A DNA stretch of 64,000 nucleotides. It comes from Mugil cephalus (taxonomy: Eukaryota > Chordata > Actinopteri > Mugiliformes > Mugilidae). Under the pieces are notes generated by a model, which saw nothing but the letters and a program-made list of their open reading frames with translations, did no database searches and was not told the origin of the DNA. The translations under genes and the position numbers were made by a program. This document shows, piece by piece, positions 1 to 64,000 of this stretch; the stretch's first letter is position 1, and every line of letters begins with the position of its first letter. The stretch covers positions 10,818,413 to 10,882,412 of the forward strand of contig NC_061783.1 of the NCBI RefSeq assembly GCF_022458985.1. The letters are read 5' to 3'.

Positions 1-1
1 G

Positions 2-988
<987 letters not shown>

Positions 989-2060
989 AATTGGTAAGAC
1001 ACCACCAAAACACTTTAAAAATACCAGTTTGTTGTTTTAAAAAAAAAAAAAAAAGCTGCATTGATACAAATTGCACCAATACTCATTTGAAATGTTGTCC
1101 TCTGTTCTTTTGCAGTTGTATTCTGATAGAACCTGCATTGTGATTGGCCTGTATAGTCTGACACAGCATTATGATTGGCCTGTAGAGTGTTGAAGGTAAA
1201 GAAAGGAATAAGGGGTCTTGGAAAGTGCCTGACACAAGAAAACAAAGATGGTTGCCACAGGAATGTTAAAGCAAGTTGAAACTGGGGGGGAGGGGTTAAA
1301 GTATCAGAGAGATGTGGAATCACACAATGGAGGTCTTGGAGCAGGTTACCTAACTGGATGAGTGCACATGAGGTGGATCTTAAAAGTTTGAAACACATAT
1401 GTTTTAGCCTTGCCTGTATTATCATTTTTTTGTTTCTACTTTTCTTATTCTATTTTTTTATTTCTTTTTGTATTACTCATTCTCTGTTATGGTACTGACC
1501 CAGCTTGCCTTCGCACTAGCCATCTTCATTTTCTCTTCAATGCTAATCATTTGTAATTTTCTTTTTTTAAACGTATATTACATGTAGTGTTAAGTTATAG
1601 TGATATTATACAATGTTCCTTTGGTTTATGGTCGAATGTGTAGAACACTAATAATCAGTTGAATTGTACTCTGACTTAAAGTGTAACATTGTGTAGTTTT
1701 TTTATAATCTCAAAAATGGAGAATTATGCATTCTTAATATGTGCTTGTTTAAGCATAAAATATGTCAGTGTCACAAATGTTCTAAAGAGGGGTACGGGTG
1801 AAATTGAGGGTGGGTCGGGGATAAATCTAGAGACAAGTGTTTTATATACAGTGTCACTGGTAGGTTAACAACTATTTTGTATGCTATCATTGGATGTCTG
1901 ATAGAAAAGTCTAATGCTATCGTTGGTGGGCTAATAAAACCCAGTTTTATGTGCTATCAAGGTTAGCTAGGTCGATGAACAGTTGTAGTCCTGCTGTGCT
2001 TATTTTGGAGACGAGGTTATGACACGGCTGAACAATAAAATGGCATTTTATTTCATTTAG
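989..2060 (+). other. beta-catenin 3' UTR with a UTR intron and poly(A) signals
   Basis: A splice donor (ggtaagac) follows the stop codon within a few bases, and a good acceptor (ttcttttgcag) ends at 1115. The 3' UTR therefore appears to be interrupted by an intron of about 120 bases, as in mammalian CTNNB1, where a 3' UTR intron is known. The rest is AT-rich. AATAAA occurs at 1933-1938 and 2034-2039; the second is followed by a T/GT-rich stretch and is the likelier cleavage signal. Confidence 0.7.
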
Positions 2061-3250
2061 TCTCTGTCCTGTGTCTTTTGTCCTTATAAAACTACACTTT
2101 AAATGTGACGTAACCAACCAACAATGTTCAATTGATGTCATCAACTAAGAATATATGAAGCTTTCAGTCATGCTGGTAAAATATATATACTTGTGGCCTG
2201 TACCAAGCTGTAGTGTTAGCATTTCCTTTTGACTGAAGTAACAAGAGGAAGAATAAATATTGTTCACTGATGAGCATTAATGTGACATTAAAAAACAATC
2301 TCAGACGGAGGTCGTAGATGTGGACGGAGCTGAAGCCCTTGATAATGAAGATGAGGAGAGCTGCAGAAAGCTTTGAATGTAAAGAGCTGAAGCCAGTTTG
2401 CTGGAAGACAGTGGGGAAACTGAGGTAAAATTGAGAAATAATCTATTTTGACAGCTTTGGAAGCCTTGATGAGAACTAAATGCCTGAAACCGTCCAAAGG
2501 GACCATAGAGCAATAGACAGAATTTCCTAATTCAACTTTTAAACTTTGGCTCAAACTATTTAAATCTTTAAAGCTACATTTTAATCAGCTGAAAAAGGAA
2601 AACGCAAACTTCAACGTTTGTTAGGGGGGAAAATGCCCTCAATGCACCATAATAAGCAAATGTGTTTTGTTTTTCCAAAGTTGTAAAAGACCTTTTTTAA
2701 TTATATAAAGTGAGTGATAAATTGTACGCATCGTCTGAGATGTGTTGCAGGGAAGTTATATTGTGAAAAGATGCTTTGGCATTTGTCAGACTCAGCAGAG
2801 ATAGCATCTGTCCTACCTCAGTTTTATGTGTCTCTTTTCCAGACTTCTCCTCCTTTATCGCTATCATCATTCCCCCGGTGATGTGTTATTCTCCGAGTCT
2901 GAGCAGCTTCCAGCTCCAAAGTTACACAGACACATGGTTAAGTGCTAAAGTTCGCAAACCTCTCTGCAATGTTCTTATATTGTTGATCAAAGTAGATAGT
3001 CTCCATCCCCTGCAGCAAGCAGACAGTTCTTTAAATGTTGTTTTGATAAAGCGACACTGCTTTCAAAGTTACTCATTAAACCTCGTTAGGCAGGCGGTCA
3101 TGATAAATCTTAGGCTGATAATAGACCTTCAGGTAACCCTCGGCAAACATGGCCTCCTCCAAACAACTGACTGGACCTTGGAGCATCTCAGTGTAATGGA
3201 AAGCGTTTTAGTAGTGAACAGATTTTAACAGTAATGATCCTTGTCATTCA
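2061..3250. other. intergenic DNA downstream of beta-catenin
   Basis: Unique-looking, AT-rich sequence. Open frames up to 150 codons exist, but they lack splice context or recognisable protein character. I see no gene, repeat or promoter here. Confidence 0.5.
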
Positions 3251-3502
3251 TTAGTGACTTCGGAAGGTTATGATACACGGATTCAATCTTGAATTTGATT
3301 TTAATATTCGCACCAAAGTGCTCTCCAGCTCTGCGGCTGACACACGTCGTTTTCTCCTCGGATCATGCCGAGCACAGAATCTTAGACGCTCATTTCTGAG
3401 CATTGCAGGATGTCCATCTGCTGCTGCAACGTGCAGGAAATTTGTCAAACCACTGTTGAACAAGTTCTTTATCAAAGTAGTGTGTGGTTCCAGCGCTGCC
3501 AT
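3251..3502 (-). CDS. unrecognised 83-codon frame, possible first exon
   Basis: I do not recognise this protein. On the minus strand an ATG in a near-ideal Kozak setting (GCTACCATGGCA, about 3508-3497) opens a frame starting MAALEPHTTLIKNLFNSGL, followed by a basic stretch (RHDPRRKRR). A weak donor-like GTGCGA lies near 3320, so a spliced first exon is possible. The plus strand is also open across the same bases, so chance is a fair explanation. It lies just left of the tandem array and is not part of the repeated unit. Confidence 0.2.
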   Translation of the reverse strand: MAALEPHTTLIKNLFNSGLTNFLHVAAADGHPAMLRNERLRFCARHDPRRKRRVSAAELESTLVRILKSNSRLNPCIITFRSH

Positions 3503-3623
3503 GGTAGCCGACTACATTACTCATAGACATGTTCCGCTTTCACATTTAAAATCCCGGGTCGACCTTTAGACCCTGGTCGACTCGCCTTTGAAGGGCCCCC
3601 GCTGTGAGAGCTTTTTTTTTTTT
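3503..3623. other. short GC-rich flank left of the array
   Basis: Contains a small inverted motif (gggtcgacc and ggtcgac around 3555-3580) and a poly-T run at 3612-3623 that ends where homology to the tandem unit begins. If the frame at 3251-3502 is real, this would be its promoter; no TATA box is seen. Confidence 0.3.
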
Positions 3624-3872
3624 CCTTCCTCATACATCATCGCCTACATTGATAAACAATCGGTGGCATGGTGTAACTTACTTTTTTTTTAACGCTTTCA
3701 GTTTGTTGTTGATGACGTGAAGAATGGACCGGTCAAACCCACGCTCTTTCAAAAGGCTGCTGATATTAGAATAAATTAATTCAATTGTCCTTATTTTGAC
3801 ATTTTTTCCCGGTCTCTGGTGCACTCAGGAGGACGTGGCCCAAAGCGGCAGTGATACCTTCTATAGTTGACA

Positions 3873-4055
3873 GTTACCATGGAAACGAACAGGGCTTGCT
3901 CTTTGATGACGTCATCACGAAGTCATCATGACGTAAGGCCACGGAGGAACCGAGGTTTTAAATACAGGTCTTCTATCAGTCATCTGGCAGAATCTGTCAT
4001 CCTGACGGATGCATGAGGACCCCCCTCCTTACAGTAACTGTATGGAGGGGGGTCC
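3873..4055 (+). promoter_or_regulatory. promoter-like block, array unit 1
   Basis: In order: X-box-like GTTACCATGGAAAC (3873-3886; RFX consensus), perfect CRE TGACGTCA (3907-3914) with a further CRE half-site (TGACGTAAG) 17 bases on, TATA-like TTTAAATA (3957-3964), and a hairpin at 4017-4055. The hairpin has a 12-bp perfect stem (ggacccccctcc with ggaggggggtcc) extended by tacag/ctgta. A perfect 22-bp palindrome follows at 4105-4126. An open frame of 76 codons (4013-4243) starts in the hairpin. Promoter function is inferred from motif order only. Confidence 0.5.
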
Positions 4056-4473
4056 GGGTCACAGATCAGCTGCACACTAGCACAGAGACCCGATGGGTGC
4101 GTTGCAGAGACTCTGCAGAGTCTCTGACAGTTCTGTGCCTGGCCTGTGCTTTTGGACAGCAGACCTGTGACCGCATCCTGCACCAGGAGACCCCACAGGC
4201 AGGGACGCTCTCAAGGAGCCTTAGAGTGTCTTTGTTTGTGTAGCCATCGTGCTATATGAGGGGTAACAGGTTCATCATCTCATTCACTGGGTATGAGTGT
4301 GATGGTGTTGAGCAGAGCAACACTGTATCAGTCACTATGGTCAGGAGAAGCGAATTGCATTGACCATCTTGTGACAAGGCAAAGTTCTACTGCGAAACTT
4401 TGTAAACTTTGTCACAGAGGTCAAGTGTCTGTGGTATAATTAACATTTGTGTTTTTTCCGTTTTCTCTTTTAG

Positions 4474-4981
<508 letters not shown>

Positions 4982-5430
4982 ATAACACACACAAACACAC
5001 ACACTTAACATGGAGATTTGAATAAATCCCTGTGTCCTGCACAGTGGCCGATGCCACAGAATGGAAAATCGATAAATTATTGCAAATATGTTTTGTTTTT
5101 TTATTAGGACAATAAAAGATAATTGCTTTTCCGTCCATTAGATGGTGCTGTTTTTCTGGTGTGTGGAGGAGGCAGCTGGAAGCAGCTGAAACGGAAGTGC
5201 GGGTATTAGAGTAGAAAAGCTTTCCTTTCAGGCCATGATTTGCAGTTGAAACCATGCCACAATTTATCCCAGCACATACTATGTCATCACAATTCAAAAT
5301 GTTAAAAGCAATGAAGATTGTATCATGACTTAAGTACGATGATCACAGCGTATCATTTACAGTAATTATTCCTGGAAATGTCAAAAATAAATTTCTTCAA
5401 CAGCTTCCTGCACCAAAAAAAGTTCAGGAG

Positions 5431-5758
5431 ATGCAGATCAGGACGGAGAAGTTTGGAGCTCAGCTGTCCTCCATTGATCCGACTGTCGCCGCTCACAGAG
5501 CTGCGCTCATGAAGCGCACCACCTACCTGGCTAAGATCGCTTTCGTCCTCCGAGATGCTCCATGCAGGATGTTATTTTCAGGTTCCAATGGTCCCAGATT
5601 CACCGAAAAGTACAAGGAACTACTGGAAGCTGGACTGTAGTCAGATCACTACAAAGATGGTGCGTCGTCACTTTAAAGAAATCCTGCAGCTCTTCCCCGA
5701 GTTGGCCTCCAAAGTGGAAACAGAGAACCTGAGCAGAGCATCAGAGGAAAACTCAGCC
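5431..5758 (+). pseudogene. forkhead-like fragment, unit 1
   Basis: Bases 5431-5571 match coding exon 1 of Fox-A at 15,661. The sequence then jumps directly to the end of intron 2 (ttattttcag) and exon 3 from 5582, cut off at 5758 after ...AAACTCAGCC. The end of exon 1, intron 1, exon 2 and most of intron 2 are therefore deleted, which removes the recognition helix. Reading through gives a 69-codon frame ending at 5640 that is frameshifted after residue 48 or so. The source gene looks like Fox-A/Fox-B. Confidence 0.85.
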
Positions 5759-6017
5759 TTCCTCATGCATCATCGCCTACATTGATAAACAATCGGTGGC
5801 ATGGCGTAACTTACTTTTTTTTTAAACGCTTTCAGTTTGTTGTTGATGACGTGAAGAATGGACCGGTCAAACCCACGCTCTTTCAAAAGGCTGCTGATAT
5901 TAGAATAAATCAATTCAATTGTCCTTATTTTGACATCTTTTCCCGGTCTCGCTGTATTTACTGATGCACTCGGGAGGACGTGGCCCAAAGCGGCAGTGAT
6001 ACCTTCTATAGTTGACA

Positions 6018-6200
6018 GTTACCATGGAAACGAACAGGGCTTGCTCTTTGATGACGTCATCACGAAGTCATCATGACGTAAGGCCACGGAGGAACCGAGG
6101 TTTTAAATACAGGTCTTCTATCAGTCATCTGGCAGAATCTGTCATCCTGACGGATGCATGAGGACCCCCCTCCTTACAGTGACTGTATGGAGGGGGGTCC
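6018..6200 (+). promoter_or_regulatory. promoter-like block, array unit 2
   Basis: X-box-like site at 6018-6031, CRE at 6052-6059, TATA-like site at 6102-6109 and perfect hairpin at 6162-6200, all intact with the same spacing as in unit 1. One base in the hairpin loop differs from unit 1 (gtgac instead of gtaac). The downstream 76-codon frame is altered near its end by a one-base change in a C run. Confidence 0.5.
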
Positions 6201-6602
6201 GGGTCACAGATCAGCTGCACACTAGCACAGAGACCCGATGGGTGCGTTGCAGAGACTCTGCAGAGTCTCTGACAGTTCTGTGCCTGGCCTGTGCTTTTGG
6301 ACAGCGGACCTGTGACCGCATCCTGCACCAGGAGACCCCCAGGCAGGGACGCTCTCAAGGAGCCTTAGAGTGTCTTTGTTTGTGTAGCCATCGTGCTATA
6401 TGAGGGTAACAGGTTCATCATCTCATTCACTGGGTATAGTGTGATGGGTTGAGCAGAGCAACACTGTATCAGTCACTATGGTCAGGAGAAGCATTGCATT
6501 GACCATCTTGTGAAGGCAAAGTTCTCTGCGAAACTTTGTAAACTTGTCACAGGTCAAGTGTCTGTGGTATAATTAACATTTGTTTTTTTCCGTACTCTTT
6601 AG

Positions 6603-7020
6603 GTGGCCAGGTCTGACAGAATATCCTGATTTCTAAAGTCACTGAAGGGGTCAACGACTTGCGAGTTCCATGTGCCATTCAGTTATGGATTGTAAGTTAT
6701 GGAGGAGCAGGTTGCACAAAAGGAGCATACCTTCACTAAAGGAATTGTATTTCAGACGTCGTACGTTTGGTTTGGACATGAATGGCTTGCAAACTTCTTG
6801 GATCGGCACCATGGCCCTCAAGCCCTTGGAAATCTCTTACACCCATGGGTTGTTGCAAAATTTCAATTATCAAATACAAAAGATATGAGTTCAAAGTGTA
6901 AAGTGTCCTTTTTTTTCTTTTCAGTGATTGGGTTTGCGAGATCTAAAACTCTGTTTGACAAGCAATTGCAACAAGCAGTCCATTACTACAACATGCACAG
7001 TCTTTGGCTCAAGGGCAAAC
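6603..7020 (+). pseudogene. GH31 fragment, unit 2 (badly degraded)
   Basis: The three GH31 exons can be followed by short matches (aggtggccaggtctgacag..., ctgtttgaca..., catgcacagtct...). Many bases are missing throughout and no frame survives. The losses are small and scattered, unlike the clean exon borders in units 1 and 5. Confidence 0.7.
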
Positions 7021-7472
7021 GTCTGCTGTTGGCATTTTTCCTTCTTTAGCCAGTCAACACAACCATCCCACAAAGACACCAACACTTAAATGGGATTTGA
7101 ATAATCCTGTCCTGCACATGGGTATGATCAGAATTGGAAATCGATAAATTTTGCAAAAGTTTTGTTTTTTTTTTGACAAGAAAGATAATTCTTTTCCGTC
7201 CATTGTAGGGCTGTTTTTCATATTGGGAGGAGCGACAAGGTTGAACAAGAAGTGCTGAGATCTTAGAGTAAAAAGCTTTCCTTTCAGCCAATTTCACATT
7301 AAAACCATACAAAATTTATCCAGAATCTAGTCATTTTTCATTTCAAAATGTTAAAAGCATGAAGATTGTTCATACTTTGAATGATGCTCAACAGAATCAT
7401 TTACATAATTATAACTGAAATTTGAAAAATGAAATTTCAAACAGCTTCCTGCACCAAAAAAGTTCAGGAAGA

Positions 7473-7763
7473 TGCAATCAACGAGAAGTTTGAGCTCAGT
7501 CCCCATGATCCGACAGTCGCCGCTCACAGAGCTGCCTATGAAGCGCACCTACCTGGCATGCACGTTGACACTCGATGTTCATGCAATGGTTTATTTTCAG
7601 TTCCAATGGTCACAGATTCATTCCGAATATAAAGGACTACTGAATGCTGGATGTAGTCAGAGTCACTAAAAGTGGATGCGTTCACTTTAAAGAAATCCTG
7701 GCATTTCCCGAGATGGCCTCGTAGGCAAATTGAGTTGAACCATGCAGCACAAGGAAAATCCAG
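7473..7763 (+). pseudogene. forkhead-like fragment, unit 2 (badly degraded)
   Basis: Recognisable from gaagatgcaatcaacgagaagtttgagctcag onward and again at ttattttcagttccaatggtc. It has the same exon-1-to-exon-3 deletion as unit 1, plus many small losses. It ends at the usual unit junction (ccagccttcctc). Confidence 0.7.
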
Positions 7764-7984
7764 CCTTCCTCTATGCATCATGCATTAATAAACAAACGGT
7801 GATCTACTTACTTTTTTTTAAACGCTTTCATTGTTATGATGATCTGGAAAATGGACAGTCAAACCAGCTCTTTAAAGCTCTCGATAATAAGATAGAATTC
7901 AATTCGATTGTTGGATCTTTCCGTTCCGTTTGACTGTGCATCAGGGACGTGGCCCAAGAAGCGCACACTACCTCTATAGTTTAC

Positions 7985-8154
7985 GTTACCATGGAATCGA
8001 ACAGGGCTTGCTCTTTGTACGTCATCACGATCATCATGTACTAAGGCCACGGAGGAACCGAGGTTTAAATACAGCTTTCAGTCGTCTGGCAGAATCTGTC
8101 TCCTGTCAGGATGCATGAGACCCCCTCCTTACAGTGACTGTATGGAGTGGGGGT
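7985..8154 (+). promoter_or_regulatory. promoter-like block, array unit 3 (damaged)
   Basis: X-box-like site (GTTACCATGGAATC) at 7985-7998. The CRE is broken (ttgtacgtca), the TATA-like TTTAAATA is at 8063-8070, and the hairpin at about 8119-8154 is imperfect because both stem strands changed. Confidence 0.4.
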
Positions 8155-8485
8155 CCGGGTCACAGATCAGCTGCACACTAGCAAGGACCGATGGGTGCGT
8201 TGCAGTGAGACTCTGCAGATTCTGACAGTTCTGTGCCTGGCTGTGCTTTTGGACAGCGGACCTGTGACCGCATCCTGCACCAGGAGACCCCACAGGCAGG
8301 GACTCTCAAGGAGCCTTAGAGTCTTGTGTTGTCTAGCATCGTGCTTTGTGAGTACACAGCGTCATCATCATGGTGAGTGGGGTAGACAAATGTTCATCAC
8401 TTTCAAAGTGCATTGCCATTGTGCAGGCAAGTTCTGCAATTGTAAATTAGACATTTGTTATTTTGTTTTTCCTTTTCTCTTTTAG

Positions 8486-8927
8486 GTTGGGCCAGGTCTG
8501 ACAGCATATCCTGATTTCTCCGATGAAGTGACAACGACTTGCAGAAGTTCCATGTGCCATTTGATGGGTTATGGATTGTAAGTTATGGATTGAAGACAGT
8601 GTTGCACAAATTCTATATTCTCCCTGACGTCGTCTCCTTTGGTTTAGGACATGAATGAGCTATCAAACTTCTTGGATGGATCGACCAATGGCTGTCCATC
8701 AAGCCCTCTTGAAATCCTCTTACACCCAGTGGGAGCAACAAATTTCACATATACACACAATACAAAGATAGAGTCTCAAAGTGTAAAGCTGTCTTTTTTT
8801 CTTTTCAGTGTACTGAGGGTTGCTGAGATCTAAACTCTGTTTGACACGGCTCAACAGAAGCAGTCCATACATTACAACATGCACGTCTCTATGGACTCAT
8901 GGAAGCAAAAGCCTCTGCGTGGCCATC
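8486..8927 (+). pseudogene. GH31 fragment, unit 3
   Basis: Exon 1 is 8486-8577. It lacks 16 bases found in units 1 and 5 (after gtgac), removing the PEWWY region and shifting the frame. Exon 2 starts at 8648 and keeps the nucleophile motif [12 protein letters not shown] but loses bases near its end. Exon 3 starts at about 8809. The 16-base loss is shared with unit 4. Confidence 0.8.
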
Positions 8928-9360
8928 TAACACACACACAAACACACACACTTAACATGGAGATTTGAATAAATCCTGTGTCTGCACAGTGGCCGATGCC
9001 ACAGAATGGAAAATCGATAAATTATTGCAATATGTTTTTTTTTATTAGGACAATAAAAGATAATTGCTTTTCCGTCCATTAGATGGTGCTGTTTTTCTGG
9101 TGTGTGGAGGAGGCAGCTGGAAGCAGCTGAAACGAAGTGCGGTATTAGAGTAGAAAACTTTCCTTTCAGGCCATGATTTGCAGTTGAAACCATGCCACAA
9201 TTTATCCCAGCACATACTATGTCATCACAATTCAAATGTTAAAGCAATGAAGATTGTATCATGATTAAGTACGATGATCACAGCGTATCATTTACAGTAA
9301 TTATTCTGGAAATGTCAAAATAAATTTCTTCAACAGCTTCCGCCCAAAAAAAGTTCAGAG

Positions 9361-9678
9361 ATGCAGATCAGACGGAGAAGTTTGGAGCTCAGCTGTCCTC
9401 CATTGATCCGACTGTCGCCGCTCACAGAGCTGCGCTCATGAAGCGCACCACCTACCTGGCTAAGATCGCTTTCGTCTCCGAGATGCTCCATGCAGGATGT
9501 TATTTTCAGGTTCAATGGTCCAGATTCACCGAAGTACAAGGAACTACTGGAAGTGACTGTAGTCAGATCACTACAAGATGGTGCGTCGTCACTTTAAAGA
9601 AATCCTGCAGCTCTTCCCCGAGTTGGCCTCCAAGTGGAAACAGAGACCTGAGCAGAGCATCAGAGGAAAACTCAGCCT
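9361..9678 (+). pseudogene. forkhead-like fragment, unit 3
   Basis: Same structure as the unit 1 fragment. Repeated single-base losses relative to units 1 and 4 (for example caaagatgg to caagatgg, cgtcctccg to cgtctccg, gagaacctg to gagacctg) destroy the frame. Nearly all differences are deletions. Confidence 0.8.
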
Positions 9679-9914
9679 TCCTCATGCATCATCGCCTACA
9701 TTGATAAACAATCGGTGGCATGCGTAACTTACTTTTTTTTAAACGCTTTCAGTTTGTTGTTGATGACGTGAGAATGGACCGGTCAAACCCACGCTCTTTC
9801 AAAGGCTGCTGATATTAGAATAAATAATTCAATTGTCTTATTTGACATTTTTCCCGTCTCTGGTGCACTCGGAGGACGTGGCCCAAAGCGCAGTGATACC
9901 TTCTATAGTTGACA

Positions 9915-10097
9915 GTTACCATGGAAACGAACAGGGCTTGCTCTTTGATGACGTCATCACGAAGTCATCATGACGTAAGGCCACGGAGGAACCGAGGTTT
10001 TAAATACAGGTCTTCTATCAGTCATCTGGCAGAATCTGTCATCCTGACGGATGCATGAGGACCCCCCTCCTTACAGTGACTGTATGGAGGGGGGTCC
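9915..10097 (+). promoter_or_regulatory. promoter-like block, array unit 4
   Basis: X-box-like site at 9915-9928, CRE at 9949-9956, TATA-like site at 9999-10006 and perfect hairpin at 10059-10097. The 76-codon downstream frame (10055-10285) is open. Confidence 0.5.
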
Positions 10098-10417
10098 GGG
10101 TCACAGATCAGCTGCACACTAGCACAGAGACCCGATGGGTGCGTTGCAGAGACTCTGCAGAGTCTCTGACAGTTCTGTGCCTGGCCTGTGCTTTTGGACA
10201 GCGGACCTGTGACCGCATCCTGCACCAGGAGACCCCACAGGCAGGGACGCTCTCAAGGAGCCTTAGAGTGTCTTTGTTTGTGTAGCCATCGTGCTATATG
10301 AGGGGTAACAGGTTCATCATCTCATTCATTGTTGAGGGTGGGTGCAAGCATGTTCTGTCATAGGTAAATTAACATTGTGGGTTTTGTTGTTTTTATTCTG
10401 CTCCTTTTCTCTTTTAG

Positions 10418-10873
10418 GTTGGGCCAGGTCTGACAGCATATCCTGATTTCTCCGATGAAGTGACAACGACTTGCAGAAGTTCCATGTGCCATTTGATGGG
10501 TTATGGATTGTAAGTTATGGATTGAAGACAGTGTTGCACAAGAATCTAATTCTCCTGACGTGTCTCCTTAGGTAGGACTATGAATGAGCTATCAAACTTC
10601 TTGATGGATCGACCAATGGCTGTCCATCAAGCCCTCTTGAAAATCCTCCTTACACCCCAGGTGGGAGGCAACAAATTTCACATATACACACAAATACAAA
10701 AGATATGAGTCTCAAAGTGTAAAGCTGTCCTTTTTTTTCTTTTCAGGTGTACTTGAGGGTTTGCTGAGATCTAAAACTCTGTTTGACACGGCTCAACAGA
10801 AGCAGTCCATACATTACAACATGCACAGTCTCTATGGACTCATGGAAGCAAAAGCCTCTGCGTGTGGCCATCT

Positions 10874-10874
<1 letters not shown>
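10418..10874 (+). pseudogene. GH31 fragment, unit 4
   Basis: Exon 1 (10418-10509) has the same 16-base deletion as unit 3. Exon 2 has a disturbed start (cttaggtaggactatgaatgag) but a good end at 10660. Exon 3 starts at 10747 with the extra G that units 1 and 5 lack, so here exons 2 and 3 join in frame (PG-VLEGLLRSKTLFDTAQQKQ). No unit has all three exons intact. The fragment runs into a long CA microsatellite. Confidence 0.82.
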
Positions 10875-10876
<2 letters not shown>

Positions 10877-10946
<70 letters not shown>

Positions 10947-10950
10947 ACAC
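10877..10950. repeat. (CA)n microsatellite, about 37 units
   Basis: Almost uninterrupted AC dinucleotides with one A insertion near the end. The other array units have only short CA runs here, so this copy has expanded. Confidence 0.97.
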
Positions 10951-11375
10951 TTAACATGGAGATTTGAATAAATCACTGTGTCCTGCACAGTGGCCGATGC
11001 CACAGAATGGAAAATCGATAAATTATTGCAAATATGTTTTGTTTTTTATTAGGACAATAAAAGATAATTGCTTTTCCGTCCATTAGATGGTGCTGTTTTT
11101 CTGGTGTGTGGAGGAGGCAGCTGGAAGCAGCTGAAACAGAAGTGCAGGTATTAGAGTAGAAAAACTTTCCTTTCAGGCCATGATTTGCAGTTGAAACCAT
11201 GCCACAATTTATCCCAGCACATACTATGTCATCACAATTCAAAATGTTAAAAGCAATGAAGATTGTATCATGACTTAAGTACGATGATCACAGCGTATCA
11301 TTTACAGTAATTATTCCTGGAAATGTCAAAAATAAATTTCTTCAACAGCTTCCTGCACCAAAAAAAGTTCAGGAG

Positions 11376-11703
11376 ATGCAGATCAGGACGGAGAAGTTTG
11401 GAGCTCAGCTGTCCTCCATTGATCCGACTGTCGCCGCTCACAGAGCTGCGCTCATGAAGCGCACCACCTACCTGGCTAAGATCGCTTTCGTCCTCCGAGA
11501 TGCTCCATGCAGGATGTTATTTTCAGGTTCCAATGGTCCCAGATTCACCGAAAAGTACAAGGAACTACTGGAAGCTGGACTGTAGTCAGATCACTACAAA
11601 GATGGTGCGTCGTCACTTTAAAGAAATCCTGCAGCTCTTCCCCGAGTTGGCCTCCAAAGTGGAAACAGAGAACCTGAGCAGAGCATCAGGGGAAAAGTCA
11701 GCC
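11376..11703 (+). pseudogene. forkhead-like fragment, unit 4
   Basis: Almost identical to the unit 1 fragment, including the 69-codon read-through frame (11,376-11,585) and the deletion joining exon 1 to the end of intron 2. Small differences occur near the end (catcaggggaaaagtc). Confidence 0.85.
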
Positions 11704-11962
11704 TTCCTCATGCATCATCGCCTACATTGATAAACAATCGGTGGCATGGCGTAACTTACTTTTTTTTTAAACGCTTTCAGTTTGTTGTTGATGACGTGAA
11801 GAATGGACCGGTCAAACCCACGCTCTTTCAAAAGGCTGCTGATATTAGAATAAATTAATTCAATTGTCCTTATTTTGACATCTTTTCCCGGTCTCGCTGT
11901 ATTTACTGATGCACTCGGGAGGACGTGGCCCAAAGCGGCAGTGATACCTTCTATAGTTGACA

Positions 11963-12145
11963 GTTACCATGGAAACGAACAGGGCTTGCTCTTTGATGAC
12001 GTCATCACGAAGTCATCATGACGTAAGGCCACGGAGGAACCGAGGTTTTAAATACAGGTCTTCTATCAGTCATCTGGCAGAATCTGTCATCCTGACGGAT
12101 GCATGAGGACCCCCCTCCTTACAGTGACTGTATGGAGGGGGGTCC
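11963..12145 (+). promoter_or_regulatory. promoter-like block, array unit 5
   Basis: X-box-like site at 11963-11976, CRE at 11997-12004, TATA-like site at 12047-12054, perfect hairpin at 12107-12145. The 76-codon frame (12103-12333) is open. Confidence 0.5.
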
Positions 12146-12563
12146 GGGTCACAGATCAGCTGCACACTAGCACAGAGACCCGATGGGTGCGTTGCAGAGA
12201 CTCTGCAGAGTCTCTGACAGTTCTGTGCCTGGCCTGTGCTTTTGGACAGTGGACCTGTGACCGCATCCTGCACCAGGAGACCCCACAGGCAGGGACGCTC
12301 TCAAGGAGCCTTAGAGTGTCTTTGTTTGTGTAGCCATCGTGCTATATGAGGGGTAACAGGTTCATCATCTCATTCACTGGGTATGAGTGTGATGGTGTTG
12401 AGCAGAGCAACACTGTATCAGTCACTATGGTCAGGAGAAGCGAATTGCATTGACCATCTTGTGACAAGGCAAAGTTCTGCTGCGAAACTTTGTAAACTTT
12501 GTCACAGAGGTCAAGTGTCTGTGGTATAATTAACATTTGTGTTTTTTCCCTATTCTCTTTTAG

Positions 12564-13076
12564 GTTGGGCCAGGTCTGACAGCATATCCTGATTTCTCCG
12601 ACAAAGTGACATCTGAATGGTGGTACAACGACTTGCAGAAGTTCCATGTGCCATTCGATGGGTTATGGATTGTAAGTTATGGATTGAAGACAGTGTTGCA
12701 CAAAGAGGAAGCAGTGACCTTCACTTAAAGGAACTATTGTATATTCTCCCTGACGTCGTCTCCTTTGGTTTAGGACATGAATGAGCTATCAAACTTCTTA
12801 GATGGATTGACCAATGGCTGTCCATCAAGCCCTCTTGAAAATCCTCCTTACACCCCAGGTGGGAGACAACAAATTTCACATATACACACAAATACAAAAG
12901 ATATGAGTCTCAAAGTGTAAAGCTGTCTTTTTTTTTTCTTTTCCAGTGCACTTAAGGGTTTGCTGAGATCTAAAACTCTGTTTGACACGGCTCAACAGAA
13001 GCAGTGCATACATTACAACATGCACAGTCTCTATGGACTCATGGAAGCAAACGCCTCTGCGTGTGGCCATCTATAA
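12564..13076 (+). pseudogene. GH31 fragment, unit 5
   Basis: Exons 12564-12671, 12774-12858 and 12947 to about 13076. Exons 1-2 are full length and in frame, as in unit 1 (one residue differs: TSEWWY against TPEWWY). Exon 3 shares the missing G of unit 1. Units 1 and 5 thus form one subtype, units 3 and 4 another. Confidence 0.85.
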
Positions 13077-13480
13077 CACACACACACACACACACTTAGC
13101 ATGGATATTTGAATAAATCACTGTGTCCTGCACAGTGGAATGGAAAATTTATAAATGATTGCAAATATGTTTTGTTTTTTGTTTTTTGTTAGGACAATAA
13201 AAGATAGTTGCTTCCGTCTATTAGATGGTGCTGTTTTTCTGGTGTGTGGAGGAGGCAGCTGGAAGCAGCTGAAACAGAAGTGCGGGTGTTAGAGTAGAAA
13301 AGCTTTCCTTTCAGGCCATGATTTGCAGTTGAAACCATGCCACAATTTATCCCAGCACATACTATGTTATCACAATTCAAAATGTTAAAAGCAATGAGTA
13401 TCGTATCATGACTTAAGTACGATGATCACAGCGTATCATTTACAGTAATTATGCCTGGAAATGTCAAACATAAATTTCTT

Positions 13481-13865
13481 CAACAACTTCTGCACCAAAA
13501 AAGTTTTATTTTGTCCTGCAAGAAATACTGGAACTCACTGCAGTGAGATCACAGATAAGATGGTCTGCTGTCACTTTGAAGGAATCCTGCAGCTCTTCCC
13601 TGGATACTCTACTCAGCCTGCAGAGGTGTTCAGATCAGATGTGAGGTGAAGTTCAGCCTCCAGAGCTTCTGCTGCTTCAAATTTTCGCTCGACAGGAGGC
13701 TGCATGTATCATGGGCACGCTGCTAATGGCTAATGCTCTTAATCCCACAACGAAGAGGCCGGTACACTGAACCGTCATTCCTCAAATACCCTGCACCTTA
13801 TTTCACCTGCAGAGACGACAGTCAAGTCACTTACTGTGAGCCGGTTTCTGTGCTTTATACCTGAT
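13481..13865 (+). pseudogene. older forkhead-like exon 3 remnant, unit 5
   Basis: After the usual upstream sequence, exon 1 is missing and the text goes straight to a diverged exon 3 (gaaatactggaactcactgcag..., gatggtctgctgtcactttgaaggaatcc). Internal deletions follow, then a piece matching the gene's 3' coding end (aagaggccggtacactgaac...). It is more diverged than the forkhead pieces of units 1 and 4 and reaches further 3', so it is probably an older relic next to which the array grew. Confidence 0.7.
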
Positions 13866-14524
13866 AGGTAAGCATTTTGCAGCAGAGTGAAAGTCTATCT
13901 GGATGTGTGCTGTTACTCAGACTGCAGTGTTTCACCTTTCTAAGTTAATGTAACAGACACTACATGCATGTATTTTTCTCTCTGATAACACAGACTACAC
14001 ATCTGAGTGATGGTCACATTCCAGTGAACAATCTAATCACATTCCAACACTTCACACATGTGTCATCTCCCCTCATAATCAAACCTGATGCCTTTTTGTC
14101 CCATACAATGACAGGGTCATTTACATCAGTGATCCTCATTCTGATTCATCAGCACATTAGCTGTGGTCAAGGTTTTGTGGGAAAAAAAAGTTTTGGTTGT
14201 TTTTGTTCATTTTTACATACCATAATGTTGTTGTAGGGTGTGTATCTGCATCTGCCTTTATTATTTCTTCTTTGGTATATTTAAAAGGAGGATTCTCCCT
14301 AAATGTGTTATCTTCTATTAAAACTAAATTAAAATTAATTTTAGGTACTAAAGCATTTGTCCTACACAACATCAACATGCAGCACACACACAAATATGAT
14401 TTTATATAATAATGTTTAAATAAAAATGCTTGCCATTTTAAGAAACATCTAAAAAAAAAAAAAAGTAACCCCTGAAATAATTACCTCTGTGTTAGTGGAA
14501 AAAAACTCTTTCTGTTGAGCTCGC
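13866..14524. other. intergenic, with partner of the right inverted arm
   Basis: Bases about 13,965-14,130 are inverted copies of about 21,670-21,850 (shared words such as cacagactacacatc, atcacattccaacactt, gatcctcattc). The rest, about 14,130-14,524, is AT-rich and unmatched. No gene seen. Confidence 0.6.
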
Positions 14525-15479
14525 TGAAGTGAATGTGACTGAGGTCCAGATGAGGTGTAAATTGCTGGAATGCGATTGAAGACGTTTCACATTCAGGTCA
14601 GCTGTGTTATGTTTGTTGTAACTGTTACATTCCAGTGACCGACGCCTCATCAGTCACTGATTCACTCTGTTGTGAACGAGCACACTATAGTTTAAACTAG
14701 ATTTATCCACTGAATATTTAAATTAAAACAACTGCTCAGATAGACAACATAGTCTATTTGAAACTTTATAAAATATCATTACTATAAATAAAAATCAGTG
14801 AGGTGTGTTCTTTAGTTTATAAAATATAGTGAATTTCTGTAGAAAATAAAATAAATAATTGCAGCCTCCATACAGAAATAAACCCAAATAGCTTGTTATA
14901 GACTTTAATAAGAATCTCCTGTTGTAAAAGACCTAAATAAATTTATTGAACCACTATTTTATCAACACTATGTCAACATCCTGGTAAAGTCTGCTGCTAT
15001 TTGAACCACACATGTTCATGAAACTACAATGATTGTAGGTGTCAACACATTAAGTCACATGTAGAGGATAAATGTTCATGCCCTCATTTAATATAAATCG
15101 CTGAAACTGGACTAATAATTTCTATACTTATTTGACAAGCACTTTCGTATTTTTTGTGTCATGTGGAAGATGGTTAAGTGTGTTTTAGATGAGCTACACA
15201 ACTTATTATCATGTCCATAATCCTGTGTGATAACATGCTAAATGATAACAACATGAGAGGATACTGACTGTGGAAGGAAGTTTCATGTGGAGCACGTTTA
15301 TTAAATGAAACAAAGTGTTTGTCTGAAAATGAAACCACCCACAAAGAACATGTGTTTTCAGTTCAGTTTATATGTTTGTAATATTTAAATAGTGTTTTAA
15401 AAAAACTTGAGTCATAGAGACAGAGGGATTTGAGGGATTTTTACAGAAATATCTGAACTTTAGAGAATGGACTGTTACT

Positions 15480-15660
15480 GTGATCTCTGGCTCCACCTCC
15501 AGCATTAATGGCTCGTCTTCCTTTGAATAGGTGCTCATTAACCTGCAGTGCACACCCTCTAATGTCCTTTTGTTCCAGCTAGGCTTATATCCAGAGCTGA
15601 ACCCTTCAGGTCCACTTCAGCGCTCAGTGAGCTTTGGGTCAGAAGTCTCCAACAAACAAG
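15480..15660 (+). promoter_or_regulatory. probable promoter and 5' UTR of Fox-A
   Basis: A block containing ctcattaacctgcagtgcacacc, then taatgtccttttgttcc and TTATAT (15,585-15,590), precedes the start codon. The same order of words occurs upstream of Fox-B (inverted) and, more diverged, upstream of Fox-C at about 22,370-22,430. Preservation over the diverged C copy suggests a shared core promoter. The exact start site is not visible. Confidence 0.45.
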
Positions 15661-16737
15661 ATGCAGATCAGGACGGAGAAGTTTGGAGCTCAGCTGTCCT
15701 CCATTGATCCGACTGTCGCCGCTCAAAGAGCTGCGCTCATGAAGCGCACCACCTACCTGGCTAAGATCGCCTTCGTCCTCCAAGATGCTCCATGCAGGAT
15801 GCTCCCTTTCACTCAGGTAAGAAAGAGCCAAGACATCTGAAATAACCAGCGCACCACAAGTATTTACAATTTAAAATCCTCTTGAACTTGATGTTTTGCA
15901 GTTGATGGACAAACTGGAGCCGCTACTTTGTGAAGAGAGAAAATTTGTTGAGAACAACATCAGAGTCTGTTTGTCAGCAAACGGGTGTTTTGTCAAGGTA
16001 AGTTTCATATTCTACTGTTTATATTACACCAGCTACTTTACTTTAAGGACCAGGTGACTACTGATTGCTGTCTATTAACTGAACTGTGCTGGTCTTATTT
16101 TCAGGTTCCAATGGTCCCAGATTCACCGAAAAGTAAAAGGAACTACTGGAAGCTGGACTGTAGTCAGATCACTACAAAGATGGTGCGTCGGCACTTTAAA
16201 GGAATCCTGCAGCTCTTCCCTGAGTTGGCCTCCAAAGTGGAAGCAGAGAACCTGAGCAGAGCATCAGAGGGAAACTCAGCCGTCCGATCTCCTGAACCTG
16301 CAGCCTGCAGAGATGTTCAGATCAGATGTGAGGTGAAGTTCAGCAGTCCTTTCTCCATTGAATCCCTCCTGAAGAGAGACGGCCCCTCTGCTCAGGCCTC
16401 CAGAGCTTCTCCTCTGTCCAGTGTCCAGGTCAGAGTGGAGCAGCAGCCTCTGTCCACACACAGACGAGCTGGGACAAAGAGAAGCATCAGCTGGGACTCT
16501 GAGGAACTTCTCCTTCAAACTTCAGCTGCAAGTTTCCCCATCTGCTCAGCAGGAGGCAGCACACACCACAGACCCACTGCTAGTCAGGATGCTAAACCCT
16601 TCAAGAAGAGGCCCGTGTACTCTGAACCCTCAGTCCCTGTCAGTGCAACAAATCCATATTTCACCAGCCCGCATAGCAGTTACCTCACTTACTCTGTACC
16701 AGCCTTCAATCACAGTGCTCTTCGTCTATGGCTCTGA
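15661..16737 (+). CDS. divergent forkhead-like gene Fox-A (three exons, 294 aa)
   Basis: Exons 15661-15816, 15902-15997 and 16105-16737, all phase 0 with GT-AG sites; stop TGA. The forkhead (winged-helix) region spans about residues 29-115: TTYLAKIAFVLQDAPCRMLP matches helix 1-2, ENNIRVCLSANGCFVKVP (69-86) the recognition helix, and KRNYWKLD (95-102) the first wing. After it come PFSIESLL (166-173) and a Ser/Pro-rich tail. The spacing VPxxPxxPKxKxNYW and the FSI.SLL motif resemble FoxH1/FAST, the Smad2/3 partner in Nodal signalling; that assignment is inference. The domain is unusual: the Trp and the base-contacting His of the recognition helix (WxNSxRHxLS) are replaced (Val74 for His), so DNA binding may be altered. 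ATG 15,661 is the first in frame; the frame extends upstream without another ATG. AATAAA lies at 16,788-16,793. Confidence 0.75.
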
Positions 16738-16800
16738 TGTGTTTTGTACTTTTGTACTGTACAAATTTGTAGCTTTATATTTTTGCTAATAAAACAAACA

Positions 16801-18439
16801 ACAAAACAAAAAATGAACGTGTTAACCCTAATTTTTCTACTGAAGACATGGTATTAGCAGGAAATCATGATACACACCATGCCTAATAATTTAATAATTT
16901 CACTGTAGGACTACCACAGTCCAAGTGATAATTATATAAGTATATAAGTAAGTATATAAGTAAGTATATATATATCTATAAGTATCACCATGCACTGAAT
17001 TTGTACCACTATTTAGTAAGTATTATATGCATATGTATGCTGTGTAAAGCATTAAAAGTAAAATATGCAGAATATTTGGAAGTAGTAGGAGGTTAAATGT
17101 TGTGTTGTGTTCTGCCCCTCAGTGGTGGAAAGGAAATTCAGCTTTAGGTCAAGTCCTTTCTGTGACTGTGGATTATTGGTATCACTTTAGTGAAGTCAGT
17201 GTCTCTTTACTCCAGCAGTGCACAGAATCTCACACAACACAAGGTTATGGGAGAGATAGAACAATGAACAGAAACCGTACTCATACACAACGGTGGATTA
17301 TCTTCACAGCAGTGGGTTATCTTCAGTACACATCATGCTACCCAGCAACAAATAAGTTATCTCTTCTCTGGAAAGACGCAATAACTACTTTGAGGTGACA
17401 CAAAGTCCTCAGGCCTCCTACGCTCTCCCTGAGCTGATAGGTTCTCTACAGAAACAGGGCATGAATACAACCTGTTCACTAAACCTTTAAAATATTTTTC
17501 ATTTGATATTTATCAGTTGGTCGACACTTACTAGATTTAAACCTAGACAGACATTGCTGATTCCCAAGGGAGATTATTCGTCACAGTAGCTCAGTGACAC
17601 ATTAAACATACATATTGTAGCTGTTTTACTGTTTTATTTAAACTCTATAAAAACTATAAAACTATAAACTATAAGCCATAAAACAACACGTGCTGCTCCA
17701 CGAAATTACAGCTTCTCCCATTCCATCAGGGCCCCTCTCCTAGGTGTGTCATCGTAAACAGCATGGAGGATTGTGGGAACTACGCTTCCAGATCCAGACA
17801 CTCCTAGCCACACCTACACAGGAGAGTAAGCAGCAGCAATAAAGACCGAGCCAAGCCAGGCCACGGTCTGTTTGACCTGACATCATAGGGTAAAGATACA
17901 AGACTGTTAAAACATGGACTAAGACAGAGGAACATTGACTTCCCCACAGCTGTAGTTCACAGAAACAGCTTGTATTTATTAGGTCAGTGTGAGCCACTTT
18001 TGTAAATATTCATCCTGCATCACTTAATATAAATTGTCTGAATGGTTATTCAGACAATTTATATTAAGTGATGCAGGATGAATTTTTGGAATAAAATGAT
18101 AATATTTACAAAAGTGGCTCACACTGACCTAATAAATACAAGCTGTTTCTGTGAACGTCCCCTGATACTGAATGATGAGGTGAAAATCGCTGGAATGTTG
18201 CCAAAAGCTTCCAGAGCAAACCTGTATTGTTCATGTTTGAGCACCCACTTTACACTGTGTGTCACCCCATTTATCTCAGCCATTGTCTCTGATGGTAATA
18301 TCCTGTGAGAAGGCAGCGCTTCCTGAGCATCTATTATAATAATACACTAGATCTTCACATCATAAATGCTGTAATGTACAGTATATTATAATTTACTGGT
18401 GCTATTATTAACATTTTCTGTTGATGTACACCATGCCAC
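16801..18439. other. spacer between the inverted arms
   Basis: Holds an AT-rich simple stretch (about 16,930-16,985, TATAAGTA-like), unmatched sequence with only short random frames, and the fold-back at 17,955-18,156. No gene seen. Confidence 0.6.
17955..18156. repeat. perfect fold-back inverted repeat
   Basis: Inner stem: 18,011-18,043 pairs with 18,048-18,080 over 33 bp without mismatch around a 4-base loop (ggtt). Outer stem: 17,955-18,010 pairs with 18,101-18,156 over about 56 bp. A 20-base insertion (18,081-18,100) lies on one side only. It could be a young fold-back element or the scar of a template-switch event at the centre of the larger inverted duplication. Confidence 0.93.
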
Positions 18440-18519
18440 GTAAATACAACGCGTACCAGTTATTATTTTTTTCAATGTTTATTGAAAAGTGCTGCAGAGT
18501 GCTCAGGTACAAAAACACA

Positions 18520-19608
18520 TTACAGCCAGTAACGCAGAGAACCATGGGTAAATGCCGGTACAGAGTAAGTGATGTAACTGTTGCTTGTGCTGGTGAAACA
18601 AGGAGCAGGACTGTCTCTAGATGGATAGATGGGAAATGAGGGTTCAGAGAACACGGGCCTCTTCTTGAAGGGTTTAGCATCCTCACTAGCAGTGGGTCCG
18701 TGGTGTGTGCTGCCTCCGGCTGAGCAGATGGGGAAACTTGCAGCTGAAGTTTGAAGGAGAAGTTCCTCAGAGTCCCAGCTGATGCTTCTCTTTGTCCCAG
18801 CTCGTCTGTGTGTGGACAGAGGCTGCTGCTCCACTCTGACCTGGACACTGGACAGAGGAGAAGCTCTGGAGGCCTGAGCAGAGGGGCCGTCTCTCTTCAG
18901 GAGGGATTCAATGGAGAAAGGACTGCTGAATTTCACCTCACATCTGATCTGAACATCTCTGCAGACTGCAGGTTCAGGAGATCGGACGGCTGAGTTTTCC
19001 TCTGATGCTCTGCTCAGGTTCTCTGTTTCCACTTTGGATGCCAACTCAGGGAAGAGCTGCAGGATTCCTTTAAAGTGCCGACGCACCATCTTTGTAGTGA
19101 TCTGACTACAGTCCAGCTTCCAGTAGTTCCTTTTACTTTTCGGTGAATCTGGGACCATTGGAACCTGGAAATAAGACCAGCACAGTTCAGTTAATAGACA
19201 GCAGTCAGTAGTCACCTGGTCCTTAAAGTAAAGTAGCTGGTGTAATATAAACAGTAGAATACGAAACTTACCTTGACAAAACACCCGTTTGCTGACAAAC
19301 AGACTCTGATGTTGTTCTCGACAAATTTTCTCTCTTCACAAAGTAGCGGCTCCAGTTTGTCCATCAACTGCAAAACATCAAGTTAAAGAGGATTTTAAAT
19401 TTTAAATTCTTGTGTTGCGCTGGTTGTTTCAGATGTCTTGGCTCTTTCTTACCTGAGTGAAAGGGAGCATCCTGCATGGAGCATCTTGGAGGACGAAGGC
19501 GATCTTAGCCAGGTAGGTGGTGCGCTTCATGAGCGCAGCTCTTTGAGCGGCGACAGTCGGATCAATGGAGGACAGCTGAGCTCCAAACTTCTCCGTCCTG
19601 ATCTGCAT
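18520..19608 (-). CDS. divergent forkhead-like gene Fox-B (three exons, 298 aa)
   Basis: Minus-strand exons 19608-19453, 19367-19272 and 19164-18520, with the same splice phases as Fox-A; first exon 156 bp, second 96 bp, third 645 bp. The first 84 residues are the same as Fox-A as far as I can read. The exon-3 core differs by a few residues (for example VETENLSRASEENS against VEAENLSRASEGNS). The last 40 or so residues diverge clearly (FSEPSFPIYPSRDSPAP... against YSEPSVPVSATNP...). The recognition helix again reads ENNIRVCLS, without the histidine. AATAAA on this strand lies at 18,483-18,478. The shared FSIESLL motif is kept. Function is as uncertain as for Fox-A; no stop codon or splice defect is seen. 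Confidence 0.75.
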
Positions 19609-19790
19609 CTTGTTTGTTGGAGACTTCTGACCCAAAGCTCACTGAGTGCTGATGTGGACCTGAAGGGTTTAGCTCTGGATATAAGCCTAGCTGGAACAAA
19701 AGGACATTAGAGGGTGTGCACTGCAGGTTAATGAGCACCTATTCAAAGGACGAGCCATTAACGCTGGAGGTGGAGCCAGAGATCACAGTA
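19609..19790 (-). promoter_or_regulatory. probable promoter and 5' UTR of Fox-B
   Basis: Inverted copy of the Fox-A upstream block: the TTATAT word, the taatgtccttttgttcc word and the ctgcagtgcac word occur in the same order on the minus strand. Differences from the Fox-A copy are few. Confidence 0.45.
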
Positions 19791-20803
19791 ACAGTCCATT
19801 CTCTAAAGTTCAGATATTTCTGTAAAAATCCCTCAAGTCATTATTGATTTTCTGCCTAGTTTTACTAAAAACATTAATATTAAAATCAATGTTTCTAAGA
19901 TGATCCATGTGAAGGAGAGTTTCATTTTGTCTCTATGACTCAAGTTTTTTTAAAACACTATTCAAATATTACAAACATATAAACTAGCTGAAAACACGTG
20001 TTCTTTGTGGGTGGTTTCATTTTCAGACAAACACTTTGTTTCATTTAATAAACGTGCTCCACATGAAACTTCCTTCCACAGTCAGTATCCTCTCATGTTG
20101 TTATCATTTAACATGTTATCACACAGGATTATGGACATGATAATAAGTTGTGTAGCTCATGTAAAACACACTTAACCATCTTCCACATGACACAAAAAAT
20201 ACGAAAGTGCTTGTCAAATAAGTATAGAAATTATTAGTCCAGTTTCAGCGATTTATATTAAATGAGGGCATGAACATTTATCCTCTACATGTGACTTAAT
20301 GTGTTGACACCTACAATCATTGTAGTTTCATGTGTGGTTCAAATAGCAGAAGACTTTACATAGTGTTGATAAAATAGTGGTTCAATAAATTTATTTGGGT
20401 CTTTTACAACAGGAGATTCTTATTAAAGTCTATAACAAGCTATTTGGGCTTATTTCTGTAAGGAGGCTGCAATTATTTTATTTCCTGCAGAAATTCACTA
20501 TATTTTGGAAACTGAAGAACACACCTCACTGATTTTAATTTATAGGAATGATATTTTATGAAGTTTCAAAGAGACTGTGTTGTCTATCTGAGCAGTTGTT
20601 TTAATTTAAATATTCGGTGAATAAATCTAGTTTAAACTATAGTGTGCTCGTTCACAACAGAGTGAATCAATGACTGATGAGGCGTCGGTCACTGGAATGT
20701 AACAGTTACAACAAACATAACACAGCTGACCTGAATGTGAAACGTCTTCAATCGCATTCCAGCAATTTACACCTCATCTGGACCTCAGTCACATTCACTT
20801 CAG

Positions 20804-22370
20804 TTTTTCTTTTTTTCCCGCTGAATTAAAAAGCCATGTGTTTTTATTTTAACATTATTACAATAAAACTATGATCTGATGTGTTGGACAGACACAGAAT
20901 AACATCTAAGATTAAATTATTATTTATTAAATCTGAACACATTTAGGGAGAAGTACAAATAATAGATGCAAAACAGTTAAAATCACACGGCCTCAAACCA
21001 ACAATACAAATGTAGAAGTGTAAGTACAGACAATGAGATCAATAAACAAAGAAATAAGACAATTTGTCGAAGAATATTCCAATATGTGGGACCCGGTGAA
21101 ATTAATAAGATAATGATACCTAAGACAAAAAATAAATGTGGGAATAAAATGTCAGTGGAAACTAAGTCTTGTTGTCATCAGTTAATTATGTATTGTCAGG
21201 AAATTAGATGAAAAAAATAAATAAATAAAGCCAAGAAATTATTTTTTTTTCTCCTTGGCAGAGAACCAGTTCTTTTGATGGTGTATTTCGATTCAGAATA
21301 CAGTTTTGATTTTATCACAGATAAATTAAAAACCTCACTGAAGGCACTGTGTCTGTTTCTCTTATCAGTACTACGCTGCTCTCATGGATATGGCAGTTTA
21401 ATTCAAACAGAAAAACTCTAGGCATTTGTTGCAAGTTTTATTTTATTCAATACTACCCTTACATCTTGATTGACTTATTACAGTCCTGCAGCATCATCCA
21501 GATACCTTAATAAACTTTTTTATTTTTTTTTTCAAACAGACCCCAGATCAGCTCAGCGCTTCCAATCAAAGACAAGTCAAACCAGCTGGTGTGACCCTGT
21601 CTCAGCCGTTCATCTGAGCCCATTTCTGAAGCTGTTTTTCCACCAAGCCTTGAACACAGGTAACGTGTTGATGAATTTGAATGAGGATCACTGATGTAAA
21701 TGTACTTGTCATTATAAAAGACAAAAGGTTTGTTTTGGAAGGAGAGGCGAAAGATGTGTAAAGTGTTGGAATGTGATTAAGTTGCTCATTGGATCACTCG
21801 GATGTGTAGTCTGTGTTATCAGAGCAGCCTTTACGGAGAAAAACATCCCTGTCTTCTCTCTTACATCAACTAAAAGTGACATAAATGCACATATGTGATG
21901 TGCTGGTATAATTTAAATTTGAGGATTAGACTCTGCTGAGCTGTTTCAGTGCACATTGTAAATCCTTAAGTTTTTATTTTCAAACTAACACAAATGGTTT
22001 CAAGTTAAATTCACATGCTTTATGGAAAGTTATGTGGTGTAGTTTTCCGGGTAGCCTCTTTACTACGAACAAATCTCCCTTTTTACCAAACCGCTGTTGC
22101 ATTTTCAATTTGATTACATGTTCAGGATGAGATATGGATATTATAAAAAAATAAAATAAAAAATAACTGCACCTTAAACAGTATAACAATTTAATTTACA
22201 AAGCAGTGGTTGAAGTACTTTCTCCTACTTCATTGTTTAGCTTGTATTATAGATGTCTGGTTTGATTTAAAGTCAGAATCTCAAACATATTTATTTATGC
22301 AAATGAGCTTCTGAGTAATGACCTCTGGCCTCACCTCCTGTATTCATCTTATCATCTCATGAAAGGTTGC
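20804..22370. other. intergenic between Fox-B and Fox-C
   Basis: Mostly AT-rich and unmatched. About 21,670-21,850 is the inverted partner of 13,965-14,130, so the duplication once reached further and was interrupted here by about 870 bases. An exon-like segment (about 21,539-21,660, flanked by ttttcaaacag and ggtaacgtg) has splice-site look but no frame I recognise. Confidence 0.5.
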
Positions 22371-22501
22371 TCATTGACCTGCAGTGCACAGCCTTTAATG
22401 TCCTATTGTTCCATCAGAGCTTCTATCCAGCGTGGACCACATCAGCCCTCACTGGGGTTGTCACCTGCAGCGCATTGTAGGGACTCCCCTCGGCAAAGAA
22501 G
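22371..22501 (+). promoter_or_regulatory. probable promoter and 5' UTR of Fox-C
   Basis: Contains ctcattgacctgcagtgcac, taatgtcctattgttcc and an interrupted TATA-like word (ttctatcc), in the same order as upstream of Fox-A and Fox-B but with substitutions. Confidence 0.4.
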
Positions 22502-23532
22502 ATGAACGAGAAAGAGAAGCTGGGAGATCAGCTGCACCAGCTACTTCAGTTAAGAGAGACCACCACATATCTGGCAAAGATTGCCGTCATCCTCCGAAAT
22601 ACACCAGGCAACATGCTCACTTTCAATCAGGTAAAAAACTATTTTATTCCTCATTAAGAAATCTTCAGCATGAGGTATCACTTGTTATTTACATCTTCTA
22701 ATTACAACCTGGTGTTTTGCAGCTGATGGACACGATGGAACCACTAATGAGTAAAGACAGAAAATCTGAGAACAACGTCAGAATCTGCTTATCAACCCAC
22801 AAATGTTTTGTCAAGGTAAGTTTTTATAATAAATGAACTACTTTACTTTAAGGACTAAATGCATTAACTAAACTGTGTATTTCTTTTATTTTTCAGATTC
22901 CAATAGTCCTTGAGTCACGGAGATGTAAGGGAAACTACTGGAAGCTGGACTGCAGTCAGATCACTACAAAGATGGTGCGTCGTCACTTTAAAGGAATCCT
23001 GCAGCTCTTCCCTGAGTTGGCCTCCAAAGTGGAAGCAGAGAACCTGAGCAGAGCATCAGAGGGAAGCTCAGCCGTCCGATCTCCTGAACCTGCAGCCTGC
23101 AGAGATGTTCAGATCAGATGTGAGGTGAAGTTCAGCAGTCCTTTCTCCATTGAATCCCTCCTGAAGAGAGACGGCCCCTCTGCTCAGGCCTCCAGAGCTT
23201 CTCCTCTGTCCAGTGTCCAGGTCAGAGTGGAGCAGCAGCCTCTGTCCACACACAGACGAGCTGGGACAAAGAGGAGCATCAGCTGGGACTCTGAGGAACT
23301 TCTCCTTCAAACTTCAGCTGCAAGTTTCCCCATCTGCTCAGCAGGAGGCAGCACACACCACGGACCCACTGCTAGTCAGTATGCTAAACCCTTCAAGAAG
23401 AGGCCTGTGTGCACAGAGTCCTCTTATCCCGTCTATACCGGAGCTAGTCATGATCCTTATTTCACCGGCCCAAGCAACAGTTACATCACTTACTCCGTAC
23501 CAGCATTTACCCATGATGGTCTGCGTTTCTGA
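22502..23532 (+). CDS. divergent forkhead-like gene Fox-C (three exons, 285 aa)
   Basis: Exons 22502-22630, 22723-22815 and 22897-23532, all phase 0; stop TGA. The first exon encodes a start unlike A and B (MNEKEKLGDQLHQLLQLRET) followed by the same forkhead opening TTYLAKIAVILRNTPGNMLT. Exon 2 encodes a recognition helix ENNVRICLSTHKCFVK, again without the histidine (Ile in its place). From GNYWKLDCSQITTKMVRRHF on, exon 3 is almost identical to Fox-A at the DNA level for roughly 470 bases. It then diverges again in the last 40 residues, which end SYITYSVPAFTHDGLRF. The conserved frame in diverged exons 1-2 argues that this family is, or recently was, under coding constraint. The FoxH1-like assignment carries the same uncertainty as for Fox-A. 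Confidence 0.75.
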
Positions 23533-23559
23533 TGGTATAAATGTCCTTCCTGTTTACAT

Positions 23560-26500
23560 GTTGCACTTTTCAATGTTTGATCTTTTTGAGAAGATTTTTT
23601 TTTTCATAGACATGCGTTCTCAAATCACATAAGTCTCATAGATGACCCCATGTGTCATTTATATCTACGGTTTAATATTGCTGATGCATAACTCAATATT
23701 GAAAGAAGACGTGAAAAAGACTTGATTTTTAATTGAACTCCAGAGCAGTGAGACAAATGACTTATCTTGGCACATTTGACATGGGTTGTTTTTTTAATCC
23801 ATTTGTACAAATAATTTTAATGACGCGTTTGAGGTCGGAATGATCCGACCACAAGGTGGCAGCACAGTATTTCAGGTTCAGTCAACTTGAACTCAAAAAA
23901 TTAAAGACATGCCTTCCATTGTAATTGATGTGTTCTGGGATTTGACAACACTTCAACTGTTATCACCTAAAATCTAAAATAAGGCCTCACTAAGTCATTT
24001 ATGTCACCACATGTAGAACTGTATTCCAGATGCATTCAACCATGGACATATTTTTTCCTTGTTCCCCCTCCGAGGCCTCGTTCACCCTATATCGTGGATG
24101 ACATGACGCTGAGTTGACTGACCAGAGTGGCGAGGCTAAGTTGAGCAAACATGTAGTAGATGAAATCTGTTTGCTTTTCTATTTGCAGCACATTTAAGGC
24201 ACACCTTATCTGAACTGTCACTTCACTAGAACTGTGTGTTAAGTACATTTCATACTGTGATTCTCCTCATATTCAGACCACATTTCTTTAAGGGGACACA
24301 CCGAAATGATACATTTGCAAATGCCAACACAGAAAGTTGTGCAGGTTCAAACAAGCTGCAGCCGTCGCAGGGTGGAGTCACGCTGCTTTGTCCTTCCAAT
24401 AGATGGGGCTTACAGTACGGGGCGCAGAGACCAAGAGTCAGGCGTTGTGGAGGGGGGGAGAAAAAAAAGCACACAAACTTCTACTTGCACAGTGGCCTCA
24501 TTCACATCGCCCTGACACAGTTCAACGCAGTGCAAACACTCCCGAAGAGACTGAGCTGTGAAGCCACACAGAGGAGTGTCCCGCTTTCCATCACCAAGGA
24601 AGTTATGAACACGGGCAGGACAGGTGGTAACTTATCACCCACTCAGTCAACACCAGACCTGTGAGTCTCACTGACAGGCCTGGTGACTAAGTGGTGAAGA
24701 GAGATTGGAAATAGCGCCAGAGTTTAATATTTAAAGCAGAGAGAACACACGCTGCCAAGTATTTCAGTGTTATCTCTTGGTGCGGATTTAAGCCGTAAGG
24801 CACGTTAAATGGCTAAGTCACATTAAACATTAGAGCCCCGTTAAAAAAAAAGAAGAAAAGTTTTGAGAGGAATTTGATGCATTTCTTCTTCGCCACAGGA
24901 TGTGGTCTTTTACGATACTGTTCTTGCACGAGAGCAAACTTTCCACTCAAACTTTAATCTCGCTCAGCAGTCAAAAGTAGATTTAAACTGTTGCTTGTAC
25001 ACGCGCCTCCAAACCCAACTAAATCTGAATAGTTTCAGTCGTCATCCAGCACTTTTGAAGTGATCACAGCGAACAAGTCATCTGCTGAATCTGAAGTTGG
25101 ATCCACGTCTCCATCCCTATATTATTTCCCTCCCCACTCGCCCGCCCTCATCAAGATCAGGAATTTGTTGCAGATAACATCAGAGCATGTGAGTCGAGGG
25201 CAAACTGAGGCAGGTCTGTCATGAGACGAGACTCCGCCAAGAAACAGCAGGCGAGGAAGGGGAGTCGGGCGAGCTCAGCAGCACTTGGCACGGTGTGCCC
25301 ACGACATACTTCCAGCGTGCAGGATTAATGTCGAACGACCTAGATTGCGACACAGCCCTCCTGTCCTCCATCTTCCCGTCCCTCCCTCCGCTGACTGTTC
25401 AACAGAGATTACACTCAGTGACTGAGCCTGGCAGTCAGACAGAAACCACCAAGCATGTGACTGAGTGACTGAGGGATGGAAGACAAAAAAAAACTTTCCT
25501 GTTTTTCTGTGCCTCTCATTTTCTAATTTATCCCTAATTTTCTAACTGACGTTTCAGCTAGACTAGAATCTGTTTCCAAGGTTCAAAGCCTCAGATTTTA
25601 GTTTTATACAAATGTCCTAAAAGTGTATACATTAGCTTGAACTAACAAGATATAAATAAAACTATCTGTTGAAACTGCAGCCTGTTTGCGTGTCCTCCGG
25701 GGGATGTAGTTGTTGTGTTTGTATTTACAGACTGAGTAAACTGATTCAAGCTTTAATCCCTTGTACTCCTGAGTAGAATCCTGTTTGTTTTAACAGGCCA
25801 CTATATTCCTCTCGGTGTCACAGATTTCTTGACTTTACATCGTATTGTCTTTGCACACACCACCGACCACATGCACATGCCCTTATCCTGTCGCATTAAC
25901 AAAGACAACCGCCGCAGTGGGCCCTCGTGACCCGTTGTATGTGTTTGTGTGCGTGTCCATGTTGCGGGCTAATCCCTAGACAGTCGTTCTGCCGCTTGTT
26001 TACATCTACAGTAGGCCCGGAGGCATCATGGGAGCGTCAGGACAAGTGTGCTAATATTAGCTTTAAGACTTCATTTCCTCCCATTTGATAGAGACGTCTC
26101 TAGAGTATACACAAATATCTTCACTACCTCACTTTGTTTATCTTTTTATTGTTTCAGTAAATGCTTCAAAATCAAAAAAGCTCTTAGAATAGTTCTTTTT
26201 TTTTTTATCAACAAAAGGTACATGCAAAAGTAGAAACTTATTGTCCGTATCAGAATTGCATAGTCTTTGTGTTAACCCTTGCTCTTTTAGACTAAAAAAA
26301 TGCCAACTTTTGGAAATAAAGTAGCTCAAAAAACACACACACAAAAAAATCATTCATGTTTTACTTTTTTACAATTGCTACAAACTTTGTAAACTGAGAC
26401 TGTTTCGAGTCATATTTGATCCGTATGTTTTTAGATGGATTTTGGTTCTAAATCGCAGAAAGTTTTGCTTTTTTATGCTTGAAAGTGTGACACCGTACAG

Positions 26501-26930
26501 GCCCTGTAAGTGTGTATTTTTACATGACAGTAATGAGACAGCTCAATGAGGACCTTGTCATCAAGGTAGTTGATGGTATGTGTAATGTGTATTAATTACA
26601 AATAATTGAATAATAAAATACCCATTTAATTACATTAAACCAGTGGTAACCTTGCTCTAAAACAAGGTAGGCTCTTACATAGTACAGTGGCAGACTGGAG
26701 GGAACTACGACAGGTATGCTGTGTTTACTCCTCTTAAAGGTACAATAGATTATTATAAGTTGTTCTCCTGGAAATGAGCTGGTGAACTAATTAAACTCTC
26801 TGTACTACGTGTATGCCGTATTGTACTCTTTAGGTGTCAAGGTGCACCACGCTGACATAACAGGACAAAAAGGCACCACGCTTCGCCCGTTAACAACAAA
26901 CAACAATATAACTAGGGCATAGTCACGTCG
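23560..26930. other. intergenic, no gene seen
   Basis: Open frames up to 142 codons (24,236-24,664) are present but have no family character or splice context. A short G-rich/A-rich junction lies at 24,450-24,470. Nothing else is supportable. Confidence 0.5.
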
Positions 26931-26939
26931 CACTCGTCT

Positions 26940-27325
26940 TCCTCGTCCCGGGCCCCGCCCTGCCCCGCCCCGCCCCGCCCCCAGCAGCTGACGTCACTCA
27001 TCCTGAATCCTGAAACCACTGTGTCATCATTCTGGAGACCACGTCACTGAGCCTTCGGAGGTGTGGCGCGTTCGGTTGCATGCAGAAAACGTGAAACCAG
27101 TCAGGCAACTCTTGTGGTCAACCAGTTTTTCTCGTGGCATCTTTGATTGAAGCAGCATTTTAAATGTTGCATTTGTGTTGTTAGAAATCCACAGTGAGCT
27201 GCAGCAATTCCTGCACCGCTGCCCTCTTCCTGCCACGTGCCAGCTTCAATGTCCAAAACTAAAGCCTAAATTTCCAACAGCCTCTGAAGACAGCCTTGCA
27301 AACACGCATTGCTGCTTTCACAAGT
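26940..27325 (+). promoter_or_regulatory. GC-box/CRE promoter-like island with possible non-coding exon
   Basis: At 26,950-26,982 GC boxes (ccgccc) stand in close tandem, followed by a perfect CRE (TGACGTCA, 26,990-26,997). Downstream, a consensus splice donor (cacaagtgagtg) lies near 27,322. Sp1 boxes plus CRE are typical of TATA-less promoters. No coding start is recognisable, so this could be a non-coding RNA or an upstream promoter of a neighbour. Orientation is inferred from the donor only. Confidence 0.4.
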
Positions 27326-28420
27326 GAGTGAAGCCAAACCAGCTTGATGATATTATTTTCATCTTACACACAGTGCTGAGGCTGAGTCACGTAGAAAAAC
27401 TATGTTTTAAATTATAGACTTTAAGCCTCTATTTTTACGTTGATTCCTAAGAATAAGAACATAAGAATAAGAACTTCATAAAAAACAAAACTTTGATGTA
27501 CCCTTAAATATACTCTAAAAGGCCTGTGTATAATAATATAATAAAAACTTTTATCAACGGCTCTGAGAAATGATTTATCCTCATTCGGTGTATGACCTTT
27601 GATTTACAGCAGGAATATTGTGGAATTATATGAACTACTTTTTGAAGAGTGGTGTTTGGTTCCCCTTGCCATGGGCTAAATAAGGAATCATTAACAACCG
27701 TACTATTTGGGCTGCCAGCTAATTCTTAACAATTAACAGCTGTTCAGACAGTAAAGTAGACAGCATGATAGCACTCGGATTTTGTGTTTTTCTTCAAAAC
27801 AACACGCTGTCAATCATTAATTTAAAATTTCACTCCTTGGAGTCATAGAGTTAATCAGTCATAGAGTTTCTGTGGCGGCGAAGGAAGCTGTAACAACACG
27901 CTTGTCAAAACATCCTTGATGCTCGCAGTCATGTAACAACTGTTTGCCCTCTATATCAGATTTGACCGGCATTTTGGTATTAATGTCGAGAGTGATGTTC
28001 CAACTGCTTTCTTTTGTTTGTGAGATGCATGGCTACAGCCAGAAGCTGGAAAGTTAGCCTGGTCTTTTAACAAAATCCTCTTGTTGCGCTCACTTAACAG
28101 GTTTGTTGGGGAGGAGCAGTAACATCCTGAAGATTCCACTGCATGCATGACTAGATTAGTTTTAACAGTGCTGCCAGGTAGAGTTTGCTACCTTTTGACA
28201 GAGCATTTATTTATCTATTTATTACAATTTCTATTCTTGGCACATCTGGATTTCCAGTCCGAAGATAAGTTGATTGCTGGTGGTGGTAGCTTCTTGCATG
28301 GTGCAGTATGAGTGACACCAAACTTTTTTCTTTTTTTTTAAATTAATAATGTGTATTTCCTAAATGACGAAAAGAAAACAAATGGTTTAAGAACTGCTCA
28401 AAAACATGAAAAACCAAGTG
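27326..28420. other. intergenic, no gene seen
   Basis: AT-rich unique sequence without a recognisable feature. Confidence 0.5.
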
Positions 28421-28660
28421 TTGACCTGGACTCCAAATACACTAGTTCCCAAACTGATCAAGCGACTGTAGGATGATCCACAGAAGCCCCTCCCTTCAAT
28501 CCATATGACCCAAAGGCCCCGCCACTAACAACATCCTGTTACCAGACACCACAGGACACACTCAGAAAGCCCCTGATGATCTGCTGATGAGGCACAAGGG
28601 AGACCTACACAATATTAGGAAGGTGGTCATAATGTTATGCCTGATCCATGTATGTCATAA
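28421..28660 (+). mobile_element. Tc1/mariner-type DNA transposon relic, 3' end
   Basis: The sequence follows the end of a fish Tc1-like transposase gene and its terminal inverted repeat: gacctggactccaaatac (WPPQSPDLNP region), then gaccaaaggc..., ccacaggacac, gggagacctacacaatatt and the terminal ggtcataatgttatgcctga. The coding part has several stops and internal loss. The left end of the element is missing, so it is an immobile remnant of about 240 bases. Confidence 0.75.
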
Positions 28661-31600
28661 TCAGTGCGCCCCTCCCCAGAAGTGTAGTGGAACAGCTGTG
28701 ACTGATTTGCAATGTATTTCCTCTGTGGGAAGACTAACATTCACCCTCCCTCCGCCTCCTACACATCGCCTACTGAGTCGTCTTCTCTCCTTTCTGAGTT
28801 TCCTGCGTCACCATTGTTTGAAGAACTTATCAGGAGAAGGACTATTAGCAAAGCTCTACCGCATTTCCACCGGTGCCCTCTCTACTCTCATGCACCAGAT
28901 ACAACCATCTCTTACATCTGTTCCATCACACACACACCCTTAACCCCAGCCCAATAATCCAAACAGCTGTGTCCACTGTTTATATATAAACACTGTTGTT
29001 ATGTGATACATTAGCAAATTTTCCTTTGTGGAGCAAGAATAAAAACAGAATCCCACCTGCACCGCAGCGGGGGCTGTTATCACAGAGCTCCCTTCGATAT
29101 GTCACATAACATAGACCACCTCCTTATTAAATTTAATTGTGTCCTTCCATCAGGCTTAACTGATGGGCCTGAACCGCGCCGTGAAATGAGTGTGCACTCG
29201 GTATTCCCCCTTCAGTCTAACGGTGTTCGGCCTGAGCCAGCGCCGCTAATGTCCTGTCATCCTGACCTCACATATTTCACTCAATCAAAACAGTGGCCGG
29301 TTACGTGCAGTTTGGCGCTTTATCTGCGGGGGCTGACGTTCTATCGCAGGAATGTGTTGCAGCTGCCAGATCATAATGTAGGAGATTTCGTGCGACTTCC
29401 ACATTCATTAAAGTGAAACAAATGAAAATGAAAAGTTGTCACTGTAACAGCTTGCAAGAGGGAACAGAGTAGCAAAATGATTCCTGGGTAGCACCGGGCC
29501 TAAACTCTGTCATTCACGTGTGGTACTGTGAGTGAGCTACTACAGCTTCTTCTAGCTGTGTCATCAATACCCACTGTGCCCTGGCTTGTTTACTGCATCT
29601 CGAGGCGATAAACATATTAGCGCTACGATTGAGAACTTGACGAACAGTGACTGTAGCTCTGAGAGGATTAGAGTTAGCTCACTAGCTATCTTCTCGTCTT
29701 ATGCAACTCAGAATGCGCTCATGCAGGTGCATGCTTGTCATTCATACGCTCGGCATCCCCTGCATGGCATCAACTTCCCTTTCCCCTAATCATTTACTGA
29801 ATCGAGGCCTTTAGATAAAGGGCAGCTATTATCGCAGATATATCGGACCGACACTTAAATTTGCACTTTTACAGTGTCGATACACAAACCTCTACACTTT
29901 AATGTGTTACTAGTCTTGTGCCTTTTGATTTTCCTAGAAAAAGTCAAAGGTTGTTGACGCCTCGTATGGATAAGGCCTTTAATAATTACACAGATTCATT
30001 TGTCTCGCTGAGATCGTGTCAGCTGACTGTCAGCGGGGCTATAACTTCCAGTACGTGACTCGAAACAACAATGTCAACCTTGACGAGAAGAAGGTCAATT
30101 TTTTTGGTATGTATCGTCAACAGATACAGTTTCCTTAAATACACCGTTCTACCCGCTATAAAAAAAATAAAAAAAATCAGTCAGTTGTAAAAGCCTGAGG
30201 AGGTTAGTTTAACAGTTAGTTTAACCTTTGCCCACCGGAGCTCTCAGACCAAACAAACAATGTTATTAAGGTCTTTACAGTTCAATGATGGCTATATCAG
30301 TAACATTTACCCAGCCTGGTTAGTCACTCAGTAACGACCTTATCAACATCAAGAGAGAAAAAGGACAGTCTTATCATAGCAGTTACTGCACCTTATTGAG
30401 ACAATCGATATCGAATCCAGGTCAGGCAAGAGGGAAATTTAGGAACCAAAAGCTAACGCCTCTTTACAGCCAATTAAAAATTCACGGTTTGTTTTTTGAC
30501 CTACAACGAGGAGCAATAATTACACTGAGTGAAGATTTCATAAAACATAATTGTGCTCATTGTAAAAGAATAAAAGGCTTTTATTGTTTTACTATGTTCG
30601 GCTTTATGTGTGGATTCGGACAGAGTTAGGTCAGTCATATTCCCCATGTTTCCAGTTCTTATGCTAAGCTAGTGCAAGTTTCCCCAAACTATCCCTTTGA
30701 TGTGTTTTCTGACCTGCAAGAAGCAAAACAAGACCTCAAGCTTGTGTGTAATGATCTCTCCACTTGGAAACATTGGGAAGTAACTTTTCAACTTTTCGTT
30801 TGTAAAGATTTACAACCTGCAGACAAACTGTGATGCATTATGACTTTACTGCTGGCTTCCCTTTTCACCAGAAATCTGGTGTGGACATATATCCTACTAC
30901 CAGCCCACAGATTTGCATCTCATTACATACCACTTACTACGTGACCTACAGACACATTCCTTGTCATGTGTGTCTGAATCACCCATTCCGGTTACAAGCC
31001 TGTTGCATCACTCAGGTTTTGCGACCGGCTGAATCTAGCTCGGAGCCAGACAAAGGACCTGCGATGGGTGTGTGTGCAGAACAAACGTGAGGGAAGGAAC
31101 AGTTGTCAAGAAACAGCCTTCAATCATTTGATGTTTAATGTGAATGCCCCCGTCCGTCAGCTGTCGTGCTGTGCTTTCTGCGGTGTTTGCGATGAACTGG
31201 AGATTAGTTTGCCGTGGCCATCAACCAGCAGATCAAATATGCTTTAACTTGGTGACCCCTGGCCGCAGACAGAGGATACAGAGGTCAGGACATAGGTATA
31301 TCTTGTTGTGTAACTGGATGTGTCAGGCAGGTTGTCAGAAACAGAGACAAAAGGTAGAAAAAACACGAGGGGAAACTAATAAAAATAATGTGCTCTAGTG
31401 TCATTGAAGATTTCTGTTCGCAAATCTTATATTTCAGCCTTCATTTCTATGTTTACGGCATGCCTTATATGAATGAATGCTTCAGCCTGCACCTGAAAAA
31501 CCTCAAGTCCACAGATGGCTTTATTGTATGACGAAGGGGCGTCCATACCCGAGGAGCTTTTGTCTTGTTTAATACACTTTGTAGAAGCTGCCAGCTTCTC

Positions 31601-32868
31601 CCACAACCCTACCACAGACCCTGTAATCAGCCAGGTGAAAGTCCACCACTTTTTTTTTTTTATCAGCGTATTGAGACACCCTGCGACCCACATGTGCTGC
31701 AAAATATCTCGCAGCTGGCAAGCCTGCAAAAGCTATCATCGTTTCACAACGGGAGCTGGACAGGAGATGTAGAGACATGCAGATAGAGACAGTAAGAAAA
31801 AGATATATATATAGAAAAAGAGGACTTTTTTTTTTACACACAGTAAGGATGATTTTGCCCGTCAATCAGTGCTCCTCTTCGGCCACGTTTCGCAATATGG
31901 CAAATTTGAAATTAGCATGGCGGTTATATTTATCCCCTCCAATGCAGCCATTGTTCGTCGTGTTGCTATTGAGGGCCTCACATTACATCTCCACAGTGCT
32001 GCTATTGTATCCTGACAAGGACCTTTCACACACTCATTGCCAATACTAGCACTTATTGGCGGATTCAACAGTAACAGTCTCGCAGGTGTGGAAATTTCCA
32101 GCAAGAGGCCGACGCTTTGGGACGCGCTTAGCGATGAGATAAATGGATTTTGGATAGCAAACATGTGCTGTGTCTCGATATAAACTGCGTCACCGCTATC
32201 CAACACAGACATGAGTTCAGATTAGATATCTGTGTGAAGCTTAGATTGTGCCTGATACTTCTCTGCGTTCCCTCAAAGAAACATCTGTACAGCTGCTGCG
32301 GTGTATTGACTGCCGATCCTGCAGGACGACCTAACTTTGATTAGACAATAGTAGTGTGCAATCAAGGAAAGGCGGTGTGATCCAAGGCAAGGAAAGGACT
32401 TCCCCTTTGTACAGACTTATCTCCTCTTGGCCTCCAATCAAGGTTGCAGGCCTGCCCTGCATTCCTAGCCCCTTACAACCACAGGCCGACAGCGGCTCGG
32501 ACACATCTTAAAACGGTAAATTGTACAATTGAGAAAAAAAAAACTCCCGTGTTCATCAGTTACAGTCAGGAGAAGCTGAGGTGTGGACTGGTGTGAAAAG
32601 GGCAAACAGCCCCGCCAGGATCCATGTCCACACCCTGACAGTGAACAGTGGAGAGAAATGTGCTTTGGTGAACATGAAATCAAACTAACACATAATGTGA
32701 CACCCCTGAAGCTGCGATTCAGTAATTTTATATGAACTCACATTCCAGAGAACAGTCAAACAGGAGACATGTAATTGAGTGGGAGTTCTCATTTCGAGCT
32801 TTTCGCCCCCCTCGCGCAACCGCTGGAAAGCGTAAAGCTGCGCCATCAATCCAAACAGCTGCTGTTGC
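28661..32868. other. intergenic upstream of ndrg1
   Basis: No exon, RNA gene or intact repeat is supportable. Random frames reach 116 codons. A TATA-rich simple stretch lies near 31,800. Enhancers for ndrg1 may lie here but cannot be told from sequence alone. Confidence 0.5.
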
Positions 32869-33110
32869 CCAATAGAGAGTGCAGCGGGTAAAGTGGGCCG
32901 GGCCGCACGCCCCCAGGCTTTATAAAATTCCCTCATGCATCCGCCTTGCGCTTCACGTTATAAACAAAGCAACGTTTCTGCCTGTCACAGCAACAACTCG
33001 CGCTGTTTTAAAAAAGAGCAAAACTGTCTTTTTTTTTCTTTCTTTTCTTTTTTTGGCTGGACTTTTTGTGGAGTTTTCATCTCAGGACAATCAGAAACTA
33101 AAATCAACAG
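32869..33110 (+). promoter_or_regulatory. ndrg1 upstream promoter (P1) and non-coding exon 1
   Basis: CCAAT at 32,869-32,873, TATAAA at 32,921-32,926 and a second TATAAA at 32,959-32,964, about 50 bases after the CCAAT box. A GC-rich patch (gggccgggccgcacgccccc) sits just before the first TATA. The exon ends at 33,110 with a good donor (aacag/gtaggt). It has no coding start in frame with the next exon, so it is the 5' UTR exon. The following intron is 3.7 kb. Confidence 0.75.
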
Positions 33111-35138
33111 GTAGGTCGATGCCCCGATAAATAGGCTACATTCATTTTTTTTAACTTTTTTTTTTTTTTTTTTTATGGAACTCGGTGCTTACTTCCTAAT
33201 AACTTGCGCAGCATGCCCGAGCACGTTGTTATTCCTGTTTGGCAGTTTCAAATTGTGTGTCGTTTAATGCCGTTTTTACGCATGCAAGCGAATGCATTTT
33301 GTGTTTTTTTTCTTATTATTTATAAATATATGTGGCATGCTTTGTTCGGTAATTCAGGCCACCCCGGTGTGTGGCACGCAAAACACATATAGGATCTTTG
33401 TCCCTCAGATCGCAACGCTTTTGACACGTGACGCCGGATGCGCGCACACAAACTACTTGCAGCTTCTTTTTTTTTTGTATCCAATGTTGCAAACATTAAG
33501 AGTTGCGTGACCAAATCCTCTTTGCGTTGCAGCTTTAATATATGTATATAAACATACACGAGGGTTGGGGGTGAAAGGAAATGGGGCGGTGCATTCAGCC
33601 GTATGAATCAAAATGTGACAAATGTTGTTTATTAACTGAAGGTATTTGGTAGTCTGCCAAAAACACGTTAACGCATTAATCATTGGTTGCTGTCAAAACA
33701 AACGCGCGTAACGATTTATTTACTCCGTTTAGATTCTCAGCTAAATTAAACGTGGAGCTAAATGTGTCCAAGAATATGTGATCTCGACAATCTGCTGAGC
33801 TGCGGTGACAAGGCACCACACAAAGCTGCGCCAACTCCGCGCACCAGAGATCCTGTCTGTGGTGGTTTTTCCTCCTCCTCGGAACCGTCCCCCCTCTCCA
33901 ACTTAGAAAGAAGACGCCCACATTTTGATATCTCTTACAGTCTGAAAATGTAGGTCTGTGACAGCTTAATCCAGCAGGCCTGCTGCTGATGTTTCAGAAC
34001 CAGGGATTTGACAGATTAAACGAGTTCCCAAAGATTAGGGAAGCAATCATTGTCTCTGCAGATGGATGCACCAGGCTCGTGGATTTAAAACTATATGTTG
34101 GAAGGATTGCCTGGCCTTGTTTCTGGCTCTCTTAAAACCGAGACTCCCCCTTTGCCCCCCCTCCCTCTCTCCCCCCCTCTCAGTGAACAAAGAGAGAGTT
34201 CATGTTGTTTTGTAACGAGGATGTTCTGGTTTAAAGCAGTGTGTCACATCTCCGGATAATTTTCTGCGGAAAATGTGTCATCTGTGCCAGAGCTGCTGTT
34301 TCCCCCTGAAGCCCAGGCCACTTTAACCCGCCGTCGAGTGAAAACAATCTTTTTTTTCTATTTTCAAATAAGCCTGCTTTGCAGGTATCAACGCGCAAAA
34401 ACCTAATCATGAGAATTATGCCTGTTGTCAAATCCCGAAAGAGCCACACCTTATCAAATAGTAAAGCAGAGGCTTTAGCACAGTGTCAGCAGATTATGTG
34501 TCACTCCAAATCTCGTTTTAGGGATTAACATTTCACGACTGTCTGTTTTCTTTGTTGTGCATCTGGTTTTGGAGCATGCATTTCAGATCATCCTAAACCT
34601 CCCTCTGTTTCCTGTTCGCGATTGCATAACGCAGTCTCACTTCTGCCGGGCCAAAGCCAGTCAGCCGTTTGTTTTCATACAGTTTGACATCTCCTTAAAG
34701 AAAACACGTGGCGCAACAGGACGTCTACGCATAGGAGACTGGTTTGAGTTGGTTGAAGACGATGTGTGACCATTTACAATAGTTGAAAGTGAAAGCTCCA
34801 AATGAAAGGTTAAAAAAGGGGGAACCCCCCTGCTGCAGCAGTGACATAAAATCCATGTGAGAAAAAGTTACACAGGAGAACTTTAAGACTTCCCTTTTGG
34901 CATACAGCATTCATACAAGCTTACTTGGAAACTGGGATTTTTTTTTAGTGCATTTCATGACAGCCACTTGACATCTGTGAAACTGTTATGTAAGAATCCT
35001 TGTGGCTCAGAGGTTAGGGCAAGTGGGGTTCAACTGTGTGCACCTCTCAGCCAGGTGAAACATTAGCTCAGCCAAGCAAACGGTCCCAGCTGCAGGTGTA
35101 AACAGCAGGTGACCTAGTTGTTTCAGCCTTCTGCCCAG

Positions 35139-35182
<44 letters not shown>

Positions 35183-36818
35183 CCAACATGCTGACAGGTG
35201 GGGACGGTGGCAAAGTACACAGGAGCTCTGGACATTTGTTTGATCAAGTTTAGTCCATGAATCTAACTAGGTCTGGTGCAATTTGGCTGAGCTCACAAGC
35301 ACGGACTTGAGAGCCAACTTAGAGGTTCTGACTCATGAACCGATTTTTCTGATGATCAGAAATGGCCCGAGCAGTTTTTTTCTCAGAGTATTATGATGAC
35401 CACAAACATCCTTTCTCTCACATGGCTGTGGAATCTGAATGGGGGCTGATCTCTTGTCCTCTCCAACAAAGCTCCTGCAGTGCGAAGGCGCCCATGATTC
35501 AGAAGGCCGCAGCAGACAAATGAAGCTGTTGTTTGATACTCCTCTTCCTCTGCACAATTGTGAGATCTGGCTGGCGCTGGTCTCTGCCCTCCCAGCCGGG
35601 GGAACATGTGTGTACGTGTGTGTGTGTGTGTCCAGGGGCGTATTCTTCAACTGTATTTGAAGTGCGATGAATCACTTCCCCTGAAAGCCCACCTTGCTCT
35701 CTCTGATTCTCTGAAGGTTGATTCATTTTCTGCTGTGGCTGTATACACAGGCAAACTGGAAAGACGGAGAGCACAAACACCTTGTGAAAGGCTGCTCGGG
35801 GCAAACATAGCAACTGAAACCAGGCAGAAACCAAGACAAACAGAGAAAAGTGACAGAATGCACGGAGCTAGGAAGCCAGCGGGGGCATGAATAGAAGCTG
35901 GGGCGTATCGATGGGAACCAGGGTGTCAGTTGCTTCCTGTATATGGTTGTGTGTCTTGGTCAGTCTCACCCCCGCCCGCCCCCCCCTTCCTTCAGTTGCG
36001 GTGGAGAAGAGGGCAAGCTTGTGGCTCTCAGGAGCCCCCAGGCCAGTGGACAAAGAGCTCTCTTAACTGGCTAATTTGATTTGCATGCAGAGTCACAGTC
36101 TGCCTGCTATACTCCAACACAACATCATGATCCACACTGCTGGGCGCCTCAGTGCTTCTGCCCTCTTTTTTACTTTTTTGTCCGTATGCCTCATGTTTTT
36201 TTTTATGAGATATTTGCCTAATTTCGATACTCTTCCTATCAGTGATGGACTGCTTGAGCCGCTCCTCTCCCCGCAGTGTGTGTCATGCCTACAACACAGT
36301 ATTATCAGATTTCAGCCGTGCACGAAATCACAGTTCCCCTTTTTTTTTTCTCTCTGTAACACCTATCTTTGTCTGTTAGCTGCCTGTGTACACTGACTGT
36401 CAGCTTGTGTGCGTCCTTGTCAGTGCTATGCTTGGGCGTGACGGGCGTGTTAGTGCAGATCGCACCTGCAAGCCCATGCATGATCCCGCCTCTGTACACC
36501 TGTGTGTGTGTGTGTGTGAGACAGAGTGTTCTCAAGTGCAGTAGTATAGTAGTCAGTTGCCATTTACATTGCCCCTAGAAATGCTCCACATAGCGCAATA
36601 AAAAATTGGCAAAGGAAACGCAGCTTTTGATAACCTGTAAAGCTTTTTATGGATAAGAGACACGCCCTTCCCAAAGTTCAAGCACTCTGTGGTTTCATTG
36701 CCTCGGCCTCCTATGGCCTGCCACGTCACGGTTCTAAAAAGAGCTTTGAGAACCAGCGACGAAATGTTTTGCCAATAAATAGCCACGCACTAATTATTCT
36801 CATGTCTCTTTCTCCCAG
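33111..36818 (+). other. ndrg1 intron 1
   Basis: Contains poly-T runs (33,157-33,175), a (CA)n microsatellite at 35,141-35,178, short TG tracts near 35,610 and 36,500, and a tRNA-like promoter motif (ccttgtggctcagaggttaggg, near 35,000) that may be a small SINE remnant. No exon is seen. Confidence 0.6.
35141..35178. repeat. (CA)19 microsatellite
   Basis: Uninterrupted AC dinucleotides over 38 bases inside ndrg1 intron 1. Confidence 0.95.
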
Positions 36819-36836
36819 GCTCTGCAGCTCTGTGAA

Positions 36837-39800
36837 ATGGACGACATCCAGGTTGTTGAGTCCAAACCCCTGCTGGTTGACAGGGAGCTTCCGGTATGCA
36901 CAAAGAAAAAAAAAAATCCTCAACAATAATAATAATAATAATTCCTGTGTTGACGTATTCACTTAAGCTTTGCAAGAAAGATTCTCTTATGCCTCATTGA
37001 TTGGCAGAGATCGCTGTTACACTGTATTTGAGCAGATTGCACGGAGTATTGTTTCTTTTAATTCCATACGTTGTGCTTGAGTTCCTCTGAGGGAGAACAC
37101 ATAATAACTGAAGTAAACATCAGAAGCTGTAGCGAGAAAATCCTCAATCTGCGGCAAAACACCAGATTATGATTGACTCACACGTAATCTGAGACGTGCA
37201 CTACGAAGAATGTTCTTCAGTTACTGTTATTGAGTTGAAACTGTATGCAAAGTATGTACAGTGACAGGATGATGGCTTTGGGAAATTAGATTATAGCATG
37301 TTCCACTGTAATTACATTACTTTGTTCTCTTCTTGCAGGGATTGAGAGAGGCCGTGCAGCAGCTCGTTACCAAGGTACGTGTTCACATGTAGCTCTGTGT
37401 TATTCCTACCAGTTGTAACCGCTGGTTTAATGCATGAGGCCAGTGCTGACAGACAATTGTGTTTGTGCACAGTCCATTTTACTCTATATTTTGACATTTT
37501 ACTTGTCTAGTACCACCTAGTGGCCAACGGAAAGAAATACTCGGCCACTGGTGAACCTGCATCTCGTCTATCTTGGTGATGACCTGTCATCCGCTGTGGT
37601 TTTATTAGGACAGAAATGTAATCAGGGCTTTGCTAATCTAACTGGCTGCTTAAAGCGATGAAACGCGCGTTGGACCGGATTTGAAGATAACGCCGCGAAT
37701 CGGTGGTTTTGCTTTCAAGCAGAGCACACACAAACATGTTTGGTAGTTTGAAGGCAGAAAAAAAAAATTCTGGCAAAAGTTGTACAGAATGTAAAGTCCA
37801 GTCATTATGAAGCTTTTATTCTTTTTAGGTGGTTTTCAAGTCTGTTATTTGAGGGGTTTTTTTTTCAGTCTTTCTGTGAGTCCAGAGTGGGCAGAGTCCT
37901 CTCAAAGAGCCAAACAGCCTCAGGCATTGTGACAACATGAAGTACCATATCCAGGACCAGGTGTTTTATACCTCTGATCTCCGGACAGTAATAACAAATG
38001 CAAACGCACAAACACCCAAGTGCATTTTCCCACTTAGGGTTTCATAGGTGTGCGCATGTTAACGTGCACATACACACTCGTACACAGTGCCTTGCAGGAT
38101 TATCTGGCCTGTGTGAGGGTGACGGGTGGGCGGAGCGAGATGTGGTGAATCCTGTGCATTGCATCCAGTAAGTAGGTTTTACTCCTCCCGGCCTGTACCT
38201 CTAAAGCAGATCCCATGCAGTCAAAACTGGTTTGGAAACCAAACAACCTGCCTGTGGCTGTTTTGTGTACCAGACGTGCAGGTGAGGTCACTATGGTGCA
38301 ACCATTATATTAAAGCGGAGTCAAAGAAAGTTGGATTTTATTCCATTTTCAATTTTTTTTTATATTAAATAAATATTTAAAATGAACAGCATTTAGTTCT
38401 TTAAGACCATTATGCTGAAATTGATGTTCTATGTATAATGCCTGAGTTTTAAAAGACCTCTGAAAAAAAACATTTCCAAAACTCTTTGCTTAGCTCTTTA
38501 TTGCCTTGAAAGGCAGTTTGCCGCTGTGTTTCATTGTACTTTAATATTTTGCTGAATAATGTCAGCATCCTTGACCTCCCCCTTCATTCAGTTTGTTTTC
38601 CTCACTAATCGCACTCCCACACTTGTACATCATGTCAACCCATTGGCTGATGGCCCTCTGTCTGACACCAGCTGATCCAATTTACGGATATCGTCATCTA
38701 GAATTAGCTTGTTTTGCCCAGCCTGCAAGGCACCATGGGAGGCCGGGAGCTTAGGCTAACTGGTCAGCAGCGGGGGTATAAAATGCAGCTCTCGGTGCAG
38801 GGCTTAATAACTTCAGAGGCTTACCAGTTGTTGGACCTATAGCTCAAGGAGCTACTGTGAGTGCAGTTTTCAGTTGCGAGCACTGCTCCGCTCCTCTCCT
38901 GCAAACATGGTTCTGGAGGATTCTGATGTGGAGATGATTGTGGCTGAGATCGAAGTCAGCGTGAGTAAAGGCTTTCTTGAAACGTTTGCGCAGAGGATTT
39001 GTGGGCTTATGCTGCCTGGAGGAGTGCAGCTCCTGGAAAGCAATAGGTTTTGACAAGTTTGCGGTCTTTGAAATGGTTCGGATGCTTTCAGATTTCATCG
39101 GAAATAGTTTGTAGTAGTTGTTTGGAGAATTAAGCAACTAAGGAAAGGTTTGAATCATGGCGAACAAAAAATCTGTAATTGTATGAAGTGATTGTGTGAA
39201 TTTTGGAAAGAAGATTTGATAATTTGGTGGTTTATTCAATTAATGTTTGACGTAAGGATTTTAATTGTTGTAAATTTGCTGTGTTTAACATGAAGTTCTG
39301 TCAGGGCGTCATTGACACGTTCACAAGCTGAATTTATATGTAGCTGTCTTTTTTCTTTTTTATTGAATCTATAGGAGCATGATGTGGAGACTCCTTATGG
39401 AAGAATTCACTGTACGATGAAGGGGGTCCCGAAGGGGGACAGACCAGTCATCCTCTCCTTCCATGACATTGGACTGAACCGTAAGCTGGACTCCTTATTC
39501 AGCTCTATCTGAGTGAAACATCTGTTGTGCTCAAAGCCCGGGGTGTTTGAATTACCGTACCACGTGGGGTCAGATTAGGTTCACCAAGCTAACTTTATAT
39601 TGTTAAGTCTATCACATTACAGTATGTAAACTCTTCCATGGTCACCTACAGATTCTTGTGTTATTGCATAGAGATCAGACGCAGCACCTTCATGTCATAC
39701 AAAAAAAAAAGTCGTAATTTTATGGTTCATTATGGTTGGTTTCTATTTCTCAACACAGTATCACTTACCCTACTTTATTTTATTTGTTTCTCAGACAAAA

Positions 39801-42800
39801 CCTGCTGGGACTCGCTCTTCAACCACGAGGACATGACAGAAATCATGCACCACTTTGCCGTGTGTCATGTTGACGCCCCGGGGCAGCAAGAGGGAGCTAA
39901 CACCTTTTCCACTGGGTGAGCCAGACACACTTACACGCACTTACAAACAAGCACACAATTTATGTCAACAGGTCTCTGACCCTTGACTCCACAGGTAGAT
40001 CAGTAGATCACCGCGGATGTACTTAAGACGACCTAATTTGTGTTACGGAGACGCTGTGTTTATCTAGTTCAGCTTAATCTCTGCTTTGACCAAGGGACTT
40101 TGCTTCATGCAAACATGAAACACACTTCTTCTTCTGTTATGCTGATAACAACAATAATTAGATATGCAATTAGATAGTGTCTATCATTAATTTGTTAAAA
40201 ATAGGTTTGAAACTACATGTTTTCCAGATATGAGTATCCTTCCATGGACCAGCTGTCTGAGACTCTTCCACTGGTGTTGAAGCACTTTGGGTAAGTGGAG
40301 CTCCAGTTTTCACTCCAACACTTTACTCTTAATATCTGACATATATTATAACCTGTTGTTCTAACAGTATCCTTGTATCTTTGTGCCCGCCAGCCTGAAG
40401 AGCGTAATCGGCATGGGCATTGGAGCCGGGGCCTACATCCTGACCAGATTTGCTGTAAGTTTACCCCGACTCCCTCAGTCAGGCTTAATAATTTGAGTTT
40501 TAATCAATCTAGGATTAGCAGATCCGACTAATGTGTTTCTGCTTTGTTGCTGATTTTGGCAATCAAACACTTGCTTATTGCTTGAGCCTGCTGAGACTTA
40601 AAAGCCGCAGGAATGTACCAGGTCAGCTCAACACTAACACTGTGCTCAGTAGGAAGTCTCAATATGTTGACACAAAGCTGACAGAGACACAACTTTGAAC
40701 TCTGTGCAGCAGCTTTCCCTGTAACTAATACTGTATTGTACACCGTGGTACAGTATGTTCTATTTAATGATCGTTTAACCGGGAATTCCTCTTTGAAATA
40801 ATACTCACTGGCCATAATAAGAGTTACGGACAGGTGACGCCCTTAACGTCAAGAGCAGCTTGTATTGTGTGCTTTGACATAAGTAATAATAAATGTCATG
40901 TTTCATGTGTTTTAGCTGGACTATCCAAACCTGGTGGAGGGCCTTTTGCTCATCAACATCAACCCATGTGCTGAGGGATGGATGGACTGGGCTGCGCACA
41001 AGGTAACAAACACAATCCATTAAATGCAACTTCTTTTCATTTTGGAAATGCAAAAGCTAAACGTGCCCTTCGTCTGATCTTCAGATCAGCGGCTGGACCC
41101 ACGCCATGCCCGACTTGATCATCACCCACCTCTTTGGAAAGGTACAGACTGCGTTTTTTTTTCAGGATCAAAGTAAAATGGTTAAATGGTCATTGTGAGT
41201 TAAACATATTTTGGTTTTGGCCCCCACAGGAGGAGATCCACCACAATCATGACTTAATTGGAACCTACCGCCACCACATCATAAACAACATGAACCAGTT
41301 CAACCTGCATCTCTTTGTAAAGTCATACGAGAGGTAAGCACTAACCCTAACCCTAAGTTAACCCCTACCCTAACCCAGTTAAGGGAATTAACGTGCCCAA
41401 TTTAAGAATCCCCATATTATTTAGAGTTGTGATTTGTTAATTATTATTTGTTAGTTTAAGATTTCTTTTAAAGCAAATGACATGTCTCTTTACAGTCGGA
41501 GAGATCTGGAAATTGAGAGGCCGGTCCCTGGAGCCACCGCCAGAACCCTCAAGTGAGTTCTTTAGAGACATCATCGCTCTCATTCTACTGCAAGTTTGAA
41601 TATTTGATCAACAATTAATGTCTGACCGCATGCGCTTTCTTCATGCAGGTGCCCTTCTCTGCTGGTGGTCGGCGACAGTTCTCCTGCCGTGGAGGCTGTG
41701 GTGAGTCGAGGCACAAACTCTGACGTCCACACGGCCATTAAAACATGCCTCTAGTGCTAATGATCTGACTTCCCGCTACCGTTAGCACAGTTAACTTGTG
41801 CTGGACGTGTTTTCCACTCACTTAAGTCCCCCGTTTATGGGCCAAGTGATATGCGAGGACAAACCGTTAAGCATGTCTGAGTCAAGAACAGAAATCAAGT
41901 GTTGCAGAGTGGTTTTAATCTGTCGAAGTTAAGAGATTTGCGTGACTGCTTTTAGCTCTGGAAGGCCTCCAAATCTCCAAAAGAGCATTAAGATTCCTTA
42001 GAAGTTAGAAGCCATAACACTTAACATATATTAAACCGTTAACGTCAAATTCAAACTATTTACTAATTAGACCAAGTCTTACTGATGCTTATAAAGATGT
42101 TTTACTCAACAGATTTTTTTGATTTGTACCCACAGGTTGAGTGCAACACCAAGCTGGACCCGACAAAGACTACTCTGCTTAAGGTGAGGGACTTGTTTCT
42201 AGCCCTCTGCCCTCCCCTGCACCTCCTGTCCTATATTCCCGCTCCCGATTATAATAGCCTTGATGGAAAAGCGTCTGATAAGATTCCAACGGCTCAGCAT
42301 TTACCTGGTGACTTATTAACGAGCACTATGAACGCTGAATGCACACGTCGCCTGTGAGGACGCAGTCTGCTGCAACTGATCTAATTATGCTGGCCCAAGG
42401 CGACCTTTTATCATCCGAAACCAAAAGCAAATGGCTTTCGAGACTTTAAACGGGTGCCCATTATTGACTGTTCAGGGTCTAAAGGTACACTGATTGGAGG
42501 CAACGGGGACAGAGTGTTCAGCGTAATGGGGGGGTAATGGCTGCATCCACTGCATGTTGCAACATGCTAACAGCCTCTCTTGTGTCCCCCCTCTTCTCTC
42601 CAGATGGCTGACTGCGGTGGCATGCCACAGATTGACCAGGTGTGTATATATGTGTTTGTTTGACAAAAAAAAAAAAAAAACAGAAATAAAAGAAAAAACA
42701 GAAGGAAAAAATATCTCTGTATGTTACAGTGCAGGATAGAAAGGGCTGCATAATCAGCACAGAGGGTCAGGTTGATGGCGTAGCAATTAAGAGCATTAAC

Positions 42801-44046
42801 TACTACCAGACTGGGACGCAGTTATCAGGTTCTAATCCTCCGTCCTGGATAGCACCTGCTTGCGGCGTCTGTGAGCGCCTGGACTGAGCCTGTCAAATGT
42901 GTGTAAACAAGTGTGACAATTAATGACAGGTGGGCTGATTACCTCCTTGTCTCCTTGTGCTCTTCCCTGCAGCCGGCCAAACTGACAGAAGCTTTCAAGT
43001 ACTTCATTCAGGGCATGGGATACAGTAAGTGTTCACTCAGTGTTTTAACTCTAGTGCATAGGTCTTAGGCCACCCTACTGTTGCACATGTTTGAAATAAA
43101 AAAAATGAATATTTGAACCTGCATTATTGGATTATATTACCGTACATTATTGGAATAGCTTAATATTGAATGCAAAATGATGAAAATGTATATTTGCAAA
43201 TAGCACTAGGCTGAGTTTAATATAGAACACATATATATAGTGGGTAGGGGGTCCCTGCTTAATCTCTCCATCAGTTTGGGGGTCCGTTGCCTGAGAAACG
43301 TGCTCTAGTGCTCCGATGTTTTAAATCTGCCTCAGCCAAAGGAGAGCTGCAAAAATGTTTGGTGAATGGGTTTACTGCCACCTTGTGGTGAGGTGAGAAA
43401 ATTACAGTTTGCCTTAAACTATTTCCCACCACTTGGGGTAAAAATGCAGTGCACTCATAAGAAAGATTACCCTCAGTAGAGTATGTAGTGTACCTGCTGT
43501 TCAGATTACATAGCCCTAACCCTAATTTTACAATGTCATGCATCCTCCTGTTAAATTATAACTTCTGTTATAACTAACTGATATGTTGCCAGTTTGAATG
43601 GTTTTACATGCTGTTATTGCAGTAATGTATTTATAGGCTTATTAAAGAAAAGCTATAGAGTGGTAGCCCACTGTAACAATGCGTGGGTCAAATGCAGGAA
43701 ATAATTTCCCCATTTGCAAAGTGTGCTCCGTTACTTCCCAGCACTGGCTCCTCGAATAATTCTCAATCCTCCTCCTCCTCCCTCAGTGCCATCTGCCAGC
43801 ATGACCCGCCTGGTCCGCTCCCGCACCGCCTCCGGCTCCAGCGTCACCTCCTTCGAGGGCAACCGCTCCCGCTCCCACACCACCGAGGGCAACCGCTCCC
43901 GCTCGCACACCAACGAGGGCAGCCGCAGCCGCAGCCACACGACCGAGAACCAGCGCGGCCGCTCTCACACAGCGGGCTCAACGGACGGCACTGGCAACAG
44001 CAGCGCGGACCAGGCCGTGCCCAAGTCCACCGAAGTGTCCTGCTAA
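36837..44046 (+). CDS. ndrg1: NDRG1, 15 coding exons (398 aa from P1)
   Basis: Coding exons: 36837-36893, 37339-37374, 39375-39480, 39795-39915, 40228-40290, 40394-40454, 40916-41002, 41085-41141, 41230-41333, 41496-41552, 41649-41700, 42136-42183, 42604-42639, 42973-43024, 43787-44046. All borders are GT-AG and the frame stays open to TAA, giving 398 aa against 394 in human. The protein has an alpha/beta-hydrolase fold (about residues 55-310) with blocks such as [13 protein letters not shown] and [20 protein letters not shown]. The nucleophile elbow reads GMGIGAGAY (134-142): the catalytic Ser of GxSxG is missing, as in all NDRGs, so it is non-enzymatic. The tail holds RSRTASGSS and four decapeptide repeats of the RSRSHT type (338-377), each an RxRxxT site for SGK1. 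NDRG1 is a cytosolic stress- and hypoxia-induced protein in differentiation and trafficking. ndrg1a and ndrg1b cannot be told apart here. Confidence 0.96.
38777..38906 (+). promoter_or_regulatory. ndrg1 internal promoter (P2)
   Basis: TATAAAA at 38,777-38,783 in a G-rich setting (agcgggggtataaaatgcag), followed by about 95 bases of likely 5' UTR before ATG at 38,907 (gcaaacATGg, good Kozak). It lies within the intron between the second and third coding exons of the long form. Confidence 0.75.
38907..38960 (+). CDS. ndrg1: ndrg1 alternative first coding exon
   Basis: Eighteen codons, [18 protein letters not shown], ending in a consensus donor (gtgagt), phase 0. Spliced to 39,375 it continues EHDVETPYG and gives a protein of 385 aa, replacing the first 31 residues of the P1 form. 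The arrangement (short acidic N-terminus before EHD.ETPYG) resembles the alternative short N-termini known in NDRG2/NDRG4. It is a separate TATA-driven isoform, not an internal exon, because it lacks a good acceptor. Confidence 0.8.
41341..41376. repeat. short interstitial telomere-like repeat
   Basis: Directly after the exon 41230-41333 donor, the intron begins with several CCCTAA-type units (ctaaccctaaccctaag, then accctaaccc). A shorter match (agccctaaccctaat) occurs near 43,513. Confidence 0.7.
42760..42880 (+). repeat. possible tRNA-derived SINE remnant
   Basis: Within an ndrg1 intron. The motif gatggcgtagcaattaagag resembles a tRNA A box region, and ggttctaatcc, about 50 bases on, is a near-consensus B box (GGTTCRAATCC). 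No complete cloverleaf with paired acceptor arms is seen, so a functional tRNA is unlikely. Confidence 0.35.
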
Positions 44047-45353
44047 GCTGACCCTCCTCTCAACCGGACACCCAAACCTCTAAGGGTCCCTTTTCGGTTT
44101 GTGCTGCGCTGCCTCTAATTCACACACACACACAAATTCCTCCGCAAATACGCTTTGGGTGTTGAGGAGGACGCTAAGATTGCATTCCTGGAATTGTAAA
44201 AACGCACAATATGCTCTCACCTGCTGATCATCCAGTGCAGCTGAGATTCCCCGTGTTGGGAAAAAAAAAAAAAAGTCTTTTTGAGTTGGAAGTAAAGGTC
44301 AGCTGTATGTTTTGACATTCGAAGGAACTCAAACACATTTGAACGGAAAACGTTCCTGGACTTTTCGGCCAGGTGAGAGTGTACTTGGAGGCAACGCAGC
44401 ATTCGGGGGACACTGAAGCAGAGAATGTCGGAGAAAGCTGTGGCTATGAGTACACCAGCTTGTTATGTATCTCTCGTATATTCAGCATTCCCTCATCCTG
44501 TTTTTATCCATTTCTTTCTTCTGTATTGACACAGCTTTCTCAAAATATACCTGTCTGTAAATGTCTGTTTCCTGTTCTCACTGTAATTGTTTGATCATTT
44601 ATTCTTTTATCGTCCATGTCCGGAGTGTTGTCGTTTGTACGTAGGAGCAGATCTGTAGATGGGAGGTGAGAGTGGGGGAGGGAGGCACTTGGATCAGCTA
44701 TATAAATGGGCTCTTCGCCTCAAATTGCATATGTACGTTTAAAAATTAAGGGACAGACTTTTGAGCGTGTCATCGGTATGCCGCAAATAATATCATTTTG
44801 CCAGTGTCTGTCATTTTTAACAGTTTTCTGCATCTGTTCACTTGTGAAATGCAATTTCAACAAACAAACAAACAAAAAAAAAGGTTCAGGAAATCAAATG
44901 ATAAGTTTTAGTACATTCTGTTGAGACTGTATCCTTTGTCATTAATCAAAATACAAATTCAAAAGCTTTTACATCGTATGCTTTTAATAATGGATCATGG
45001 CTTCAAACAAAAAAAAACAACTCTTTTTTTTATGATGATTACTATGCAATCAAGCACAATGGAACAAAGAAGTGCCATGGAACTGTTCACTTTTTAGATG
45101 CGATGCTCCTATGTGGTTGTGGATTTTACTGGTGTGAGGGAGGAGTTAGGTCCACATGTTAACAAGAGGATAGCCATAGAACTTAACCTGACACCTTCTA
45201 CTCCTGTATCTCACTTGCACTACAGCAAACATTTTACTTTGTAGAACATTATACACGGCTTTGTAAAGATGCGATGCACAACCGTCTAATGCTGTAGAGA
45301 AGCATTAAAATGACATAACAGTTTGTATTTATTAAAAAAAAAATGACAATAAA
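44047..45353 (+). other. ndrg1 3' UTR
   Basis: About 1.3 kb, AT-rich. ATTAAA lies at 45,304 and AATAAA at 45,348-45,353; either could end the transcript. The length is in line with the long 3' UTR of vertebrate NDRG1. Confidence 0.65.
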
Positions 45354-45819
45354 AAAAACTTGTAACAGATTTTCCCTGATCGTGTCATTATTGCAGGTTC
45401 GACGAAAATGTCTTTGGAGTATCCGTCAATCGACCTTTAGAGAAAATGTCACAAGTATTAGTGACTTGAACGTGTGTGTGACCATTGTTGAGATCCCCTC
45501 GAGACTACTGCGTGCGGTCTTATACATATTTATATGCATAAATAAATTAAACCTTCAATATTTCAAATGCTCGGCTGAATATTTTCATTTGCATGGAGCT
45601 CTTTGAACATTCTTCAAAAGCAAGTCATGCTTTAGGAATCCATTCTGGAGACACGCACTCATTTCATATTTACAGATTTTTTTTCCAATATGAAAAAAGA
45701 CCATAAGAGAATCCCTCGCGTATAATCGCACTTGTTACAAATACAAAAACATTGCATAAGGAGGAGAACGAGCTTGCGCCGATCTCCGGAGCAGAGGGCG
45801 TCACCGAGACGCCACCGCT
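45328..45819 (-). other. ccn4 3' UTR (minus strand), meeting ndrg1
   Basis: About 490 bases from the stop to an AATAAA read on the minus strand (plus-strand TTTATT at 45,328-45,333). This signal lies 15 bases from the ndrg1 AATAAA on the plus strand, so the two 3' ends meet or overlap slightly. Confidence 0.5.
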
Positions 45820-48800
45820 TTAGTTCATGACCTCCGGGTAACCGTAGTAATTCTCCAGCTCGGCGAAGATGTCGTTTGGGTTTTTGCAGCTGAGGTTGCA
45901 GAAGCAGGCCTGGATCCACATCATCTTCCAGGTGAATCCTGCCCCATTAGGGCACTCGAACTCCACGTCGATGGTCTTGGACTTGTAAGGGATGCAGCAG
46001 CGCTCGTCCGTGCAGACCCCGCAGAATTTGGGCCGGTACGGCTTCTTGCTGGTGCAGCCGGAGATGGTGAGGTTTGTGGCTTGATCTTCCCTGTAGATGT
46101 TCAGACATTTCTTTCCCGGCTGAGGGAGAAAACACGTGGAAAGGTTAGGCAACGTTCAGCTTTTTTTACACTGTCATCGCTTCAGCGCTTCCGGTGCGGA
46201 ACAACAACCTTGATGTGTTTGGTGATGTCGACCTCACATGGCCGCAGGTTGCAGAGGCGGGACTCTTTGACCAGCTCGCACTGCTCGTTGGCGTTAGAGA
46301 TCCTCAAAGACAGGCCACGGTCGCAGGTCTTTGAGCAGGGACTCCATGAGGTAGTCTGGGTAATGCAGTTCTTGTGCCAGCTCCTGGTCTCAGCTGGGGG
46401 AACTGGATCAGTGTAGACAGAGAAGAGAGGACAACAACTAATTATATTTGTGAAAACACTATTTACTACTATTCAATAAGCGAGTACACTTCTACTCTGT
46501 GAACAAAACCAAACATTGTTAGTATCTATGGCAACAGATAGTTTCCAGCTCCACTTTTAGAGTGGCCTTTATTTTTGACTGAGAGGGGATGACACACAGC
46601 ATATCACCTCAATTTATGGGGCTATTAATTGAAAACAGAGTTGCCAATAAAGTTGGGAAAAAACACTTTATGCTCAGAGTGTTGTTTTGGTAAACATAGT
46701 TCAGCTGGAGTCTTTATCCAGAATGATTTCAATGGGTTTGAAGACATTTTGCCCGTGTAAACACTGTTGCCTATGTGACATCATCAGTCAGCTGCACAAT
46801 GGCTCCGCCTACTGTAACTGGGACAATGGCTTAATGATGGATCACGGACTGAGATATTTGAGTCTCCACAGACACCTGACTTTGAAAATGGTGAATGCAA
46901 AGCCTTACAGTGAATAAACATTTTACTGTATCATTAGGAAACCTAACAGACTTCAATTTAAATGAAAATATTTAAATATGGCTGCAATAAGGAACGTTTT
47001 TAACAGATTTTAACAATACTTTGTGCCCAACCTTTAATTTCACAAATGATTGATTGAAATGAATGAATAGAACTGAGATGGGTTTTTTTGTGTTGGATCC
47101 CTTTTTGACATTTTTATTCACCATCAGTCCTGACATCCACAACTTTAAGAGAAAACATGAGACACAAAGGAACACTGAATCCACTTGCGCCGCATCTGTT
47201 TTTCATCTGAATTGTGGAACTCTGTCCACGTGGTAGTCTGGATCTGATTTATTTCCTTATGCAACACAAAGAGATCTTCGTTCACATTCTTGCTTCCACA
47301 GCGCTGCTGCACTAAACGACTGGAAACTGGAAGTGACCCAAAAAACAGTGTGAGGGCTTCCACAGGAAGGGATTGGTCGGTCCCTGCGCGCGCACACACA
47401 AACACACACACGCCCGGACCCTTGGAGCTCAAGCTGTACTCACACTCAAACTACTTTGAGTGAGCCAATTTCAAACACAGCTGCTTCTATTTTACTTCCC
47501 AAGTCAAATCACACTCACTACTGGAAAGCACCACTCGAATTGATTCTTCTAAAAATATGTGAACATCATCTGATGAATCCTAAAAGCTGAGAACAAAAGA
47601 ACAATGAAGAATCCCTAAAATGCTTGTGGTTTGTTTTAATAAATGATTTAGATGATGCTGTTTGTGATCACTTGCAACGCTTACATCGTTCAGACTGTCA
47701 ACACTGCAGCACTGGTATTCATATCACAAAGTGTCCTACCCTCTACTGCATGTCGCGGCGCTGTCTTGCGCCCTCTCTTGGGCTCATCGCAGATCCACTG
47801 CTCGCAGCACTGTCCCCGGACTTTGACCCGCCGCGGAGTTTGGCACCACACTCTGGGAGGCTGCGACTCAGTGCACAGCGGCACACAGCCGATGGCGCCG
47901 TTCACACACACGCACTGGTATTTACAGCTGGGCTGGAAGCTCTGCCCGTTACGGTAGATCACGCCGTCGTGCTCACAGCCCGTTCCCACCATGTCTGGCA
48001 GAGAGGGGAGACGAGCAGTCACGTATTATAAAGACGCAGAAGGCAAATTGCAAACAGCTTGGAGCCTGGAAGCCTGTGCTTCTGTGGAGCTGTACTGCGT
48101 TGTAGGGGAAGATGTTTCTGTTATGTAGGCCGAAATTAGTTGATATAAATAGGGTGGACAAAATATTGGAAACATATGTCAATCTAATGCAACACAGCAC
48201 CATAAACTGTGGCTTCCAGCTCGTATTTGAACAGCAACGGTTAAACATTATACAGGTGGCAGTCACTGCAGGATTGTAACACTCGTAAAACAGGATTGAA
48301 AAACAGATTCCAGTACCGTCTTTCTCAAGTGGGCCAGAATCACATAACAGTGGGACCATCAAACCACTTAATGATTAACATTTTTCTTTTATAAAAGCAT
48401 TAGCAAAAAAAAATTCAGAGTAAGGAAAGCTGTTTCAGTCTGACAGTTTGAAGTAAAGAAAGAAACTGCGCCGTTCACATCAGAAAAGGAAAATGAACTG
48501 CATCCACACAATGACTACACAATCCTGTTAGGTATGTAAGTATATAAAACACAACCTGAAACTTTTCTGTGTCCTGATCAGTTTTATCACAGTTATTTAT
48601 GTCAATGGCTATTTCATGATGCACTTGTCACAACTTGTTGCGAAAGACGGCCGGTGTCTGGGTCAGCTTGTGTCTTGATGTTGAGTTCTGTCTGTAGAGA
48701 TGCATTCATTAAGCACAACAATAATAGCATAAAGGGAAAAGCCTGTATGAGTTTTGAAAATCTTGTTAACATATTTAGCCGATGAAACCTTTAGTTTATT

Positions 48801-51800
48801 TATAACCGAGTTTAGATTCCGCTAATGATACTGGCAGGTGACACCAACTGCTGCACATAAATATTTTCTGCAACAACGCATTAGTCACACGGAAAAAACT
48901 GTGAATGATTTGCATACTGTTGCCGGTGATGTAAACATTATGAAGCACCGTAACTATGACAACCATAGTTTGTGTGGCAGCCTGACCTGACGCCTCATCC
49001 GCTCAAATCCAGTCTGCCCCACATGCATTTTGTAAAAATGAACCTATATAGCATGATGCAGCTGTGTAAAAAAACTGTTGGCTGTTTCGTTGGGTGAAAC
49101 TTACATGCACACACTCCTTTTTCGTACCTAGGCTTGTCCGAGCTGTAGTCGCAGTACAGTCCCTTGTGGTAGTCGCATGTGTCCGCCTCGTTGCACACCT
49201 CGCCCACCTGCCGGGCGCAGGCCTTGCAGCAGTCGCAGCCGTCCATGAGGAGGCTCACGCCCGGCGGGCACTTGGGGGGGACCTGAGGGCACTCACAGGG
49301 CCACTTGCAGTAGCGCGTGCGGTTGAACAGCTCCGCGGGCGGGGACGTGGCGGCTGTGGCAGGCGGCATCGCAGTGGAATTCAGGGAGTAGGCCTGGATG
49401 AAAAAGAAGAGATAATTATCCAATCAAATAATCCTTTAAAATATATGAGGTTTAATCATGATGTGCACTTCTAATGGTAAATATGGCATGTTTGAATTTT
49501 GGATATTCTTCATGTCAATGTTATTATAACTGAGGATGTTTTTCTGATGAAAAATGCAGCACGAGGCCACACCAGGTCAAAGGCTTCAGCAGCTACTGTT
49601 TCAAATTCAAAGGGCCATCTTTCACTGCATGAAAGTTATTTGACTCCCCGCGGCGAAGCAATATTCTTAATCCTGAATTCTTTCACATCCAGCGCTCTTT
49701 AGTAGCCCTGTCTCAGAAAGTAACTGATCTGAAAGGGGCCTCAAATCCCTTATTTGTACATTTCTGCTTCACTGCCTGCATGACTAACACACAGCCACGC
49801 TGTGCAGCGAATGAAATAAAACAATAAATATGAATGAAACCCCCCCAGTGGAGATAATCTTATTAAATCAATGTTGGGGTCTAGTTTTACAGGTGCTTAA
49901 AACGGACGTTCCATCACCCGTATTCAAAATCTGCCACTGTGCTGAACTCTTACAAAACCCTGCCAGTGAGACTTAATTTCTCCCTGCTCAGTGTGTTTTG
50001 ACTCTTACAAGCTGCTCTCCGCGGCCAAGATCACACAGTAAAGAGCTTCGCAGCACTTAAAAGCAGATGTTCTCGCTGCAGCAGACCACACGAGGAACAT
50101 TACCAGCCCTGAGCGTGGAGAGTACTTTTGGACCGTGGATGCATGAGGAAATTTGTCTTTTTTGATTTACGAGGCACTTTTCGATGTACTCTAGGCTAAA
50201 TTGAGTCTTTCTTCTCCTTTTTTTTTTTTTTAGAACAGGGTGTGCTTCAGAAAATACCAGAACACAGTGACCAGGTTGAAATTTTCCCCACAGGAAAACA
50301 TTACATTACATTTGTGCTGCAAATTCTCTCACACAAAATTGCGGGTCTTTAAACATTTGAGTGATGTTTTCTATACACTTTAAGTTTTAACAACATCATA
50401 AAGGGTCTTTATGAGTAAGGATGTAGCAGACAGCACGCCCATCATAACTAATACAATGTGGCTCTACACAAGGGGCGAGACATTTGACCTGCGTAGCCAT
50501 AAATCAGTACAGAGCAGCGAAACACTTTGGAGAGAAACTTCTGATCCATAAAAGACACATGTACAGACGCATGCATAAATTTTGAGAACCCAGCATGGCC
50601 CGTGTTATTCTCCCAAGCTCCTCCTCAGCACTCCAGTGGAACTTCAGTCATGTTATCAACCACGCTGCATGGCGTTGAAAGCTAATGTTGATAAATGACT
50701 TTCAATCACAGCTGTGCCACTAAGGCGTTCCTTAGAACAGTTCATTTAGCCTCCGGCAATCAAGCTAATTTAGAGAGGAAAATTAAAAACAAGCGCAGCT
50801 CCAGTGATCTATAAAAAGAAAGGAGATCAGAGAGAGATGGATGTCTCATAAGTTAAGTATGAAATCGTTGGATAGATTTAATGAAATCAGCCTTCTTACA
50901 GTGCTGAACTCTGCATCCTGAAATGTTGCATCTAGAAATGTTGAAGGTTGCAGTAGCACTAAATGAATCTGTTGATTTCAAAATGTTCCATCCTTGCTGA
51001 GGCTCAGACATTTCTGACATCTTTTGGCTGTTTCCTCAAATAGCGTGAGTTTTGGTGATGGCCAGTTAATGAAGGCACTGTTTTGTCCTGTTTTGGCCCT
51101 GGTAGATGACAAGGAATGATGGCCCCGGTTCCCCTGCCGGTTTAATCTTCTCTTCCTGTCAGCCTGTGCCTGCCAGGTCAGGCGACCTATCGGGGCATTT
51201 GCAGAGGCGTTGGTTTACGCTTCCTCAGGAAAGAGGAAAGCACATTTCAATAAGAACGTTTCTGCAAAAGACAAACTGTCCCTGTTGTTTTTACATGTCC
51301 TCAAACAGTTTAATTATAAGCCTTAAATTTGGCAAAATTGTAAGCACTGCTACTTTTTAAAAAATTGTATAATAATCCTTCACATAGTGAGATCAGACCC
51401 CTGCTTTTTTTTATTATTATTATTTATTTTCCAAAAGCTGGTGCACAAATTGATAGATTTATTTGTGACCTGACAGATAAATGATCACAGCCTGTGGCCA
51501 AGTAGGAGAACATGAAGCTATGGTCCGAGAGGGACCTGCAGCAATAGACTTACTCAACCAAAATGCTCCTCAGGAAGTTATCCTGCCGGCGGCTATCAAT
51601 CCTTATTTGTGCATATATATTTTATATTTTACATTGCTATTTCACTTGACTTTATCTGCTTGCAACTGTCACTTTAAGGGAGCAACTGCAACAAATAAAC
51701 ATTTCCTGGAAGGGTTACCAAGTTATTCTGATTCCGTGGCTCTTTAAGCAACCACGAGGTGGCACTAAAACGTAACTAACAGAGGAAGGATAAGCCTCAA

Positions 51801-52240
51801 GGTGACGACTGTCAGCATCTCACACACTAGCGGGAGAAAGTATATTGTGAATTAATATATAGCAGGAGGGATCGCATGATGGGTGGGTGGCCATGTGAAT
51901 GACAGCGTAGGTTTCGGAATGACGCACAATGAAAGTAAAATACATCCACCCGCTCACAAACAACACGAATCCCCCGAGAAAACCAATCAGACTCAGATGG
52001 CTGCTATAAACTAATCGCCAAGAAAACCCACTCTCCAAACTGTAGCCATAACAAGAAGTTGGCAAAGTGAAATAAGCCTCATCATCTAATCATCTGGTCT
52101 CCATTCTTGCTCCATTGTTATGCTGAAGTTACCAACACAGACTCCATATAGTGGGCATATATTCAGATTTGTTTTTTCTTATTTTAACTGGCCGACCTCC
52201 TGCATCCTAAAAGTGAGCCAAATACTCCACCTGAACATTA

Positions 52241-52294
<54 letters not shown>

Positions 52295-52369
52295 GTTTTT
52301 AAAGTCTATCCTCCATCCCACCTGTTGAATCCCCGCTGCTGTTAGAATCCACAACAGGAGCCAACTCAT
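45820..52369 (-). CDS. ccn4: CCN4 (WISP1), five exons (358 aa)
   Basis: Minus-strand exons: 52369-52322, 49393-49105, 47994-47740, 46393-46209, 46119-45820; all GT-AG, frame continuous to TAA (human protein is 367 aa). Each exon is one module, as in all CCN genes. Exon 1: signal peptide [16 protein letters not shown]. Exon 2 (17-112): IGFBP module with CKWPCECP and GCDCCKACA. Exon 3 (113-197): VWC module with [15 protein letters not shown] and GQCCEQWIC. Exon 4 (198-259): TSP1 module with [11 protein letters not shown]. Exon 5 (260-358): C-terminal cystine knot with [20 protein letters not shown] and ending in [27 protein letters not shown] in two parts. [11 protein letters not shown] and NPNDIFA.LE identify CCN4 among family members. 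CCN4 is a secreted matricellular protein, a known Wnt-induced gene in mammals. The true first exon lies in another frame than the longer open frame of that region. Confidence 0.95.
46394..47739 (-). other. ccn4 intron 3
   Basis: AT-rich with a short CA stretch (about 47,385-47,412). No other exon or repeat is supported. Confidence 0.6.
47995..49104 (-). other. ccn4 intron 2 with a possible dispersed repeat
   Basis: Bases about 48,150-48,305 (ggtggacaaaatattggaaac..., atgcaacacagcaccataaac, ...) have the look of a fish interspersed repeat copy. I recall the opening words from such repeats, but I cannot name the family or define its ends. Confidence 0.35.
49394..52321 (-). other. ccn4 intron 1
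   Basis: Long (2.9 kb), AT-rich. It contains a poly-T run at 50,220-50,232 and the (AAT)n microsatellite just inside the donor. No extra exon is supported. Confidence 0.6.
52241..52293. repeat. (AAT)n microsatellite, about 17 units
   Basis: Perfect AAT/ATA/TAA run only about 30 bases from the ccn4 exon 1 donor. Length change here could affect splicing or typing of the locus. Confidence 0.97.
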
Positions 52370-52680
52370 CACTGGAGAGGTTGTGCACATGCATCGAATC
52401 CAGAATTAAATCCCGTCTCCTAAACGCACGACGCGCCGCTCCCCGCAGGTGTGCTACATCCTCGTCCCCTCGCTGACATCTCCGCGCTCCTCCGCCTGCG
52501 TCCGAACAGCCCGTCGAAGAGTCCCGGCTGACGTATGGTCTGGGAGGACGCGTCCCGCATTCTTCTCGCAAGAGACGGTTTCCTCTCCTTCCCTCCGCTC
52601 CACTTTCACCCGAGCCTCCTCTTCGGAGCCCTGGCAGCGCCGGTGGTTAGGGCGTGTCCGGGAGATAATCTGGAAGGACT
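52370..52680 (-). promoter_or_regulatory. ccn4 5' UTR and probable promoter region
   Basis: Upstream of the ATG on the minus strand the sequence becomes distinctly GC- and CpG-rich (about 52,420-52,660), unlike the flanking AT-rich DNA. No TATA box is visible. An upstream ATG (about 52,394) opens a frame overlapping the signal-peptide frame and ending in the intron, so it is either UTR or a short upstream frame. Confidence 0.5.
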
Positions 52681-55600
52681 CTGTGACACTCGTGATACTA
52701 CTGGTTATGATTAAAGGATAGGCTACTTGCAGATATTTTCAAGTCGGCCTTAAAAAACAACAGCCTCATGTTGCCTCAATTATTCCTCCACCTCACTCTT
52801 CGCGCTGGCCACGACGTTTGGATTGCTGTAGCCTAACAGAGATCAAAACCCACAGCCCTTGTTAGCAAATAAAGTCAGGGCTGAAAATCAAACGTGAAAC
52901 TCCCAATGCGCAACTTCAGCAACACCATTTCAACGCTGAAAAGCATGGTTTGGATTCAAGCTTGTCCTAGCTGGTTGCGATTTACTGCTTTGGAAATGAC
53001 TTAATGCTGGAAAAGAGACGAGCAGTAGCTGCAAATCGGATTCAACCCCCCCTCCAAACAAAAAATGTTAAACCAAGAAAACAGACTTGAGATTGATGGG
53101 AGCAGGCTAAAGCAGACTGGGCACAAAAAGCTGTGATTATTTGACCAGTTGGAAATCTTCACGAAATGTGCAGCAAAATTCACTCCCAGTGCTCCTCTAG
53201 CTTCAAATATTTAACTTAAGTCCCTGTGGTGGAAAATGACACAGCACCTCCAAAGGTTCCTAAACCCCTGAGAACCTTAGAGTTTTTTTTTTTTTAACAT
53301 CTGCACATCACCATCATTTATCTGAATAATGATCTTGGACGTTTCGTGCATTTTGTTTACAGGCTCCACACTTGGATAATTACTTTTAATTTGCTGAAAT
53401 GTCATCTGCATTTTATTTTCTCGTTGCCTTAACGAGCGTTGCTCATTGTTCTGTGCCACACAAACCCTAGAGAGGAGTCAGTGGCTCACCTCATCACAAC
53501 CATCCTGTCTCTACAATCTTAATGCCAGTGCCAATGTTTTTATCTCAAACGATGCAATCGCTGGTTCCGAGACGACAGTCAGCTTGAATGAATGAACACG
53601 CGTGCAGGATGCCTACCTCTTACCTAGTGTGACAATTTTAGAGCTAGGCCCGTGTCTGGCCTCCAGATGTTCAGTTTAAATTAATGATGTCATCCATCTC
53701 ACAGTCTGCTACGTTGCTTTCCTTCCAGTCCCTGGAAATATCAGTGTTTCTCTTTGAGATGATGCAGGCGAGGAGCAACTGGATTCCACTTGACAGTGCC
53801 GTTCAGCCATGTGGAAAATGTCTTTCATTAGAGTCACGCTGGAACTCTCATCTAACCTGACGCACTGCTACTGGGACGGCGATGAAGATATCAGTCAGAA
53901 CAACCAAAACTCTGTGAGAGTGTGGCCCCCGGAGGCAATAAAGAGAGGGGAGGGGGAGTGATGGATGAGAAATGAGCACTTTGTCAAGTAGCAAGGTGCC
54001 CCAGGTCTGAACCCCTATTATTTACAGGCAGCCCTGTAGTCCCTGTCAGAGACCTGTCAGCCTCCGAGCAGATCTGAGCAGCGCTTCCCTCTCCGCTCTG
54101 ACCGGGACGACCCGAGCCTTCCATTACACAATATACCCACTCTCTGCTTCCCTTTGTCACTTTCCCTCTCTCCCCCAATCCACCTAAAGCTCAGTTTCTC
54201 TCAATATTTACTTTCCGTCTCTGTCTCTTCTCTTCTCTCAAACTCCGTTCCAGTTCCACCGACCTCTGCTTCAGTTCATTGTGCTGAATAAATACACTTT
54301 GAAAACGGTCTCATCCAAACAAGGGGTTTATCTAAGAAGGCATTCCTAGTTTTTATGTATACAATTTTCCTCAATTCTTTTAAAACTGTTTTTTTTATAG
54401 AAATTACTCATTTGGAATCATTTCTTAAACAAAATGTTTCATTACCCCAAAATAGACCAAACATACAAAACGTAGTTAAACCTGTGGTTTCGTGTGTGTG
54501 CATCTGCGTCTTTAGCAGCAGTCTGTGTTGTTTCATTCTTAACTGTAGGTTAAAAAAAAGCTGTTGAGATTCTACATATATAAAAGATGTAAGAACAAAC
54601 TAAAACATCTATGTGAAGAACAGACATACTTCTCAGTTACAGTTCAGTTTAATGGACGTCCATTCTGACACACGTTGAAAGTGAGCTTTTATTTTGAAAT
54701 CTTTATCGTTTTCTTTGCGTAGCTAACTATTTCTTTCCTTCCCTGTTAAACCTTTCCACCACTTGTCACACACCAACAGGCTCTCTCTTCGTCTCACCAA
54801 AAAGCCCTGCTGCCATCCTCCACCAAAACGGTACGGAAGAAACAAAAAAGTTTCAGACCACAGATCAGTCATGCTTGCCTGTCTGCCTCTGTCACCACTG
54901 TTCCACTCTGACACGGTAGCTGCAGTCAGTGTTAATTGCGTGACTAGGGGACATCAATCAGACCCGTGGTCAATGTCGACTACTCTGTGTGCAGAAATAT
55001 CTCATGATGAGAGGCAGATCTGAGCCGCCGACGCTCCTCTGCTCTCACACGAACTGGGTATAAGGTGCATTATGTCGGCTGACTTCAATTCAGCTTCGAG
55101 GACTCTAGTCTAAAATATTCAACGAGCGCAGATCAAACCTACGCAAATATATTTTGTTGTTGGACTGAATTTGGACATCTTTCCAACATGTTTATTGGAT
55201 TTCAGCTGAAATTTAAATAATAAAAAAAAGTCCAGGAAGCTAAGCTTAACATTGAGTAACACGGAAACAGTAAAAACACTGGTTCTGCTCTTTTGGAAAT
55301 GTGGTTTCGTGTCGACAAATTAAACAAACCAGTCATTGCAATAACCAGTTAGTTAGGAATGCTTATGTGGCAGAGCCAGGTTTAAACTTATGCTAAATAA
55401 ATACGAAAAATAAATATACAAATTCAAGAGGTAGTTACGCAATGGGACATTTCTTGTACCCCAGTATTTATTCTGCCTCTTGACAAGAAAGCAAGTGTGT
55501 TTCCCCAAAACATGCGTTAAGTAAAGAGTGGAAAACAACGCTGACGGCCTCCTCTTACTCATTATTTGTTGATATATATATAATTATGTAAAGTGTCGCA

Positions 55601-58600
55601 ACATAGTTGATCATCTACAACTTGAGTCCCACATAACTGGTCAAACTGAAATCCCCTCATTAAAATCCCCTTCGACTCTCAGAGAAGCCTTGAAGTCAAG
55701 CTATGTTTTGGAAATCTAACAGCTTCAAAGTCAAGTGGAGTCGGTAATCCTCCTCAGAATGGGAGAATGAGTTTACGACACCTTGAGGCGATCAAAAACT
55801 GCTGAGGTGATGCACAAAAAAAAAAAAAAAGTTCCTTCATGGCGCACTACCAGTGTGGGAACATTTTCTGAATATCACATCACTCACTGTGCAACCAGCC
55901 GCCTTGTAACCGACTAAACTGCTTAAAACAGCAGAGTTTGTTTTCTATAGAGCTGGAGAACGCAGTCGTTAAAAAACCTTATACCGACTACATTTAAAGT
56001 TAAAAGGACGTCTGATCGTTAACAGCTACATATCAAAATATAACTCGTGCATTTTGAAGGAACTCTGTTCTGTTTTTTTCTTCTGACAGATTGAGACCAC
56101 TGAACTCTAAATAGCATATGGTTAGCGTAATTTTGCATAAACTGGAAGCGGGGAAAGCAGAGACCTTGTTTCCAGTCTACAAACCGCCTGTTGCTGGGAG
56201 ATTTATAATTACCACACGGTCACAAACGTGCTGCAATTCCTATCAACATCTGAGCAAGAAAGCTCATCCTAAAACATTCAAACTTTTTAAATTTGACAAA
56301 CTTTGCGGGTCTGTGGACCTTGCTCGGCCCAAATGAGTGGCTTGTTATGTGTATGAGTACGACAGAGAAAGGGCATGGCTGGCTAAGCTCGGGCTGGTTC
56401 AGTAATTACACTGCCTTTATATAGCTGTGGTCAGAGTCTCCTGGACTGAGCAAAACATCTGCTGGGCTCCACAGACACAAGAGTCCCACATGAACTCGGA
56501 GCAGTTTAATAGGCAACGATTCCACGTGCTCGGGGGCATTTGTGAGCTCTGTTTACCACGTAATACAGAATAATTGGTGTCTATTGAACTGTGAAATTGT
56601 TGGCCAAGTAAAGCGAGCGGCACACATGAACAGTTCAAACAACACTAGGCTCGAAAAATTAAGCCTTTCAAAGCGAGCTGTTCAAACCTCAAGATTTATT
56701 GGGTGAGATTTTCTCCTGTTTTATATAGGGGTATTTGTACAAGGCATACCAGATGAAAATATGCGTCGATAATTGATTGTACCCTGTCAGACTTCGCAAC
56801 GCTGCGAATTATCCTCTAACTTTAGTAATTCACAGTTCGTGGAGGGAGACGTTTCTATGAAAGTCCAGTTTCCATTTATGGTTGTGTTTATTGTTAAGTG
56901 GCCAAAAAAAGCTTTTATTTTAGTGCTTGCTTAATCGGGACTGTGCATAAAGGGGACTCGCTGCCCTGCATGCGCTGTTGCACGCTGACATTTGCACTCA
57001 CATACCGAGCTCTGAACAATGATTTGCTAAACACTGAAATGATTTATATCAAAGTTGTTTTATTGTTTCTTTGATTGCAGTTTATTTCCACCGTCAGACC
57101 CGGCAAGATTTATAGCTCAGTTCAAATATTTTTGTCTTCGTATCACAGACCTGTATTATATTTCTCGGCCTAACATATCAATCACTGTCGTTCTAGTCAA
57201 GATGAATGGGAATAAGATGTTGAAGTATGCAATCTTTAGTCCAAAAAACGTTTTAAAAACTTGCATTGTTTCGATCACATGTGCAGACACTCTCTGAGCT
57301 AAACTACTTAAACTCACGTTTAACTTAAATCCACAGAGCAGAACGTGAATCTCTCCCATCAGGCACTGAGAGTAATTACACAAATGCTGTCAAATACTGT
57401 GTGTATGCCTACAGTCTGTAGTTGCTTATCTTATTCGACTGCTCTCCAATGAAAAAAAACAACAACACCGTCAATTACTTTGTTCCACTGCACTGCCAGA
57501 AACTGTGAATTCATGGAACCCAGGTTACATTTGTAGCTTTCTGCCGTGGGTTCCTTATATTCTAAGATCGCTGCTCTGACTGCCTCCTCTTCCTCTTTGG
57601 CTCTGGCACAGCTGGCAGATGTAAAACACGTCTCCACTGGTCAGCACACATGGAAATATGACCACAGAAAACAGATTTAAAGCTGGTGGTATGCCGTGAG
57701 ATGCAAAGTACGGCTTCGGGAGAATATACTGACTAGTTTGCAGAGGGATTGAATGTGTCAGACATTCACCTGTAATTTACACAGTTTTCTTAAACGCATC
57801 AGGATCGTGTAAAACCTAAAAAATAAAATGACAGATTAGTACTGACTTTAAAATGTGGGTTTCTGAAAGGATGCAACTTATAGGAATATTTAAGTGCTTT
57901 GCTGTGTTTCAAAAAAAAAAAAAAAATGGTAAGTCAAGATTAAATTCCACACATTATGTCAAATTTGCTGTTTGACTTAAATCCAGGCTCAGACATGTCT
58001 TCTGTTAATACACTGCACATTCTGGTACTGTGCCAGCCTTCGAGGCTTATGCAGCGTACCTTTGCCTGTGTGCACGCTAATGACAGAAGAGTGCACATGT
58101 GTGTGATGGTGTGTGTGTGTGTGTGTTTGAACAGGGTTAAGAGTCACATTTCTCCCGAGAATTAAGGGGCTGCTTTAATGGAGCTCCACGTCAGCTCATA
58201 ACACAATGCGCCTGCACGCAGGCTTTGCGGTGCTTTGTTCATTTGTTTGGCTTTTGGCAGGCGAGAGATGACATGAAGTCAAAGCGAGGGATTTAGGATG
58301 CAGCAAGGTACCGACCACCTCTTGAGATCTTGTCTCTTAACAAAAGCTGTCTTTTAGAGTTATCTGTGCACAGGTCAACACTACGCAGCCCAGTGAGGCG
58401 TATACATTTCAGCGCAGTATGGATTTGGCTGTAATTCAAAGCAAACACGCTTGAGTTCCTTTCGGTTCTGACTTGTATGTTAGAACAACATAAACATGTC
58501 ACTGTTTTGGGATACTGGTCCGTCTCAGTCCTGGTCCTGGCATTTCTCGATTGAACCCAGCCCACTCTAGGAATGCGTTGTCTCAGGAGTGTTAATCCTG

Positions 58601-61600
58601 CCTGACCCTCTATCTCTGAATGGCTAGCCTCAGGATAAGGGATTCTGAAAACCCTCCATTTGCACCCAAGAGTTGGTTGAAGGTGGAAGCTGAGTTTCAG
58701 ATGGGATCAGGTCTCTGCTCAGACCTTTCACCAACTCTTTATCACGATCCCTCTAGATCCTGTGCATGTCCAAATGACTGACGAGGTGAAATGAGGCATT
58801 CTCCGGCCTCAATGTGAGATCTCTTACATGAGCATAAACCCATCAACAGTCATGGAGTCAGTCACTGACATTTCCATAGCCATTTGCTCCTCATTTTGAT
58901 TATCATCAAGTCAGCGGTTGCAAATTTCCAAAATAGCCCACGTTTGAACGTCTTTAGACGTGAAGCCATCGCACTATTGCTGAAATGCTCCGTGCTTTTT
59001 AAAGACAATTTGTGAAAGGCTTTAAAGACCGTAGGTGGAAATCAGCTCTGCCATCAGCAGCGCGGGAACAAGAAGGAAAGGAAAAAAGATTACAATCAGA
59101 GAAAGGGTCCAGGCAGCCTTATCTGCGCCATCTGTTCAGAAATTCAAAAGGTTAGAGGGAATATTGGAGCCAGATTTTGTCAAAGTGAAGGGGAGTCGTA
59201 AATGGGATTTAAAGCTGAGCCCATCCCTGGAGAAGCCACCGCGACTGAAACCACACTTTGAACTTCTGACTGCTTTACGCAATCACAACTGAAAACTGTC
59301 AGGGACCAGCTGAAATCGAGTCATTACGACAGGGCATCCTTCTGTGGCTGTGTGAGAGAGAAGACTACAAAGCTATAAGTAATCATCCCGATTACTCCAA
59401 TCTCTTTCTTGAACCTTTCCTGTTCTGTGAAGTTGTAAAAAACGAGGGCCCATTACCCACTGAGTGAAATACTGCCTCCACACAGTGAACCTCTCCCCGG
59501 CAGTTTCTCAGTTCAGCATGAAATATGTTCCTAGACAGAAGCTGATAGCGAGCACAAAGTTCGCGTTTAGTCGTGAGCTGAGGTTGGGATGCGGCTCAAT
59601 GCATGTGGCTGCTGACAGTTGAGGTACGGCCTCAGGTGTTTCCGTTTTATCAGCACAAATGATCTCAGTCACAGACAAAGCCTTTGCAATAGTTCATAGT
59701 TTTTGTCAGTTCAATCTTACACTTCAGCTGACAAGTAAAATAACAATATGAATTAGTTTTTGATGCATCACGCTGGAGGTTACACTACGTTAAAAACACA
59801 TTATTTTTCAACAGCTACATAAAAATCTTATGTTGGACTCTGGGCGCTGCTTAGTTTTACGCTGAACACTGACAAGGTGAATTTAAAAACGTCAGGCTGG
59901 AATGTGAGGAATGAGAGATATGACAGGAATCATCTGTCATTCAGTGACATTAGTGGAATGAGCCCCAGAAAGAGTTTCACCCTCAAAGAATACACAACAC
60001 CATTATTATTATCATAGGATATATTGGTTGCACAAACTACCAACACTTGCTGATCAGCTGCTATGAGCAGCGATTACAAACATGTGGAAAGAGTTATGTG
60101 CAATAGAAGTGCGACTGAAAGAACAGTTGTAGTGAAATTCCCATGCATTGGCAAAAAAAGACACACACAATATGATAAGCCTGTGCATATATTAGCTTGA
60201 AAGGAGCTCGCCACACTCATTAACACTCAAAACGATTCGCTAGCGGTCGGGGTTCATGCACAAAACGTTTGTGTGAAGTTGAACAAATCAAATCAGGACA
60301 TCGATCAAGTTATTTCTTTTCCATTTGCTGCCGCCAAATGGAAAAGATGTGGCAAATAAACTTTGACTGTCGAATACTGTGTCAGAAAATGGATCGCTTC
60401 AGAAAAAGCTTGAAAACACATTCTTTGTAGGTCATGACATCCTTTTTGCTGAAAGAACCTAGCAGGCCTGCCTTATGGCACAATATTCTCCAAAGCCATT
60501 TTCAGGGTGTTTATGTTGCCAATTCAGAGATCATTGTTGCTGTTGACCGTATGGGAATTTTGAAAAACAAGGGGAAAAGGACGAGAAGATCATGTGAACT
60601 ACATGGGGAATACTGAACTGATCCCAATTGTCAACATCTTGCAAGCCAGACTCAGCTACATTTACGAGAAATTAGCCAGCATTAGCCAACATAAACAACT
60701 CCTTATACAAGGTAGAGCAAGGCTGCAGAGAGGCAAAACCCCAAAGTGTACTAAATTATCAAGGGTGTGTTGTATTTCTCATGAGTTCAGCTTTTTTTTT
60801 TTTTTTTTTTGTTACAGGATTATGTAATTTTTTTCTTCTTAAAAGTTATGATTTCTATCTCTGCAGTCTCAGTCTGCATTTCTATCTGTTCTGTCTCACA
60901 TCAAACACGCACCCCACGTATGCAGAGACGTTGGACCTCTTGAATCCTTAATCTACAAAATATTCTTAAACTGACAACAGCCAAGACTCCTAAACATACC
61001 ATAAATTAAAAAAAAAAAAAAAAAAAAGTGTTGGCAACAAAGTTTTCCCAGTTCCACAGTGGATTGTTTCTCAGAAAAGGAAGTAAGCCAGTACAATGTG
61101 CCAGGAGGACCTTGAGGATTTTGAAACTCCTTATTATATAACACCAGCTTGACTTAACTTTTCCTGTAAAGGTGCAGTCATCAGTAAGTGGTCACCTAAT
61201 ATCCCTGAAATGAACCAGTGTGCTCGCATTCATTCACATTCTTAGTCTTAAAGGTGCACTGGGACGGTTTGTAAAAAAAAAAAAAAAGTAAAGTGCAGTT
61301 GCTTCTGTTAGAGACGCTGCATCCACATTCACCATGATGCACTATAATGTAGACAGGTTTGCATATAGTATAGCTGACATTAGATGACTTAAATTGGCAC
61401 AGAAGCACAGAACAATTATGTTTAAAACTAATAACAAAATCTGCAAAAACTGCAGTTGAATGTCCATGTCTGGTTTGCTACAAAGGAGAGTAAATCCTCA
61501 CATGCTTCTATTTTAAAAAGTCCAACTTTACAGCATAAGTAAGGACATCTACAGCCAGTAAAAAACAAAACAATGGTCTCTATAGCTAATTTTCCCCAAT

Positions 61601-64000
61601 CATATTAACTGGAAAGATTTTTATGTTTGAATAATTTCAAGGCTCAGATTTATCTACGGCAAACATCTTTGCCCATTTTTGAGTCAGTCCCTGTCAAGGG
61701 CGACGGCGGCCGGTGGCTACGTGCTTCAAAACTGCTTTGTAAAAGTGCCGACGTCACAGTGGTGCTCGCTCATTTTTGTACTGTCACTGCTCAAAGCTTT
61801 GGCATGGAGGCTGGCTCTCCTGTCCACCCTGCTCTCCAAACGTCGCTTGCCAAGAGCCAAGTCGTCATGATTTTACCTCCTCTCCTTCAACACAACTGAC
61901 AGGCTATTATGAAAGAAAAATGCACTCTCTGAGCTGCAGTACATTATGAATTAAGGGCAGCTTTAATGCTACAGTGACTCACTTTCACCTCTTGAGATAC
62001 TAAGCAGTGCTATGAAGCATGGCGGGCCCAGGCTAGCTAGATAGCATGCTAACCTCTGCAACACAGATGTCTTTGTCACACAGTTTCATTTTTATTGCTT
62101 GCTTGTTCCTCTTTAACTTTTTTAACCTCGTTTTGGTCGTTAATAGTTCAGATTTATCTAAATGAATATTATCTGGTGCCTTTTTACAGCCGCTCAGTTA
62201 ATATACCCTCCTGTCAAGGCAGTAAAGAAACATATGTACATGACACAATCCGCTCACGACTGTGAATTATGACATTCCACGCTCACTCATTATACTTTTC
62301 CAGTTAGAAAACATATGCTTAAACCAAAGCTGACTGCCGCATTAAAGTCTTTATCAGATCTGGCTCTGGGGCGTTTCTGGGGATGTGCACTTCTTAAAAG
62401 CAGCAGCGTGCCTGTATGCATGGACATACTTTCACAGGTGCACGGCGAAAAACATGCATCATGAAAATAGCTCGCTGCCCTGTAATGACGGGTAATGGAC
62501 GATGACGCAGTGATAAACGGTCCACTCCCATCTGGATTGAGCGAGTGAGTCCACCGAGCCAGGCTCTCATTATGGGCTTGACAGGGCTGGCTGGCAAGGT
62601 AACCGATAGTTACCGTGCCCAGGATGCGAAGGCTGGCATTATCCCTGACGTGTGCATGAGCGAGCGTGCATGTGAAGGTGGAGCTGCCAGAATACACAGG
62701 TGGCCCCCATCGAATCACTGATTACAGAGCTTGAACGACGCTCTGACATGAGGAACACTTTCACTCTTTGCAGAGCTCACCTTTGGGATTAGACACGCAG
62801 ACAGACTTCTTAGTTTAACAGAACAATTAGTGTAGGACTGCACCTCATGCTTGTGTGTGCACCGTGTCAGAGCTGTCCAGGGGTAACCTCAGGCGACTTT
62901 ACTGTCTGAGGATTTAAAGGCTACACATGAAAGGCGTCTATTTGTCTGGAGGAAAACCACTCAGTTGGTCAAAAGTGTCTCGTGATGAGAAAATAACACT
63001 GAAGTCATTAGCCTTCTCTGTTTAGGCCTAGAGATTGTAAATGCAAAACAGAAATCTCGGAGGGACCCGATCACTGACCAAAAAACGACGATATGCTGTG
63101 GGAAACATTAGATCACTGTGTTTTTCAGACTTGCACCTGGGACTTGAAGTCCTATTTTAGGAAATCCAGTTTGCAAATATCGTGAATGCATGCAACAGCG
63201 GCTACAGTGTCACACTACAGCAAACATTTGAAGAAGGCTGCAAAAGCAGAACACAAAAAGTGCACGGCACTAGAACGTAGGCTAATGTAATACTTTGTTG
63301 GTATTTGGTATTTCTTGTGAGTTTCCTTTGCAATAAAGCCGATGAGGTGTTTATCAGTTGAATACCTGCAGAAGCAGCAGCAGTAAGAAAGGCAGGGTTT
63401 AAATTAGCAGTAACTCCATACTGGGTGTGAATGCTCAACAGGCGGGTATGCACGTGCATGAACTCCCTTGTGGATGTGTAGGCAGTTTAATTTCATCGGT
63501 GGACTCCACCACAAACAATGGAAATGACTGTGCGATGAGTCAAACTGTGCATATATTGATTATATATATATATATCTCAGATCGCTATGAATGAGGGGGC
63601 GGAATACGCTGCCGAACCAGCCACTGTGTTAGAAATCGCTCAATCGCTGTTTCTTCGTGTTACTTTCCCATCAGTTCTAGCTGCCCTTTTGATTACCTCC
63701 ACTTAAGTAGATGCCTTCACACGGCACAGTGCTGGATGTTTTTAATGGTGGTCGCAGTTGAGAGTGACGTCAGCGATGTCATCCTGATGAGTAATACTTT
63801 CCTAGGCCATTAAGTCCGACCTCAATTATTGTAGCAGCCTGGAATTAGCGTTTCGGGCATGGAAAGGTTTGCAAGCATAAAAGTTGTTGTTGATGATACA
63901 CCGAAGAAATAATGTTGTCTATGTTTTACTGCCAGGAAAGATTAAATGGAGGACAGACTTGCAGTTCTGTGCGCCTTCATGTCGCAAATTATGCGATAAT
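52681..64000. other. 11 kb upstream flank of ccn4, no gene seen
   Basis: Frames up to 142 codons (for example 62,290-62,718 on the minus strand) lack family character, ATG context or splice partners. Features seen are simple: poly-A/T runs near 55,815, 57,910, 60,790, 61,010 and 61,275, a TG run near 58,105 and a TA run near 63,560. Regulatory elements of ccn4 may lie here but are not identifiable by eye. Confidence 0.5.

Follow-up and report, generated by a model that had tools for sequence, protein, structure and literature searches.

A cluster of three divergent forkhead genes without the recognition-helix histidine in Mugil cephalus, most likely derived from foxh1

The window, that is, the whole 64-kb stretch of Mugil cephalus DNA analysed here, holds a cluster of three spliced forkhead genes with open frames, A and C on the plus strand and B on the minus strand, in an interval flanked by beta-catenin and CCN genes. 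A and B are near-identical inverted copies, and C is one diverged copy. Their exons and motifs are as follows.

15661..15816, +, gene A exon 1, start of the forkhead domain; donor GTAAGAAAGA
15902..15997, +, gene A exon 2, containing helix 3
15953..15976, +, gene A helix-3 motif NNIRVCLS, Val in the place of His
16105..16737, +, gene A exon 3: wing 1, EH1, and tail
16351..16371, +, gene A EH1-type motif FSIESLL, residues 167-173
19453..19608, -, gene B exon 1
19272..19367, -, gene B exon 2, helix 3 NNIRVCLS at 19293-19316
18520..19164, -, gene B exon 3, EH1 at 18898-18918
22502..22630, +, gene C exon 1
22723..22815, +, gene C exon 2, helix 3 NNVRICLS at 22771-22794
22897..23532, +, gene C exon 3, EH1 at 23143-23163

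The products comprise 294 (A), 298 (B), and 285 (C) amino acids. As the first-pass annotation had claimed, the frames are open and the intron phases match: all three spliced models are intact, and all six introns are GT-AG and in phase 0. Each of the six gap runs in the coding-sequence alignment (12 in A; 3, 24, 3, 3, and 6 in C) is a multiple of three. An AATAAA begins 51 bases past the stop in A and 37 bases past it in B; none was found in the 568 bases searched past the stop of C, where TATAAA occurs at base 4 and ATTAAA at base 368. Open frames alone are weak evidence, because 0.17 of simulations for exons 1-2 and 0.42 for the tail, in which the observed number of substitutions was placed at random, remained open as well. 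The window has 214 open frames of at least 70 amino acids, and 40 of them were scanned against Pfam. In the spliced products, PF00250 exceeded its cut-off of 27 bits in all three genes, only narrowly in A (28.4 bits, E 1.8e-6) and B (28.3, 1.9e-6), with C at 34.8 (1.8e-8), and the forkhead match is therefore beyond chance.

Helix 3 reads NNIRVCLS in A and B and NNVRICLS in C, so that in the trio of Asn, Arg, and His the first two are present and the base-contacting His is Val or Ile in all three genes, just as the first reading of the sequence had it. The His is found in the four FoxH1 rows compared and in all 42 further forkheads compared from this genome, of which 27 were read off a single exon and 15 were assembled by eye from exon pieces, with splice sites mostly unchecked. 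The genome has 89 PF00250 places, part of which lie outside this count and the forkhead tree, including L057-L059, L063, and L064 (FoxP-like), L075-L080 (FoxO-like), the partial L067, and identical copies. Among the helix-3 pieces seen in loci outside the count, all have His except one L057 exon, which has Thr.

The claim that Asn is kept holds against classical forkheads but not against FoxH1, which has Asp at this place according to PMC9701222; the FoxH1-defining Asp is absent from A-C, with Asn in all three. When the FoxH1 DNA contacts given in that paper are carried over by alignment, Arg, Asn, and one wing-1 Lys (the FoxH1 Lys168 place) are kept in all three genes, and the places of FoxH1 His147, Asp143, and Lys160 are replaced, with a three-residue gap preceding helix 3. 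FoxH1 is also defined by Leu/Ile replacing Tyr in helix 2 (PMC9701222); the aligned residue in A-C is Met, which is non-aromatic but neither Leu nor Ile. Neither the N-terminal loop of FoxH1 nor its long wing 2 is recognisable in A-C; for the region from KLDCS onward, 535-579 of 2000 shuffles match the score against FoxH1 wing 2. Altered DNA binding of A-C is thus predicted, as a fair inference from sequence.

A canonical foxh1 was found on another contig (C18:3885550-3887880), with a model of 528 amino acids whose start codon is assumed; it keeps the helix-3 His, and A, B, and C are therefore extra paralogs. Several lines of comparison indicate that they are most likely FoxH1-derived, bearing out the earlier description of a FoxH1-like, fast-evolving family. 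In the forkhead tree, A-C group with the four FoxH1 rows and apart from the 42 other forkheads with support of 100/99, which is the same in a repeat tree with the L065 join revised and is 95/92 once the frog and human FoxH1 rows are omitted. The tree rests on 85 columns and carries long-branch warnings, the stem of A-C being very long at 2.68 changes per site, and AU tests leave two of five alternative placements unrejected (p 0.111 and 0.079; 0.103 and 0.077 with the L065 join revised). Neither outcome named beforehand as refuting the first annotation, a lack of any significant forkhead profile hit or a tree position in another known subfamily sharing this helix, was observed. The best scores of A-C also fall on FoxH1: the best solved-structure match of gene A is FoxH1 7yzb at 47.4 bits, compared with 35.1 for the best non-H forkhead. 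The solved FoxH1 chains 7yz7, 7yzg, and 7yzb are taken by us to be those of fish, frog, and human, respectively.

Both introns lie at the same aligned residue, in phase 0, in A-C and the C18 foxh1. The first falls between LTLSE and ILQE in the C18 gene and between PFTQ and LMDK in the cluster, and its position occurs in none of the 25 other split forkhead loci read; the second, between CFVK and VLKD and between CFVK and VPMV, respectively, is also found in L067. A further locus, C20, was tried as foxh1, as two exons matched, and was dropped, its sequence resembling FoxJ1.

PPNK, the letters of the Smad-interaction motif in the C-terminal domain of FoxH1, stands at residue 490 of the C18 FoxH1 and is absent from all three products of the cluster. 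Outside EH1, the C-terminal half of A-C has no significant FoxH1 similarity: the unmasked score is reached in 145-187 of 1000 shuffles, and masking of the Ser run gives 135-159 of 2000. An end-to-end alignment of this half was dropped after failing these shuffle tests, and the Ser/Pro tail is hence a weak reason for naming FoxH1. The EH1-type FxIxxLL heptad is FSIESLL in all three genes versus FAIDSLL in the C18 FoxH1. FSIESLL is accordingly present as first noted but is also weak as a FoxH1 pointer, given that PMC1939712 lists EH1-like motifs from ten Fox subclasses, along with FAIDSLLH in zebrafish FoxH1.

The surrounding DNA contains the following repeats and fragments.

14524..16749, +, inverted repeat left arm with gene A, two matched blocks, 95.0-95.1% identity to the right arm
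18507..20803, -, inverted repeat right arm with gene B
16171..16550, +, homogenised tract in gene A exon 3, identity 98.5-99.6% to C and 97.7-99.2% to B
15481..15594, +, proximal upstream block common to A, B, and C; A versus C (22319-22430) 79%
5429..5762, +, fox fragment in which most of exon 1 runs directly into the intron 2 end and exon 3 start; exon 2 missing, frame broken
7469..7720, +, fox fragment of similar layout but more diverged (80-84%)
9359..9681, +, fox fragment, layout as at 5429..5762
11374..11707, +, fox fragment, layout as at 5429..5762
13522..13657, +, fragment matching fox exon 3 in two short pieces

Between A and C, dS is 0.549 across exons 1-2 versus 0.037 within the exon-3 tract, and a near-identical run as long as this tract arose in none of 10,000 permutations. 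The effector half of exon 3 has very probably been homogenised among A, B, and C through gene conversion. The shared upstream block is a possible candidate promoter. The region is repeat-rich, and a repeat array and the broken fox fragments stand just upstream of A-C; these fragments were rejected as genes, with exon 2 missing and frames broken. One CCN exon gave ten matches, one being the window itself and none lying on C18, and this single gene therefore does not point to C14 and C18 as sister regions.

A-C could be explained in other ways. That they belong to a different rapidly evolving Fox class, FoxR for instance, and resemble FoxH1 by convergence is very improbable: the long stem and the two placements left by the AU tests would accommodate it, but the tree support for FoxH1 persists in both row sets, and a clade with L065, which looks like foxr1 by its likeness to a croaker foxr1 primer (PMC11591422), is rejected (p 0.031). 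Moreover, the closest approach to the first intron position among the other split loci is that of L065, about six codons later and in phase 2. Quite unlikely, too, is that A-C are decaying or relaxed duplicates, functionless yet still unbroken in a rearranging region, as might be suspected from the debris just upstream, the weak stop-free signal, and the want of a near AATAAA in gene C. On this side also stand dN/dS values with bounds spanning 1, namely 0.85 in exon 1 and 0.59 (0.31-1.08) for A/C over residues 1-97; helix 3 alone gives 0.45 (0.04-2.79). Over residues 30-97, however, the ratio is 0.47 for A/C (bootstrap 0.23-0.98) and 0.43 for B/C (0.22-0.84), with bounds below 1, although the two are not independent because A and B are almost identical there. 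Decay is further opposed by frames and splice sites intact in all three genes, by the in-frame gap runs, and by the upstream block of about 110 bases, more similar among the copies than the far flank. Mild constraint thus seems to act on the DNA-reading halves, in which A/B and C differ.

This mild purifying selection, together with the Arg, Asn, and Lys168 places kept throughout, also counts against A-C being DNA-binding-dead or weak competitors, which would read no specific DNA and act as Groucho sinks or titrate FoxH1 partners. We regard this as unlikely even with the His, Asp, and Lys160 places replaced, three residues missing before helix 3, and wing 2 unrecognisable, as FOXP1-ES, a forkhead with critical residues changed, prefers a different motif and not none (PMC11701043).

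On balance, A-C are probably foxh1 paralogs, with a predicted role as Smad-independent, Groucho-coupled repressors of altered or weakened DNA specificity. A three-exon foxh1-like gene would have been copied between the beta-catenin and CCN genes and multiplied there, diverging very rapidly. The forkhead would still fold and read DNA via the Arg (Arg146 place), Asn, and wing-1 Lys, with specificity weaker or shifted owing to the replacement of His147, Asp143, and Lys160 and to the unrecognisable N-terminal loop and wing 2. EH1 would recruit Groucho/TLE and, for want of the Smad motif, the proteins would not answer Nodal/Activin and may be constitutive repressors, with target sites that probably overlap those of FoxH1. 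It is our guess that they act where foxh1 acts, in the oocyte and early embryo. A bolder proposal has little likelihood: a lineage-specific cluster of FoxH1-derived repressors whose common repressor half stays near-identical through gene conversion while the DNA-reading halves diversify. In the oocyte or early embryo they would either oppose Nodal-FoxH1 control or run alongside it, and they would owe a new specificity to the loss of an otherwise constant His. No published description of these paralogs was found in the literature searched.

FoxH1 is a maternal regulator of early embryos. With the canonical FoxH1, A-C share three exons, intron positions and phase, forkhead kinship, and an EH1-type motif, and seem to resemble it in having no aromatic helix-2 residue where other Fox proteins have Tyr; they differ in having NN(I/V)R(V/I)CLS instead of DSVRHNLS and 285-298 amino acids instead of 528 (start assumed), and in showing no recognisable N-terminal loop or long wing 2 and no PPNK. 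The ricefield eel foxh1 is also three-exon, and tilapia foxh1 mutants have oocytes blocked from phase II to III, as reported in the discussion of PMC10531137; the A-C paralogs could therefore matter to fish reproduction. Xenopus FoxH3 (XFast-3) is likewise an additional FoxH1 paralog found in a single lineage, with effector motifs unlike those of FoxH1, but it lacks EH1 and is predicted to act through Smad only (PMC1939712), making A-C its mirror case. Extra copies showing no Smad motif, with a repressor-type motif and a changed His, would constitute a natural experiment in the evolution of forkhead specificity and might modify Nodal or oocyte programmes. The helix-3 His is replaced by exon 18b of FOXP1, and the L057 exon of the present genome reads QGAIRTNLS. 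FOXP1-ES, made with this alternative exon, resembles A-C as a vertebrate forkhead with critical residues changed, preferring CGATACAA with binding not lost (PMC11701043), whereas it arises by alternative splicing of one gene and A-C by gene duplication.

Genes A, B and C, three divergent forkhead genes on the plus, minus and plus strands, respectively, each carry two introns, all GT-AG and in phase 0, and their spliced products were read as 294, 298 and 285 aa. The Pfam Forkhead profile (PF00250) bears out their assignment as forkheads in the first-pass annotation, with all three matching above the cut-off, A and B by a narrow margin; they are absent from the 89 places found by scanning the genome (634.8 Mb, 24 contigs) with this profile exon by exon, because the scan takes exons singly. 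A protein search of the genome with A returned at least 44 matches, and among the best candidates scored, 15 lie inside the window, which spans C14:10818413-10882412, at ≥58% identity and 29 at other places at 27–41%. About 110 bases of upstream DNA are common to the three genes, whose surroundings include:

1-988, plus strand: last exons and 3' end of a gene that we take to be beta-catenin, with its C-terminal ending (11 residues)
3624-13505 (3.6-13.5 kb): local repeat array upstream of A, B and C, intermixed with dispersed repeat
45823-49423, minus strand: exons of a CCN-family gene (Pfam IGFBP, VWC, TSP1_CCN and Cys_knot domains), presumably CCN4/WISP1-like

The array holds four broken fox fragments, in which exon 1 is joined to exon 3 without exon 2, and one fox exon 3 fragment; a 661-base piece of its unit has at least 59 genome matches, 9 within the array (40 of 781 candidates scored). 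With one CCN exon as query, none of 10 genome matches fell on C18, the contig bearing the canonical foxh1 gene (528 aa).

The C18 foxh1 introns, both in phase 0, lie at KKLTLSE/ILQEIS and CFVK/VLKD, and those of A, B and C occupy the aligned places (LPFTQ/LMDKL and CFVK/VPMV), which is evidence for FoxH1 kinship independent of the sequence tree. The first place is used by none of the 25 other split forkhead loci read in the genome, the nearest being L065, which looks like foxr1 and has its break some six codons further on, in phase 2; the second is also used by another forkhead locus, L067. Among solved structures, A matched FoxH1 chains 7yzb (47.4 bits) and 7yz7 (37.4) best, followed by FOXA-type chains and a third FoxH1 at 35. 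Against 46 forkhead rows, the four FoxH1 rows gave the highest scores with A, while with C three were on top and frog FoxH1 was sixth, behind two others. The FoxH1-like affinity proposed earlier also emerged from a 49-row, 85-column tree, in which A, B and C group with FoxH1 at 100/99, nested within it next to the human row, a position that may reflect long-branch attraction. After removal of the frog and human rows, they group with the two remaining FoxH1, both from fish, with support of 95/92, and long branches are flagged. AU tests of five alternative placements gave p values of 0.111, 0.030, 0.038, 0.046 and 0.079, and thus sequence alone does not settle the kinship.

Over residues 30–97, dN/dS is 0.47 (0.23–0.98) for A/C and 0.43 (0.22–0.84) for B/C; the bounds include 1 for A/C over residues 1–97 (0.59, 0.31–1.08), for exon 1 (0.85) and for helix 3 alone (0.45). 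Identity along the genes is uneven, and the relevant segments are as follows:

14524-16749: inverted repeat arm with A, 95% identical to the other arm
18507-20803: inverted repeat arm with B, 95% identical to the other arm
16628-16737, near 18520-18630 and near 23420-23532: 3' coding tails of A, B and C, compared pairwise

A and C are 48–82% identical in exons 1–2, introns, upstream DNA (in part 52%, barely above the unaligned level) and exon 3 up to its base 66, and 98.5–99.6% identical over 16171-16550. There, A/C dS falls from 0.549 to 0.037, so protein-level selection cannot account for the identity; the tract is very probably due to gene conversion or a similar exchange, and its score was reached by none of 10,000 permutations in each of the pairs A/C, B/C and A/B. 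The last 110 coding bases diverge again (A/B 70.0%, A/C 67.3%, B/C 81.5%), and the tail of B, closer to C than to its inverted twin A, looks like a sign of further exchange. It follows from this pattern that the EH1 motif (Groucho-binding type) and its surroundings are common to all three, whereas in the forkhead half C departs from A/B. In the spacer between the inverted copies A and B lies a palindrome (17955-18156; arms of ~100 bases, 80% self-match).

The EH1 motif, FSIESLL, starts at residues 167, 167 and 157 of A, B and C, and its counterpart in C18 FoxH1 is FAIDSLL at residue 293. PPNK, a Smad motif, stands at residue 490 of C18 FoxH1 and in none of the three genes. Outside EH1, shuffle tests detected no significant similarity of the C-terminal halves to FoxH1, and the last part has no similarity at all, 686–1684 of 2000 shuffles matching as well.

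As first noted, helix 3 has lost its His, replaced by Val in A and B (NNIRVCLS) and Ile in C (NNVRICLS); it is kept in all 42 other forkheads and four FoxH1 rows compared. Outside that count, the FoxP-like locus L057 (C4:27011000-27013800) has an extra helix-3 exon, QGAIRTNLS, with Thr for His, which we presume resembles FOXP1 exon 18b. The alignment also places a 3-residue gap ahead of helix 3 and, in helix 2, Met where other Fox proteins carry Tyr. According to a FoxH1 study, base contacts in helix 3 are made by Asp143, Arg146 and His147, and contacts to the minor grooves by Lys160 and Lys168 in wing 1 as well as by the N-terminal loop and wing 2 (PMC9701222). With these numbers placed by hand count from the printed residues of the alignment, A–C carry Asn, Arg and Val/Ile at the helix-3 places; Lys160 is matched by Met in A and B and by Ile in C, and Lys168 by Lys; the N-terminal loop is not recognizable by eye, and similarity in the wing-2 region is not significant.

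From these sequence features, A–C are most likely EH1-bearing FoxH1 paralogs that would repress independently of Smad, with DNA specificity predicted to be shifted or weakened relative to FoxH1. No paper on divergent FoxH1-like clusters was found among the titles and abstract starts of the open-licence matches listed, and public gene annotation may already name such genes. In ricefield eel, foxh1 is reported to be ovary-biased in expression and to repress a cyp19a1a reporter (PMC10531137). A precedent for A–C may be seen in FOXP1-ES, whose forkhead has changed critical residues and yet binds a motif, one of another kind (PMC11701043).
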